Notes under the pieces: model-generated
Database searches by the model: none
Told to the model about the DNA's origin: nothing
Seen by the model: only the letters and a program-made list of their open reading frames with translations
In this document: in pieces, positions 1 to 47,334 of the stretch
How positions within the stretch are numbered: the stretch's first letter is position 1
Layout: each line of letters opens with the position of its first letter
Made by a program: the position numbers and the translations under genes
Origin: Terriglobia bacterium
GTDB taxonomy: Bacteria > Acidobacteriota > Terriglobia > JAIQFV01
Assembly: GCA_020073085.1 (NCBI GenBank)
Contig: JAIQFV010000029.1
Coordinates: 1 to 47,334 of the forward strand
Reading direction: 5' to 3'
DNA: 47,334 bases

Positions 1-289
1 GATGGTCCCAGAACAGGGCCTTGCCGAGCACGATGGCGGCCTGCCGGTCGACCACATAGTTGGACAGGTTGGCGGGCAAAGGAACTGGAAAGTTCCGGAG
101 CGAACCCGGAGGTGGTGGCGGATCCGGCCCGAATCTTCCCCGCTGGCCCCATACCCTTCCGCTTGCCGAGGCCAACACTAAGAAAACCACCACAGCAGTG
201 AACCATCTCCCGATCGAACTCCTTGGGATGGCCTTTCTGGGTCCTATAATTACTCCATCCCCTCTTGCTACCCGTTTGGTTTCGTTCAT
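1..289 (-). CDS. Di-haem cytochrome c peroxidase-like protein (N-terminal fragment, runs off the left edge)
   Basis: Reading the minus strand from an ATG at 289 gives 96 codons open to the window edge. A good ribosome site (AGGAG, 296-300) precedes it. The start has a basic n-region, a hydrophobic stretch at about residues 30-46 and a possible cleavage site after VWG, so the protein is exported. A proline-rich linker follows, then LSNYVVDRQAAIVLGKALFW. That string (Asn-Tyr, Ala-Ala, LGKALFWD) is typical of the N-terminal part of MauG/CcpA-type di-haem peroxidase-like proteins, just before the first CxxCH. The haem motifs themselves lie outside the window, so the haem content is inferred. The gene has its own sigma-54 promoter 50 bases upstream and neighbours a cytochrome c/SCO fusion and a multicopper oxidase, so a redox role in the periplasm fits. 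Confidence 0.6.
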   Translation of the reverse strand, partial: MNETKRVARGDGVIIGPRKAIPRSSIGRWFTAVVVFLVLASASGRVWGQRGRFGPDPPPPPGSLRNFPVPLPANLSNYVVDRQAAIVLGKALFWDH

Positions 290-1083
290 CTTTGACTCCT
301 TCTTTGCATACGGCCCTTCCCGTTCACTATTGGATAAGGGCAACCCACATGCCAAATAGGTTTATGATCAATGGTTTCTCTCCGAAAGGATGGCCCGAAT
401 CATATGAACCTGGACCAAGAACTCCACAACGTCTATAGATCTGTCGTAAACACAAGCAAAAGCAATAAATTACATTCAAGAAGGCATCCTGAATCCCTGC
501 CCGGATCCTAAATCATCCGGTCAATGTGAAACCCTCTGCCGGTCAGACCATACAGGCAACTCCCAAAAACTGGCACCTTTCTTCATTCTTTTCGCGCACA
601 CAATCGCGAAAAATGCTTGTTAAGTCCCTTAATTGATTATGGTCCCGAAGGATTAGTGCGATGGCGAGCCATGGTGCCCCACTCGACGAAAGGAGGCGCG
701 AGAGCCTATCGAGTACCAGCTTAATTGACTCGCGTGGACTGGAGGGGGGGCATGTATTTCAAAACAACTGGGACACGGAAAGGCGCTGTTTATTCAGATC
801 CAAGCGCCTGGACATTCGATCACGCAGGTTGGACTGGAATTTCTTGACATAAATTCTCAATGGACTAAAAGGAATTACAGCGGAACGGACATTTACACTT
901 GTTTGGGAGGCTTTATGGGAACTAAAGATAAATGAGGAGAAGCGACCGTTTCCCTACCGCGGGCGGAGCTATCTCCTCATTCGGAACTCAAATTCAGACT
1001 AGAAGCAAACCACCGGAGCCCACCACAAAAACCCTTCCATTAGGTCCTACCATTCCATCGAAGCGATAAAGCCCCATTGCCAC
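290..1083. other. Intergenic region between the SCO fusion gene and the peroxidase-like gene
   Basis: About 800 bases without a convincing gene. It holds the sigma-54 site at 339-354. Short open frames here lack ribosome sites and recognisable protein features. No clear terminator hairpin was found behind the gene ending at 1084. Confidence 0.6.
339..354 (-). promoter_or_regulatory. Sigma-54 (RpoN) -24/-12 promoter of the peroxidase-like gene
   Basis: The minus strand reads TGGCATGTGGGTTGCC. It has the invariant GG and GC with the canonical 10-base spacing and matches TGGC-N7-TTGC fully. The predicted transcript start is near 328, leaving a leader of about 39 bases before the ATG at 289. It is one of five such sites in this cluster. 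Confidence 0.7.
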
Positions 1084-2214
1084 TCACTGTGTCTTCCGGT
1101 CCGATTCCTGTCTCTTTGGTCTTTCGTCCCTCGATAAGCTTGCTCGAGGAAGTGCGGCAGTTTGCTCCTCCAAATAATCGATCAGGGTCTCTGCATCGGC
1201 ATCGGCCAGACGAAGGTTGGGCATCTGGATCTCGTTGTATTTTTTGAAGAGTGAAATGGCGATGGGGTCCTTCTTCGCCAGCATTTCGTCGGGTTTTGTG
1301 ATGAAGCGGGACAGCCAGGTTCGTTCGCGCACCCGCGTCACCCCCAGCAGGTCAGGTCCCACACCGACGCCCTTCCCAATGGTGTGGCAAGGGGCGCATC
1401 GCGTCGAGAAAAGATACTTGCCCTTGCTGATGTTGAGCGTGGGCGCCTCTACGTAGTTCCTGGCCACTTCCCCGTTGTCGGATTTGAAGCTGTCCATGAA
1501 TTGCCCTATCATCAGGGCAAGGAATTTAGGATTGTCCAGAGCGCCGTTCTTCATCCACTGCCCGGCGGGGACATTGCCAATCATGAGGCTGGGGGTGTGG
1601 CCGTCCCGGTTCGACGGATCGGGTTCTGAATACAATCCCAGCTTCTTGCTGATCAACTCAATGTCTTCGGGCTTGCCCGTGAGGAACAACCATCCGGGTC
1701 CGGCATTGTATTTCTTGGAATAGGCCTTAAGGACTTCCGGCTTATCGTGCTTGGGATCAATGCTGATGGAGTAGAAAAAAATGTCTTTTCCGACGCGATC
1801 GCCGAGTAACCTCTGCACCTGGGCGAGTTTTGCGGTCTCAAGCGGGCACAGATCCCGACAGCTGGTGTAAATGAGGTTGATCGCCACGAGCTTGCCCTTC
1901 AGTAGATCGTCGTAGAATCGAACCTTCTTTCCATCCTGCGTGATCAGTGTGAGATTTGGAAAGTAATTTGCCCCCCAGCTCACATCGTTGCCCACGACAA
2001 AGGCGTGCACGTGGTCTTTCTTCGAGAGGGTCATCCCGCATTTCGGACATGTGCCGGGAGTCTTGGACTTGACCTCCGGATGCATGGGGCAAGTGTAAAG
2101 AAGATCCTTCTTCTGTATAACTGCTCCCCCAGCAGGGCTATCGGGTTGGACTAACAAAGGCATGCTGCAAAGCAACGCGCCCAGTAAGATCAGTCTCACC
2201 AACTTGCGGCTCAT
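1084..2214 (-). CDS. Exported fusion: heavy-metal-binding domain, SCO1/SenC domain, cytochrome c domain
   Basis: 376 residues. I chose the ATG at 2214 because a GGAGGAGG-type ribosome site (2221-2230) precedes it and a signal peptide follows at once (residues 4-23). Three domains are visible. A heavy-metal-binding domain at 40-66 has CPMHP (42-46) and CPKC (56-59), the zinc-ribbon-like module common in copper transport proteins. A SCO1/SenC thioredoxin fold at about 80-243 has the copper-binding CRDLC (C119, C123) and distal His206. A class I cytochrome c domain at about 262-352 has CAPCH (273-277) and a probable axial Met331. SCO proteins deliver copper to CuA or other copper sites; a haem domain at the C-terminus suggests coupled electron transfer. 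It lies 308 bases downstream of multicopper oxidase 1 on the same strand, and copper loading or redox coupling of that oxidase is the likely job (inference). Confidence 0.9.
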   Translation of the reverse strand: MSRKLVRLILLGALLCSMPLLVQPDSPAGGAVIQKKDLLYTCPMHPEVKSKTPGTCPKCGMTLSKKDHVHAFVVGNDVSWGANYFPNLTLITQDGKKVRFYDDLLKGKLVAINLIYTSCRDLCPLETAKLAQVQRLLGDRVGKDIFFYSISIDPKHDKPEVLKAYSKKYNAGPGWLFLTGKPEDIELISKKLGLYSEPDPSNRDGHTPSLMIGNVPAGQWMKNGALDNPKFLALMIGQFMDSFKSDNGEVARNYVEAPTLNISKGKYLFSTRCAPCHTIGKGVGVGPDLLGVTRVRERTWLSRFITKPDEMLAKKDPIAISLFKKYNEIQMPNLRLADADAETLIDYLEEQTAALPRASLSRDERPKRQESDRKTQ

Positions 2215-2461
2215 AGTCGACTCCTCCTCCAGCTTTGATTTATTTGTCTCTGGTGGGTCAACAACCTGCGGGGCCATTTGTTCTTGGCAAGACTTCGCTC
2301 CGACGGCCGATCCTGAGTCCGCGCTCTTGCCTTCCCGTCTGCGAACTCATCGACAAATTCCGGCCATCAGCAACACGGTGTCACAGCGACCTCTTTGAAA
2401 TCCTAAACCCACCTCCAGTCGCTCCCATTACTTACATCGCGTCATCTGATTTCTTGAAGAG

Positions 2462-2498
2462 GGCTGGCGAGCCGCCCGCAAGCATAAACTCGCCAGCC
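2462..2498 (-). terminator. Strong hairpin between oxidase 1 and the SCO fusion gene
   Basis: A perfect 10-bp inverted repeat, GGCTGGCGAG (2462-2471) and CTCGCCAGCC (2489-2498), with a 17-base loop lies just behind the oxidase stop codon. No T-run follows on the minus strand. It may be a weak terminator or a 3' stabilising hairpin that sets the oxidase/SCO ratio in a shared transcript. Confidence 0.5.
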
Positions 2499-2522
2499 AG
2501 TTGTTTTGCTCCATCCACGACC

Positions 2523-4784
2523 TTAAAAGGCGGTCGGGAGGATGTCGTCCGGTTGGACGAACGTGACACCCTGCGGCTTCGGGATCGGAGTCGGGAGCGG
2601 CCTCAGGAATGCACCGCCCGAGTCGTCGATTTCCCATCGCAAGAGCATGGCGTTGTCCTCGTGCACGGTGTTGTGGCAGTGCTCCATGAACATTCCACCC
2701 CAATCGCGAAACTGCATCGTAATGGTGACGCTTCCCGCCGGACGCAGGCGATAGACGTCCTTGCGGCCCCGCTCCCACGCCGGCACATTGCTGAGGCTGC
2801 CGTTGCGGGCAAGGATCTGGCCTTCCTCAAAGTGGATGTGGATGGGGTGATCCCAGCCGCCACCACCATTTTGCAAGGTCCAGATTTCGCGAGTTCCGAA
2901 TTTGGGCGCCGCCGAGACCCGGCCGAAATCCGCGTTGAGCGTTGGCCCTTGATTGTCCGTCTTAATACCCCAGGGACCAAAGAAGGACGAAACCGGATCG
3001 AGCGTTGTCTGGGTACCGCCACTGCCGAAGTTAAATACCCGCTCGCGCGCCACGGGGATATTCGACAGGTCGGGATTCGGGATCATGGTCGCAGGTACCT
3101 GGCTCTGATCGGGCTGCGCCGGATTCCGCGCAATTCGAAACTCCAGGAATCTCCCGACGCAAGGATCTGCGGACTTGCCGGACAAAGCATCCGACAACGA
3201 AAGGTCTTTGGACGGTTTCTTTCCGTTCTGGTGCTCGCACAGGTTCACCATCCAAACCTTCTGCCCGATGCTGTAACGGGAGAAGTCGATAACGATGTCA
3301 TACCGCTCGGCGATCCCCTGTTCGTCCAGCTGCGTGAGTGGCACCGGCTGCGGGAACAAGTTGCCGTCGTTGGCGATCTGAATCATTGGTGAGCCGTCGC
3401 TCAGCGCCACCTTGAAGAAACGGGAAACACTGGCGTTGAGAATGCGGAAACGATACTTCCGCCGCTCCACCTCGAAGTAAGGCTTGTAGAGCAGGTTCAC
3501 CGTCATCACATCACCCAGGAACCCGTCAAAGTCGAAAATATCAAAGTACAGTTGTCCGGCACCATCCCATGCCTTATCGGCCAGCATGAGGTTCACGTCA
3601 TAGTCCAGGTTGCCCCAATCATTGGCCGTGCCGCTGGGCAGGCGCAGGTTCACGCCGTCATTGATCGACTCGTTGCCGCGATCCAATCCGCTGTAGATGT
3701 TGAACATCGCGGCGTTGCCCTTGTACACGTTCTGCGAGGTAAAACTGAACATGTGATCGTGGAACCAGTGGGTGCTCATGGTCTCGTGCCAGTCGCCCGC
3801 AACCTTGATGAGACCGCCACTCCCGTCAGGGGTGCTGGCTTTGGGATCCGTCGCTCCCGTGTTGAAGGAAGTCCAACCGGCCAACACAACCGGCCAGTGA
3901 TAATCATAGAACTGGCCCGGGAAGAAGTAGGCGCCCGTGAAGCCGTCGTTTTCCGCCCCGTGGTGCCCGTTATGCTCGTGGGTGCTGATGGTATTGGTTC
4001 CAAAGCCGCCGTTCTGGCTCCTGTTGAAAGGCAGCTTGTTGTGGTGACGGAATAGAACCGGCTCCGCGTATCGTGCCTGCACCAGCTTGGGTGGGATGGT
4101 TCCATTGAAGGTCCACACCGATTGAATGCCCTGAACCGGCAGCTTCGGGTGGAACTTAAACGGGATCGCCTGGGTCGGGTCGATGCCGGAATTAAGACTA
4201 GACGGCACCGCAGGATTGTAGACGTAGTTAGTCTGGGCCGGCATTTGAGAGGCTTCTACGACTACCTTTGGTGGAAACTGGCTAAACCTCTGGTGTGCCC
4301 AGATAGCTCCCGGAGGACGCCCTTCGATGGGCCCGAATTGATCGGTTCGCCCTCCAACCAGCGCAGGATTCAAATTCTGCATCGTTTGGTTGGCTTGGGC
4401 TGTCGGCTGATATACCACACCATTCACAGGCTCCAGCGGGAACAGGCCCTGTCCATCAGGCTGCTTGCGCGGCAATACATCGAAGCGAGCCATGGGTTGA
4501 GTAAATTCCAACCCGACCAGTCCCGGACTCGGCGGAGCGCCAGTTGGTATATTGTTCCCTCCACCCCCATCGGCGCGCATAGTTCCCACAAAGGGACTGA
4601 GACCACCGATCGGGGCTAGAGCCCCCCCAGTTGTAATGAGACCCCACTTCAGGAGGTCCCGTCGCGTGACTTGGCCTTGGGAGTATGCTTTGACGATCTC
4701 CAGCCGGTTCTTTCTTGCATCCTCCGCCGCCTTGAGCCGCGCCTTAGACGCATTCCATGGCAGAAAGAAGTTTCGCTCGCTCAT
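2523..4784 (-). CDS. Tat-exported multicopper oxidase 1
   Basis: 753 residues. A purine-rich ribosome site (AAGGAGAGG) precedes the ATG at 4784. A twin-arginine signal, TRRDLLKWG (R41, R42), follows a long charged n-region, and a hydrophobic stretch runs to about residue 66, so the enzyme is exported folded. All four copper clusters of the multicopper oxidase family are present: HEH (269-271), HWFHDH (339-344), HPIHIH (646-651) and HCHNTVHEDNAM (702-713) with axial Met713 for the type 1 copper. Such enzymes couple one-electron oxidation of a substrate to four-electron reduction of oxygen at the trinuclear centre. The substrate cannot be told: metal ions and phenolics are both possible. A perfect sigma-54 promoter stands at 4942-4957. 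The Tat motif and copper clusters resemble those of oxidase 2 at 21392, so the two are paralogous, but this one lacks the Gly/Ser linker. Confidence 0.93.
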   Translation of the reverse strand: MSERNFFLPWNASKARLKAAEDARKNRLEIVKAYSQGQVTRRDLLKWGLITTGGALAPIGGLSPFVGTMRADGGGGNNIPTGAPPSPGLVGLEFTQPMARFDVLPRKQPDGQGLFPLEPVNGVVYQPTAQANQTMQNLNPALVGGRTDQFGPIEGRPPGAIWAHQRFSQFPPKVVVEASQMPAQTNYVYNPAVPSSLNSGIDPTQAIPFKFHPKLPVQGIQSVWTFNGTIPPKLVQARYAEPVLFRHHNKLPFNRSQNGGFGTNTISTHEHNGHHGAENDGFTGAYFFPGQFYDYHWPVVLAGWTSFNTGATDPKASTPDGSGGLIKVAGDWHETMSTHWFHDHMFSFTSQNVYKGNAAMFNIYSGLDRGNESINDGVNLRLPSGTANDWGNLDYDVNLMLADKAWDGAGQLYFDIFDFDGFLGDVMTVNLLYKPYFEVERRKYRFRILNASVSRFFKVALSDGSPMIQIANDGNLFPQPVPLTQLDEQGIAERYDIVIDFSRYSIGQKVWMVNLCEHQNGKKPSKDLSLSDALSGKSADPCVGRFLEFRIARNPAQPDQSQVPATMIPNPDLSNIPVARERVFNFGSGGTQTTLDPVSSFFGPWGIKTDNQGPTLNADFGRVSAAPKFGTREIWTLQNGGGGWDHPIHIHFEEGQILARNGSLSNVPAWERGRKDVYRLRPAGSVTITMQFRDWGGMFMEHCHNTVHEDNAMLLRWEIDDSGGAFLRPLPTPIPKPQGVTFVQPDDILPTAF

Positions 4785-5347
4785 TTTCCTCTCCTTTTTC
4801 TCCAGTTGGTTTTCTTTCCCTTGATCCCTACGGGATTCACTCCTGTTGTCGAGCTGCCTTCAAGCATCGTCGAACCACACGGGAGCATTTGTGTCTCAAT
4901 TCGATACATTGCGAATTTCCTCACAAACCTAGCCTGTTAACTGCAAGTTGCGTGCCAATGATCTCGATCTCAAAGCCTTCGAAGGATGCGCACTCGACAA
5001 ACTCTCACAAACACCTGGCGAAGCAGGGATTGCCTCATACGGGTCATCGATAACTTCCAAGGAACAACATCCTTATCGAGGAAACCCCGAAGACCCTGAA
5101 TGATGAATTAGATATGAGCTGTGAGGTCCGGAAAGATAATGAGCCCTTGACGGAAAGTACAATGCCGGTGAATGCAAGACACGTTTTATTCTGGAAAAGT
5201 GTTTTGTGGATGGAGAGGACGGCGCTGCAAGGAAATCCGGGGGGTTGGATGATTGGTTTTTACGCTTGTTTCGCGGGCTTGTTTCGCAATCAGGGGCCTG
5301 AAAAGCCACGGTTGTCAAGGCCTCTCGGCCCCACAGATCGCCTTCAA
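4785..5347. other. Intergenic region upstream of oxidase 1
   Basis: About 560 bases without a supported gene. It carries the sigma-54 promoter of oxidase 1 (4942-4957). A short direct repeat, GCTTGTTTCGC, occurs twice near 5264-5287. Small open frames on either strand here show no protein features. Confidence 0.6.
4942..4957 (-). promoter_or_regulatory. Sigma-54 (RpoN) -24/-12 promoter of oxidase 1
   Basis: The minus strand reads TGGCACGCAACTTGCA, a full match to the consensus TGGCACG-N4-TTGCW. It is the best of the five sites in the cluster. The predicted transcript start is near 4931, giving a leader of about 147 bases to the ATG at 4784. Confidence 0.85.
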
Positions 5348-5734
5348 TTAATGACCCGGGTTATGGGTCTTGCTCTTGCGTAGTCTCTTCAGCAAGCATG
5401 CCGCAAGATCATCCAGGCTGACGGGCTTGACATAGAACTCATCGGCCCCACGATTCAGAGCTTCACTCTTGACCGCCGCATCTGTCTCCCCCGTAACCAC
5501 AATAATAATCATGTCGGGGTAATCTCTCTTAAGACCGTCAATCGAACCGAGCGCGTTTCCATCAGGTAGTTTTAGATCCAGGATGACGGCATCGAATCGT
5601 TGTTGCGTCAATCTCTCTTTAGCTTCGGCGAGGCAAGTAGCTTCCTCAACGTTGTAACCGGCGGCTGAAAGATAGCGGGAATAACCAAAAATGATTGCGG
5701 GTTCATCATCAACGAGTAAAATACGCGTGCTCAT
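5348..5734 (-). CDS. Stand-alone response regulator receiver protein (CheY-like)
   Basis: 128 residues, consisting of a receiver domain only. The acidic pocket is D9-D10, the phospho-acceptor is D53 (LDLKLPDG), and the conserved switch residues are T81 and K103 (YVKPV). There is no DNA-binding or AAA+ output domain, so it must act by protein contact, like CheY or Spo0F, or relay phosphate to another regulator. A weak ribosome site (GAGGGTGAG) precedes the ATG. It has its own sigma-54 promoter at 5862-5877 and so belongs to the same probable regulon as the neighbouring oxidase. Its kinase is not in the window. Confidence 0.9.
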   Translation of the reverse strand: MSTRILLVDDEPAIIFGYSRYLSAAGYNVEEATCLAEAKERLTQQRFDAVILDLKLPDGNALGSIDGLKRDYPDMIIIVVTGETDAAVKSEALNRGADEFYVKPVSLDDLAACLLKRLRKSKTHNPGH

Positions 5735-5861
5735 CAGTTCTCACCCTCTATCATCGCGTTTCACGCCAGTCCATCGAACAGCGAAGCGCCTCGAATAAAC
5801 ATCCACTCTCTATGTGTCACGCCCACCACCGAAACAGATCCTACCGCTCCTCAAATTAGCA

Positions 5862-5877
5862 AGCAAAATCGATGCCA
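5862..5877 (-). promoter_or_regulatory. Sigma-54 (RpoN) -24/-12 promoter of the receiver gene
   Basis: The minus strand reads TGGCATCGATTTTGCT, with GG and GC in the canonical 10-base register and TGGC-N7-TTGC fully matched. The predicted transcript start is near 5851, about 117 bases before the ATG at 5734. Confidence 0.75.
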
Positions 5878-6138
5878 AAAATCGATTTGGGCCAAACAGT
5901 GAAGAATAGGAGCCAAAAGCCTCCTCCCAAGTCAAACGTCACGAAGACGGATTACTTTAACAGACGTCAAGAAGTGGTCATTGGTTGCTAATTCTCCGAT
6001 CTTTGGATGTGGGGGATAGTTTCTTGAGAAGGGAGATAGGTTTCTTCCTGTTTGAATGTTGAGGTTGTGTATCTCGCCAAAGTGTGGGAATCATGCATGC
6101 ACGAAAGAGTTCGGGTACCTTTAATTAGAAGTTAGTTC

Positions 6139-6170
6139 GCTTATTTCGCGGCATGAATTGAGAAATAAGC
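6139..6170. repeat. 9-bp perfect inverted repeat, possible operator
   Basis: GCTTATTTC (6139-6147) and GAAATAAGC (6162-6170) are exact complements separated by 14 bases. It is AT-rich and stands in the divergent region, about 470 bases before the PKD-type gene. It could be a regulator site or a small hairpin. Confidence 0.35.
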
Positions 6171-6637
6171 AATAGATACATTGCATTTACCATCCCATCG
6201 AATCATTCGTTACCCTCGCAAAATCAACGAGAAGAAAAAAAGAACATCCATCAAGTTCAACCGTCACAGGATGTGGAACCCTGCTTGCCTTACTGAGTAT
6301 GGTGCTAAGTCGTGTGGATCGGAGACTGCCCTTGCAGATTATTCGAAGGAGTTGGAGCAGCACAGGGCGTGAACAAAGGCAACAATCCCATAAAATTAAT
6401 TATCTGGGCACATCTCACTCGAATCGCATGATCTCTTGTTGAACGGCAGAAATCATGATGCAAGTCTGGCACATGATCTGTCCTATCCGCAGACAGTCGC
6501 CGAGCCATTAAACGCATTGGCGTGAGGGTTCAACAGGAGCCAATCCAGAAAGACGACAGTTTACTCAATGGACTTTCTAATGAGAGACCAATGAGAACCC
6601 TACGGAACCCCTGATGATCAACAAGAGGAGAACAATA

Positions 6638-9115
6638 ATGAATACGAAAACGAGCTCAGCTTTGTATCATGGCATGCGCTCCAAGCTGCCATGGGTGTCC
6701 GCCATGTTGACGCTTCTGTTTCTGGTCGTGGCAGCGTGGACCAGCACGGCAGTGGCACAACTGCCGCTTCCAGTGAGCACTCAGTTTGACATCACGGGTT
6801 TCCTTCAGGAAGCGACGCTGGACGCGAGTTGCTCTGCGAGTGCCCACTGCAGCGGCAGGTTGAAAGTAAACGGCCATCTGGTAACTGTACCCAAGGAAAC
6901 CATCGTCATTCTTCCGGCCAATGCCCTGACATGGCAAGAACTCTTTGCTCAAGCCCCTGCTCCGTACACCGGAGTAGCGACGGGCTTGGCCATGGCCGAC
7001 ATTCCAACTCCCCTCACCCAGTATGAAGTCGAGGCGGTAGGCAACCGCGTGGGCGACACTTATATTGCCGGACTCATTTACATCTCCCAGCAGAGCCTGA
7101 ACTCAGGGCAGGGCTTCATTAACTTCATCAACTATAGTGTCGGCGAGATGCGGGTGGGCGGTGTGATCGGGGATTCCACCACCGGTAACCGGGTGCGAAT
7201 CAACGACCCCACGGGAAAGTTCGGTCGAGCCATGACCGTAGATCAACGGTTCACGCTTGACCCGGATAACCCGACCATCATGAGTGGGACCGGCTATCCG
7301 ATGTGCTTCCCGCGCGTCACGACGGACCCGACAGTCGCCGGCAACCCTGACGATCCTCTGTGTCCTCAGGGCAACCGGCCGAAGGACCTGACTGGCGCCT
7401 ATGTGGGCAGCTTCTCCACAAACGATCCTGTCGCCGCGCCGGGCGCGTTCCCGGACGCGACCAAACAGGCACCCTTCGAGGTAGGTGACTACATCACCTT
7501 CGCGGGAACGCTTGTGACTGACGCCGCCACACCCACCGTAGGCCCTTGGCCAGCCAACGGAACCGCCGGCACGTACATCTCGGCTCACACCATCATCAGC
7601 AATGTCGCCATCTTCACCATGCCAGGGACCAATCCGGTCTACGTGGAGACCGATGTGTTCCTGATCGGCACCGGAGGACTGACGATCCTCGGTGGCACCG
7701 AAGCGACGGTCCGGACGCGGTTCGAGGGAATGACCACGGACCCGACCCGGACCATTCACCTATATGGAATTGATTTGAATGCCAGCACCGGAGCCACGTC
7801 TGACCGTGACTGGGGCACTATCGGCGTCGATCCAGGTCCCCCGGCGGGCGCGGTCCGAGGGCGTTGGCGCTTCCGTCCGCCGTGTGCACCCTTCGGGACT
7901 GTTGTAACAAAACCTGACAAACAGTGCGTCATGAACGCCGCGGGCACCTTCCTCCCGCCGACAAGAGAAATGAGGGCCGTCGTTGAAGGCGCGTGGGTCC
8001 CTGGGCAGACCACCACCTCTGCCAACGGACTCATTTACGGGCAGTACCACGCCCCGATCCTGTTGTACATTTTCCCGGAGAACATTCCCGGCTCCCCGGT
8101 TGTCCCCAATAACTTCGAGGCAATCGATTTCCTGGTCTGTGGCGGTTATACCTCCTCGGCAGGAACTCTGGTAGGGCAGCTCAATCCCTGGCCGGGTGCA
8201 GCGGCCCCGTCGCTCGCAGGTTGCCCGGGTGCAATCGCGCCCCCCATCGCCAATGCCGGCATCGCCCAGACGGTGCCGTCTAGTTCTCTCGTGACTCTGA
8301 ACGGCAGCGCCTCCACTGGGACAGCCCCCTTGGCGTTCTCATGGGTCCAGGCAGCAACGGATCTGAACCAGGTGATCCTTACCGGTCCTACGACCGCCAA
8401 CCCGACCTTCTCGGCGCCTGCTGTCGCAGCGACGACCGTGCTGAACTTTACGCTGACGGTGACCAACAGTGCTGGCTCATCGTCTGCCTCTGTGACGGTC
8501 ACGGTCAACCATGCCGCCGCCCCAACCGCCATCGCCCCTGCCCCCCAGACAGTGAATTCCGGAACGCTGGTGACGTTGACGGCCACTTGCACCGATCCTC
8601 AAGGCCTGGCGTGCACATTCAGCTGGCTGCAGACGGCACCTGCGGCCCCGATTGTGCTCAATCCGAATCCCTTCAGCGGCGCGACCATCAGCTTCACCCT
8701 CACGCTGCCCGTGGGGACGACTACAAGCACTGTCCTTCAGTTCCAGGTGACGGCGACGAACTCTGCCGGTGTCAGCTCGGCGCCGGTACTCACTTCCGTT
8801 ACCGTCAACCCACCGAAGGATGGCATCACCATCACGACGGCGGTGTACCGGAGAGGGAAACAGAGGCTTGACCTCACCGTCACGGATTCAATCATCAGCC
8901 CGAACGTGATCTTGACTTTGCAGCCCTATATCACGACGTCGGGAACCCTGTTTACGCCTCCCAGTGGTACGCTCACAAATACTGGAGGCGGTCTCTACAC
9001 ATACACCCTGGTAGGAGCACCTGAACCCGCCGTTCCGCCGGCAAAGCCCTTGGTGGTCACGTCCAACTTGGGAGGGGCCAGCGCACCTTCGGCTCTTACC
9101 CTCATCCGTCAGTAA
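6638..9115 (+). CDS. Secreted PKD/Ig-type protein A (tandem paralogue of the next gene)
   Basis: 825 residues. I chose the ATG at 6638 because AAGAGGAG (6623-6630) precedes it and a clean signal peptide follows, with cleavage expected after AVA (residue 40). The N-terminal 500 residues are a family I do not recognise; they hold the strings IVILPANALTW, EMRVGGVI, VRINDP and PFEVGDYITFAGTLV. From about residue 530 two PKD/Ig-like beta domains follow (ANAG..QTVPS..VTLNGSASTG, then PAPQTV..GTLVTLTATCTD), then a C-terminal beta domain of about 95 residues ending VVTSN..ALTLIRQ. PKD-like domains mediate extracellular protein or polysaccharide contacts. The protein is probably extracellular or surface-bound. 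Its place beside two Tat-exported copper oxidases suggests a scaffold, substrate-binding or matrix role, which is inference. Confidence 0.85.
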   Translation: MNTKTSSALYHGMRSKLPWVSAMLTLLFLVVAAWTSTAVAQLPLPVSTQFDITGFLQEATLDASCSASAHCSGRLKVNGHLVTVPKETIVILPANALTWQELFAQAPAPYTGVATGLAMADIPTPLTQYEVEAVGNRVGDTYIAGLIYISQQSLNSGQGFINFINYSVGEMRVGGVIGDSTTGNRVRINDPTGKFGRAMTVDQRFTLDPDNPTIMSGTGYPMCFPRVTTDPTVAGNPDDPLCPQGNRPKDLTGAYVGSFSTNDPVAAPGAFPDATKQAPFEVGDYITFAGTLVTDAATPTVGPWPANGTAGTYISAHTIISNVAIFTMPGTNPVYVETDVFLIGTGGLTILGGTEATVRTRFEGMTTDPTRTIHLYGIDLNASTGATSDRDWGTIGVDPGPPAGAVRGRWRFRPPCAPFGTVVTKPDKQCVMNAAGTFLPPTREMRAVVEGAWVPGQTTTSANGLIYGQYHAPILLYIFPENIPGSPVVPNNFEAIDFLVCGGYTSSAGTLVGQLNPWPGAAAPSLAGCPGAIAPPIANAGIAQTVPSSSLVTLNGSASTGTAPLAFSWVQAATDLNQVILTGPTTANPTFSAPAVAATTVLNFTLTVTNSAGSSSASVTVTVNHAAAPTAIAPAPQTVNSGTLVTLTATCTDPQGLACTFSWLQTAPAAPIVLNPNPFSGATISFTLTLPVGTTTSTVLQFQVTATNSAGVSSAPVLTSVTVNPPKDGITITTAVYRRGKQRLDLTVTDSIISPNVILTLQPYITTSGTLFTPPSGTLTNTGGGLYTYTLVGAPEPAVPPAKPLVVTSNLGGASAPSALTLIRQ

Positions 9116-9126
9116 CTTGACCTATT

Positions 9127-9161
9127 GCGGTCGAAGGGCAGGACAGCTGCCCTTCGACCGC
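9127..9161 (+). terminator. Terminator-like hairpin behind gene A (hairpin family member 1)
   Basis: A perfect 14-bp stem, GCGGTCGAAGGGCA (9127-9140) and TGCCCTTCGACCGC (9148-9161), with a 7-base loop, 11 bases after the stop codon. There is no long T-run. The stem sequence recurs behind the next two genes. Confidence 0.65.
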
Positions 9162-9249
9162 TTATCCGACATTCTACTCAATGAATTCAGTGACAAGAGC
9201 CATAGAAATCCCTGAGGTAACCTCGATGGCCAACAAGAGGAGAACAATA

Positions 9250-11772
9250 ATGAACAAGAAAATGAGGTCGGCTTTATATCATTGCATTCGTTACAAGTTG
9301 CCTTGGGGGTTGGGAGCACTGACCCTCTTGTTTCTGGTCGTGCTTGCATGGACCAGCAACGCACCGGCCCAGGGGCCGATTTCACCGACGCAGTTCGACG
9401 TCACAGGCTTCCTGCAGGAGGCCACATTGACGACTCCCGGTGATGCCCACTCCGGTGGCCAACTGAAGGTCAACGGCCACGTGATTACCGTGCCGAGGGA
9501 AACTATCGTGATTCTCCCGGCCAACGCGCTCACCTGGGAAGAACTCTTTGCCCAGGCGCCAGCCCCCTACACGAATGTTTCGACGGGCTTGGCCATGGCC
9601 GACATTCCAACCCCACTCACCCAGTATGAAGTCGAGGTGGTGGGCAACCGCATCGGCAATACTTACATTGCCGGGCTCATCTACATCTCCCAGCAGACTC
9701 TGAACTCCGGTGCGGGGTTCATCAACTTCATTGATTACACCTTGGGCGAGATGCGCGTGGGTGGAGTTATCAACGACCCGAACTGCGCGCAAGGTGGCAC
9801 TGCCGCGTCGAACCCCCTCTGTTCAGGCGCACGGGTACGAATCAACGACCCCGTCGTGGCGGCCGTTGGCACCGGTCGCTACAGCAAAGGGATTTCTCCT
9901 GACGTGAGATTCACGGTGGACCAGGACAATCCGACGGTTATGAGCGGGACCGGCTTCCCCATGTGCCTGCCGCGCACCGACCCGGCCGTGGCGAACGATC
10001 CCCTGTGCCCCCAAGGCAACCGTCCAATTGTCGGCGGCTTTTTCTCCGGCAGTTTCTTTATGAACGATCCGGGGGCCGCCCCGGGCTTACCACCGGACGC
10101 GACTAAACAAGCACCCTTTGAAGTGGGCGATTACATCATCTTTGCAGGAACGCTCGTCACAGATAATGTGGCGGCTCCCACCGCTGGACCGTGGCCTGCC
10201 AACGGAACTGCAGGCACCTATATCTCCGCTCATACGATCACCAACAATACCGCCATCTTCACCGCCGCGGGAACCAACCCTGCTTATGTGATGACCGATA
10301 CGTTCATTCTCGGTACCGGCGGCTTGACGATCCTTGGCGCCGCTGAGGCGGTAATTCGAACCCGGTTCGAGGGGATGACCACCGATCCGAGTAAGACAAT
10401 CCATCTCTATGGAATTGACTACAATGCTCTCACGGGTGCCCCGAGCGATCGCGATTGGGGTACGATCGGCGTGGATCCAGGTCCGCCCACGGGGGCGGTT
10501 CTGGGACGCTGGCGCTTCCGTCCCCCGTGCGCACCCTTTGGAACCGTTCCAACAAAACCTGACAAGCAGTGCGTCATGAACGCAAGCGGCATCTTCCTGC
10601 CCGCTCCAAGAGAAATGCGGGCTGTGGTCGAAGCGGATTGGTTTCCGGGGCAGACCACAACTGCGGCAAATGGGATTATCTACGGACAGTACCACGCCCC
10701 CATCACCGAGTTGATCTTCCCGGAAAATATTCCAGGGAGCCCGATCGTCCCGAACAATTTTGAGGCGATCCCTTTCCTGGCCTGTGGTGGTTATACCTCC
10801 TCGGCCGGAACCATTGCCGGCCAGCTCAATCCATGGCCCGGTGTGGCGGCTCCATCGCTCTCAGGTTGCGCGGGTGCAGTCGTGCCGCCGGTCGCCAATG
10901 CCGGCACGGCACAGACAGTGCCCTCGGGTGCGCTCGTCACTCTGAACGGCAGCGCCTCCACGGGGACGGCCCCCTTGACATTCTCATGGGCCCAGAACCC
11001 CGCGGATATTCCACAGGTGGTGCTGACCGGTGCGAATACCGCCAACCCAACCTTCCCGGCCCCCGTTGTGGGAGCGACGACCGTGCTGAACTTCACTTTG
11101 ACGGTGACCAACACCGCTGGATCCTCCTCAGCCTCCGTGACGGTCACGGTCAACGCTGCAGCGGCTCCAACCGCCACCGCCCCTGCGCCCCAGACAGTGA
11201 TTTCCGGAACGCGGGTGACCTTGACGGCTACTTGCACGGATCCTCTCGGATTGGCATGCACCTTCAGTTGGCTCCAGACGGCACCTGCGGCACCAGTCGT
11301 TATCACCCCGAATCCATTCACCGGCGCGACTATCAGTTTCACCCTCACGCTGCCGGTGGGTACCATCACCAGCACGGTCCTCCAGTTCCAGGTGACGGCG
11401 ACAAACTCTGCAGGGGTCAGTTCGGCTCCACAATCGACTTCGGTGACTGTGAACCCTGCTCCGGACGCTGTTATCATCACCTCGGCGGTGTACCGGACTT
11501 CCAAGCAGCGGTTGGATATGACCGCTTCATCGTCAGTCGTCAGCCCGAACATCATCCTGACCTTGCAGCCTTATCTCACAGCCCAGGGAACCACCTTTGA
11601 CCCCAAGAGCTTGGGGGGCGGGGCGAATGTATTTACAAACACAGGAGGCGGTCTCTACACCCTCACCCTGGTGGGTGCACCTGAGCCGGCGGTGCCACCC
11701 GCAACGCCTCTGATAGTCACCTCCAACATCGGAGGTAGAGCGACCTCGGCACTGACCTTGATACGGCAGTAA
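9250..11772 (+). CDS. Secreted PKD/Ig-type protein B (tandem paralogue of the previous gene)
   Basis: 840 residues. The ATG at 9250 is preceded by the same leader as gene A, including AAGAGGAGAACAATA, and is followed by a signal peptide (cleavage after APA, residue 40). It is co-linear with protein A along its full length, with the same unknown N-terminal domain, two PKD-like domains (about 540-730) and the C-terminal beta domain ending ALTLIRQ. It has small insertions of its own, for example around residues 175-200 with two extra cysteines, and near the C-terminus (about 783-790). The shared leader, promoter-proximal sequence and terminator hairpin show that the whole transcription unit was duplicated in tandem. 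The divergence between copies is spread over the gene, so the duplication is not recent. Function as for protein A. Confidence 0.85.
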   Translation: MNKKMRSALYHCIRYKLPWGLGALTLLFLVVLAWTSNAPAQGPISPTQFDVTGFLQEATLTTPGDAHSGGQLKVNGHVITVPRETIVILPANALTWEELFAQAPAPYTNVSTGLAMADIPTPLTQYEVEVVGNRIGNTYIAGLIYISQQTLNSGAGFINFIDYTLGEMRVGGVINDPNCAQGGTAASNPLCSGARVRINDPVVAAVGTGRYSKGISPDVRFTVDQDNPTVMSGTGFPMCLPRTDPAVANDPLCPQGNRPIVGGFFSGSFFMNDPGAAPGLPPDATKQAPFEVGDYIIFAGTLVTDNVAAPTAGPWPANGTAGTYISAHTITNNTAIFTAAGTNPAYVMTDTFILGTGGLTILGAAEAVIRTRFEGMTTDPSKTIHLYGIDYNALTGAPSDRDWGTIGVDPGPPTGAVLGRWRFRPPCAPFGTVPTKPDKQCVMNASGIFLPAPREMRAVVEADWFPGQTTTAANGIIYGQYHAPITELIFPENIPGSPIVPNNFEAIPFLACGGYTSSAGTIAGQLNPWPGVAAPSLSGCAGAVVPPVANAGTAQTVPSGALVTLNGSASTGTAPLTFSWAQNPADIPQVVLTGANTANPTFPAPVVGATTVLNFTLTVTNTAGSSSASVTVTVNAAAAPTATAPAPQTVISGTRVTLTATCTDPLGLACTFSWLQTAPAAPVVITPNPFTGATISFTLTLPVGTITSTVLQFQVTATNSAGVSSAPQSTSVTVNPAPDAVIITSAVYRTSKQRLDMTASSSVVSPNIILTLQPYLTAQGTTFDPKSLGGGANVFTNTGGGLYTLTLVGAPEPAVPPATPLIVTSNIGGRATSALTLIRQ

Positions 11773-11787
11773 GTTTGGCAATTCAAT

Positions 11788-11822
11788 GCGGTCGAAGAGC
11801 AGGACCTCCTCTTTTCGACCGC
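11788..11822 (+). terminator. Terminator-like hairpin behind gene B (hairpin family member 2)
   Basis: The outer stem GCGGTCGAA (11788-11796) pairs with TTCGACCGC (11814-11822); an imperfect inner stem follows. A pyrimidine-rich tail (TTTCTCTC) comes next. The 5' arm is nearly identical to the hairpin behind gene A. Confidence 0.6.
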
Positions 11823-11942
11823 TTTCTCTCGCTGCAACTCCATGACAGTCCAATGAAAGGGCAAGGTACGAGAAGGTCAAGAGTCCAAGAACGCGGTCGT
11901 TTTGGACGGAGCAAACGAAGCAACAACATTAAGGAGACCAAA

Positions 11943-12830
11943 ATGAAGACACCACGCAGAGTAATGGTACTAGCCGCCGTGCTCTTGGCGGTAATCGTAA
12001 CGCTGGCGTTCCCACAGGGGCTATTGGCGGCCAAATCACCGACTCTGTTGGGCACGACCGGTGCTTGCAAGAACCCTTTTCCGGGTGGCCCCTGCACTCA
12101 AACAAGCACCCTTGTGCAACTCGATCCGCAGACCGGCGCCCTCATCAAAACGATCGGTCCAGTGGGCTATACGGTCAACGGCTTGGCCTGGGACGGCATA
12201 CTCGGGAAGTTGTATGCTTCGACAGCGATCGGAGATGTCCGTTTTCATGGGTTGATCACAATTGATACCCGCACGGGAGTCGGTACACCCGTTGACAAAA
12301 ATGTGATCAATTTCGGGCTGGCTGGAGAGGACTCTCCTATCCACTCCATTACAATTGATCTCCTTGGGCGCATGGTCGGCTGGTATGATGAGTTCCCCCC
12401 GCCGGACGGAGTCACCGATACCTTTGTTCAGATTAATAAAAGAACGGGCATCGCCACTGAGTTTACTGGAACCGGGATCGATACATCTAACAATGGGCTC
12501 TCGTTCAGCGATTTCAACATCCTGTGGAATATCGACACTCCCCGCACACAGCCGGACGGAACTATTACTCAAACCGCTTACATCATCAATCCTAGCGATG
12601 GAAAACCGTTTTGCTTCAGATTATTGTCTCCGCCCACGGCCGCCGCACTGGGCGATTTCAATCCCGATAACAACCTCTACTATGGACTTAATTTCGACAA
12701 TTCGGGTCCGAGACCTTTTCCGACTTACATCGTGGTGGTCGATCCCCGCAAAGGGACAATAATCACGCTTGGGCGAACCATCGATGACCTGCATACGCTC
12801 GCGTTTGTTAAGACCAGCAAATTATTTTAG
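11943..12830 (+). CDS. Secreted propeller-like protein of unknown function
   Basis: 295 residues. The ATG at 11943 has an AAGGAG ribosome site and a signal peptide (hydrophobic residues 8-27, cleavage near LLAA, residue 30). The mature part has repeated short beta motifs such as LVQLDPQTGALIKTIG, LITIDTRTGVGTPV, FVQINKRTGIATEF and IVVVDPRKGTIITLG. These Asp-x-x-x-Gly hairpins at 50-70 residue spacing are typical of beta-propeller proteins (DUF4394/lactonase-like). No catalytic signature was seen. It follows the PKD-type pair in the same direction, and the hairpin behind it belongs to the same family as theirs, so it was probably part of the same secreted set. Confidence 0.75.
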   Translation: MKTPRRVMVLAAVLLAVIVTLAFPQGLLAAKSPTLLGTTGACKNPFPGGPCTQTSTLVQLDPQTGALIKTIGPVGYTVNGLAWDGILGKLYASTAIGDVRFHGLITIDTRTGVGTPVDKNVINFGLAGEDSPIHSITIDLLGRMVGWYDEFPPPDGVTDTFVQINKRTGIATEFTGTGIDTSNNGLSFSDFNILWNIDTPRTQPDGTITQTAYIINPSDGKPFCFRLLSPPTAAALGDFNPDNNLYYGLNFDNSGPRPFPTYIVVVDPRKGTIITLGRTIDDLHTLAFVKTSKLF

Positions 12831-13257
12831 ATCGTGGGTGGGTAACGGCAGTACGGTGGCTTCATTATCGACGATCGAAGAGCAGCGCGTCTGCTCTTCG
12901 ATCGCCCCTTCCCCCTGGGATTATGACTCGACTGCCCTACCCGACTGCTTTCCGCTCTTCGAGGAGACCCGAACATTGCCTGAATGCTGTCACCAATTCT
13001 CGCTTCGAATCCTCGTGGATGGAGGTGAGGCTTCAACCGCGAGAGCCAGGAGATGTGGAACTGTTCTTGCGCAACTTATAGATGTTGAATGGATGGGGAA
13101 ATCCGTGACTTCAAAGACGATGCAATTGGAAAAGCCGGAGCGGTCAACCCCTTAGATGATCAGTAAGTATGGCCACCGCTCGTCAAGCCTAGTCTTTGCA
13201 ACTGCGACCCAGAGATTGTTTTCCAACGCGAGGAACAAAAGCCCAGGGGGGGGTCAT
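12831..13257. other. Intergenic region before the Ig-repeat gene
   Basis: About 430 bases. It contains the terminator-like hairpin at 12872-12904. No convincing promoter was recognised and the open frames in it look like chance. Confidence 0.5.
12872..12904 (+). terminator. Terminator-like hairpin (hairpin family member 3)
   Basis: A perfect 14-bp stem, CGATCGAAGAGCAG (12872-12885) and CTGCTCTTCGATCG (12891-12904), with a 5-base loop, about 40 bases behind the stop codon. It shares the TCGAAG-GCAG core with the hairpins at 9127 and 11788. C-rich sequence, not a T-run, follows. Confidence 0.6.
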
Positions 13258-16023
13258 ATGAATAAATCCAGACCAGAACTGCTAATCGCTTTAATACTCT
13301 GCTTTTTGTTACCCGCAATCGTCCAAAGTCAAACGACGTGCACTGGCCCCGGGGCTCAGATGATCAGCCCAACGAACGGGTCCACGCTTCCCGCGGGTGC
13401 AGTGACCTTCGAATGGTGCAATGCGAGCGCCGACTACTTCTTGACGATTGAGAGCATCGTTGGCGCACATGATATTTTCTTTGCTTTTGCCGGAGGCCCT
13501 GGCGGCGCGGGCGTGACGACCATAACTCTGGGTCCGGCGTGCGCCCCAAGCGCTCCAATCCAGTGCATCCCCGCGAACGGTGAAACCATCCACGTTACCT
13601 TGGACACGGTGAAAAATAAGAAAATAATCGCAACATTCCAGTACACCTATACCGCTGCAAACTCAACGCCACCGGGTCCGATCGTGACCACCACGGCCGT
13701 TGACAACAAGACGGTGTCTTCCAGCAACATCGTTCAAAACGTCACCCTGACCGCGACCGTCGCAGCGGCACTGACCGTGAATCAGGGGACGGTAACCTTC
13801 CAAGTCAAGGATGGAGCCAGTAACATCGGGAGTGCAGTTACTTCGGGGATTCTGACTAACGGCAGCGCCAGCGTGATCTACCCTTTACCTCCGGGAACTC
13901 CCCCTAAGAGCTACACGATCCAGGCAGCCTACTCGGGCGGGTCGAATTTCCAGTCAAGCAGTGGCACGGGCGCGCTGACGGTGAGCGCCCCACCGCCCAC
14001 CATTGCCCCGACAACTACAACCGTCGACAACAAATTCGCGTCCTTTAACACTGCCGCGCAAGATGTCACACTGACAGCGACCGTCACGGCGGCAACAACT
14101 GTAAATCAGGGGACAGTGACCTTCCAGGTCTTGGACGGACTCAGCAACCTGGGTAGCGCTGTCACCTCGGGGACCTTGACCACAGGCAACGCGAGTGTGA
14201 TCTATCTATTGCCCCCAGGAGTCACCCCGAAGAGTTACACGATTCAGGTGTCTTATTCGGGCGGGTCGAATTTCCAGTCAAGCAACGGGGCCGGAGTTCT
14301 GACCGTAAACCCAGGGTCACCCTCCATTACGCCAACCACTACGACCGTCGACGACAAGACCGCAACCTTCAGCAGCATCGATCAGAACATCACGCTGACG
14401 GCGACGGTGGCCGCGGCATCCACTGTGCACCAGGGAACGGTCGCCTTCCAGCTGATGGATGGAGCAAACGGCGTTGGCAGCGTCGTTACTTCGGGACCCA
14501 TAACCACTGGAAGTGCGAGCGTGACCTATCTCCTGCCAGCCGGAATGATTCCCAGAAACTATACAATAAAGGCCGCCTACTCAGGCGGTTCCAACTTTCA
14601 AGCCAGCAGCGGGACGGGGACGCAGGCAATCGCTGCAAATCCAAACATCACGATGACGCTCCATCTGCCAATGAACGGCGCCTCAGCAACCTCTTCCGGT
14701 TTGGGGGCCATGGCGGTAAGTTACGGGCAGATGAATTCATCGATGGCGACCAGCCCGGTGGCCATTGCCAATTTCGGCTACACGAGCGGTGGTGCGGGAG
14801 CAGGAGCCCTGGTGACGGAGGCCGGCGTGCCTGCTGCAACTATTCTAACAGCGGCGCGATTGTTCGTGGACTACAATACGGACACCAACTCCGGGTTCGC
14901 CCTCGTGAACCCGAACAGCATCGCGATCAGCATCAGAGCAGACCTCAAGGACGCGAAGGGAACGGCGGTAGCATCCACGAGCATTCCCCTGGGCCCGAGG
15001 AGTCACACCGCAATGTTTGTGAACCAATTGCTGTCGACTCTGCCGAATCCTTTCCTGGGGACAGTAACCTTGACGAGCACAAATGGGTTTGCGGCAGTGA
15101 ATTTGAGCACAGCCACGAGCGGGCGAAAGGAGATGCTATTCAGTGCGCTTCCGGTGGCCGACCTCGGAAATCCCCCCAAAGGGACGCGGCTGCTCCTCTC
15201 CCAGATTGTAGATGGCGGGGGGAATCCGACTCAAATCCTTTTGATGAACCCGTCGGGGACCGCCCAAAGCGTCGGGACTGTCCAACTGTTCGACGACAAT
15301 GGCGTACCTCTGGCCCTTGACTTTGGAAATCTGACGGGGCCGCAGAACTCACTGGATTTCACCCTCCCCCCAGACGGAATGGTGAAGTTTGCAACGACGG
15401 GCAATGGAGCGCTCCAAGTTGGATATGCAGTGGTGACAGTGAGTTCGGGCCCACTGCCCGTAGGCAATGGCATCTTCCAGTTCAGGCAGGCCTCAGGACT
15501 GGTGAGCCAAGCCGGGGTACCGGATAGTCCGCAGACGAGTTCGGCGCGGCTTTATGTGGAAGTTGCGTCGGCGCCGTTAAGTCGAAACACGGGGATCGCT
15601 GTCGTCAACCGCAATCCAGCGGCGTCAGTCCTGACTCTAACATTGAATGGGCTTGACGGGTCGACGCAGGTGGCTACGCTGACACTGGGCCCGAACGGGC
15701 ACACGGCGAAGTATATTACGCAACTTTTTGCGGGCCTGCCCGCAGACTTCAGCGGTGTGTTGAATGTCGCCAGCACTCAGCCGAATAGCTTCTTAACCTT
15801 GCGGCAAACGGTCAACGAGCGCGGTGAGAACATCTGGTCCACACTTCCGGTCGCCGATCTAAGTAATGCACCTCAGGGGATCCAAATTCTACCGCAGATC
15901 GTCAACGGAGGCGGATACAAGACCGAGACCATTGTCATCAGTACCTCCACCGTTTTGGGGACGGTCTACATCAACTTCTTTGACGAGGCTGGAGGAAATG
16001 TACCCTTGGCGATACTTCTTTAA
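13258..16023 (+). CDS. Secreted multi-repeat Ig-like protein, apparently cut short in its last repeat
   Basis: 921 residues. The ATG at 13258 is preceded by AGGGGGGG and followed by a signal peptide (cleavage after VQS-Q). After an N-terminal domain of about 120 residues come three tandem Ig-like repeats of about 105 residues (about 140-460), each with TTTVD(N/D)K, NVTLTATV, NQGTVTFQ and YSGGSNFQSS. Such repeats (bacterial Ig-like) form stalks on the cell surface. From about 460 two longer units of about 200 residues follow, each with AGVP, ARL(F/Y)V, NSGFALVN or NTGIAVVN, LGP..HTA, LPVADL and QIV(D/N)GGG. The second unit stops at VPLAILL, where the first unit continues for about 60 more residues, so the C-terminus is truncated. 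None of the three downstream frames restores the missing segment. Confidence 0.8.
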   Translation: MNKSRPELLIALILCFLLPAIVQSQTTCTGPGAQMISPTNGSTLPAGAVTFEWCNASADYFLTIESIVGAHDIFFAFAGGPGGAGVTTITLGPACAPSAPIQCIPANGETIHVTLDTVKNKKIIATFQYTYTAANSTPPGPIVTTTAVDNKTVSSSNIVQNVTLTATVAAALTVNQGTVTFQVKDGASNIGSAVTSGILTNGSASVIYPLPPGTPPKSYTIQAAYSGGSNFQSSSGTGALTVSAPPPTIAPTTTTVDNKFASFNTAAQDVTLTATVTAATTVNQGTVTFQVLDGLSNLGSAVTSGTLTTGNASVIYLLPPGVTPKSYTIQVSYSGGSNFQSSNGAGVLTVNPGSPSITPTTTTVDDKTATFSSIDQNITLTATVAAASTVHQGTVAFQLMDGANGVGSVVTSGPITTGSASVTYLLPAGMIPRNYTIKAAYSGGSNFQASSGTGTQAIAANPNITMTLHLPMNGASATSSGLGAMAVSYGQMNSSMATSPVAIANFGYTSGGAGAGALVTEAGVPAATILTAARLFVDYNTDTNSGFALVNPNSIAISIRADLKDAKGTAVASTSIPLGPRSHTAMFVNQLLSTLPNPFLGTVTLTSTNGFAAVNLSTATSGRKEMLFSALPVADLGNPPKGTRLLLSQIVDGGGNPTQILLMNPSGTAQSVGTVQLFDDNGVPLALDFGNLTGPQNSLDFTLPPDGMVKFATTGNGALQVGYAVVTVSSGPLPVGNGIFQFRQASGLVSQAGVPDSPQTSSARLYVEVASAPLSRNTGIAVVNRNPAASVLTLTLNGLDGSTQVATLTLGPNGHTAKYITQLFAGLPADFSGVLNVASTQPNSFLTLRQTVNERGENIWSTLPVADLSNAPQGIQILPQIVNGGGYKTETIVISTSTVLGTVYINFFDEAGGNVPLAILL

Positions 16024-16162
16024 GACGGCATCCTCAGCGGACGGTCGAGTGCCGTCAACGGTGTTGAAAGGTGTCCTGTGAGGGGTTCTCGCTCATACAA
16101 GGATTCCACGACGACACTCGACCTGAGCTCAATGTTCATGGTGGCTTGGTTCCCCCTCAATT

Positions 16163-16189
16163 AACGGGTAGTCACATTGGCTACCCGTT
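16163..16189 (+). terminator. Intrinsic terminator behind the Ig-repeat gene
   Basis: AACGGGTAG (16163-16171) pairs with CTACCCGTT (16181-16189) across a 9-base loop and is followed by TCAATGTTTTT. It stands 140 bases behind the stop codon at 16023. Confidence 0.65.
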
Positions 16190-16513
16190 TCAATGTTTTT
16201 GGGAGCTTATTGGGGCGAAGTAAGCTAAATAAGCTTAAAAACATCCTCCAATCAGAAGAGACTTTCAAGGAAGGACCTCAGACTGATGTGGCGACCCGGT
16301 TCAGAATTCTTTGACGGGAGGTATATCAACGAAGATTCTCGCGACCCTATTCTGTCAGAGCAGGTCAACTTGTGGATGACTCTGTGTGTGCATCCGTATT
16401 TGAGACAAGAGAAGCCTCTTTGGCTCAATTTGATACACCCAATCACCATCTTCCCAACGTCTTTTCTTGACCCAAAAACAATAGAATCTTTACATTAGCC
16501 ACACCCCCATATT

Positions 16514-16529
16514 TGGCGAGCAAGTTGCT
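16514..16529 (+). promoter_or_regulatory. Sigma-54 (RpoN) -24/-12 promoter of the second SCO gene
   Basis: TGGCGAGCAAGTTGCT has GG and GC in the canonical 10-base register. The predicted start is near 16540, about 82 bases before the ATG at 16622. The unit may extend to the TatA gene. Confidence 0.75.
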
Positions 16530-16621
16530 GTATCTAGATCGAGGCTTGCCTCAGTGTTTTAGCGACATGCCATCTGCAGGCGCAGGGCAAAAGTTTTTGA
16601 CCATCCTGGGGAGAATAAATC

Positions 16622-17272
16622 ATGACATTTGAGATGACCAGAAGAAGCTTACTAGCGGGATTAGTCCTTGCTCCCGTGGGGGTCGCACTTGCTGCAACCA
16701 AGACCTTTGGGGCTGCGACACCTGCTCCCGTTCGTGCCGGGCAGTCCAGCCGGTCGGGATCGAACTACTTCCCTGATTTTGTCTTGCAGACTCACGAAGG
16801 CAAAGACGTCCGCTTCTATGAGGACCTGCTTAAAGGCAAGGTGGTCCTGATCAACTTCTTCTATGCCAAGTGCAAGAAATTCTGCCCCCCGCAGACTATG
16901 AACTTGGTCAAAGTTCAGAACCTGCTGGGATCTCGACTGGGTCGCGACGTGTTTATGTATTCCCTCACCTTGGAGCCGGAGGTGGACACACCTGAGGTGC
17001 TCAAGGAGTATGCCGAGGAGCACGGGGCAAAGTCCGGATGGAAGTTTCTGACCGGAAAACCTGAGGAGATGGAAATCCTTCGTCGTAAGCTCGGGTTTGT
17101 GGATCCCGATCCCGTGGTGGACAAAGATAGCTCCTCTCACGTAGGGATGGTGCTGTACGGCAATGAGACTCGAAACATGTGGTCCGCCTGCCCAGCCCTC
17201 ACAAAACCAGAGGAAATCGTTCGTTATGTGGGATGGGTTATTGATCCTGCAAACTCGGCACCGATTGCATAA
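16622..17272 (+). CDS. SCO1/SenC family copper chaperone with twin-arginine-like signal
   Basis: 216 residues. GGGGAG precedes the ATG. The N-terminus MTRRSLLAGLVLAPVG looks like a twin-arginine signal (R7, R8), so it may be exported by Tat. The SCO fold spans about 48-207 with the copper-binding pair C84 and C88 (CKKFC) and distal His173 (SSHVGMV), so the three expected copper ligands are present. It shares long similar stretches with the SCO part of the fusion at 1084, for example KVRFYDDLLKGK versus DVRFYEDLLKGK and FLTGKPE, so the two are paralogues. This copy lacks the heavy-metal-binding and cytochrome c domains. It is followed after 157 bases by tatA. Copper delivery to the exported oxidases is the likely role (inference). 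Confidence 0.92.
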   Translation: MTFEMTRRSLLAGLVLAPVGVALAATKTFGAATPAPVRAGQSSRSGSNYFPDFVLQTHEGKDVRFYEDLLKGKVVLINFFYAKCKKFCPPQTMNLVKVQNLLGSRLGRDVFMYSLTLEPEVDTPEVLKEYAEEHGAKSGWKFLTGKPEEMEILRRKLGFVDPDPVVDKDSSSHVGMVLYGNETRNMWSACPALTKPEEIVRYVGWVIDPANSAPIA

Positions 17273-17429
17273 CAGCGGGTCGAGCTTCTCCGCGGCCCGG
17301 CTCAACGATGGGCTGAGAGATCGACCCGGTTTGAAGTACTCGAGTCTTAAAGGAGATTTAAGAAAGTTGATTGGAGTTCGGATTTAAGGTTTTAGATCAG
17401 ATCCAAAATAAAAAATCAGGGAGGAAGTC

Positions 17430-17630
17430 ATGGGTGAGGGATTGTTACAGCCAATGCATTTGTTGGTCATCATCGGGATCGCGCTATTTGTTTTTGGTCC
17501 CAAGAAGATTCCCGAATTGGGCAAGGGCCTGGGCGACGGGATCCGCGGCTTTAAGGAAGCGCTCAGCGGCAATCATGCCGCAGCCGACCAGAAAGCCGTC
17601 GAAGCGCCCAAGCAGTCCGAAAGCAAATAA
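17430..17630 (+). CDS. tatA: TatA/TatE-type twin-arginine translocase subunit
   Basis: 66 residues. A GGGAGG ribosome site precedes the ATG. The pattern is classic: a short N-terminus, one membrane helix (about 9-22), the FGP hinge (FVFGPKKIPELGKGLGDGI) and an amphipathic helix, then a polar tail. TatA oligomers form the path for folded proteins with twin-arginine signals. No tatB or tatC is nearby. Its place behind a probably Tat-exported SCO protein and in a cluster with two Tat-exported multicopper oxidases suggests an extra TatA made together with its cargo, perhaps from the sigma-54 promoter at 16514. TatA and TatE cannot be told apart by sequence alone. Confidence 0.92.
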   Translation: MGEGLLQPMHLLVIIGIALFVFGPKKIPELGKGLGDGIRGFKEALSGNHAAADQKAVEAPKQSESK

Positions 17631-18032
17631 CACACACGGGATGCTGCCTTAAAACTTCCGTTCGCAGGAGCTGGCGACCAGGAGTTTTGGGAGGACCTAA
17701 GGCATTGTACCAAATGGAGCGCCCTGAAGAAATTTTCGGCGGCCGAAGCCGACCAAATCGTCTCGAAGGAAATCGGGCGATCCCAGTTGGACTTGGCCGC
17801 GGTTCAAGGGCTTCCATGGGAGCGAAAGAGGGGGGAGGACCAAGACAATCTCTTGGAAAACACAGGGGCATTTATCATGACGATTCACCCCTCCATGAGC
17901 CCCATCTGCTTTTGATATGACAAAAGAGGTTGAAGAGGGTAGAAGCAGGCAGGTATACTGACTCTTCACCTATGATCAGGTTCCACTGAAATCGGTGCCC
18001 TTTGGAGAGGGCGACTGAGCGAAGCAAACGCC
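17631..18032. other. Intergenic region before the Cys/His-rich small protein
   Basis: About 400 bases. It holds a sigma-70-like promoter at 17930-17959. No gene was recognised. Confidence 0.5.
17930..17959 (+). promoter_or_regulatory. Sigma-70-like promoter
   Basis: TTGAAG (17930-17935), an 18-base spacer and TATACT (17954-17959). It would start transcription near 17966, in front of the small Cys/His-rich gene and the TonB-dependent receptor. Confidence 0.45.
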
Positions 18033-18440
18033 ATGCGAGTTGATTGCATTTCAAAACGAGGATTGCGGCGCGGCATTATTGCCATAGGACTCTTCCTATT
18101 CTTCAACGCCGCGTACGTATTCCCGTTGAGCTCAATCGCTTACCTTCTCAGAACACCCGAGACGCGTTGCTGCAAGATTGCGCATTCTTGTTGTTGCGAG
18201 AGGAATGCGCTACATCACCACTCCTTTGGACTCCACTGGGGCAGCACGCCGGATTGTCCGCAGACCTGTGGATTTCCGGCGACTCTCACGGCTCATGCCC
18301 AGTCTTTCTTACCACCGCCTGGTTTCCTGACAGAGCGAAATCTCAACCAGGAATCATCCGTTTCGTCGGCCCAAGCGCAACTCCCTCCCCTTTATCAATT
18401 TCTTTTTCTCTACCAGCGTTCTCCGCCTGCCGGCTCATAG
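18033..18440 (+). CDS. Small membrane protein rich in Cys and His, unknown function
   Basis: 135 residues. A hydrophobic segment spans about 13-38. Behind it lies a dense ligand-rich stretch: C46, C47, H51, C53, C54, C55, H61, H62, H63, H68, C75, C79. Such a pattern suggests binding of a soft metal such as copper at the periplasmic face, although no named family is recognised. The ribosome site is weak. It stands 54 bases before the TonB-dependent receptor, in the same direction, so the two are probably co-transcribed from the promoter at 17930. A second open frame overlaps it from 18044, but lacks a signal or ordered composition. Confidence 0.6.
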   Translation: MRVDCISKRGLRRGIIAIGLFLFFNAAYVFPLSSIAYLLRTPETRCCKIAHSCCCERNALHHHSFGLHWGSTPDCPQTCGFPATLTAHAQSFLPPPGFLTERNLNQESSVSSAQAQLPPLYQFLFLYQRSPPAGS

Positions 18441-18494
18441 GAACTCAGAGCTTCACGTCAAGGCATCCACAATTCTGAACCAGGGAGTACTCCA

Positions 18495-20708
18495 ATGAGC
18501 CGAAAGCATAATCATCTGTTCGTTCTCCTCCTGCTATTCTGCGCGGGGTTGGCGTATGGAACGGCATTTGGCAACATCAAAGGCATTGTTCACGATCCCG
18601 ACCACCGGCCGATTGCAGGCGCCCATGTCAAACTGTCGGCGCGAAACTCTGATTGGTCGCAAGAAACGTCAACCGATTCCGATGGTGAGTTTCAATTCAC
18701 TGCGGTTCCCATCGGGGAATATCGGGCGATCGTCAACTTCACTGGGTTCAACTCCATCGAACAACAAGTGGTTGTTGTTTCAGGAAGCGCGCCAGTCTTG
18801 CACTTTCAATTGGCTCTCGCCGAGGTCAGTCAGGTTGTCGAAGTCTCTGAGACAGCCGAAGCGGTCAACACCACGACGGATGCTCCGCTCACTCTATTGG
18901 ATCGGAAGCAAATTGAGCGCACGCCCGGGGCGGACCGCACAAACAGCCTGGCAATGATTACCAACTATGTCCCTGGTGCCTACGTGGTTCATGACCAGCT
19001 TCACGTTCGAGGCGGACATCAAGTGACATGGTCAGTCGATGGGATCCCTGTGCCCAACACCAACATCGCAAGCAATGTGGGTCCCCAGTTTGATCCTAAA
19101 GACGTCGATTACATCGAAGCGCAGCGCGGCAGCCTCTCTGCCGAGTCGGGCGACCGGACCTATAGCAATTTCAACGTGGTTCCGAGGACCGGCTTTGAGC
19201 GCAACCGCGAGATAGAGCTCGTCACGAGTTACGGAAATTTCAACCAAACAAACGATCAGATCAGTTTCGGCAGCCACACCGAGCGGTTCGCTTATTATGG
19301 AAGTGTCAATGGGAATCGGAGCGATATGGGGCTGGAGACGCCCACTTCGGAAGTCCTTCACGATATGGCAAGCGGCCTTGGTGGATTCGGCATGCTGGTT
19401 TTCAACCTCAATGAGCATAATCAGCTGCGCCTGGTGAGTTCTCTACGCAGGGATCAGTATCAGATTCCCAATGATCCGGACCAACAATCTGCCGGCACTC
19501 AGGACGTCGAAAAAGAGAGCGATGCTTTCGTCAATTTCAGCTGGGTGCATACGGCAGGACCCGGACAGATGCTCACCGTTTCCCCCTTCTTTCATTTCAA
19601 CCGCGCCAATTACATCGGCGGTCCGAATGATCCCCTCCTGAGCCCGCAGGACAATCATGCCTCCCGGTACGCAGGCATGCAGGTCGCGTACAGCACCGCC
19701 TGGAAGAAACATAATTTCCGCGTTGGCGCTTACGGTTTTGACCAGCGTGATAGCACCTTGTTCGGGCTCCAGGCCAACGATGGCAGCGATTTCTCAATAC
19801 GCCAGAAGGAAAATCTCTCAGGCAATCTCGAGGCATTGTTTCTGGAGGACCAGTTCAAGCCCACCTCCTGGTTGACCCTGAATGGAGGGGTGAGACTGAC
19901 TCATTTCTCAGGAATGGTCTCTGAAAATGCCGTCAGCCCCCGTCTGGGGGCGTCAGTCCGGATCCCGCATTGGAACTGGGTGGTTCGTGGGTTTTACGGA
20001 CGTTACTATCAAGCCCCTCCCCTCTCGACGGTTTCCGGCCCATTGCTCGATTTTGCGCTGGATCAGGGGGTTGGGTTCCTGCCCCTTCACGGCGAGCGGG
20101 ACGAGGAGCACGAGTTCGGATTGTCCATCCCCCTCAGAGGCTGGGTGTTTGATATCGCTTCCTTCCATACTCACGCAAAGAATTTTTTTGATCACGATGT
20201 ACTGGGAAACTCGAATATCTTTTTCCCTCTCACGATCGAAGGGGCGAATATTCGGGGTTGGGAAATCACCGTGCGATCTCCCGAGTTGCTTCGCCGTGGC
20301 CATGTCCATGTCGCGTATTCGAACCAACACGCCGAGGGTTTTGGATCGATCAGTGGCGGGTTGACCGATTTCTCGCCGCCTGAGGGTCGCTTCCTTTTGG
20401 ATCATGACCAGCGGCATACATTTAATTGCGGATTCGAATTGAACCTGCCGTGGCATAGCTGGGCCTCTGGGAACGCTTACTACGGCTCAGGGTTTGCGGA
20501 CAGTAATGGACGCGGCCATCTTCCAGGGCACACGACCGTTGACCTTACTCTCGGTAAGAGTCTGAGGGATAATCTCTCCATTTCAGTGAGTGCCTTGAAT
20601 ATTGCCAACCGGAGATACTTGCTTGATAACAGCCCGACCTTCGGCGGGAGGCATTATGCAGATCCGCGCCAGATATTCTTTCAATTACGATATCGGTTCC
20701 ACTACTGA
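18495..20708 (+). CDS. TonB-dependent outer-membrane receptor with N-terminal carboxypeptidase-regulatory-like domain
   Basis: 737 residues. A signal peptide (about 1-24) is followed by an Ig-like carboxypeptidase-regulatory domain (about 26-112, with GIVHDPDHRPIAGAHVKL), a plug (about 125-225, with RTNSLAMITNYVPG, LHVRGGHQVTWSVDGIPVP and VDYIEAQRG) and a 22-strand type barrel to the end. The last residues RYRFHY carry the terminal aromatic needed for outer-membrane insertion. Such receptors import scarce, bulky or chelated substrates using TonB. The substrate is unknown. Its length is near the family's lower range. The upstream Cys/His-rich protein and the nearby copper enzymes make a metal or metal complex plausible (inference). 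A TonB is encoded 4 kb downstream. Confidence 0.92.
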   Translation: MSRKHNHLFVLLLLFCAGLAYGTAFGNIKGIVHDPDHRPIAGAHVKLSARNSDWSQETSTDSDGEFQFTAVPIGEYRAIVNFTGFNSIEQQVVVVSGSAPVLHFQLALAEVSQVVEVSETAEAVNTTTDAPLTLLDRKQIERTPGADRTNSLAMITNYVPGAYVVHDQLHVRGGHQVTWSVDGIPVPNTNIASNVGPQFDPKDVDYIEAQRGSLSAESGDRTYSNFNVVPRTGFERNREIELVTSYGNFNQTNDQISFGSHTERFAYYGSVNGNRSDMGLETPTSEVLHDMASGLGGFGMLVFNLNEHNQLRLVSSLRRDQYQIPNDPDQQSAGTQDVEKESDAFVNFSWVHTAGPGQMLTVSPFFHFNRANYIGGPNDPLLSPQDNHASRYAGMQVAYSTAWKKHNFRVGAYGFDQRDSTLFGLQANDGSDFSIRQKENLSGNLEALFLEDQFKPTSWLTLNGGVRLTHFSGMVSENAVSPRLGASVRIPHWNWVVRGFYGRYYQAPPLSTVSGPLLDFALDQGVGFLPLHGERDEEHEFGLSIPLRGWVFDIASFHTHAKNFFDHDVLGNSNIFFPLTIEGANIRGWEITVRSPELLRRGHVHVAYSNQHAEGFGSISGGLTDFSPPEGRFLLDHDQRHTFNCGFELNLPWHSWASGNAYYGSGFADSNGRGHLPGHTTVDLTLGKSLRDNLSISVSALNIANRRYLLDNSPTFGGRHYADPRQIFFQLRYRFHY

Positions 20709-20946
20709 CTTTTGTTCATTGGGGAGGAATTTCGATTCATGAGGTCCGCCGGACTAACCTGGAGTTCCAAATCCTCCCCCACACAGAGCTCCCCCACGAT
20801 CCATTGGAAGAAAGGCGAAGCCGGCCTTCTTCCTCAACTCCGAGGGTGGTGCGCATCCCTGGAGCGGAATGTCCTCCAAATGCGGGCAAAGAGCCTTCTG
20901 CCCCCTTCACATCAATAATAATTTCCTTACAAGGTATATTTCTTTT

Positions 20947-20963
20947 GAGGGTGAGTCACCCTC
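20947..20963. terminator. 17-base palindrome, weak terminator or operator
   Basis: GAGGGTGA and TCACCCTC flank a single central G, followed by TTTC. It lies 240 bases behind the receptor gene and 170 bases before the sigma-54 site, so it could instead be an upstream activator site. Confidence 0.35.
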
Positions 20964-21130
20964 TTTCAAACGAGTGATAACTCCACGAAGGGTGGAGGTG
21001 TCCCTTTGCGCATTTTGAAACAGAGCTGTCGTGTATGTGATTCATGCCAAGACAGCCTTTTTCCCCTTTTTTCTCACCCCTACTTATACTAACCCATTTT
21101 GAATGTGTTGTTTGTGAAAAATGTGGACTC

Positions 21131-21146
21131 TGGCTATCCAGTTGCA
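21131..21146 (+). promoter_or_regulatory. Sigma-54 (RpoN) -24/-12 promoter of oxidase 2
   Basis: TGGCTATCCAGTTGCA has GG and GC in canonical register with TGGC-N7-TTGCA. The predicted start is near 21157, giving a leader of about 235 bases. Confidence 0.75.
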
Positions 21147-21391
21147 CGTCTATCTGTGCACCCGGATCTGCAGGATCAACGCTGACTCAAAAGAATCAAT
21201 AGCATGATCGCATCACAACAAGGACTAGCTTTCAGGACCAAATTCGAGGTGTTCCTCAAGCTTAGAGAGCTTTGAAACGAACTCTACGGCTTACCGTGAA
21301 TTGATCCAAGCGGCTGTGCTCCTGGAGTGACAAAGTTTCTAAGACAGACCAGCCAGACGACAAGAGATCGGGTGAATTGGGGGTAGCAGAG

Positions 21392-23569
21392 ATGAAGAAG
21401 ACAGCCAAGAGAATGAAAGCCAAGATAGAAGAGAAAGATGTCACCAGGCGCAATGTAATCAAGTGGGGACTCCTGGGAAGCGCCTCTGTTACGTTCCCTC
21501 CTCTGAAAATGCTTGCGAAGCAAGCTGCAACTGGGGGCAAAGATGGGGTTCTTGGTGAGATTCTCGACAGTCTTCGTCGCCGCACAGTAGGGCCGACAGC
21601 CCCGGGTGCTCCGCCAAGTAATGACAATTCTGGGGGGGGTGTTACTGGAAGTAGTGGAAGTGGCAGCAGCGGAAGCGGCAGCAGCGGGAGCGGCAGCAGT
21701 GGAAGCGGCAGCAGTGGAAGCGGCAGTACCGGAAGCGGCAGCACCGGAAGCGGAAGCGGCAGCACCGGAAGCGGCAGCACCGGAAGTGGCAGCAGCGGAA
21801 GCGGCAGTACCGGAAGCGGCAGTACCGGAAGCGGCAGTACCGGAAGCGGCAGCGGTGGAAGTGGCAGTGGTGGAAGCGGTGGTGGTGATGGTGGTATTAG
21901 TGGCGGGGGTGGTGGAGGCGGAAATGGCGGAGGAGGTGGAAATGGTGGAGGCGGCGGTGGAAATGACGGCGGCGGAGGTGTGCTTGTGGGAGGGAACCAA
22001 TGCCCACAGACATCTTGCAGTCCGCCCACACGGCCATGGGTGGTCGAATTGCCTCGAATGCCGATTGCGCAGCCGATACCTGAGAGTCAACTGATCGGCG
22101 CTCCCATAGATCCGGTCGCCGGGATTTCTCCGGAAGATGCGATTCAAAGATCGCCACATCAGCTTTACAGCAAGTTGTTGCCGAAGAAGTTTTACGAACT
22201 CCATGAGAAACAAGCACCCTGGAGTTTCCATCCCGATCTGCCGACGCAGCCCATTTGGGGATTTAACGGGAATTTTCCAGGACCGACCTTCATGTCTCGG
22301 TATGGGGAGCCTTGCCTGGTTCGAATCCACAATGACCTGCCCAAATCGAGTAATCTGGGTTTTGGCATCCCGTCCACATCGACCCACTTGCACAACGGCC
22401 ATACTGCTTCGGAGAGCGATGGATTCCCAGGCGACTACATCAATTCAGGTCAATTTCACGACCATCATTATCCTCACGTGCTTCCGGGATTTACAACCGA
22501 CCCGAACGGCATTGGCGACAAGAACGAGGCATTGCATACCCTCTGGTACCACGATCACCGGGCCGATTTTACGGCTTCAAATACCTATGCCGGTCTCGTC
22601 GGCTTCCACCTCCTTTTTGACGATGTGGACTCCGGCGATGAGGAGGACACCAACCCCCAGGCTTTGCGTTTGCCCAGCGGCGAGTACGATGTCCCTTTGA
22701 TATTTGCGGACCGTGCGTTTGATTCCAACGGGATGCTGTTCTTCGACAACTTCAATTTTGATGGCATGCTGGGTGACAAATACCTTGTCAACGGCGCGAT
22801 CCAGCCCTTCATGAGGGTGGCCCGTCGCAAGTATCGATTCCGATTCCTCGGTGTCGGTCCATCCCGTTTCTGGCAGTTTCACCTGAGCGACGATTCGCCC
22901 ATGACTCAGATTGCGGAAGATGGCAACCTCTTGCCCATACCCGTCGTGCGCACCGGCGGAATTCGGATGGGCGTGGCGGAACGCTGCGACGTCATCATCG
23001 ACTTCTCCAAGTACAAGCTTGGAGACACGGTATATCTCCAGAATCGCCTCGAACAAATCGATGGTCGCGGACCCACTGGCAACATCCTGCTACCCGGGGA
23101 CTCCCTTCTAAAGTTCATCGTGGATCACGATGCCAAAGACCCAAGTCAGGTTCCCTCCAAGTTGTGCAGTCTGCCGTCCATCAATCCCGCCGAGGTCGTC
23201 CAGACCCGAACCTGGCGATTTGAGCGGCAGAATGGCGGCTGGGCCATCAACGGCCAGTTCTTTGATGTGAACACCATCCGGGCGCACGTGAAGCAGAATA
23301 CGGCTGAATTCTGGGTACTGCAGAACTCGGGCGGATCGTGGAGCCATCCGTTACACATCCACTTTGAGGAATTCCGTATCCTCTCACGCAACGGACTGGT
23401 ACCTCCACTCTGGGAACAGGGCCGAAAGGACGTGGTCAAATTGAATCCCAACGAGCAGGTGGTCTTCTTCATGCGGTTCCGTGATTGGACGGGGCGCTAT
23501 CCTTTCCACTGCCACAACACGGTTCACGAGGACCATGCCATGATGATCCGGTGGGAGTTGGAAGCTTGA
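21392..23569 (+). CDS. Tat-exported multicopper oxidase 2 with long Gly/Ser linker
   Basis: 725 residues from the ATG at 21392; an upstream TTG at 21377 is a less likely start. A twin-arginine signal (TRRNVIKWG, R19, R20) is at the N-terminus. A low-complexity linker spans about 80-201, first built of G-S-G-S-(S/T) units, then Gly/Asn-rich. The catalytic part follows with all copper clusters: HLH (332-334), HTLWYHDH (382-389), HPLHIH (652-657) and HCHNTVHEDHAM (706-717) with axial Met717. The enzyme is therefore expected to be active. It is a paralogue of oxidase 1 (shared motifs include RRKYRFR, FLGD or MLGD, and HCHNTVHED). The linker could let the catalytic domain reach away from the membrane, a matrix or a cell-surface anchor. 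The substrate is unknown. A sigma-54 promoter controls it. Confidence 0.93.
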   Translation: MKKTAKRMKAKIEEKDVTRRNVIKWGLLGSASVTFPPLKMLAKQAATGGKDGVLGEILDSLRRRTVGPTAPGAPPSNDNSGGGVTGSSGSGSSGSGSSGSGSSGSGSSGSGSTGSGSTGSGSGSTGSGSTGSGSSGSGSTGSGSTGSGSTGSGSGGSGSGGSGGGDGGISGGGGGGGNGGGGGNGGGGGGNDGGGGVLVGGNQCPQTSCSPPTRPWVVELPRMPIAQPIPESQLIGAPIDPVAGISPEDAIQRSPHQLYSKLLPKKFYELHEKQAPWSFHPDLPTQPIWGFNGNFPGPTFMSRYGEPCLVRIHNDLPKSSNLGFGIPSTSTHLHNGHTASESDGFPGDYINSGQFHDHHYPHVLPGFTTDPNGIGDKNEALHTLWYHDHRADFTASNTYAGLVGFHLLFDDVDSGDEEDTNPQALRLPSGEYDVPLIFADRAFDSNGMLFFDNFNFDGMLGDKYLVNGAIQPFMRVARRKYRFRFLGVGPSRFWQFHLSDDSPMTQIAEDGNLLPIPVVRTGGIRMGVAERCDVIIDFSKYKLGDTVYLQNRLEQIDGRGPTGNILLPGDSLLKFIVDHDAKDPSQVPSKLCSLPSINPAEVVQTRTWRFERQNGGWAINGQFFDVNTIRAHVKQNTAEFWVLQNSGGSWSHPLHIHFEEFRILSRNGLVPPLWEQGRKDVVKLNPNEQVVFFMRFRDWTGRYPFHCHNTVHEDHAMMIRWELEA
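21647..21886 (+). repeat. In-frame 15-bp tandem repeat in oxidase 2 (Gly-Ser linker)
   Basis: About 240 bases of imperfect 15-bp units of the type GGAAGCGGCAGCAGC, encoding G-S-G-S-S or G-S-G-S-T. The unit length keeps the frame, so copy number could change by slippage without breaking the gene. The antisense strand also stays open because of the repeat. Confidence 0.85.
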
Positions 23570-24158
23570 TCGGTCCCGTAGCAACGCTCGTGACCCCGAC
23601 ATCAGAAGGCTAGTGGGTCACCTGGCGTGTGAATGCCCGGAAGGGTAATAAAGAGACTCAAATTACAGTAGAGTTTTGCTTGTCTTGAAGGCCAGGGAAG
23701 GCACGATGAAACCATTCCACAATCGCAGCATCGGTCCTCGAGTTCGGAAGGTGGGCGCAAACGCGGTCACCTTCCTGCTCGCGCTGGCAGTTCCCCCTCA
23801 GGCGGCAAACGCAGTACTTTATCTCACGGGGGATTCCACTTCCCCTGAATCCAGCATCTGGAAACGGATGCGTCTGATTCTCTCAAATCATGTCATTAAT
23901 GCGCGTCGCACAAACACCCATTCAGAGAACAGCTGAGATCGATTTCAATATCCCCGGCCCACCCTGTAAGGGAGCGGACGCAAAGCTTAATGACCAGGAG
24001 CCTCCTGCTCCTGGAACTGAGGTACCGTCCTCCATCTGGCAGAATTGTTCCCAGGCCTCGATTCCTCTGCCATGACGCAGTTCTGCTCAAAAACCTGGGA
24101 TCCGCCGTGTTTACGGTGGCGTACTTGGTCCTGGGACTCCTCGCAACGAGAATCCCGG
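23570..24158. other. Low-coding region between oxidase 2 and a small minus-strand gene
   Basis: About 590 bases. The only possible gene is the small open frame at 23706-23936, listed separately. No clear terminator was found behind oxidase 2. Confidence 0.45.
23706..23936 (+). CDS. Possible small exported protein, unknown
   Basis: 76 residues. GGGAAGG stands five bases before the ATG. The start is basic and a hydrophobic stretch (about 20-34) ends in a possible signal cleavage site (AANA). The remaining 40 residues show no motif. It could be a real small gene or a remnant; I cannot decide from sequence. Confidence 0.3.
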   Translation: MKPFHNRSIGPRVRKVGANAVTFLLALAVPPQAANAVLYLTGDSTSPESSIWKRMRLILSNHVINARRTNTHSENS

Positions 24159-24353
24159 CTATTCACTCAATTCGAAGAAGGCATCGAGGGACTGAAGCAG
24201 TTGGGTCTTACACTCTTCAGGAGAACCTTCGATCAAGTGCAACGTGATGGTGTTCGTTGTGCCATCTTTCATGAGCACGTATGCCTCCGGCACCTCATCC
24301 AGTTCTTCCGCATCAAACATCCGAATACCGTAAACGATCGCCTTCTTCTCCAT
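24159..24353 (-). CDS. Small protein of unknown function
   Basis: 64 residues from the ATG at 24353, which has a GAGGTGGG ribosome site; a TTG at 24380 in the same frame is less likely. The protein is acidic and soluble, with no signal or membrane segment, and has alternating strand-like and helix-like segments (KKAIVYGIRMF, EAYVLMKDG, TITLHLIEG, then a helical tail). It is on the strand opposite to its neighbours oxidase 2 and tonB. I do not recognise a family. Confidence 0.55.
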   Translation of the reverse strand: MEKKAIVYGIRMFDAEELDEVPEAYVLMKDGTTNTITLHLIEGSPEECKTQLLQSLDAFFELSE

Positions 24354-24631
24354 GACCCACCTCGTCGCTTGATTGCCCAACTAATCGAAGATTCCGCCCC
24401 GCGTGAAATTCCCCGTTCTCCAAGTCTATCATTATTTCCAGGTGATAACAGCGGGAAGAAGAATTGGAACTTCAAACTCCGCCCAGCGTCTAATCCATTA
24501 GAAGAAGCCCAATTGGAAGCCGTAACAGGAACGGGGTTCCGCCGGTGTGCGGGGGTCTCATGCGGAGGACGGCCCCGTTCGGTCAGAGGAGGAGTTCGAT
24601 TCAGGATCAAAATCGAAAGGAGGTCACGGCG

Positions 24632-25390
24632 ATGTTCGACACAATGGATATGAAAAGATCCCAGAGTGGGGACTCCAGAAATCCCATGACTGTTGTTTTT
24701 TCCCTGGGGGTTCACCTGATGACCCTGATGTTCCTCGTCCTGATCCCGTTGATTTACACGGAGGCGCTTCCCGTAAGCCAGATTCGCAATTACTTTCTCA
24801 CGGCCCCTCCATCAGCACCTCCTCCTCCCGCGATGCATGCCGTAAGAATAATTGGCGTTGAAAGGCATGTGACAGAGGTCCATCCGAATCAGATTCAAGT
24901 GCCTTCGGAAATTCCTCCGATCGCCGCCAGAATTTTCGACGAGGGACCACCGGTTTCGCCGCCTGCGGCATCTCCGGACGGCATTCCGGGAGTGCCTGGA
25001 GGTAGCCCACAAGGCGCGGTTCCAAGGTGGCTGCCTCGTATGTGGCCAGCCCCTGCTCCTCCGCCCCCCGCCCCAAGAACGGAACCCTTAAAGCCCATCA
25101 GAATCCCGGTCAGTGGGGGGGTCCAACAGGCCAAGCTGATTTATGCGCCGATTCCAGTCTACCCACTTTTGGCAAAGCAAAACCATATCCAGGGTGCGGT
25201 GGTGCTGGAAGCGATAATCTCTAAGGACGGGACGATTCAAGACGTCCAAGTGGAGAGCGGTCATCCCTTTCTTGTTCCGGCCGCAATTGAAGCGGTCAAA
25301 CAGTGGCGCTACCGTCCCACTTTGCTGAATGGCCAACCGGTCGAGGTCATTACAACAATTACAGTGAATTTCAAATTGGGCGGCAATTGA
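24632..25390 (+). CDS. TonB-like energy transducer
   Basis: 252 residues. The ATG at 24632 follows a near-perfect ribosome site, AAAGGAGG. A single membrane anchor (about 20-42) is followed by a proline-rich periplasmic region (about 58-160) and a TonB C-terminal domain (about 170-250) with YPLLAKQNHIQGAVVLEAII, DG.IQDV, SGHPFLVPAAIEAVKQWRYRP and NGQPV. TonB transmits the proton-motive force from ExbB/ExbD to outer-membrane receptors. No exbB or exbD is visible. It may serve the receptor at 18495. Confidence 0.9.
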   Translation: MFDTMDMKRSQSGDSRNPMTVVFSLGVHLMTLMFLVLIPLIYTEALPVSQIRNYFLTAPPSAPPPPAMHAVRIIGVERHVTEVHPNQIQVPSEIPPIAARIFDEGPPVSPPAASPDGIPGVPGGSPQGAVPRWLPRMWPAPAPPPPAPRTEPLKPIRIPVSGGVQQAKLIYAPIPVYPLLAKQNHIQGAVVLEAIISKDGTIQDVQVESGHPFLVPAAIEAVKQWRYRPTLLNGQPVEVITTITVNFKLGGN

Positions 25391-25559
25391 GGGCAGGAGG
25401 AGCTCGAATGGTCATTAGTACCGGGAAATGATCATCTGGGCCTCCAATGGAGGTCAGGTTCTATGCCCCCGCTCGGCAGGCACATTTTGTTCTTGACAAA
25501 AGGCGAATAAAAAGCGAATATCTCTCCACTCTCAAGGTCGACCAAACCTACTTTTGACA

Positions 25560-25581
25560 AACCCCGCCGAAAGGCGGGGTT
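25560..25581 (+). terminator. Stable GAAA-loop hairpin just before the radical SAM gene
   Basis: A perfect 9-bp stem, AACCCCGCC (25560-25568) and GGCGGGGTT (25573-25581), is closed by a GAAA tetraloop and followed by GACTTTTAG. It is 170 bases behind tonB and 24 bases before the radical SAM start codon. It may be a terminator for tonB or a leader structure. Confidence 0.6.
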
Positions 25582-25605
25582 GACTTTTAGAAAGGATGTG
25601 AGGCG

Positions 25606-26634
25606 ATGGGTCGCAGCGAACTCCAACAAGACCTGATGGAAGATGTAGAGCCATTCAGCTCACCTCTCCCTCTCTCCGGAATTGCTCGTTTGGCAGCGGA
25701 AAGCGACTTGACCATTGAGAAGAAGGACGTCCAGTATCTCTCGCTCGCCTCGAAGTCGATATTGAATCGGTGCTCAAACCCTTCGATGCCGTTCCAGTGG
25801 ACAATCAATCCCTATCGCGGCTGTGAATTCGGGTGCAAGTATTGCTATGCCCGGTACACCCACGAGTTTATGGAACTGCGCCACGGGATTGACTTCGAGA
25901 AAAAGATCTACGCCAAGGAAGACGCTGCGAGGATTCTGAGGCGGGAACTTACCCCTCGCCGGGTCAAAGACGCAGTCCTTGCGATTGGAACTGCAACCGA
26001 TCCCTATCAGCCGGCTGAACGCGAATTTAAGGTGACCCGCCAGATCCTTGAGACTCTGTCGATGGCTCGCGGAGTGCGGTTCTCCATTACGACGAAATCC
26101 GATCTGGTGCTCCGTGATCTGGACCTGTTGAAGAAAATTGTGGGAAGCAATCGGGTCCAGGTGAATCTCTCCATCACCACCACTGACGAGCGGTTGGCCC
26201 GCTTGCTGGAACCACGAGCTCCACGTCCCACCTTGCGCTTCAAGGCCGTTCGCACCCTGGTCGAAAACGGCATTCCAGCTGGAGTCTTTATGATGCCCCT
26301 GCTTCCCGAAATCACAACCTCAGATGAGAACATGGAGTCTGTTGTTCGGGCGGCCGCGGACGCCCGGGCAGGGCATCTCCTAGCAAGTGTCGTTTTCCTG
26401 ATGCCCTCGGCTCAAACACAGTTTTTCCCGTTTTTGGATAGGCACTTTCCGGAGTTGACCGGACGTTACCGTCGGATGTTCTCTCGCACTCCATATCTTC
26501 CGGAAGACTACACGAAGCGGATCCAGGAGAGGATTCATCAATTAAGGGACAAGTATGGAATTCCCCATGCCTCGAGCCTGAAATCGCCCTCGCACGAGGA
26601 AGTGGCGCAGCAGTTGGAGTTGGGGTTCATGTAA
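25606..26634 (+). CDS. SPL-family radical SAM protein (spore photoproduct lyase-like, COG1533)
   Basis: 342 residues. The radical SAM cluster motif C-x3-C-x2-C is at C73, C77 and C80 (NPYRGCEFGCKYCYARYTHEF), typical of the SPL/Rv2578c-like group rather than of true spore photoproduct lyases. These proteins use a 4Fe-4S cluster and S-adenosylmethionine to make a 5'-deoxyadenosyl radical. Their substrate is generally not known; a DNA repair role is suggested only by homology. The ribosome site (GTGAGG) is acceptable. It is transcribed with tonB direction but separated by the hairpin at 25560, so it is probably an independent unit. Confidence 0.9.
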   Translation: MGRSELQQDLMEDVEPFSSPLPLSGIARLAAESDLTIEKKDVQYLSLASKSILNRCSNPSMPFQWTINPYRGCEFGCKYCYARYTHEFMELRHGIDFEKKIYAKEDAARILRRELTPRRVKDAVLAIGTATDPYQPAEREFKVTRQILETLSMARGVRFSITTKSDLVLRDLDLLKKIVGSNRVQVNLSITTTDERLARLLEPRAPRPTLRFKAVRTLVENGIPAGVFMMPLLPEITTSDENMESVVRAAADARAGHLLASVVFLMPSAQTQFFPFLDRHFPELTGRYRRMFSRTPYLPEDYTKRIQERIHQLRDKYGIPHASSLKSPSHEEVAQQLELGFM

Positions 26635-26818
26635 CGGGGAAGAAGGCCCAGGGGGTGGAGAAAGGGGGGGGATAGAATTTCGAGGTTAAAACTCAACGAA
26701 TCAAATTTGAGGCGAAGGGCCCAATTCTACACCACATCGTGATCCCCATCCATAATCGGTCTTTTGACTTTCATCTTCTGACCTCTGGCTTCCGGTTTCC
26801 GGCCTCCGGCTTCTTTTC

Positions 26819-26860
26819 CCTACCCCCTATCACCTATTACCTATCACCTACACCTGACAC
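26819..26860. repeat. TCACCTAT-type intergenic repeat, copy 1
   Basis: An imperfect tandem array of short units (CCTATCACCTATTACC and variants), preceded by CTTCTGACCT at about 26776. The same elements occur in the opposite orientation at 38824-38865 and again at 38975-39037. It lies between the convergent radical SAM and aldo/keto reductase genes. Confidence 0.7.
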
Positions 26861-26888
26861 CCGGCACCTGAAGCCCGACACCTTGCCC

Positions 26889-28025
26889 TCAACCCGTGGC
26901 TCCCGAATCCTTAAACAATCTCCGATACTTTTCAAATGGGAGAGTAGCAACGCCCGCCAACCTCAAATTTTCCTCCACGTGGGAGACCTGGCTCATTCCT
27001 ACAAGCGCGACGCTTATGCCGGGGGTAGACCGGGTAAACTGGATGGCGCGCTGGGCATCACTCTTGAGACTTCCGTTGAGGATCTCTACGATTTGCGGGG
27101 GCAAGTTTTTTGCGAGTTGTGCCTGCAGGATTGAAGCACTTGCCATGACAGTGATACCCATGTCTTCCGCATACTTGAGGGTAGAAGTCTGAGTTTCCTG
27201 GGAGCGTTGGTTCCAAAAACCAAAGGCTTCGGGCATGGCGAGGTTAAACGGGAGTTGAATCACCTTGAAATGGTGCCCGTCTCCGCCCACGGTTCTGGCC
27301 AGCTGGACCATTTCATTGAGCGACATGTAGTCAGGCGCGGTCGAGGCCACCCGGTAGGCATTCCACGTTGCCGTCCCGTACATCCGGATCTTTCCTGCAG
27401 CGACGTTCTTTTCCAACATCTCAAAGGCGCTCAACAACCGTTTGTAAAACTCCTGCCGGGGAACTTCACTCAACTGTGTTTCAGGATTGTGCAAGTAATA
27501 AATATCAATGCTCTCGATTCCGAGATTCTGGAGCGACCGATCAAGCTGGTTCTGGAGGTATCGGGGTTTCAAAGAGTGACATCCTGCGACGATGTCCTCA
27601 CGAAACAGAATGCCCGGCTGGATAAAGTTTTTCTCAAAATAGGACTGCATGTCCTCCTGGCTCTGGGGGGCGTGGCCGTCAAACGGGATGAATCCGCCCT
27701 TGGTCGCAATAATCAATTCATCGCGCGACGATTGACCTGAGGTAAATAATTGTTTGAGCGCCGTCCCCACCGAGCGCTCACTTCGCTGGAAGCGGTAATT
27801 AATGGCGGTGTCGATGACGTTGGTACCCAGATTGACAGCATGGACGATCGCGCTGGTGTAGGCGGCATCGCTCGCTTCGTCGTCCCCCCCGAGATAAGTG
27901 CCAATCCCGATGGAGGACATCCAGAGGCCTTGCTGCAACCGAAAGTGCCCATCCACCGAGCGGGCCTTCAATCGGCCGCGGTATCGAGCGGTCCCCTCGG
28001 GGGTCGCACACTTGAGTTCGGCCAA
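26889..28025 (-). CDS. Aldo/keto reductase
   Basis: 378 residues. A TTG start at 28025 is supported by AAAGGAG seven bases upstream. The catalytic tetrad of the family is visible: D72 (NVIDTAINY), Y77, K109 (IIATKGG) and H179 (YYLHNP). A C-terminal NAD(P) site region includes RSTPGISVALVGMSQVSHVEEN. Aldo/keto reductases reduce carbonyls with NADPH; the substrate is not clear, and the family member is longer than usual (about 320). It lies 42 bases behind fabI and is probably co-transcribed with it. Confidence 0.9.
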   Translation of the reverse strand: MAELKCATPEGTARYRGRLKARSVDGHFRLQQGLWMSSIGIGTYLGGDDEASDAAYTSAIVHAVNLGTNVIDTAINYRFQRSERSVGTALKQLFTSGQSSRDELIIATKGGFIPFDGHAPQSQEDMQSYFEKNFIQPGILFREDIVAGCHSLKPRYLQNQLDRSLQNLGIESIDIYYLHNPETQLSEVPRQEFYKRLLSAFEMLEKNVAAGKIRMYGTATWNAYRVASTAPDYMSLNEMVQLARTVGGDGHHFKVIQLPFNLAMPEAFGFWNQRSQETQTSTLKYAEDMGITVMASASILQAQLAKNLPPQIVEILNGSLKSDAQRAIQFTRSTPGISVALVGMSQVSHVEENLRLAGVATLPFEKYRRLFKDSGATG

Positions 28026-28067
28026 AAGTATTCTCCTTTACCGATCGACCCGTCCGGTCGACCTGCC

Positions 28068-28844
28068 CTATGCGCCAAGAATATGGTAACCCGCATCCAC
28101 AAAGATCGTAGTCCCGGTGATCCCCCGGCTCAAGTGACTGACCAGGAAGAGCGCCGTGTCTCCCACTTCCGCAGCCTCGATATTGCGATGAAGCGGGGAA
28201 TGGTCGCGGTGGAATTCGAGCAGTTTCGAAAACCCGCCAATGCCCATGGCGGCCAACGTTTTGATGGGGCCCGCCGAGACCGCGTTGACGCGGATCCCAT
28301 ACGCACCCAGATCCGCCGCCAGGTAACGCACCGTCGCTTCCAGAGAGGCCTTGGCCACTCCCATAACGTTGTAATGAGGGATCACGCGCTGACTTCCCAG
28401 GTAGGTCATCGTCATGATGGAGCCCCCGTTCTTCTTCATCAGCGGCAACGCGTACTTCGAAAGCGCGATGAGCGAGTAGGCGCTCACCTGCTGGGCAATG
28501 CGCCATCCTTCGCGCGAAGTGTCCACAAAATGCCCCTCAAGGTCCTCCTTCAAGGCAAACGCGACTGAGTGAACCAGAAAGTCAAGGGTCTCGTACTTGT
28601 TTTCGATGACCTCAAAGACATGCCGGATCTGTGGGTCGTGTAACACGTCACAGGAGATCACCAGAGGGGGATCTTCCAGAGTCTCGGCAAGTTCCTTCAC
28701 CCATTCCTCGAGCCGCTCACCCTGGTAAGTCAGCGCCAGCTTCGCGCCCTCATCGGCGCAAGCTTGCGCGATGGCCCAGGCAATAGACCGTTTGTTTGCA
28801 ACCCCCACCACCAGCCCTTTCTTTCCTTCAAGAAGCTTTTCCAT
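28068..28844 (-). CDS. fabI: Enoyl-[acyl-carrier-protein] reductase (NADH), FabI
   Basis: 258 residues from the ATG at 28844, which gives the usual FabI length; a GTG at 28922 would add 26 residues and lacks a well-placed ribosome site. The NAD-binding region is GVANKRSIAWAIA (14-26). The active-site residues are Y148, Y158 and K165 in the Y-x6-K pattern typical of FabI. It catalyses the last reduction in each round of fatty-acid elongation (type II FAS). An aldo/keto reductase follows after 42 bases. A TATAAT box stands upstream at 28983-28988. Confidence 0.95.
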   Translation of the reverse strand: MEKLLEGKKGLVVGVANKRSIAWAIAQACADEGAKLALTYQGERLEEWVKELAETLEDPPLVISCDVLHDPQIRHVFEVIENKYETLDFLVHSVAFALKEDLEGHFVDTSREGWRIAQQVSAYSLIALSKYALPLMKKNGGSIMTMTYLGSQRVIPHYNVMGVAKASLEATVRYLAADLGAYGIRVNAVSAGPIKTLAAMGIGGFSKLLEFHRDHSPLHRNIEAAEVGDTALFLVSHLSRGITGTTIFVDAGYHILGA

Positions 28845-29248
28845 TTCTGCAGAGCTCCCTCGCTCTTCAAATTGGGGTGTGTCAGTTGGGACTTTCTGGT
28901 TTTTCAGAATGACCTCGGCCACGGCGGACGACGGGCCTTCCTGGCCGAACGGGCGTGAAAATCAAAGCTGGATAGAGATCGCATTATAGCAGATCGATCC
29001 ATTCGAGCCTTCAAAAAAAGATAGCTGATCAGCGTACAGGTGGAAAAAATAGAGGTTGACCCGTTCTGCGCATGCGTAATGTCAGATTGAATTTCCAGAG
29101 GTTCGCCCCCGATGATTATTCGAGGATTGATCCTTGGATCACTCTCTGGCTCTGTCTTTTGATGCTTTTTTGAAGGCGGAACATAACACAAACGTCATCA
29201 AAACTGAAGAACGTTGTTCTACACCATCCGCGGCGAATTCCTGTTAGA
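28845..29248. other. Divergent intergenic region between fabI and pyrF
   Basis: About 400 bases without a gene, with a TATAAT box facing fabI at 28983-28988. No clear pyrF promoter was recognised. Confidence 0.5.
28983..28988 (-). promoter_or_regulatory. Probable -10 box of fabI
   Basis: The minus strand reads TATAAT. The -35 is weak: a TTGAAG lies 20 bases upstream, a longer spacing than usual. It would give a leader of about 130 bases. Confidence 0.4.
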
Positions 29249-29971
29249 ATGCCGGCGATGAAGATCGAGGATCGAATCATTGTCGCTCTGGATATGGACT
29301 CTCGCGCCCGTGCCCTCGAATGTGTGAATGAGCTCATGCCCCAGGCGAGCTACTTCAAGGTCGGCAGCCAGTTGTTCACCGCCTGTGGGCCCGATCTGGT
29401 CCGGGAGATTGTGGCGCTGGGGGCGCGGGTCTTCCTTGACCTGAAGTTCCACGATATTCCTCAGACCGTCGCCAAAGCGGTGGTGGAGGCTGCTCGCCTG
29501 AAAGTGGCCATGGTCAATATTCATGCCAGCGGCGGCATGACCATGCTTCAGGCGGCCTCGCATGCGCTAGCCGAGAAGTATTCCCCGGAGGAGCGCCCAC
29601 GTTTAATTGCGGTCACCATGCTGACCAGCATCGGAGAGGCTGACTCGCGCGAGATTGGATTCTCCCTTCCCATGGCGGATCAGTCCGTACGATTGGCCCA
29701 TATGGCCCAGCGGGCAGGTCTTGACGGAGTGGTCGCCTCGCCGCTTGAGATCGCGCACATCCGGGAGGCCTGTGGAAAGGACTTTCTGATTGTGACGCCG
29801 GGGATCCGTCCTGCCAATGCAGTCCTCGATGACCAGGTGCGCATTGCCACCGCGGAGGCTGCCCTTCAAGCCGGCGCGGACTTTCTTGTGATTGGACGCC
29901 CCATCCTGGAAGCGCCGAATCCCCGCCAGGCCCTTCAAGCACTGGTGGCCTCTCTGAAGACCATTTCTTGA
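29249..29971 (+). CDS. pyrF: Orotidine 5'-phosphate decarboxylase
   Basis: 240 residues. The catalytic signature DLKFHDIPQTV (64-74) contains D64, K66 and D69 of the active site. The phosphate-binding end has VTPGIRP and ADFLVIGRPI. It makes UMP from orotidine 5'-phosphate, the last step of de novo pyrimidine synthesis, in the cytoplasm. The start may be the ATG at 29249 or the second ATG at 29258, neither with a strong ribosome site. It stands alone rather than in a pyrimidine operon. Confidence 0.95.
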   Translation: MPAMKIEDRIIVALDMDSRARALECVNELMPQASYFKVGSQLFTACGPDLVREIVALGARVFLDLKFHDIPQTVAKAVVEAARLKVAMVNIHASGGMTMLQAASHALAEKYSPEERPRLIAVTMLTSIGEADSREIGFSLPMADQSVRLAHMAQRAGLDGVVASPLEIAHIREACGKDFLIVTPGIRPANAVLDDQVRIATAEAALQAGADFLVIGRPILEAPNPRQALQALVASLKTIS

Positions 29972-30427
29972 AAAACCCACCCCACGGGGGATGCATTTTC
30001 GAGGGTCGTCGAGGGCTCCTCGCATTGAGTGATTGCACATAAAGGCTGAATTGGGGGAACTTTTGCCATTCCGCAATAAAGACAAGAGCTGATCCGGACG
30101 AGTTGGACCCAGGACCAGGTTTTATCAGGAAGCCAGGACACCGTGGGATCGGGTGTCGAAGGAAGGCCTGCCGCAGCACGATCATCAGATCCTCTTCAGA
30201 TTGAAGGTTCCTAGCCTCCTGTACTCCTGGCTTCCCAATGATTGAGTTTTATTGTCCTTGTTGAAGCAGATTCTGAGGTGAAGCGACTGAAAGGATTTCG
30301 AAATCGGCGCGTTCCCCTTCCCACACCATTTTCCAAATTTCACGCTCTTTGATATGATGGATGCTTGTTAATTCCAATTGCATCCGCGAAAGCCGCCGCG
30401 TCCAATTTTTCCGGCGACAGACGACCC
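29972..30427. other. Intergenic region between pyrF and the first HAD gene
   Basis: About 450 bases. A short CCCC-ACG-GGGG hairpin is near 29980. A sigma-70-like promoter is at 30330-30358. No gene was recognised. Confidence 0.45.
30330..30358 (+). promoter_or_regulatory. Possible sigma-70 promoter of the HAD gene pair
   Basis: TTTCCA (30330-30335) and TATGAT (30353-30358) are 17 bases apart. The match is moderate. Confidence 0.35.
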
Positions 30428-31057
30428 ATGAATGGAACTGGAAATTCCAGGTTTGATTCACTTGTCTTCGACCTCGGCAAGGTGATCATCGATTTCGATC
30501 CGATGCGGGCGATCCGCAAGTTGGAAGGCCGAACCCCGTACCGGGCGACCGAGCTGTTGGCAAAAATGAGGGAAACGGATTTGGTGAACCGGTTTGAATC
30601 GGGCACACTCACCTCCGAGGAATTCTACCGGGAGATCTCCGCCCATCTTCAACTTGGAGTGAGCTTTGAGGATTTCATTCCGATCTGGTCGGATATTTTC
30701 ATGGATGAATTGATTCTCGACGCATCCTTTTTCGAGCAGCTCAAACCTCGATACCGGCTGGTGTTGCTCTCAAATACCAACGCGATGCATGCGGCCTTCC
30801 TGAGGAGCCGGTTTCCGGTTCTCTCGGTCTTCGATTGCCAGGTGCTCTCGCATGAAGTGGGTGCAATGAAGCCATCCGATCGGATCTATCAGGCCGCGAC
30901 CGAGGCGGCACGCACGACCCCGGGAAGAATGTTCTACGTGGACGATATTCCGGCATATGTCGAAGCGGCTTGCCGCCTGGGATGGGTCGCAATTCCCTTC
31001 CAGGGAAAGGACCAGCTGGTTCGCGAGATGCAGTCACTCGGCATTCACCCGGAGTGA
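30428..31057 (+). CDS. HAD superfamily hydrolase, YihX-like
   Basis: 209 residues from the ATG at 30428; a more distal TTG in frame is less likely. The HAD motifs are: I, VFDLGKVIIDFDP (nucleophile D15, with Gly in place of the second Asp, as in E. coli YihX); II, LLSNTN; III, K in MKPSDRIY; IV, YVDDIPAYVEAA. YihX-type enzymes dephosphorylate sugar phosphates such as glucose 1-phosphate. The substrate here is not known. A second, distinct HAD gene follows after 24 bases. Confidence 0.85.
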   Translation: MNGTGNSRFDSLVFDLGKVIIDFDPMRAIRKLEGRTPYRATELLAKMRETDLVNRFESGTLTSEEFYREISAHLQLGVSFEDFIPIWSDIFMDELILDASFFEQLKPRYRLVLLSNTNAMHAAFLRSRFPVLSVFDCQVLSHEVGAMKPSDRIYQAATEAARTTPGRMFYVDDIPAYVEAACRLGWVAIPFQGKDQLVREMQSLGIHPE

Positions 31058-31081
31058 GCAGTTCGCGATGGTTTTGAATCC

Positions 31082-31774
31082 ATGATGACTCAACAGAATC
31101 TCATCTTCGATGCGGATGACACCCTCTGGGAAAATAACATTTATTACGAGGAGGTGCGGGAGAGGTTCTTGACTTTAACGGATGTCCTGGGCGTGAGCCG
31201 TCCCGAAGTGGAAGCCCGGATCGATCGAACAGAACAGAAGAACATTGAACTCTTTGGTTACGGCAGCGAGAATTTCATCCGCTCCCTGAGAGAAACTTAC
31301 ACTTTCTTCGCCGGCGATCGAAACCATCTGGAGTCCACTCTTCGGCACATTGATTCACTGGGATCGTCGCTCTATGATTTCCGTATTGAACTGCTTCCCC
31401 GGGTGGCGGAGACCCTGGCATCCCTCCGCGAGCGCCATCGATTCTTCTTGTTGACTAAGGGGAATTCGCGCGAGCAGACCTCCAAAGTGAAGAAATCGAA
31501 CCTCGAGGGACTTTTTGAAAAGGTTGTCGTGGTTCCTGAAAAGAATGTCGCGACTTATCATCAGGTCGCCAGCGACCTCGTCCTGGATAAGTCCATTACC
31601 TGGATGATTGGAAACTCCCCGCGCAGCGACGTGAATCCTGCTCTGGAGGCAGGGCTGGGAGCCGTTTTTGTGCCTCACGCCGTGACCTGGCATTTCGAGA
31701 AAGTTCCGGTGCGTACCGACCTTCCCCGCCTCATCGTGGTCAGTCAATTCGCGGATCTCCTGGAACACTTTTAG
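31082..31774 (+). CDS. HAD superfamily hydrolase
   Basis: 230 residues. Motif I is LIFDADDTLW (D10 nucleophile, D12), motif II LLTKGN, and motif IV MIGNSPRSDVNPA. The cap insertion lies between motifs I and II. It probably acts on a small phosphorylated metabolite. It follows the YihX-like gene closely and is likely in the same transcript. The start could also be the second ATG at 31085. Confidence 0.88.
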   Translation: MMTQQNLIFDADDTLWENNIYYEEVRERFLTLTDVLGVSRPEVEARIDRTEQKNIELFGYGSENFIRSLRETYTFFAGDRNHLESTLRHIDSLGSSLYDFRIELLPRVAETLASLRERHRFFLLTKGNSREQTSKVKKSNLEGLFEKVVVVPEKNVATYHQVASDLVLDKSITWMIGNSPRSDVNPALEAGLGAVFVPHAVTWHFEKVPVRTDLPRLIVVSQFADLLEHF

Positions 31775-31867
31775 AGAAAATCAGGGATTATTCTTCACCA
31801 CGGCTCGCCGGGGCATGGGCGAAGGAGAATTGCTGCGCCAGTGTCTGGTGGCCTCGTGAGGAGCGAT

Positions 31868-32473
31868 TTATTCCGGAAGGCTCAGAAGGGTGTGGTAGAG
31901 GGTTCGAACTTGTTCTTGGGTGTGCTCCAGGGTTCCCGAAGTATCGATCTCGTAATCCGCAAAACGCCGCTTCTCCGACAGGGGCATCTGGGCGCTGACC
32001 CGGAGTCTCGCCTCCTGCTCCGTAAACTTCCATCGTAATCGGATCCGCTCGATTTGCTGGGCCTCAGTACACCAGACCACAATCACCTTCTCGAATCGCT
32101 TGTAGCTCCCGGTTTCCACCATCAGGGCGGCATCGACGATCGAAACCGGATGGCGATGATTCTGTCCCATGGCTTCCATCATTTCTGTCGTGCGGCGAAT
32201 AATGATGGGGTGTGTGATCTCGTTGAGTTTTGTTCGCAGATCACCACTGTTGAACACCAGCGTGCCAAGGGCAGAGCGGTTGATGGTTTTGTCCTCATTG
32301 AGAATCGCGCTGCCGAAGACCTCGACAATCTTGACGTAAGCTTCTTCGCCCGGCTGGACGATCTGATGGGCCACTTCATCGGCACTGATGATACCCGCTC
32401 CAAGGGCCTCAAAGAACCGGCACACAGTCGTTTTTCCGCAAGCGATTCCTCCCGTCAAGCCGATTCGCCGCAT
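31868..32473 (-). CDS. coaE: Dephospho-CoA kinase
   Basis: 201 residues from the ATG at 32473, preceded by GGAG; the frame extends upstream to a TTG which gives a less usual length. The P-loop is GLTGGIACGKTT (G8-T16), followed by SADEVAHQ and the characteristic NRSALGTLVF and LNEITHPIIIRRT motifs. The enzyme phosphorylates dephospho-CoA, the last step of coenzyme A synthesis. It follows folD on the same strand after 46 bases. Confidence 0.95.
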   Translation of the reverse strand: MRRIGLTGGIACGKTTVCRFFEALGAGIISADEVAHQIVQPGEEAYVKIVEVFGSAILNEDKTINRSALGTLVFNSGDLRTKLNEITHPIIIRRTTEMMEAMGQNHRHPVSIVDAALMVETGSYKRFEKVIVVWCTEAQQIERIRLRWKFTEQEARLRVSAQMPLSEKRRFADYEIDTSGTLEHTQEQVRTLYHTLLSLPE

Positions 32474-32519
32474 CAGTGCTCCATTGGCGCTCAAAAGTCG
32501 GGCGACAGAAAATGTTGCG

Positions 32520-33446
32520 CTATGAGGGATGTCTCTGCCGTAATCGTGCCGCGCACACCGTGTTGTGAATCAACATGGCGATGGTCAAGGGCCCCACGCC
32601 ACCGGGCACGGGGGAAAGCTTCCCGGCCACACGACTGACCGAAACGGGATCGACGTCGCCGACGATCAAATATTTCTTTTCCTCAAACTCCGCCAAACGC
32701 CCGGGATCGTCTTTGAAGACCCTGGAAACAAGCGCGGGATCACTAATCTTGCTTATCCCGACGTCCACGACCACGGCACCCGGCTTGACATACTCCTGGG
32801 TGATCGTGAGGGGGCGACCGATGGCGGCAACGAGAATGTCGGCTTCCCGGCAAACCGAAGCCAGGTTCCTGGTCCGCGAATGGCAGACGGTGATGGTGGC
32901 ATGGGCATGCATCAATAGAATGGCCAGGGGACGTCCCACCAAAACACTCCGCCCCACCACCACCGCGCGTTTGCCCTCCACCTCGACTCCCGACCGGCGG
33001 AGCATCTGCATCACCCCGCTGGGGGTGCACGAAGCCCAGGCATGGTACCCCATCAACAGGGCTCCCAGGTTCGAAGGGTGCAACCCATCAACATCTTTTT
33101 GTGGGGAGACCCGCAACAGAACTTCCTTCTCATCCACTTGGGGAGGAAGGGGCAGCTGAACGAGAATTCCGTCGATTGAATCATCGGCGTTTAAAGCGTC
33201 CACCTCGCTCAAAACCGCCGGCGTACTTGCGGATTGGGGAAGTTCGATCTTTCGACTGACTATTTCCATGCGGGCGCAGGCCGCCACCTTTCGATTCACG
33301 TAAATCCTCGACGCCGGATTGTCCCCCACCAGCACCGCAGCAAGCCCCGGCGGGTGTCCGGCCTTCCTGAGTCCCTCGATGTCGTGGCCAAGTTCGGCAT
33401 AAATCTGGTTGGCAATGCTCGTGCCATCCAGCACTTGAGCGGTCAT
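32520..33446 (-). CDS. folD: Bifunctional methylenetetrahydrofolate dehydrogenase / cyclohydrolase
   Basis: 308 residues. It shows the family signatures YVNRKVAAC (catalytic K53), SPQKDVDGLHPSN, VVVGRSVLVGRP (NADP site) and PVPGGVGPLTIAML. FolD interconverts 5,10-methylene- and 10-formyl-tetrahydrofolate, supplying one-carbon units. The ATG at 33446 has a moderate ribosome site (AAAGGG). coaE follows after 46 bases. Confidence 0.95.
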   Translation of the reverse strand: MTAQVLDGTSIANQIYAELGHDIEGLRKAGHPPGLAAVLVGDNPASRIYVNRKVAACARMEIVSRKIELPQSASTPAVLSEVDALNADDSIDGILVQLPLPPQVDEKEVLLRVSPQKDVDGLHPSNLGALLMGYHAWASCTPSGVMQMLRRSGVEVEGKRAVVVGRSVLVGRPLAILLMHAHATITVCHSRTRNLASVCREADILVAAIGRPLTITQEYVKPGAVVVDVGISKISDPALVSRVFKDDPGRLAEFEEKKYLIVGDVDPVSVSRVAGKLSPVPGGVGPLTIAMLIHNTVCAARLRQRHPS

Positions 33447-33678
33447 CCCATAACCCTTTCAACGAAGCGATGCATTCAGTCTATCCAGTGCAAATTCATT
33501 TGGCAAACGAATTTGGAGCAGGGTGAAAATGAGACGACTCTGCAAAGTATCCTCCCATCCTGGATCCCTTCACGGAGGACTCCCCGAATGTCGCCCCGTT
33601 CCTGTGCCGGCCCGATAAAGTTTCAGTCCGCCGGGGGCCTGTGATAAGATTTTGAGATCGGGTAGAAAGGACTTTCTC

Positions 33679-34056
33679 ATGCCATTTCTAGCGGACCGGC
33701 GCCTGCGGATCAAGCTATACGCGTTTATGGGATTGCTGATCATCGTGGGAATGTTCATAAAGTACTACAATATTTTTGAGGAAATGCGCATCAAGCAGTT
33801 TTTTAACCTCGTTGTAGCCGGCGACTATCCGTCTGCTTATAAACTTTGGCAGCCTGCGCCCAGCTACAAGTACAGCGATTTCCTGGAGGATTGGGGAGAT
33901 TCCAGCTTTTACGCCGAAGGCAAGATCACTTCCTTTCAACTCGAAAGCTCCCATTCCAGGGGGAATGTTGTGGTGGTCAAGATCCGTTTGAATGGGAAAA
34001 AGGAAATCGCGCTCGTCGTCAGTAAGGAAGATAAGCATTTTTCATTTGCTCCCTAG
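33679..34056 (+). CDS. Small single-pass membrane protein, unknown
   Basis: 125 residues from the ATG at 33679 (AGAAAGGAC upstream). One membrane helix spans about 12-30; the rest is a mixed alpha/beta domain with no catalytic motif. The domain RIKQFFNLVVAGDYPSAYKLW resembles NTF2-like or tetratricopeptide starts but is too short to call. It lies 12 bases before the alpha/beta hydrolase and is likely its operon partner. Confidence 0.75.
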   Translation: MPFLADRRLRIKLYAFMGLLIIVGMFIKYYNIFEEMRIKQFFNLVVAGDYPSAYKLWQPAPSYKYSDFLEDWGDSSFYAEGKITSFQLESSHSRGNVVVVKIRLNGKKEIALVVSKEDKHFSFAP

Positions 34057-34068
34057 TGGGACGCATAC

Positions 34069-34956
34069 ATGGAGTTCAAGACGTTGGCAATGATCGCGGC
34101 GCGTGTTCTGGTCGCTCTCGTAGCGATCGTGCTTCTATTGCGGCTGGCAGAGAACAAGTTCATTTTCTTCCCCGAAAAGATTTCAATAAATAGAGCCCTC
34201 CCTCCCACCCCGGGATTCGCCGTGGAAAACATCTGGCTTCAGAGCGTCGACGGAGTTCGTCTGAGCGGTTGGCTGATTGCCTCCCAAAGCCCGGCTTCTC
34301 CGTCACCAGCGACGGTCCTCTACCTTCACGGCAATGCAGGAAGCCTGTTTGATCGCGTCGAACGTCTGGTCTCCCTTGCTGCCCAGGGATTCACCATCTT
34401 TGCGATTGACTACCGTGGTTATGGCTGGAGTGGCGGCACCCCCACGGAGGCGGGGCTCTACCGTGACGCGGCCGCGGCTTACAAATACCTGATTCAACAC
34501 AAACATGTTGACCCCGGTTCACTGTTTTTCTATGGCGAGTCTCTGGGGACCGCCGTTGCGATTGAGCTGGCTCTTGACCACCCCTGTGGAGGTCTGATCC
34601 TGGAGTCCCCATTCACCTCTTTTGAAGAGGTCGGAAAAGCGCATTACTTCTTCATTCCAGGATTCGTTTATCACTTTATGAGCAATGACTGGAATTCACT
34701 CGATCGAATCAGGCGGCTCAAGATGCCCAAATTCATAGTTCATGGGGATCGTGATCAGGTGATTCCCTTCGCTCAGGGCCAGCGATTGTTTGAGGCGGCG
34801 CTGCCGCCCAAGACGTTTTATCCTATCCATGGCGCCGCCCACATGGAGTGTCTCGAGCTCGGAGGGCGGGAATTGACGGACCGGCTGAAGGCCTTCGTCA
34901 TCGAATCGCAGGCGCTCAGATCAACGCCATCCCCCGAAGCCGCCCATGATCTCTAA
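34069..34956 (+). CDS. Membrane-anchored alpha/beta hydrolase
   Basis: 295 residues. An N-terminal membrane anchor (about 9-25) precedes a serine-hydrolase fold of the BEM46/S33-like group. The oxyanion region is LYLHGNAGS (85-92), the nucleophile S158 is in GESLG, D229 is in HGDRDQVIP and H258 is in GAAHMEC. All three catalytic residues are present. The substrate may be an ester or peptide. It follows the small membrane protein by 12 bases. Confidence 0.9.
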   Translation: MEFKTLAMIAARVLVALVAIVLLLRLAENKFIFFPEKISINRALPPTPGFAVENIWLQSVDGVRLSGWLIASQSPASPSPATVLYLHGNAGSLFDRVERLVSLAAQGFTIFAIDYRGYGWSGGTPTEAGLYRDAAAAYKYLIQHKHVDPGSLFFYGESLGTAVAIELALDHPCGGLILESPFTSFEEVGKAHYFFIPGFVYHFMSNDWNSLDRIRRLKMPKFIVHGDRDQVIPFAQGQRLFEAALPPKTFYPIHGAAHMECLELGGRELTDRLKAFVIESQALRSTPSPEAAHDL

Positions 34957-35021
34957 TGGTAAAATCCTCTGCTTTCATATATATTGGGCCGTCGAAATCT
35001 AAAACCACCAAGGAGCTTTCA

Positions 35022-36080
35022 ATGCAATTGAGATTTTTGAATTTGAAGCGCGAGGCAAAGATACTTGTCGCGGTCCTGACACTGCTACTTTGTGCCATTA
35101 TTCTCCACGCGCAGACCCCGAATCCGGCGCCCGCCCCACCCCCTCAAACGCCACCGAAGCCTGCGGCCCCCGCGCCGGTTCTACAGAGCGCCACTCAGTC
35201 CTCGCAGCCGCCACTTTTTCCAAAGGATATGGTCATTATGACCGTGGGCGACCATAAACTTACTGTGACGGATTTCAATCAGATTATGGAGATCTTTCCC
35301 GCCCAACAGCGGAACTATTACAGCGGGCCTGGCAAGCAGAAGTTTGCTGACGATTTCAGTCAACTTCTCATCCTCTCCGACGAGGCAAGACGACAGAAAG
35401 TCGATGAGGAGCCGACCGTAAAGAAACGACTCAACCTGCTGGCCGATCAAACCCTGGTGCAGGCGCTGGTTCAGAAGATACAGGGCGACATAAAAATAAG
35501 TGATGACGAAGTCCAGAAGTATTACACCGCCCATCTCAAGGACTACGACGAGGTGAAGGCCAGGCACATCCTGATCCGCCCGAAGAGCAGCCCCGCCCCG
35601 CTTCCCGAAGGGAAGAAGGAGTTGACGGATGAGGAGGCAAAGGCCAAGGCGGAAGAAATCTACAAGCAGGTGACGATGCCCGGTGCGGACTTCGCCGCCG
35701 TCGCCAAAGCGGAGTCCTACGACCAGGGATCCGCCCCCCGCGGGGGAGATCTGGGGACATTCCACCACGGGCAGATGGTTCCGGAATTCGATGCGGCCGC
35801 CTTTGCTCTGAAGCCCGGAGAAATCAGCCAGCCCGTAAAGACCCAGTTTGGGTACCATGTGATTCTGGTTGAGGAGCGGAAAACTCGAACCAAGGATGAG
35901 GCCAAATCCGATATAGAAAACACTCTCCGTCGCGAAAAACTCGAACAGTCCCTCGACGGGATCAAGAAATCTGAAAAAGTTGAATTGAACGAGCAGTTTT
36001 TCCCACCGGCGTCACCCCCCAGCCCGCCCAAACCGCCCGTTGTCCCACCCGCCGCTCCGCCGACGGAGAAGAAGAATTAG
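35022..36080 (+). CDS. Periplasmic peptidyl-prolyl isomerase, PpiC/SurA-like
   Basis: 352 residues. An AAGGAG site stands before the ATG at 35022, and the frame extends further upstream. A signal peptide (about 12-30) is followed by a proline/alanine-rich linker (31-60), a SurA N-terminal-like region (about 65-165) and a parvulin domain (about 178-286) with ARHILIRP, GGDLGTFHHGQMVPEFDAAAF and FGYHVILVEE. The tail is proline-rich. It probably helps fold outer-membrane or periplasmic proteins. Confidence 0.9.
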   Translation: MQLRFLNLKREAKILVAVLTLLLCAIILHAQTPNPAPAPPPQTPPKPAAPAPVLQSATQSSQPPLFPKDMVIMTVGDHKLTVTDFNQIMEIFPAQQRNYYSGPGKQKFADDFSQLLILSDEARRQKVDEEPTVKKRLNLLADQTLVQALVQKIQGDIKISDDEVQKYYTAHLKDYDEVKARHILIRPKSSPAPLPEGKKELTDEEAKAKAEEIYKQVTMPGADFAAVAKAESYDQGSAPRGGDLGTFHHGQMVPEFDAAAFALKPGEISQPVKTQFGYHVILVEERKTRTKDEAKSDIENTLRREKLEQSLDGIKKSEKVELNEQFFPPASPPSPPKPPVVPPAAPPTEKKN

Positions 36081-36087
36081 TCAAGCC

Positions 36088-37320
36088 ATGACTTTCTCGC
36101 GAATTCTGGTAACGGGGGTCTCCGGCGCTTCGACCAGCGAGTGCCTCCGGCGGGTGCAAACCGACCTCGGCAGTGAGCGCGTGGCGGTTCATAACGTCGG
36201 GCATGAGATCATGAACCTGGTGCAAGAAAGTGGGATGTCGCTGGAAAGTGGCAACATCCTGAATGCCCCGAAGGAAACCCTGACGGCATTACGTGTGGCC
36301 GCGTTTGAGCGGATACATCAGCGGCTTTCTGAAGTCCAAAAGATGCACCTGGTCGATGTCCATGCCACTTTTCTGATGCGGTCCGGGCTGAAGGAAGGCC
36401 TTTCATTCAACGAAGTCCGGAAATTCAGTCCGGATCTGATGCTGACGGTGATCCAGGGCCCCCAACAGATTCATCGCAAGCTTCGAGGCCACCCGGGGGC
36501 ATACCTTCACCTCACCGTCGCCGACATCGTCAAATGGCAGGAATTCGAAGTTTACATCACCAACATGCTTGCCCGAATTCTGGGTGTCCGCCACTTTGTC
36601 GTTGCGGAGAGTCAAACCGAGACGCTGAAGACCATCCTCCTGGACCTTGTTCACAAACCCCCCGTTTATGCCAGCTATCCGATGACCCATCTGCCTGAAG
36701 AAGAAAAACCCAAAGTTCGGCGATTCGTTGAGTTCCTGAAAGAGCGGTTCACGGTATTCGATCCCGCCGCCATCGATTCGAGTCACGACCTCGCTCCCCA
36801 CTTCAGCGAGGAAGATAAGCGGGCCATCTCCAACCACACCATCGTCCGGGACCTGGAATGGATGATCGGGATTAACAGCGACAAGGTGGTCGCCTATCTT
36901 CCGCGGATGGTCTTCTCCAGCGGGATGAATGATGAACTGCGCTTCGGACATGAGACCGGGAAGGAAACCTATATTGTGCTGGAACACCACGATCCTTCCG
37001 CCCTGCCGTCCCTTTCTCCCTTTACGGAGTACAAATCCCGCGTTTTCTGGTCGTGTGAAGATTTTCGTTATTACCTCGATCTCGATCCTCAACTCCGCAA
37101 TGTGTACGATGCCTGCGAAGAGAGAATCCTGGAGCGGATTAAAGAACGCAAACTGACGCACGACGCCGCTCCTCTAAGCGAAGAGCGGTTCCGCTCCGAA
37201 AGCCGCGCCTTCTGGCAGTATCATTTGACTCCTGAAGAGTACGCTGAGAAAAGGGACCCCATCGACAGCGTGATTTCTTACATCTTCAATAAGTGGCACC
37301 GAACCCGCCCTTCCGCGTGA
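36088..37320 (+). CDS. P-loop-like protein with a degenerate Walker A, unknown
   Basis: 410 residues from the ATG at 36088, seven bases behind the isomerase gene. The N-terminus MTFSRILVTGVSGASTSECL looks like a P-loop start (an adenylate-kinase-like strand and glycine loop), but the Walker A lysine is missing (GVSGASTS). The middle part has LVDVHATFLMRSGL and LVLTVIQGPQQIHRKL-type segments as in nucleotide kinases. The C-terminal half is unrecognised and has aromatic-rich stretches (SRVFWSCEDFRYYL). It may have lost ATPase activity or use another cation for phosphate. No partner is apparent other than the chaperone upstream. Confidence 0.75.
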   Translation: MTFSRILVTGVSGASTSECLRRVQTDLGSERVAVHNVGHEIMNLVQESGMSLESGNILNAPKETLTALRVAAFERIHQRLSEVQKMHLVDVHATFLMRSGLKEGLSFNEVRKFSPDLMLTVIQGPQQIHRKLRGHPGAYLHLTVADIVKWQEFEVYITNMLARILGVRHFVVAESQTETLKTILLDLVHKPPVYASYPMTHLPEEEKPKVRRFVEFLKERFTVFDPAAIDSSHDLAPHFSEEDKRAISNHTIVRDLEWMIGINSDKVVAYLPRMVFSSGMNDELRFGHETGKETYIVLEHHDPSALPSLSPFTEYKSRVFWSCEDFRYYLDLDPQLRNVYDACEERILERIKERKLTHDAAPLSEERFRSESRAFWQYHLTPEEYAEKRDPIDSVISYIFNKWHRTRPSA

Positions 37321-37578
37321 ATCCTCGAATAGCGAGAGTCACGCCTCGGCTCCAACCGCATAGAACCCGGATTCCAAAGTGAAGGCCGTGGACCCTCCGG
37401 GTTCAGACAATTCTCGCCAACGTGCAGGGCGGACAACTTTGTCTTGTGCGTAAAATCACTTGCGCCTCGGTCCCGTTAATTGTATTCTTTCGCGTTTTCA
37501 GTTTGTGCTTAAGCGGATCTGGGGGCCCCGACCGGGCGAGAACCACGAAGGCGCGAAGCAGGAAAGGAGCGAACTGAC

Positions 37579-37764
37579 ATGGCAGAAAAGAAGATTTCGA
37601 AGACAGCTCGCGCCAGTATGACCGACCGGGAACTGACGAACTACGCAAAGTCATGCCCGCAATGTGGCGAAAGCATGGTGGCAACGAAGTTTGTCAGGTC
37701 GGCCGACCGGCCCGGCGGCATGTACTGGGTCTGCCCGAAGGACGACTACTCACAGCGAACGTAG
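37579..37764 (+). CDS. Small cysteine protein, zinc-ribbon-like
   Basis: 61 residues. AAAGGAG stands before the ATG. It has CPQCG (C26, C29) and VCPK (C52); a fourth Cys or His that would complete a zinc ribbon is not obvious. A strong terminator follows at 37825. The unit stands alone and is probably a monocistronic gene. Role unknown. Confidence 0.75.
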   Translation: MAEKKISKTARASMTDRELTNYAKSCPQCGESMVATKFVRSADRPGGMYWVCPKDDYSQRT

Positions 37765-37824
37765 CCTCCGAAGGCATCATGTGGCAACCTTAAAGTATTT
37801 TCGAAAATATTTTGGTTGGGAAAA

Positions 37825-37850
37825 GGCAGTCTGCGCAGACTGCCTTTTTT
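37825..37850 (+). terminator. Intrinsic terminator of the small cysteine gene
   Basis: GGCAGTCTGC (37825-37834) and GCAGACTGCC (37835-37844) form a 20-base palindrome followed by six Ts (37845-37850): a textbook rho-independent terminator, 60 bases behind the stop. Confidence 0.9.
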
Positions 37851-38044
37851 AGTTTCATGGAGAGAATCGTGACGCGGGGAGGACTCCCCATCGGGATTGA
37901 GACCTTCTGGACTTGAAACCACCTTCCCCGCCATCGCTCCGGCCCTGTAAGAGCGGTTCCCTGTTTCCCCTGGATCGCCTAACGTCGAGCTTCCCTGCCT
38001 GAACCTCTCATATCAATATGAGTGAAGCCGGGGACCTTTCAGGC

Positions 38045-38060
38045 TGTGACAGCAGTCACA
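38045..38060 (+). promoter_or_regulatory. CRP/FNR-family binding site
   Basis: TGTGACAGCAGTCACA has the perfect TGTGA-N6-TCACA form. Its centre (38052.5) is about 43 bases before the expected start that belongs to the TATAAT at 38084-38089, close to the class II activator position of -41.5. A good -35 box is absent, as expected for an activator-dependent promoter. Confidence 0.6.
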
Positions 38061-38083
38061 CACCCCGCTGGAGTCAGAAGGCT

Positions 38084-38089
38084 TATAAT
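38084..38089 (+). promoter_or_regulatory. TATAAT -10 box of the cyclophilin promoter
   Basis: A perfect TATAAT without a recognisable -35, directly behind the CRP-type site. It would give a leader of about 190 bases to the ATG at 38288. Confidence 0.5.
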
Positions 38090-38287
38090 TGAGACGAATG
38101 CAGGATCAACGGAATGAGGTCAAATCAGAGCGGGCAAGGCGCAAGCCGTAAAATAGGGATTGCTCCATCAATCCCCTTTGTCTATGCTTTCGACCCTGCT
38201 TTCCGGTAGTTTTTTGTAGGAAGTACAAGAGTTGTGATAATCTCAAAGCGTTGAAGGCATAAATCCCGTCAGGAAGGAAAAACCGAA

Positions 38288-38800
38288 ATGGGCTTCTTTT
38301 GGCGTCGAAAGAAAAAGGAACCGGAAAAGCCGGTGGAGGTGGCACCCCCACCGCCCCCGCCCAAACCCGCGGTACCCACGGCCGTCATTGAGACTTCCAA
38401 GGGGCGGATCGAGTTCGAGTTGTTCGCCGAGAAAGCACCCAACACGACCGCGAACTTCTCAAAGCTGGTGCAGAGGAATTTCTATGACGGTTTGACATTC
38501 CATCGAGTGGTCCCGGGATTCGTTATCCAGGGGGGTTGTCCGAAGGGGGACGGGACGGGCGGATCCGGAGAACGGATCAAGCTGGAAATTCATCCTGAAC
38601 TCAAGCACGAAGCCGCAGGCGTTGTCGCCATGGCCCGCGCGACGAGCCCCGATAGCGCGTCCAGCCAGTTTTATATCACCCTAAACCCACAACCCTCGCT
38701 GGATGGTCAGTATGCGGTTTTCGGTCGGGTCACCGCGGGGATCGACGTCATTAAACAGATTTCAAAGGGCGACAGGATTCAGTCCATCAGAATTGTTTGA
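38288..38800 (+). CDS. Cyclophilin-type peptidyl-prolyl isomerase
   Basis: 170 residues. The cyclophilin core spans about 31-170, with the active-site strip [13 protein letters not shown] (71-83, catalytic R73), [16 protein letters not shown] and so on. The N-terminus is basic (FFWRRKKK) and followed by a Pro-rich linker, without a signal peptide. That suggests cytoplasmic or peripheral location. It accelerates proline isomerisation in folding. A perfect CRP-type site lies in its leader. Confidence 0.9.
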
Positions 38801-38823
38801 GATGCATCAAGGGTTCTGCAGAA

Positions 38824-38865
38824 GGTAATAGGTGATAGGTGATAGGTGATAGGGGGTAGGTCAGA
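38824..38865. repeat. TCACCTAT-type intergenic repeat, copy 2 (reverse orientation)
   Basis: GGTAATAGGTGATAGGTGAT and similar units, ending GGGGGTAGGTCAG. It is the reverse complement of the array at 26819 and stands behind the cyclophilin gene. Confidence 0.75.
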
Positions 38866-38974
38866 AGAGAGGGTGCTCTGAGATTTATCCATCTCTATCG
38901 GCCCCTGATCAATGAGAACAAGTTTCTTGAATTGCTTGCCGACCGTGGTCTTTCATCCCAGAGACTGAGACCCG

Positions 38975-39037
38975 TTACCTATTGTCAATTACCTATTCCC
39001 TATACCCTATTTCCTATCACCTATTTCCTATCACCTG
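38975..39037. repeat. TCACCTAT-type intergenic repeat, copy 3
   Basis: Imperfect units TTACCTATT, CCTATACCCTATTTCC and TATCACCTATTTCC, opposite in orientation to copy 2 and 110 bases away. The array overlaps the stop codon of the glucan phosphorylase (39031-39033). The pair could fold into a long hairpin between the convergent genes. Confidence 0.7.
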
Positions 39038-40734
39038 CCCTCATTATCCAGCGAATACGCATTGGAAACATACTGCGACACCATGCGCTGCGTATTGAAG
39101 AAGGAGCCGTTGAGGGCAATGGCGGAACGCATGACTTTGGCATAGGAAAGCGGCCGGCCATAGAACATCGGGAGAATGATGAGTTCCAGTTTTTCATACA
39201 AGGACGCCGCTTCGGAATAGTTGTCTTCAAGTAATCCCGGGCCGTGCCCGACCGCCCAACCCGTAAACCCTTCGACATGGCCTTCAACCCACCAGCCGTC
39301 CAACACGCTGAGGCTGGGCACCCCGTTCAGCGCCGCTTTCATCCCGCTGGTTCCGGAGGCCTCCTGCGGCCTCTTGGGAGTATTCAGCCAAAGATCAACC
39401 CCGCCGGTCATCAATTGCCCCCAGTGCATGTCGTAGTCTTCGAGGTAGACGAATTTCACAATGTCCTTCAACGCAGTGGCCGCATCAAAGACCCGCCGGA
39501 TGACCCCCTTGCCCCCTTCATCATGGGGATGCGCTTTGCCCGCAAAAATGAGCTGGAACGGACCCACGTTCTGGGCGATATACTTCAGCCGTTCAGGACT
39601 GAAAAAGAGAAGATCGGCGCGTTTGTAGGTGCTGGCCCGACGCGCAAAACCGAGAGTCATCACCGTTTCGTCCATTTGCATCCGGGTGCACTTCTTGACC
39701 TCTTCAAGCAACGCCCGCTTCGCGAGGAGATGGGCATCGCGAATCTCCTGGATGGGAATCCCGATGGCATAACGAAGATAGAGGTTGTCATGTCTCCATT
39801 CGGGAACATGTTTGTCAAAAACCTCTCGCAACGAAGGTGAAGTCCAGGTCACCGCATGCACGCCATTGGTAATCGCACTGATGGGATATCGAGGAAACAT
39901 GTCCCGGGACACTTCGCCGTGCTGCATCGCCACACCGTTGATGTAATGAGAAAAGCGAAGGGCCAGGTAGGTCATATTCACCCCGCCATTCGAACAGCAG
40001 TGCGTGGCCTGAAGCAAGCTTTCCCGTTTCTCTCCCAAGACCTTTACCACCAGCTCTTGTGGAAACTGGTCATGTCCTGCCGGGACCGGAGTGTGAGTGG
40101 TGAATATGCACTTGCGCCGGACGGCGTCCACATCCTGCTCTGTCACTGAACTGAAATTGCGACCCTCAAGCACTTGTTCGAGCAGAGCCAGGGAGAGCAG
40201 GGCGGAGTGTCCTTCATTCATGTGAAAGTTCTCAATTTGATCCTCGCCCAGGTTACGCAGAAATTCCACACCCCCGACCCCTAACACGACTTCCTGACAA
40301 AAACGGTAGTGGTCGTCGCCGCCATAAAGGCAATCGGTCAAGGACTGGTCCCAGGGCGTGTTGGTCGGCAAGGCCGTGTCCAACAGATAGACCGGCACAG
40401 TATGGCCGGAATGGCCCTGAATCAGGTACTGCCAGGCTCGGACCCCAACGACCCGATTCTCGATCATTACTTTGACCAGGGGCTCTATCTTCACCAGCAC
40501 TTCTTGGGGGTTCCAAACCTCCGGCTCTTCAGCCTGGATGCCCTGCCCATCAATTCGTTGGCGAAAGTAACCTTTCCGATGCAATAAGGTAATACCAATC
40601 ACGGGAACGCCCAGATCCGCCGACGAGCGAAGCATGTCACCCGCAAGAACGCCTAAACCTCCACTGTAAGTTGGAATCGCCGGATCGAGGGCGATTTCCA
40701 TAGAGAAGTAAGCCACTTTATGTTTATTTGGCAT
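39031..40734 (-). CDS. glgP: Alpha-glucan phosphorylase, short form
   Basis: 567 residues. The family signatures include YFSMEIALDPAIPTYSGGLG near the N-terminus and the PLP site EASGTSGMKAALNG with the Schiff-base lysine about K466. The enzyme frees glucose 1-phosphate from alpha-1,4-glucans. At 567 residues it lacks the extra N-terminal domain of the longer bacterial types. A strong ribosome site before the ATG is not obvious, and the gene is transcribed away from the ECF sigma gene. Confidence 0.9.
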   Translation of the reverse strand: MPNKHKVAYFSMEIALDPAIPTYSGGLGVLAGDMLRSSADLGVPVIGITLLHRKGYFRQRIDGQGIQAEEPEVWNPQEVLVKIEPLVKVMIENRVVGVRAWQYLIQGHSGHTVPVYLLDTALPTNTPWDQSLTDCLYGGDDHYRFCQEVVLGVGGVEFLRNLGEDQIENFHMNEGHSALLSLALLEQVLEGRNFSSVTEQDVDAVRRKCIFTTHTPVPAGHDQFPQELVVKVLGEKRESLLQATHCCSNGGVNMTYLALRFSHYINGVAMQHGEVSRDMFPRYPISAITNGVHAVTWTSPSLREVFDKHVPEWRHDNLYLRYAIGIPIQEIRDAHLLAKRALLEEVKKCTRMQMDETVMTLGFARRASTYKRADLLFFSPERLKYIAQNVGPFQLIFAGKAHPHDEGGKGVIRRVFDAATALKDIVKFVYLEDYDMHWGQLMTGGVDLWLNTPKRPQEASGTSGMKAALNGVPSLSVLDGWWVEGHVEGFTGWAVGHGPGLLEDNYSEAASLYEKLELIILPMFYGRPLSYAKVMRSAIALNGSFFNTQRMVSQYVSNAYSLDNEGR

Positions 40735-41166
40735 GGTGTTGGAGAGGGGACCCCGTGAAGTGCCGGAGAAGGCCTCCTCAGGAGTTTTTCCTTTCGATCT
40801 GCGATGACCTCCTCTGTACCTTTTCTATCAGATGGATCGCCTTACCTCTGCGGTGTGCCGGACCAGGGCTGATTCATTCGCGGGGTTCAGGCCAAGACAA
40901 GTGGGCCATCTTACCAGCTTGCGAAAGCCTTTTTCAATCATTAGAATCATCCGGTGATGCAGCCATTGCTCGCGACATCGGCCCCGATGGCCCGCCTCAC
41001 CATATCACACCCAACTGATGACACTGCACCGATTCGAAAATCCAACGGAACCGCTGCTTGCCAAATCGCTCACATATTCCCGTTTTAAGACAGAATTCCT
41101 TCAACGATTTTCCTGTGACCGCAGTAGATCTGTTATGAAGGGTCAATTGGATGTGGCGAGGAAAAC
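40735..41166. other. Divergent intergenic region between glgP and the ECF sigma gene
   Basis: About 430 bases. No gene and no reliable promoter were recognised. A GGAACC string at 41047 resembles the -35 element of ECF promoters but has no matching -10. Confidence 0.4.
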
Positions 41167-41805
41167 TTGGAGCTTGAATTTCGAGACACCCCACTGATGA
41201 TGACAGGTTCAATGTTGGAGGCATCCGATCCGCTGGTCAGTAAGGAATACTCCCTGCTGATCAAACGAGCGAAAGCCGGTGACCTCGGCGCCTTTGAAGA
41301 ACTGATGATCCGACACGAAAGACGGGTCTTTTTGACAGCATTACGGTTGCTCGGACAGCCCGATAGTGCACGGGACGCAACGCAAGATGTCTTCCTCCGG
41401 TTTCACCGGTTTATTCACCGCGTCGACGAGCAACGTGACCTGGCGCCCTGGCTTTATCGGATGACCGTAAATGCCTGCCATGACATCCGCCGCAAACAAG
41501 GCAGGGCAGACACCATCTCGCTGGATGAATTCCTGGAAACCGGAGAGATCCAGGCGTTGAATTCAACGCCACACGCCGACGAGAACCTGAACCGGGAGGA
41601 AGAAAGGCGGATCGTGGCGGAAGCCTTAAAAAGACTGCCCGAAAAAGAACGAACAGCGATTGTTCTTCGGGACATCGAAGGCCTTCCAACTAGCGAAGTA
41701 GCCCGAATCCTCGGCTCCTCCGAGGGGACGGTCCGCTCACAGGTTTCCATGGCGAGACTAAAGATTAAGAAGTTCACGGAGCGTTTGCTGAGGCGAAAAC
41801 CATGA
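41167..41805 (+). CDS. ECF-type RNA polymerase sigma factor
   Basis: 212 residues from a TTG at 41167 with GAGG five bases upstream; the ATG at 41197 or 41212 is an alternative. The sigma-2 region (about 30-110) has ARDATQDVFLRFHRF, and the sigma-4 region (about 155-205) has LPEKERTAIVLRDIEGLPTSEVARIL, GSSEGTVRSQVSMARLKIKK. No sigma-3 region, so it is the small extracytoplasmic-function type. Its stop overlaps the start of the anti-sigma gene by four bases (ATGA), which points to translational coupling. It probably answers an envelope signal and controls genes elsewhere. Confidence 0.92.
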   Translation: MELEFRDTPLMMTGSMLEASDPLVSKEYSLLIKRAKAGDLGAFEELMIRHERRVFLTALRLLGQPDSARDATQDVFLRFHRFIHRVDEQRDLAPWLYRMTVNACHDIRRKQGRADTISLDEFLETGEIQALNSTPHADENLNREEERRIVAEALKRLPEKERTAIVLRDIEGLPTSEVARILGSSEGTVRSQVSMARLKIKKFTERLLRRKP

Positions 41806-42533
41806 AGTGCGAAGATTTTGAACAACTGATCGGCATGTATGCCGGGGGCGATCTCGAGGGGCGAAAGTCCCGGCTAGTCAAGGAGCATCTCAATGCGTGC
41901 GCCCGGTGCCATGATTTGGCCTCACAGCTGAAGTGCAGCCTGGCCACTCTGAATGAGATGAACGACGAACCGGTCGATGAGACATTGCTCCAAGAGCTGA
42001 GGAAGAGCGTCCTGAGGCAAATTTCTTCTGAACCGATATCTCGCCCCATGGAGAGTAGGTTTGGAGTGTTGTTCGGCGGGAGATGGAATTATGCTGTCCT
42101 GGCCATCCTTGTGATTGGCTTCCTTGCCGTTGCGCTGTTGAGACTCGACCGGTCCAGAGGTCCCCGTCAGGATTTGGCGGACCGGTCCAGAGAAAATGTC
42201 GCTCTACCGGTTGCGCCGAAAGTGTCCCCCGCTCCCCTGCCCTCCGATACTCAGCACGATCAAGGGTCGCAACGCGCCGGGTTGAGGTCAAGTCCAGCGA
42301 TGCCCCGCCGCGCCGTCCAGCGCCCCAAGCCTGCGGCCCCGACCGGAGAAGTGGCCGTAAAGCAACCTCTGGCAATCGTGAACCCGAGTATTGAAATAGC
42401 TCAGATTGTGCCGATGCGTATTGATCTGTTCAAGATCGAACTTCCACGGAAACCGGACCCCTTGGTCATTAAATGGGTGTCCAAGGATCCTGATATAGAC
42501 ATCATTTGGTTAATTGACAAGAAGGGAGAATGA
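41802..42533 (+). CDS. Anti-sigma factor with zinc-finger (ZAS-type) domain
   Basis: 243 residues. The N-terminal zinc-binding anti-sigma motif has C3, H29, C33 and C36 (C..H-x3-C-x2-C). A membrane helix (about 97-114) follows and then a proline-rich periplasmic domain of unknown fold ending in DIIWLIDKKGE. It would hold the ECF factor at the membrane until a signal releases it. The gene overlaps the sigma gene by four bases and the next gene starts one base behind its stop, so the three form an operon. Confidence 0.9.
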   Translation: MKCEDFEQLIGMYAGGDLEGRKSRLVKEHLNACARCHDLASQLKCSLATLNEMNDEPVDETLLQELRKSVLRQISSEPISRPMESRFGVLFGGRWNYAVLAILVIGFLAVALLRLDRSRGPRQDLADRSRENVALPVAPKVSPAPLPSDTQHDQGSQRAGLRSSPAMPRRAVQRPKPAAPTGEVAVKQPLAIVNPSIEIAQIVPMRIDLFKIELPRKPDPLVIKWVSKDPDIDIIWLIDKKGE

Positions 42534-42534
42534 A

Positions 42535-43365
42535 ATGAAATCACTCACGCACCATTCCGTTTGTGTGGCGCTGCTGGTGATCCTGGGCCTATTGATCCTC
42601 AACCAGCCCGGCGCGGCGCAATCGGATAAGGAAAAGGAAGCAACAACCAAAACGCCATCCGAAAAGTCCCAACAGATCGTGCAAAAACCAGGATGGGTGA
42701 CGAAGATTTTCACCGTCAAGTACGCGGATGTGGTTGAACTGTCTCAACCCTTGAGGGTTTTCAATGCCCAGCTCATTCCCAACCGCGATCTCAAGGTGCT
42801 GGCCGTTTCATGCGATCGGGATACTATGCCTGCAATCGAGGATGCCATCAAGAGGCTCGACGTGCCGCCCACGAGTGCGAAGAACATTGAGCTGACCGTC
42901 TACCTTTTGAGCGCGTCTGAACAAGTCGAGCCCTCGTCGGGAGTGACTCCGGAGCTTCAAGGAGTAGTCGACCAGTTGAAGGGGCTTTTCCCCTACAAAG
43001 GCTTCCGTCTGACGGAATCGATGGTGGTGCGCGTTCGCGATGGACAAACGGGACACGTGAGCGGGGTCGCTCCTAGTACTTCGGAGGGTTACAAAATTTT
43101 TTATAACTTCCAGTTTCGGTCAGCTAATATCGTCGATGGCGTTGAAGGTCGGACAATCAGAATAGATCGCCTGAGGCTTGGCGCGAAAGTACCTCTCGTT
43201 TTGCCGGGATCTGCTGAGAAGTCCCTAAACGTTCAATACCAGGACACCGGCATTGAGACCGATATAGATGTCCGCGATGGTAAGAAGGTAGTCGTTGGAA
43301 AGGCCAATACGGACGGATCGAGCGGTGCCATGATCCTCGTTGTGACCGCCAAAGTGATGGACTGA
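42535..43365 (+). CDS. Exported protein with secretin N1/NolW-like domain
   Basis: 276 residues from the ATG at 42535, with AAGGGAG upstream. A signal peptide (about 8-28) is followed by a domain (about 56-112) with FTVKYADVVELSQPLRVF..IPNRDLKVLAVSCDRDTMPAIEDAIKRLDVP. This is the beta-alpha-alpha-beta pattern of the NolW/secretin N1 domain. The rest is beta-rich and of unknown fold. There is no secretin pore, so it is not a full secretin. It is the third gene of the sigma/anti-sigma operon and could be the sensed or effector envelope protein. Confidence 0.8.
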   Translation: MKSLTHHSVCVALLVILGLLILNQPGAAQSDKEKEATTKTPSEKSQQIVQKPGWVTKIFTVKYADVVELSQPLRVFNAQLIPNRDLKVLAVSCDRDTMPAIEDAIKRLDVPPTSAKNIELTVYLLSASEQVEPSSGVTPELQGVVDQLKGLFPYKGFRLTESMVVRVRDGQTGHVSGVAPSTSEGYKIFYNFQFRSANIVDGVEGRTIRIDRLRLGAKVPLVLPGSAEKSLNVQYQDTGIETDIDVRDGKKVVVGKANTDGSSGAMILVVTAKVMD

Positions 43366-43388
43366 TTCGCATTTGTGGTGGGGCGACG

Positions 43389-43417
43389 GGGGCAGCCATC
43401 TGAAATCAGACTGCCCC
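43389..43417 (+). terminator. Terminator of the sigma operon
   Basis: GGGGCAG (43389-43395) pairs with CTGCCCC (43411-43417); TCTGA and TCAGA extend the stem inside. It stands 24 bases behind the stop codon, with a T-rich tail further on (TTTTCTT). Confidence 0.7.
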
Positions 43418-43525
43418 TGCCGCCCGCGTCTGCATTTTCTTAACACCCCCAGTTGCATCCTTAACCCGAATTCCGATGCTGAAGGCCATGATCAATGTCG
43501 AAGGGGGATTCAATTCCCATTAGTA

Positions 43526-43733
43526 GATGCTTTTCGAATAAGGCTTCTGTCCCTTTGGGCCCGGAGGGCGCTTGCGCCGCGGCGCATAGCCTCGCCTGAG
43601 CTTCTCTTCAGGCCCGGAGGGCCTCTAGAATGGAAGCCCCACCTGAAGCTCTGTCCCGCGCTCTATGCGGGACGGAGCGAGGGTGGGGTACCGGTCGTAA
43701 AAATGACCTCCGAGCCCCGCTGGCGGGGCGAAA
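43526..43733 (+). repeat. GC-rich dispersed element, left copy (with internal duplication)
   Basis: It starts with GATGCTTTTCGA and ends with GGCGGGGCGAAA. It contains two copies of GGCCCGGAGGGC (43555-43566 and 43611-43622), so a 56-base inner part is duplicated. Later parts are AGAATGGAAGCCCC, GCGAGGGTGGGGTAC and GAGCCCCGC. Nested palindromes run through it, and the homologous right copy lies in opposite orientation. Confidence 0.75.
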
Positions 43734-44010
43734 GAATCTGTCGAATGGAGCTTCGGACAACCATCCAATAAATCCACTGTATTTCCCTTCCCGAAATGCT
43801 TTCTCTCCGCATCCCGTTACCCTTCTCGCTTCTCGAATGAGTGGAGCCCAACTCCAGCGGTTGGATTCACGAAGCGATATCGGGACCCTGGAGATTTTCC
43901 TGGCAGCGGAAGCGCCCTCGCAAGGTCTCTTTTCCGCAAGAGTGGCCGGAATCTTTCCGAGTGCAAGGCATCGAAGAGGACGTTCGGTCTAGTTGGAACT
44001 GAGGGCACCG

Positions 44011-44156
44011 TTTCGCCCCGCAAGCAGGGCTCTCACATTTTCTCTCATGTGTACCCCGCCCTCGCCCCGCAAAAAGAAAAACGCGGGGCTCAGACGGGGC
44101 TACATTCTTCGAGCCCTCCGGGCCTGGAGCGACAGCTGCCCCGCTCGAAAAGCATC
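44011..44156 (-). repeat. GC-rich dispersed element, right copy
   Basis: On the minus strand it reads GATGCTTTTCGA, then AGGCCCGGAGGGC, AGAATGTAGCCCC, GCGGGGCGAGGGCGGGGTAC, GAGCCCTGC and GCGGGGCGAAA, in the same order as the left copy but without its 56-base duplication. It carries strong internal stems, for example GCCCCGC with GCGGGGC around an A-rich loop. Confidence 0.75.
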
Positions 44157-44509
44157 GACCGACAGGACAGAGTCAGACGTCTCTCCCTCTTTCTCCGGTC
44201 CCTCCAAAGGCGGAACAATTCCATTCTTCCTTCATTCCATTCCAATCGATCTGAATCGAAGAGCCTAAAGCTTCGTTGGCGCCCTTAACTTCGGAATTCA
44301 GGCTTAATTCAATAGTGATCATCCCGGAGACCGATTGGATTTTCAACCTCACCCTTCTCCATCGGGAGAACAGACGTGGTGAATGTACACTCCACCGATT
44401 CATCGAAAGAGGATTGCAGTTGCAGAATGCACGGGGGTGTTCCAAAATGCATGGCATCGGATCTCAGTACTGCACAGCGACAATCAATTGCCCCGGAAAG
44501 GAAATTGCG

Positions 44510-46084
44510 ATGCCGAAACCTTCTGCAATCATTCTTCGATTGGTTTTTCTGTTGGCAATGGCCATTGGCGTCCCCCATTTTCTTCTGGCGCAGGATAGGA
44601 CTCCCTCCCCCTCATCCATTTCGCAACAGGCCCGTCAATACCGAATTCAACACGATGTGGCCATCCTCAAAGAGTTTGACGATCTCCTTTCGATCCCCAA
44701 TGTTGCATCCGATCTGACCAATATCAAAAGAAATGCGGACGTGCTTAAGGAAATGCTTGGGCGCCGTGGAATTCGCACCCGGCTTCTACAGATCAATAAT
44801 GCCCCTCCGGCTGTTTATGGAGAGTTGCTTTCTCCCGGGGCCCTTCGGACCGTCGCCCTTTATGCGCACTATGATGGCCAACCGGTCGATCCATCACTCT
44901 GGAAGAGCAATCCCTGGAAGATGATGATTCGTGACCGTCCGCTGGAGGATGGTGGCCATGAAATCTCACTCGATTCGTTGAAATCACCGCTGCCGGGTGA
45001 ATGGCGTGTGTACGCGCGCTCGGCCAGTGATGACAAGGCGCCGATCATGGCCTTGCTGGCGGCGCTCGATGCCCTCCGTGCGGGAAACATTTCGCTTTCA
45101 GTCAATCTCAAATTGTTTCTTGAAGGTGAAGAAGAGGCCGGGTCGCCCCATCTGAGGTCCTTCTTTGAAAAATATAAGGACCTCTTGAAAGCTGATGCAT
45201 GGCTTCTGTGCGACGGGCCGGTTCATCAGACCCGCCGTATGCAGCTCTACTTTGGAGCACGCGGCATCACTGAATTGGAATTGACGGTTTATGGCCCCAA
45301 CCGGGCTTTGCATAGCGGGCATTATGGCAACTGGGCTCCCAATCCTATCGCTCTGCTGACTGATCTATTAAGCAGCCTCCGGGACGGCGAGGGTAGAATT
45401 CGCATCCCTCACTTCTTCGATGACGTCAGGCCACTCACCGATTCCGAGCATCGCGCCCTGAATGAGATTCCCGCTGTCGATGCACAACTGCGCCATGATC
45501 TTGGGCTCGCCTGGAACGAGGGGGGGAAAGAAGTACTGGCGGAGCGGATCCTCAGCCCGGCCATCAACTTTCGTGGCATCCAGTCGGGCCATGTCGGCGA
45601 AAAAACAACCAACTCACTCCCGAGCGAGGCGATTGCATCGATCGATTTTCGCTTGGTGCCTGATCAAACACCTGACCGGGTGCGGTCACAGGTCGAAGAG
45701 CACATCCTCCGGCAGGGATTCTTTATCGTTCATGAAACCCCGACGATGGAGATCCGTCGAGCCCATCCAAAGATCGTCAAGCTTGCCTGGGGTCCGGGCT
45801 ATCCCGCAGCGCGCACTTCCATGGATCTGCCGCTTTCCAAAGCTTTGATAAGCGTGATCGAGCAGTCCACTGGTGAGTCTGTAGTCAAAATGCCTTCGCT
45901 GGGTGGAAGCGTCCCGATGTACCTTTTCGTCGAACAGCTCAAGACCCCCGTGATCGGATTCCCCATTGTCAATCATGACAACAACCAGCATGCGTCCGAT
46001 GAGAACTTGCGGCTGCAAAACCTGTGGGACGGAATCGAAATGTTCGCCTCCGTGCTGGCCCGGCTGGGGAAAGTCTGGCCCTAG
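44510..46084 (+). CDS. Exported M20-family metallopeptidase
   Basis: 524 residues from the ATG at 44510, with AAAGGAA upstream and a signal peptide (about 8-28). The M20 dipeptidase fold carries the expected zinc ligands and catalytic residues: H120 and D122 (LYAHYDGQ), D174 (ASDDKAP), E207 and E208 (EGEEEAGS), D235 (LCDGPV) and a C-terminal His in NHDNNQHASDEN. A dimerisation insert lies in the middle (about 245-360). Such enzymes split dipeptides or N-acylated amino acids. The frame is open upstream without signal. It ends just before the IS element. Confidence 0.9.
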   Translation: MPKPSAIILRLVFLLAMAIGVPHFLLAQDRTPSPSSISQQARQYRIQHDVAILKEFDDLLSIPNVASDLTNIKRNADVLKEMLGRRGIRTRLLQINNAPPAVYGELLSPGALRTVALYAHYDGQPVDPSLWKSNPWKMMIRDRPLEDGGHEISLDSLKSPLPGEWRVYARSASDDKAPIMALLAALDALRAGNISLSVNLKLFLEGEEEAGSPHLRSFFEKYKDLLKADAWLLCDGPVHQTRRMQLYFGARGITELELTVYGPNRALHSGHYGNWAPNPIALLTDLLSSLRDGEGRIRIPHFFDDVRPLTDSEHRALNEIPAVDAQLRHDLGLAWNEGGKEVLAERILSPAINFRGIQSGHVGEKTTNSLPSEAIASIDFRLVPDQTPDRVRSQVEEHILRQGFFIVHETPTMEIRRAHPKIVKLAWGPGYPAARTSMDLPLSKALISVIEQSTGESVVKMPSLGGSVPMYLFVEQLKTPVIGFPIVNHDNNQHASDENLRLQNLWDGIEMFASVLARLGKVWP

Positions 46085-47334
46085 CCCGGATTATTCATGA
46101 AGCTCAAAAGAATGCCGTAAATGACCGAAGTTCGCTCGTGTCTGCTCCGGTGAGGGACACGAGAAAACTCTTAGAGTCAGAGAAAATCCGTTTCCAGTCC
46201 TGTTTTGAGTCGAAAAGGATGAAGACGAAGGATCGCGGACTTTTTCAGCGCACACTTCTCCCGGCGGAAGTCAAAGAGGGATTCCACCAGAGGGTCTCTT
46301 TCGATCATGAGGTGGCCCCCAAGGCTGCCGCGATCCGTTTCCAACAAGGAAACCAAGGATAATGAGCGGGCAGATGCAACACGATTCGACGGACCGAGCG
46401 TTTCACCCACACGCCCAGTTTCAAAAGCCGTTCTCGCAGCGTGCTGACCTGGGCGCGCGCCAGCTCGGTCCCCTCGGCGCAATGCCGCAGCTGCTGCATC
46501 AGGACATAGGCGGCCGCCGTCAGCAACACCCGAAACTGATTGGCCCAGAAACTCGTACAGCTGGTGCGATCCATCTCCACACCGTGATGCAGTTCTTTGA
46601 TGTGGTTTTCCATCTGCCCCCGCTGCCGGTAGTGGCGATACACCGTTTCGGGCCGGTAGCGGAGGTTGGTGATCACGAAGCGGGGATTGTCTTTCGCCTC
46701 GTGCACGCCGTCCCGCACGATCTCGGCTTTGATAATGACTCGGCGAGGACGCCGCCATGTTCCCGCCCGATAGCGCGCTTCGGTGTAGACGGCTTCGGTC
46801 TTTCCGCTGAGGCACGATTTCAACCGCGCCAGAGCCAAGGCTCGACGGGCCCGTTTCAGCAGACGCGTATTACCAGCCATGGCCACGACGTATTCCACTC
46901 CGGCGGCCTCCAGAAACTCGAACACCTCGGGGGTGGCGAATCCGGCATCCAGCCGCACGCGCAACGTCGCCCGCGGAAAGGCCTCCCGCAAGCGCCGCAG
47001 GATTCGGGAGAGCAAGGGGATGGCGCCCTCGGCCGGCGCGGCGTTGCCCGGACGCAAGGCGATGGTCCAGAGATACTGCTCCGCCTCGTGGTTGAAGCGC
47101 ATCGTCCCGACCATCGGCAAATAGCACCAGCTGTCGTAGTAGCCGTTGAAGAAGCTCAACTGCTGCTGCCCGTGGGTGGGATCATCGGTCGGATCCAAAT
47201 CGACGGTAATCCACCGGGCTTTCCCCTTCAGCCGTGCGGTGTGATGGGCGATGACCCCGTCGGCCAACGCTTCCCCCAAACGCAGGAGCTCTTGTCGTGA
47301 CACCGCATTTTCAAACCGCGACAAACTGGGCTGA
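46085..47334. mobile_element. IS1380-type insertion sequence (partial, right edge cut)
   Basis: The transposase runs off the right edge. The left end of the element is not fixed: the string CCCGGATTATTCATGA begins right after the peptidase stop codon and is a candidate terminal repeat, but the other end is outside the window. Confidence 0.5.
46305..47334 (-). CDS. IS1380-family transposase (N-terminus outside the window)
   Basis: 343 residues are visible, open to the right edge; upstream codons read QPSLSRFENAVSR, so the start lies outside. The catalytic regions of this DDE family are visible: ITVDLDPTDDPTHGQQQLSFFN, RVRLDAGFATPEVF, and YRQRGQMENHIKELHHGVEMD with the last glutamate. These fit IS1380. 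It moves the element by cutting and joining at the inverted repeats. The sequence shows no frameshift in the visible part. It is transcribed toward the M20 peptidase gene. Confidence 0.9.
   Translation of the reverse strand, partial: QPSLSRFENAVSRQELLRLGEALADGVIAHHTARLKGKARWITVDLDPTDDPTHGQQQLSFFNGYYDSWCYLPMVGTMRFNHEAEQYLWTIALRPGNAAPAEGAIPLLSRILRRLREAFPRATLRVRLDAGFATPEVFEFLEAAGVEYVVAMAGNTRLLKRARRALALARLKSCLSGKTEAVYTEARYRAGTWRRPRRVIIKAEIVRDGVHEAKDNPRFVITNLRYRPETVYRHYRQRGQMENHIKELHHGVEMDRTSCTSFWANQFRVLLTAAAYVLMQQLRHCAEGTELARAQVSTLRERLLKLGVWVKRSVRRIVLHLPAHYPWFPCWKRIAAALGATS

Follow-up and report, generated by a model that had tools for sequence, protein, structure and literature searches.

The window analysed here, i.e., the whole stretch of 47,334 nucleotides from a Terriglobia bacterium, carries two adjacent genes, A and B, for large secreted proteins. 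Both share an N-terminal domain of ~490 residues, for which the name FAM is used here. The features of the two genes and of their surroundings were as follows.

1-355, minus strand: MauG-type di-haem protein, first ~118 residues, cut by the contig end
1084-2277, minus strand: HMBD, SCO1/SenC and cytochrome c protein
2523-4784, minus strand: multicopper oxidase 1, 753 aa, copper-ligand motifs present
5348-5734, minus strand: response regulator receiver protein
6619-6637, plus strand: leader CAACAAGAGGAGAACAATA of gene A, ribosome-binding region
6638-9115, plus strand: gene A, 825 aa, secreted, FAM domain at about residues 41-534, C-terminus weakly PKD/Ig-like
9127-9161, plus strand: hairpin 3' of gene A, 15-bp stem
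9231-9249, plus strand: leader of gene B, same sequence as that of gene A
9250-11772, plus strand: gene B, 840 aa, 75% identical to its paralogue A, carrying an insert with two cysteines that A does not have
11788-11822, plus strand: hairpin 3' of gene B
11943-12830, plus strand: secreted, with a weak match to a YncE-like propeller (E 0.02, well short of the cut-off)
13156-16023, plus strand: secreted Big_3_5 Ig-like protein
16622-17272, plus strand: SCO1/SenC protein
18495-20708, plus strand: TonB-dependent receptor
21377-23569, plus strand: multicopper oxidase 2, 730 aa, Gly/Ser-rich N-terminal linker, bilirubin-oxidase/CotA-like

The two proteins aligned end to end in BLASTP, with 635 of 850 columns identical (75%) and 35 gap columns, and the DNA repeats ran from the leader through the C-terminus at a spacing of ~2.6 kb. 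When up to three mismatches were allowed, the 18-mer AACAAGAGGAGAACAATA was found at two sites in the window (6620-6637 and 9232-9249) against 0.03 expected, and two sites were reached in none of 100 shuffles. There was no further site of the 18/19-nt leader within the window. The exact leader was absent from the other loci compared, save those from the same place; an almost identical leader preceded the FAM copy on contig C75 of the sister species. Read by eye, the N-termini of A and B both carry a hydrophobic leader of the Sec signal type. The hairpin regions folded at -35.4 kcal/mol behind A and -29.0 kcal/mol behind B. These results bore out the first-pass annotation, which had described A and B as co-linear paralogues with the same leader, signal peptide layout and 3' hairpin.

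A hairpin 3' of the stop codon was kept in all eight FAM copies that were folded. A strict hairpin pattern matched six sites in two genomes of the genus, of which five follow FAM genes and one follows the propeller gene downstream, and the reversed control gave 0 sites in the same genomes. The hairpin therefore travels with the gene, and it may act as a terminator or as an mRNA-protecting stem.

The small insertions with extra cysteines that had been noticed in B are real; however, they are not particular to B. The insert (NDPNCAQGG...PLCSG) was also present in the copies on contigs C5 and C63 of this genome and in three copies of the sister species, but not in A or in the copy on C18, and two cysteines occurred at this position in 9 of 74 family members. 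Because most copies in the genus share the insert, A is rather the one without it than B the one that gained it.

Copies and age of the A/B pair

The genome holds five FAM copies (A, B and those on C18, C5 and C63), not two as had been assumed. In the sister species (G001), the sole other genome of the genus that was searched, 10 FAM matches corresponded to ~7 genes. A tree was built from 57 of the 74 alignment rows, the rows left out being Pseudomonas. In this tree, A grouped with the C18 copy with a support of 99/99, and A's nearest relative thus lies on a different contig. B grouped with the C75 copy of G001 and with the C5 copies. Between A and B, dS was 1.39 and dN/dS was 0.11. The A/B split predates the divergence of the two sampled species of the genus (dS ~1.4), and the pair, which is old, evolves under purifying selection. 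A plain recent tandem duplication was therefore ruled out by the tree and dS. Of the tandem duplication proposed earlier, the adjacency of two paralogues stood, but the simple history did not, since there are five copies and A and B group with different relatives. The tandem FAM pair of Betaproteobacteria likewise falls in two clades, each found in several MAGs, indicating that FAM pairing arose more than once.

The FAM domain and its distribution

The first-pass annotation had assigned the N-terminal domain to no recognised family, and the profile searches agreed. Among the 74 members scanned, the FAM N-domain gave no NCBIfam match and no Pfam match above the cut-off, the best Pfam trace being one weak DUF7243 match (E 0.0039) in a single member. 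The N-domains of two proteins gave no match to PHROGs, and the FAM profile gave no match at E <=1 among all PDB chains. A DUF5666 protein lies beside a Paraburkholderia FAM gene; a relationship of FAM to DUF5666 was rejected at an hhalign probability of 4%.

The structure prediction proposed with the first-pass annotation gave a confident AlphaFold model from 74 sequences (pLDDT 86.9, pTM 0.87), which consisted nearly entirely of beta strands; with only 9 closely related rows, the N-domain pLDDT was below 50, and the 74-row alignment was used instead. Foldseek returned no match to the model at E <=0.001, with TM scores of 0.09-0.15 on the query. The best VIA-align match had a Z of 7.8 over ~90 residues, in the Ig-like region 291-440 only. 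The predicted FAM structure is without a clear fold match, and a missing match does not prove a new fold.

Among the residue types tabulated, Asn136, Asp202, Arg204, Asp208, Cys223, Asp239, Cys242, Arg247, Asp284, Tyr335, Glu355, Asp368, Arg409, Asn463, Tyr470 and Glu481 were invariant in all 74 members, and Trp99 and His317 were kept in 72 and 70 of them, respectively. Seven of the invariant residues are carboxylates (Asp202, Asp208, Asp239, Asp284, Glu355, Asp368 and Glu481) and no His is invariant, which suggests that they bind a hard metal or serve the structure instead of forming a classic copper site.

The label "PKD-type" that had been given to A and B applies to the C-terminal third, which is weakly PKD/Ig-like, but not to the rest of the protein. 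For membership of PKD (PF18911 and kin), A and B scored 15.5 and 17.4 bits, below the cut-off of 27. The Paraburkholderia relatives passed PF22352 (66 and 52.7 against a cut-off of 27), and the tail of FAM proteins is thus PKD-like. In Pseudomonas, the stop codon lies close to the domain end, so there is no long tail.

A scan of GTDB genomes yielded 78 FAM loci, in Acidobacteriota, Chloroflexota, Myxococcota, Actinomycetota and Alpha-, Beta- and Gammaproteobacteria, the last including Methylococcales and many Pseudomonas. Confinement of FAM to this genus, as gene A alone had indicated (2 of 61 genomes), was overturned by these loci. Within its own phylum FAM is rare; the profile search matched 3 of 396 sampled genomes, the present one counted. 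The branching of the FAM tree mixes phyla, for example with an Anaerolineae copy beside that of Intrasporangiaceae, and this intermixing suggests horizontal transfer. FAM is a domain of several phyla that is new to Pfam and NCBIfam and for which sequence searches revealed no solved relative.

Gene neighbours of FAM

The window carries the neighbour set of other FAM loci, i.e., the cut MauG gene, SCO/cytochrome and two multicopper oxidases (MCOs). Both MCOs retain the copper-ligand motifs, and their closest PDB structures are bilirubin oxidase and CotA. Contig C18 ends inside the same MauG stretch as the contig of the window. In G001, the order was FAM, MauG, SCO and MCO, followed by the start of an A-like gene at the contig end. 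A gene resembling the propeller-like one at 11943-12830 also lies downstream of a FAM gene in the sister species, and relatives of the Big_3_5 protein follow FAM copies on C18, on C5 and in G001.

Neighbours were clustered without prior assumptions from 84 sources, own-genus loci included. After FAM's own cluster, the top clusters were multicopper oxidases (27 loci) and SCO1 (22 loci). FAM's own cluster had absorbed a third group, consisting of long di-haem proteins with two CxxCH motifs, and Pfam confirmed PF03150 (CCP_MauG) in the examples from Pseudomonas, Methylobacter, a betaproteobacterium, Angelobacter and Hyphomicrobium. After relabelling by profile, the 78 loci contained MauG at 38, MCO at 25, giant MCO at 3 and SCO at 20; 53 of them held one or more of the MCO, giant MCO and MauG genes. 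In these counts the simple ORF picker lost genes to overlapping opposite-strand frames, so that FAM was missed in L040, L056, L088 and L095 (whose rows read FAM 0) and MauG in L121. The neighbour set was shared by loci of Acidobacteriota, Chloroflexota, Actinomycetota and Beta-, Gamma- and Alphaproteobacteria. The gene order was MCO-SCO-MCO-SCO-FAM-MauG in Methylococcales and FAM-MauG-FAM-MCO-x-SCO/cytochrome in Paraburkholderia, where type II secretion genes lie alongside and FAM and MCO are 61% and 69% identical to those of the window.

For the enrichment, 40 loci, one per genome, were hand-picked from the 78 to cover the groups, most Pseudomonas loci being omitted. MCO was found at 18 of the 40 loci against 1.01 expected from the per-genome counts of PF07731. 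A long MauG-type di-haem gene was likewise found at 18, against 0.41 expected from PF03150, an expectation overestimated rather than underestimated since PF03150 can match twice per gene. The enrichment probabilities treat related genomes as independent and ignore phylogeny. The proposal that A and B are partners of oxidases gained support from this enrichment across phyla and from the window MCOs at 2523-4784 and 21377-23569. The closest partner of FAM is the di-haem MauG-type enzyme, which the first-pass annotation did not contain.

The linkage is not complete. No MCO, giant MCO or MauG was found at 25 of the 78 loci, some of them short or at contig ends, and among these L011, L025/L029, L033 and L104 are long. 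L011 and L025/L029 belong to the own genus and have no MCO or MauG inside ~10 kb. In addition, ten actinobacterial FAM genomes tested gave no PF03150 match, and MauG is therefore not a universal partner.

Co-occurrence was followed in 249 Pseudomonas genomes, with long MauG defined by an analyst-set threshold of >800 bits. FAM was present in 14 genomes and long MauG in 35, and all 14 were within the 35 (hypergeometric 8e-14, if the genomes are taken as independent and phylogeny is ignored); the other 21 had long MauG with no FAM match. The gap between FAM and MauG was 1250-1408 bp in 9 of the 14 genomes. In the remaining 5 the two were placed on separate contigs; they appear truly unlinked in G529, G561 and G687, and contig ends or fragments account for G621 and G706. 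Moreover, a MauG-FAM fusion was found in a Hyphomicrobiaceae locus (L105, ORF 2561-6919), in which residues 77-811 are MauG and residues 902-1452 are FAM, in a single frame; it was the only one among the neighbour proteins scanned.

Across 42 genomes, FAM copy number correlated with the number of MauG-type matches (rho 0.52, p 0.0004) and not with that of MCOs (rho 0.01, p 0.93), where copy numbers count matches, fragments included, as for the 10 matches of G001. The idea of one FAM protein for each oxidase found no support in these numbers.

Proposed role of FAM

Since FAM stands repeatedly beside copper and haem oxidases in distant bacteria and is fused once to MauG, it is probably a dedicated partner of these neighbours, and most likely a non-catalytic secreted partner subunit or client. 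For A and B, we favor the reading that they are FAM members serving as non-catalytic partners of extracytoplasmic oxidases, the long MauG-type enzyme foremost and laccase-type MCOs in addition, with a probability of roughly 0.55 as judged from sequence comparison. The family itself, its spread, the linkage, the co-occurrence with MauG in Pseudomonas, the one natural fusion and the purifying selection were observed and support this reading. The secreted, mostly beta-stranded FAM domain would join the oxidases outside the cytoplasm, above all the long MauG-type di-haem enzyme, and SCO1 copper chaperones would load the laccase-type MCOs of the set. Outside the cell, FAM may attach to the oxidase as one of its subunits or as a scaffold, the PKD/Ig-like tail being a putative spacer, and may offer either a redox-active aromatic site (Trp99, Tyr335 and Tyr470) or a hard-metal site, the roles of the residues being guesses. 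A and B would be partly specialised and would serve one surface oxidase complex rather than one oxidase each.

Alternatively, FAM could be the protein substrate of the MauG-type enzyme, in which an oxidised Trp or Tyr becomes a cofactor or metal ligand and FAM itself is a redox protein. MauG makes the TTQ cofactor of methylamine dehydrogenase, and the MauG-like CorB/SACCP is co-transcribed with CorA/MopE, whose copper site uses kynurenine (PMC3912023). Like FAM loci, the CorA-CorB and MopE-SACCP systems of methanotrophs place a protein that is secreted or found at the surface, and that forms its own family, beside a MauG-like di-haem cytochrome; unlike FAM loci, SCO or MCO is not mentioned in the available part of that source (PMC3912023). 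A second precedent is the operon in which mtoX is followed by SCO1 and mauG (PMC5739008). As at FAM loci, SCO1 and maturation genes of the MauG type stand next to another gene, here that of an enzyme, but mtoX encodes a named copper enzyme (SBP56) whereas FAM matches no named family. The trait of such a client, a gene beside a MauG-like di-haem gene, was present at 38 of the 78 FAM loci and in the L105 fusion. Homology of FAM to a known MauG client was not detected by the FAM profile in PDB at E <=1, though structures of CorA and MopE are reported as solved. These precedents, the conserved Trp99 (72/74), Tyr335 and Tyr470 (both 74/74) and the link in copy number with MauG favor a client. The fusion and the MauG-free actinobacteria favor a subunit or scaffold: the actinobacterial FAM genomes retain Trp99 yet have no PF03150 protein, and a permanent fusion suits a subunit no less well. 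Furthermore, the di-haem partner has about double the length of MauG, and in PDB its scores were higher for bacterial cytochrome c peroxidases than for MauG. We hold a role as MauG substrate to be rather unlikely. The fuller version, a new class of MauG client in which the long di-haem enzyme builds a Trp/Tyr cofactor and FAM is the redox-active or metal-binding part of a surface complex with laccase-type MCOs, is to be regarded as unlikely; if it were true, FAM would join methylamine dehydrogenase and CorA/MopE.

It is likewise improbable, though conceivable by analogy, that FAM serves as partner subunit in a complex that oxidises metals or halides, like IoxC with the iodide oxidase, or that it is a component of a Mn(II)-oxidation system. 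In the iox cluster (IoxA-F), the MCO IoxA is accompanied by IoxC, whose function is unknown, and by three SCO proteins, and gsp genes lie on its flanks (PMC9415286). It is the nearest whole-cluster analogue of FAM loci (PMC9415286 and PMC12335899). Both have an MCO, several SCO genes, a second secreted protein without known function and gsp genes nearby, type II secretion genes flanking the Paraburkholderia FAM-MCO-SCO cluster. The trait of an IoxC-like partner, adjacent MCO and SCO genes, occurred at 25 (MCO) and 20 (SCO) of the 78 FAM loci. However, a di-haem enzyme is not mentioned in the available description of iox, and it is for iox that the substrate is known. Lapillicoccus FAM adjoins an animal haem peroxidase with RTX repeats and an MCO, and RTX animal haem peroxidases were seen in L038. 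Giant MCOs are found in the vicinity of FAM in G001 and in two MAGs, one of Chloroflexota and one of Frankiales. The window has neither kind of enzyme. SCO and propeller genes belong to the mnxG operon of P. putida GB-1, and the mnxG and mofA operons resemble FAM loci in combining an MCO with SCO or a copper chaperone, mnxG with a propeller and mofA with the cytochrome-domain mofC; they differ in that the window MCOs are laccase-type and closest to bilirubin oxidase/CotA, and a FAM gene is not mentioned in the available text (PMC8218464). The link to iodide or Mn is one of analogy. The family was not described in the available literature on MauG with MCO/SCO1 or PKD, Mn oxidases, ioxC and CorB/MopE, a body of texts from which subscription journals were mostly missing, and PMC11930936 contained nothing of relevance.

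A general function of FAM at the cell surface or in the matrix, as an adhesin or an S-layer-like protein placed near oxidases by a shared island of secreted proteins, would fit the PKD/Ig-like tails, the other Ig-like secreted neighbours and the own C5 copy with no oxidases close by, but it is the most doubtful reading, since enrichment of specific enzymes in unrelated phyla, the co-occurrence in Pseudomonas and the MauG fusion are unexpected for a generic adhesin and Pseudomonas FAM has no long tail.

To our knowledge, the targets of long MauG-type proteins are mostly unknown, and the linkage of FAM to MauG-type and multicopper oxidases provides a testable handle on them. The same may hold for those second components of extracellular oxidases that are still unexplained, IoxC among them. 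FAM is present in cultured strains, namely Pseudomonas vancouverensis, P. moorei, Methylobacter psychrophilus and Terrabacter aerolatus, so its function can be approached at the bench.

Contig ends within a MauG-type gene

Two contig ends of the assembly lie in a gene for a MauG-type (long di-haem) protein:

Window 1-355, minus strand: MauG-type gene, cut by the contig end
Locus L010, 14780-15089: MauG-type gene, cut by the contig end

Since both ends carry the same terminal sequence inside this gene, the genome probably holds two near-identical copies of it, which broke the assembly. On another contig of the assembly, C63 (L009 2380-3302), the copy of the secreted-protein family of genes A and B adjoins genes that by eye have a different, phage-like look, and this contig is possibly chimeric.

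Other genes of the window

In the protein encoded at 1084-2277, a domain for heavy-metal binding is combined with SCO1/SenC and with cytochrome c, and in the second multicopper oxidase (21377-23569) a long Gly/Ser-rich repeat separates the leader from the catalytic part. Directly upstream of the TonB receptor, the gene at 18033-18440 encodes a small protein that looks secreted and contains CC, CCC and HHH runs; no Pfam match was found for it.

Loci in other genomes

In Lapillicoccus (L038 1879-17723), two RTX animal-haem-peroxidase genes and a multicopper oxidase gene flank the family gene. In the Pseudomonas genome G687 (L121 1-10404), a very long ORF with multicopper oxidase similarity adjoins the long MauG gene, and both are located away from the family gene.

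Follow-up and report, generated by a model that had tools for sequence, protein, structure and literature searches.

Among described systems, REPtrons, REPINs and BIMEs most resemble the locus analysed here. What is shared is the dispersal of GTAG-tagged hairpins outside genes, their occurrence in tandem clusters and as inverted doublets whose GTAG sides point outwards, and a Y1/HUH gene flanked by the same repeats (here in contig C53 of G001, a congener). A REP, however, measures 20–40 nt, whereas the arm described here is ∼120 nt long and has three hairpins; the transposase is not of class 2 (TnpAREP, or RAYT), and what separates the two arms of the doublet is a transposase gene that has been hollowed out. 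In length and motifs (∼150 aa; DHVH, WQ and YI--Q--HH) the transposase matches TnpAY1 subclass 1.2, for which the table of Quentin et al. (2018; PMC6006769) gives REP as "no". That subclass is found mostly in Cyanobacteria and Bacteroidetes and is generally without typical terminal IS200 structures (PMC6006769), whereas the genes studied here are flanked by inverted hairpin arms and occur in Acidobacteriota, Verrucomicrobiota and Planctomycetota.

TIRYT/TIRtrons likewise carry Y1 transposase genes between long, sometimes dispersed inverted repeats (Di Nocera et al. 2013; PMC3733652), and some TIRYT occur in Acidobacteria (PMC3733652). However, subclass 2.1, which has an HTH tail, accounts for 20 of 26 TIRYT (PMC6006769), whereas the present transposase has subclass 1.2 motifs and no such tail. 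IS200/IS605 elements are related in that our TnpA passes the IS200 family model, but they have subterminal hairpins, no TIRs and no target duplication, in contrast to the long inverted arms of the arm-TnpA-arm unit. Bacterial MITEs (e.g. RUP, NEMIS, Nezha) share with the locus TIRs in the range of 15–30 bp, a short target duplication, an intergenic position and the lack of intact coding capacity, but are usually 70–300 bp long rather than 838 bp and do not contain what appears here to be a nested arm-TnpA-remnant-arm unit.

We conclude that the locus is a real non-autonomous mobile element, now dead, whose general kind is known (REP/REPtron-type) but in which transposase subclass, three-hairpin arms and hollowed gene are newly combined. 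It is very probably the core of an element in which REPtron-like inverted arms enclose a gutted Y1/HUH TnpA, the whole lying inside a MITE and having been amplified with it.

Anatomy and dispersal of the arms

The window (the whole 47,334-nucleotide stretch analysed) is the entire contig C29 of a 5.79-Mb Terriglobia genome, G000. A preliminary description had reported two homologous, GC-rich elements facing each other across a 277-base gap. Both the arrangement and the gap length were correct, and every motif it named is present in equal order on opposite strands: GATGCTTTTCGA at 43526(+) and 44145(-), GGCCCGGAGGGC at 43558 and 43611(+) and at 44113(-), AGAATG at 43627(+) and 44103(-), AGCCCC at 43635(+) and 44096(-), GGGGTAC at 43685(+) and 44051(-), and GCGGGGCGAAA at 43723(+) and 44011(-). 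A repeat search independently recovered the inverted arms, and folded as single-stranded DNA both were better than dinucleotide shuffles (z −4.75 and −3.30). The earlier statement that the feature has no coding potential is wrong where the spacer is concerned, since a transposase gene, now decayed, lies there, and the limits given (43526–44156) fall short of the true feature, which extends from 43465 to 44302.

Alignment of 64 copies, the DNA fold and model matches of 109.5 and 114.4 bits, respectively, place the left arm at 43609–43736(+) and the right arm at 44008–44126(-). Read from outside to inside, an arm consists of a small hairpin (H1, GGCCCGGAGGGCC), the linker nCAGAnTGTAG, a large hairpin (H2), a variable stretch, a third hairpin (H3, AGCCCCGCTTGCGGGGC) and the tail GAAAGAA. 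In the left arm H1 lies at 43610–43624, H2 at ∼43636–43688 and H3 at ∼43714–43729, followed by the tail; the right arm, being inverted, carries H3, H2, linker and H1 from inside to outside. H2 has the form CCCC-RYC-TGA ... GAGG-RYGGGG, with an upper stem that varies in length yet retains its self-complementarity in most copies. Most of the 64 aligned arms have GTAG or GTGG at the hairpin foot, whereas the left arm of the window has a degenerate GGAAG in place of the majority GTAG. The 56-base internal duplication previously attributed to the left copy does reflect a repeat, but not a full duplication: it is a partial second arm module (43558–43608, +) lying 53 bp upstream, with 20 nt at 85% identity, and comprises a small hairpin and a degenerate remainder. 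A related central palindrome is present in short TIR elements free of the insert.

Arm copies were counted with a covariance model built from 64 arms (RNAalifold consensus structure), with 150 candidates scored per genome, so that the counts are lower bounds. The preliminary description had held that its reading would fall if no further copies existed; the reading clearly survives this check, as the genome-wide search yielded at least 126 copies at more than 100 places in G000, at least 61 in the congener G001 and at least 30 in G002, from a second genus of the same family, while none of the 150 candidates scored in one genome from another family of the class matched the model. Neighbouring arm pairs at 46 places in G000 included 26 in facing orientation, their GTAG sides outward, 11 in tandem and none in the opposite orientation. 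The arms keep clear of genes, 4 of 84 overlapping an ORF of at least 200 aa as compared to 280 of 470 random positions, which also favours the mobile-element reading. Tandem arrays of H1 modules, with units of ∼26, 32, 46 and 74 bp, were also seen (L092:2027–2880, L085:137–280, L102:2092–2221 and L103:2110–2240), and several assembly contigs terminate within such arrays.

A hollowed TnpA gene and its intact relatives

The spacer between the arms (43737–44007, +) is an internally deleted TnpA gene, its coding remnant spanning ∼43829–44002 and ending in a TGA at 44000–44002. Its third frame, which reads ...VEPNSSGWIHEAISGPWRFSWQ...SFRVQGIEEDVRSSWN up to the stop, is collinear and in frame with a 150-aa Y1/HUH transposase of G001 (tblastn E 1.4e-9), and the consensus of 16 spacers matches the same protein at E 2.5e-12. 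Aligned as DNA to the TnpA gene, the spacer gives a z of 16, as compared to 1.4 for the reverse strand. All 16 spacers, that of the window included, lack the same two stretches of the gene, ∼250 and ∼70 bp long, so a single hollowed ancestor was amplified; with a mutual identity among spacers of 64–88%, this probably happened long ago. Other doublets retain different parts of the gene, the 5′ part in L083 and L087 and the 3′ part in one spacer of L067, and hollowing therefore probably occurred more than once. No TnpA remnant was detectable in eight other doublet spacers outside the main family.

An intact tnpA gene occupies positions 273–725 of G001 contig C53, between arms at 62–161(+) and 732–853(-), and in G000 two fragments of the gene, truncated by contig ends, adjoin arms. 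Over 120 codons the fragment on C15 differs from the G001 gene by 3 amino acids but by 19 synonymous changes; the intact genes thus look constrained, whereas the spacers have decayed. On the same G001 contig, a different insertion lies in the middle of a copy of the same element (2450–3300, L175), bounded by a perfect ∼33-bp inverted repeat, CTGTCCCGCCTAGGCGCATACGCGTCAACCTAA.

The intact protein, with DHVH, AWQ and YIAGQEEHH motifs in its 150 aa, passes the IS200 family model NF033573 (60.6 bits vs a cut-off of 55) and agrees with TnpAY1 subclass 1.2 (DH[IV]H, WQ, YI--Q--HH, ∼148 aa). Assignment to class 2 (TnpAREP/RAYT) was rejected on a score of 19.3 bits against a cut-off of 80 for NF047646 and on a Y motif, YIAGQEEHH, that does not end in NP; class 3 (NHVH, W[TA], YV--EQ, median 178 aa) was rejected because both motifs and length differ. 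Matches to the Y1 transposase family in G000 number 19 and include two on C30 (near 37025 and 40257) and one on C25 (near 32839).

Inverted repeats flank the TnpA gene in 32 of 36 relatives, each scoring above all 100 of its shuffles (lowest score 34), as compared to 1 of 105 random control positions in similar contigs scoring above 30. Many of these repeats, in Verrucomicrobiota, Planctomycetota, Acidobacteriota and Sumerlaeota, keep the order of parts of the window's arms, and in a second sample, of Acidobacteriota, 11 of 16 genes were flanked by inverted repeats. The association of arms with TnpA is not universal, as inverted arms are absent at two relatives from Bacteroidota (L227, L230) and one from Phycisphaerales (L229). 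The inverted repeats at other Y---Q--HH genes (L108, L109, L110) are unrelated in sequence, which suggests that each such gene has its own arm family. Our literature search, which did not extend to most subscription journals, turned up no published report associating subclass 1.2 with inverted arms, and we do not claim priority.

The enclosing element and the competing explanations

The arms and remnant lie within an 838-bp, MITE-like element (43465–44302) whose ends are shared by near-full copies elsewhere in the genome. An inverted-repeat search and TIR pattern matches define 22-bp TIRs at 43465–43486 (+, CCCGAATTCCGATGCTGAAGGC) and 44281–44302 (-, CCTGAATTCCGAAGTTAAGGGC), the end sequence being written CCYGAATTCCGAAGTT; whole-unit copies terminate at CCCGAATTCCGAAGTTGAAGGC and its inverted partner. 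Identical CTTAA duplications abut the element at 43460–43464 and 44303–44307. In G001 the same two neighbour genes (75.5% and 83% identical) adjoin without the element, and the flanks of the window, once joined, align through that junction with a single CTTAA. Because these flanks have diverged, the exact junction is supported by the alignment as a whole; the short junction by itself scores only modestly better than shuffles, 2 of 500 of which do as well. Clear target duplications occur in only a few copies, the flanks of older copies having diverged. The preliminary description had proposed non-autonomous mobile palindromic elements or structured RNAs; the first of these is borne out by dispersed copies, the congener's empty site, the TIRs with their target duplication and the internal deletion of the transposase. 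That description had overlooked the remnant of the transposase, the TIR element around it and the feature's real limits.

We propose that a REPtron-like unit, bounded by the two inverted multi-hairpin arms, once held the 150-aa Y1/HUH TnpA and lost most of that gene through the two internal deletions. The hollow arm-remnant-arm unit, within the short TIR element, was amplified with this MITE at several sites. By analogy with E. coli TnpAREP and IS200/IS605 TnpA, intact TnpA copies elsewhere may recognise the arms as single-stranded DNA hairpins, cutting and religating them close to the conserved linker; such an activity could disperse arms singly, as inverted doublets or in tandem arrays. Since the window composite has no usable TnpA, any movement of it must have been in trans. 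The CTTAA duplication at its ends suggests a different transposase, one that would recognise the TIRs, make the 5-bp duplication and have placed the composite. The TIR matches retrieved from G000 and G001 were further short elements, with no autonomous transposon carrying the same TIRs among them.

The nesting order is inferred from elements that carry one component without the other. Short TIR elements without an arm pair exist: the one on G001 C36 carries a perfect palindrome at its centre, and a ∼130-bp version occupies a site on G000 C5 with flanks matching those of G001 C36, ATTCAA flanking both. As arm pairs without TIRs are also present, the most plausible reading of the composite is that a REPtron-like unit lies within a MITE. 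The order could also be reversed, with the TIR element original and the arms and TnpA its cargo from the start, not nested in an older MITE; several full copies do hold TIRs, arms and remnant together, and arm-like palindromes occur within short TIR elements. We regard this reversal as improbable, because the intact arm-TnpA-arm unit in G001 has no TIR ends close by and because each component occurs without the other.

Less probable still is a host function for the arms, whether as structured non-coding RNAs or as co-opted RNA regulators (terminators or mRNA stabilisers), for which the transposon history would be incidental. Such a role would suit the strong hairpins, the intergenic position between two same-strand genes and the scarcity of arms overlapping a long ORF (4 of 84). 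However, arm copy number and positions differ between congeners, the hairpins flank genes of a transposase family that acts on single-stranded DNA, and they do so in several phyla. An Rfam scan gave no match, a tRNA scan returned none, and we found no evidence of a free structured RNA. One H2 pair changes on both sides in 25 of 64 aligned arms, but there is little compensatory change overall (RNAalifold covariation term −0.77); most other base pairs hardly vary, and covariation is thus weak evidence here. Chance similarity or an assembly artefact might be suspected in a GC-rich genome in which some contigs terminate inside repeats, yet we consider either negligible given the many divergent copies with unique flanks and the presence of relatives in a separate assembly.

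Implications and neighbouring observations

If the dead, nested REPtron-like element is read correctly, it bears on the origin of REP doublets and on the role of non-RAYT relatives of the IS200 transposase. One genus displays an intact arm-TnpA-arm unit, hollowed units with shared deletions, doublets retaining little remnant or none, solo arms and tandem arrays, and subclass 1.2 gains a candidate DNA substrate. We lean towards the broader view that in Acidobacteriota, Verrucomicrobiota and Planctomycetota TnpAY1 subclass 1.2 serves a REPtron-like system of its own, in which the inverted arms have three hairpins (in the order small hairpin - G nn AGA - TAGCC hairpin - small hairpin) and inverted doublets may arise directly by hollowing of the transposase gene.

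Further insertions were seen at and near these elements. At ∼71600–71720 of G000 contig C12 (L062:1910–2030), a further copy of the TIR element carries, in its left part, a small insertion with the ends TATAGAGGATGATAA/TTATCATCCTCTATA. An IS1380-family transposase (NF033539, 284 bits) at 46086–47334 of the window is cut by the contig end, and its second copy in the genome is a short fragment (C13), no intact one having been found. This transposase was rejected as the mobiliser of the TIR element, since its visible end, CCCGGATTATTCATG, differs from the element's TIR and a second intact copy was not found, but a relative of it may have served. The same end begins directly after the TAG stop of an M20 peptidase gene. 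The mechanically called ORF of that peptidase begins at a TTG inside the element, whereas close coding-region similarity to G001 suggests that the true start is an ATG near 44510, the stretch concerned being 44276–44510.
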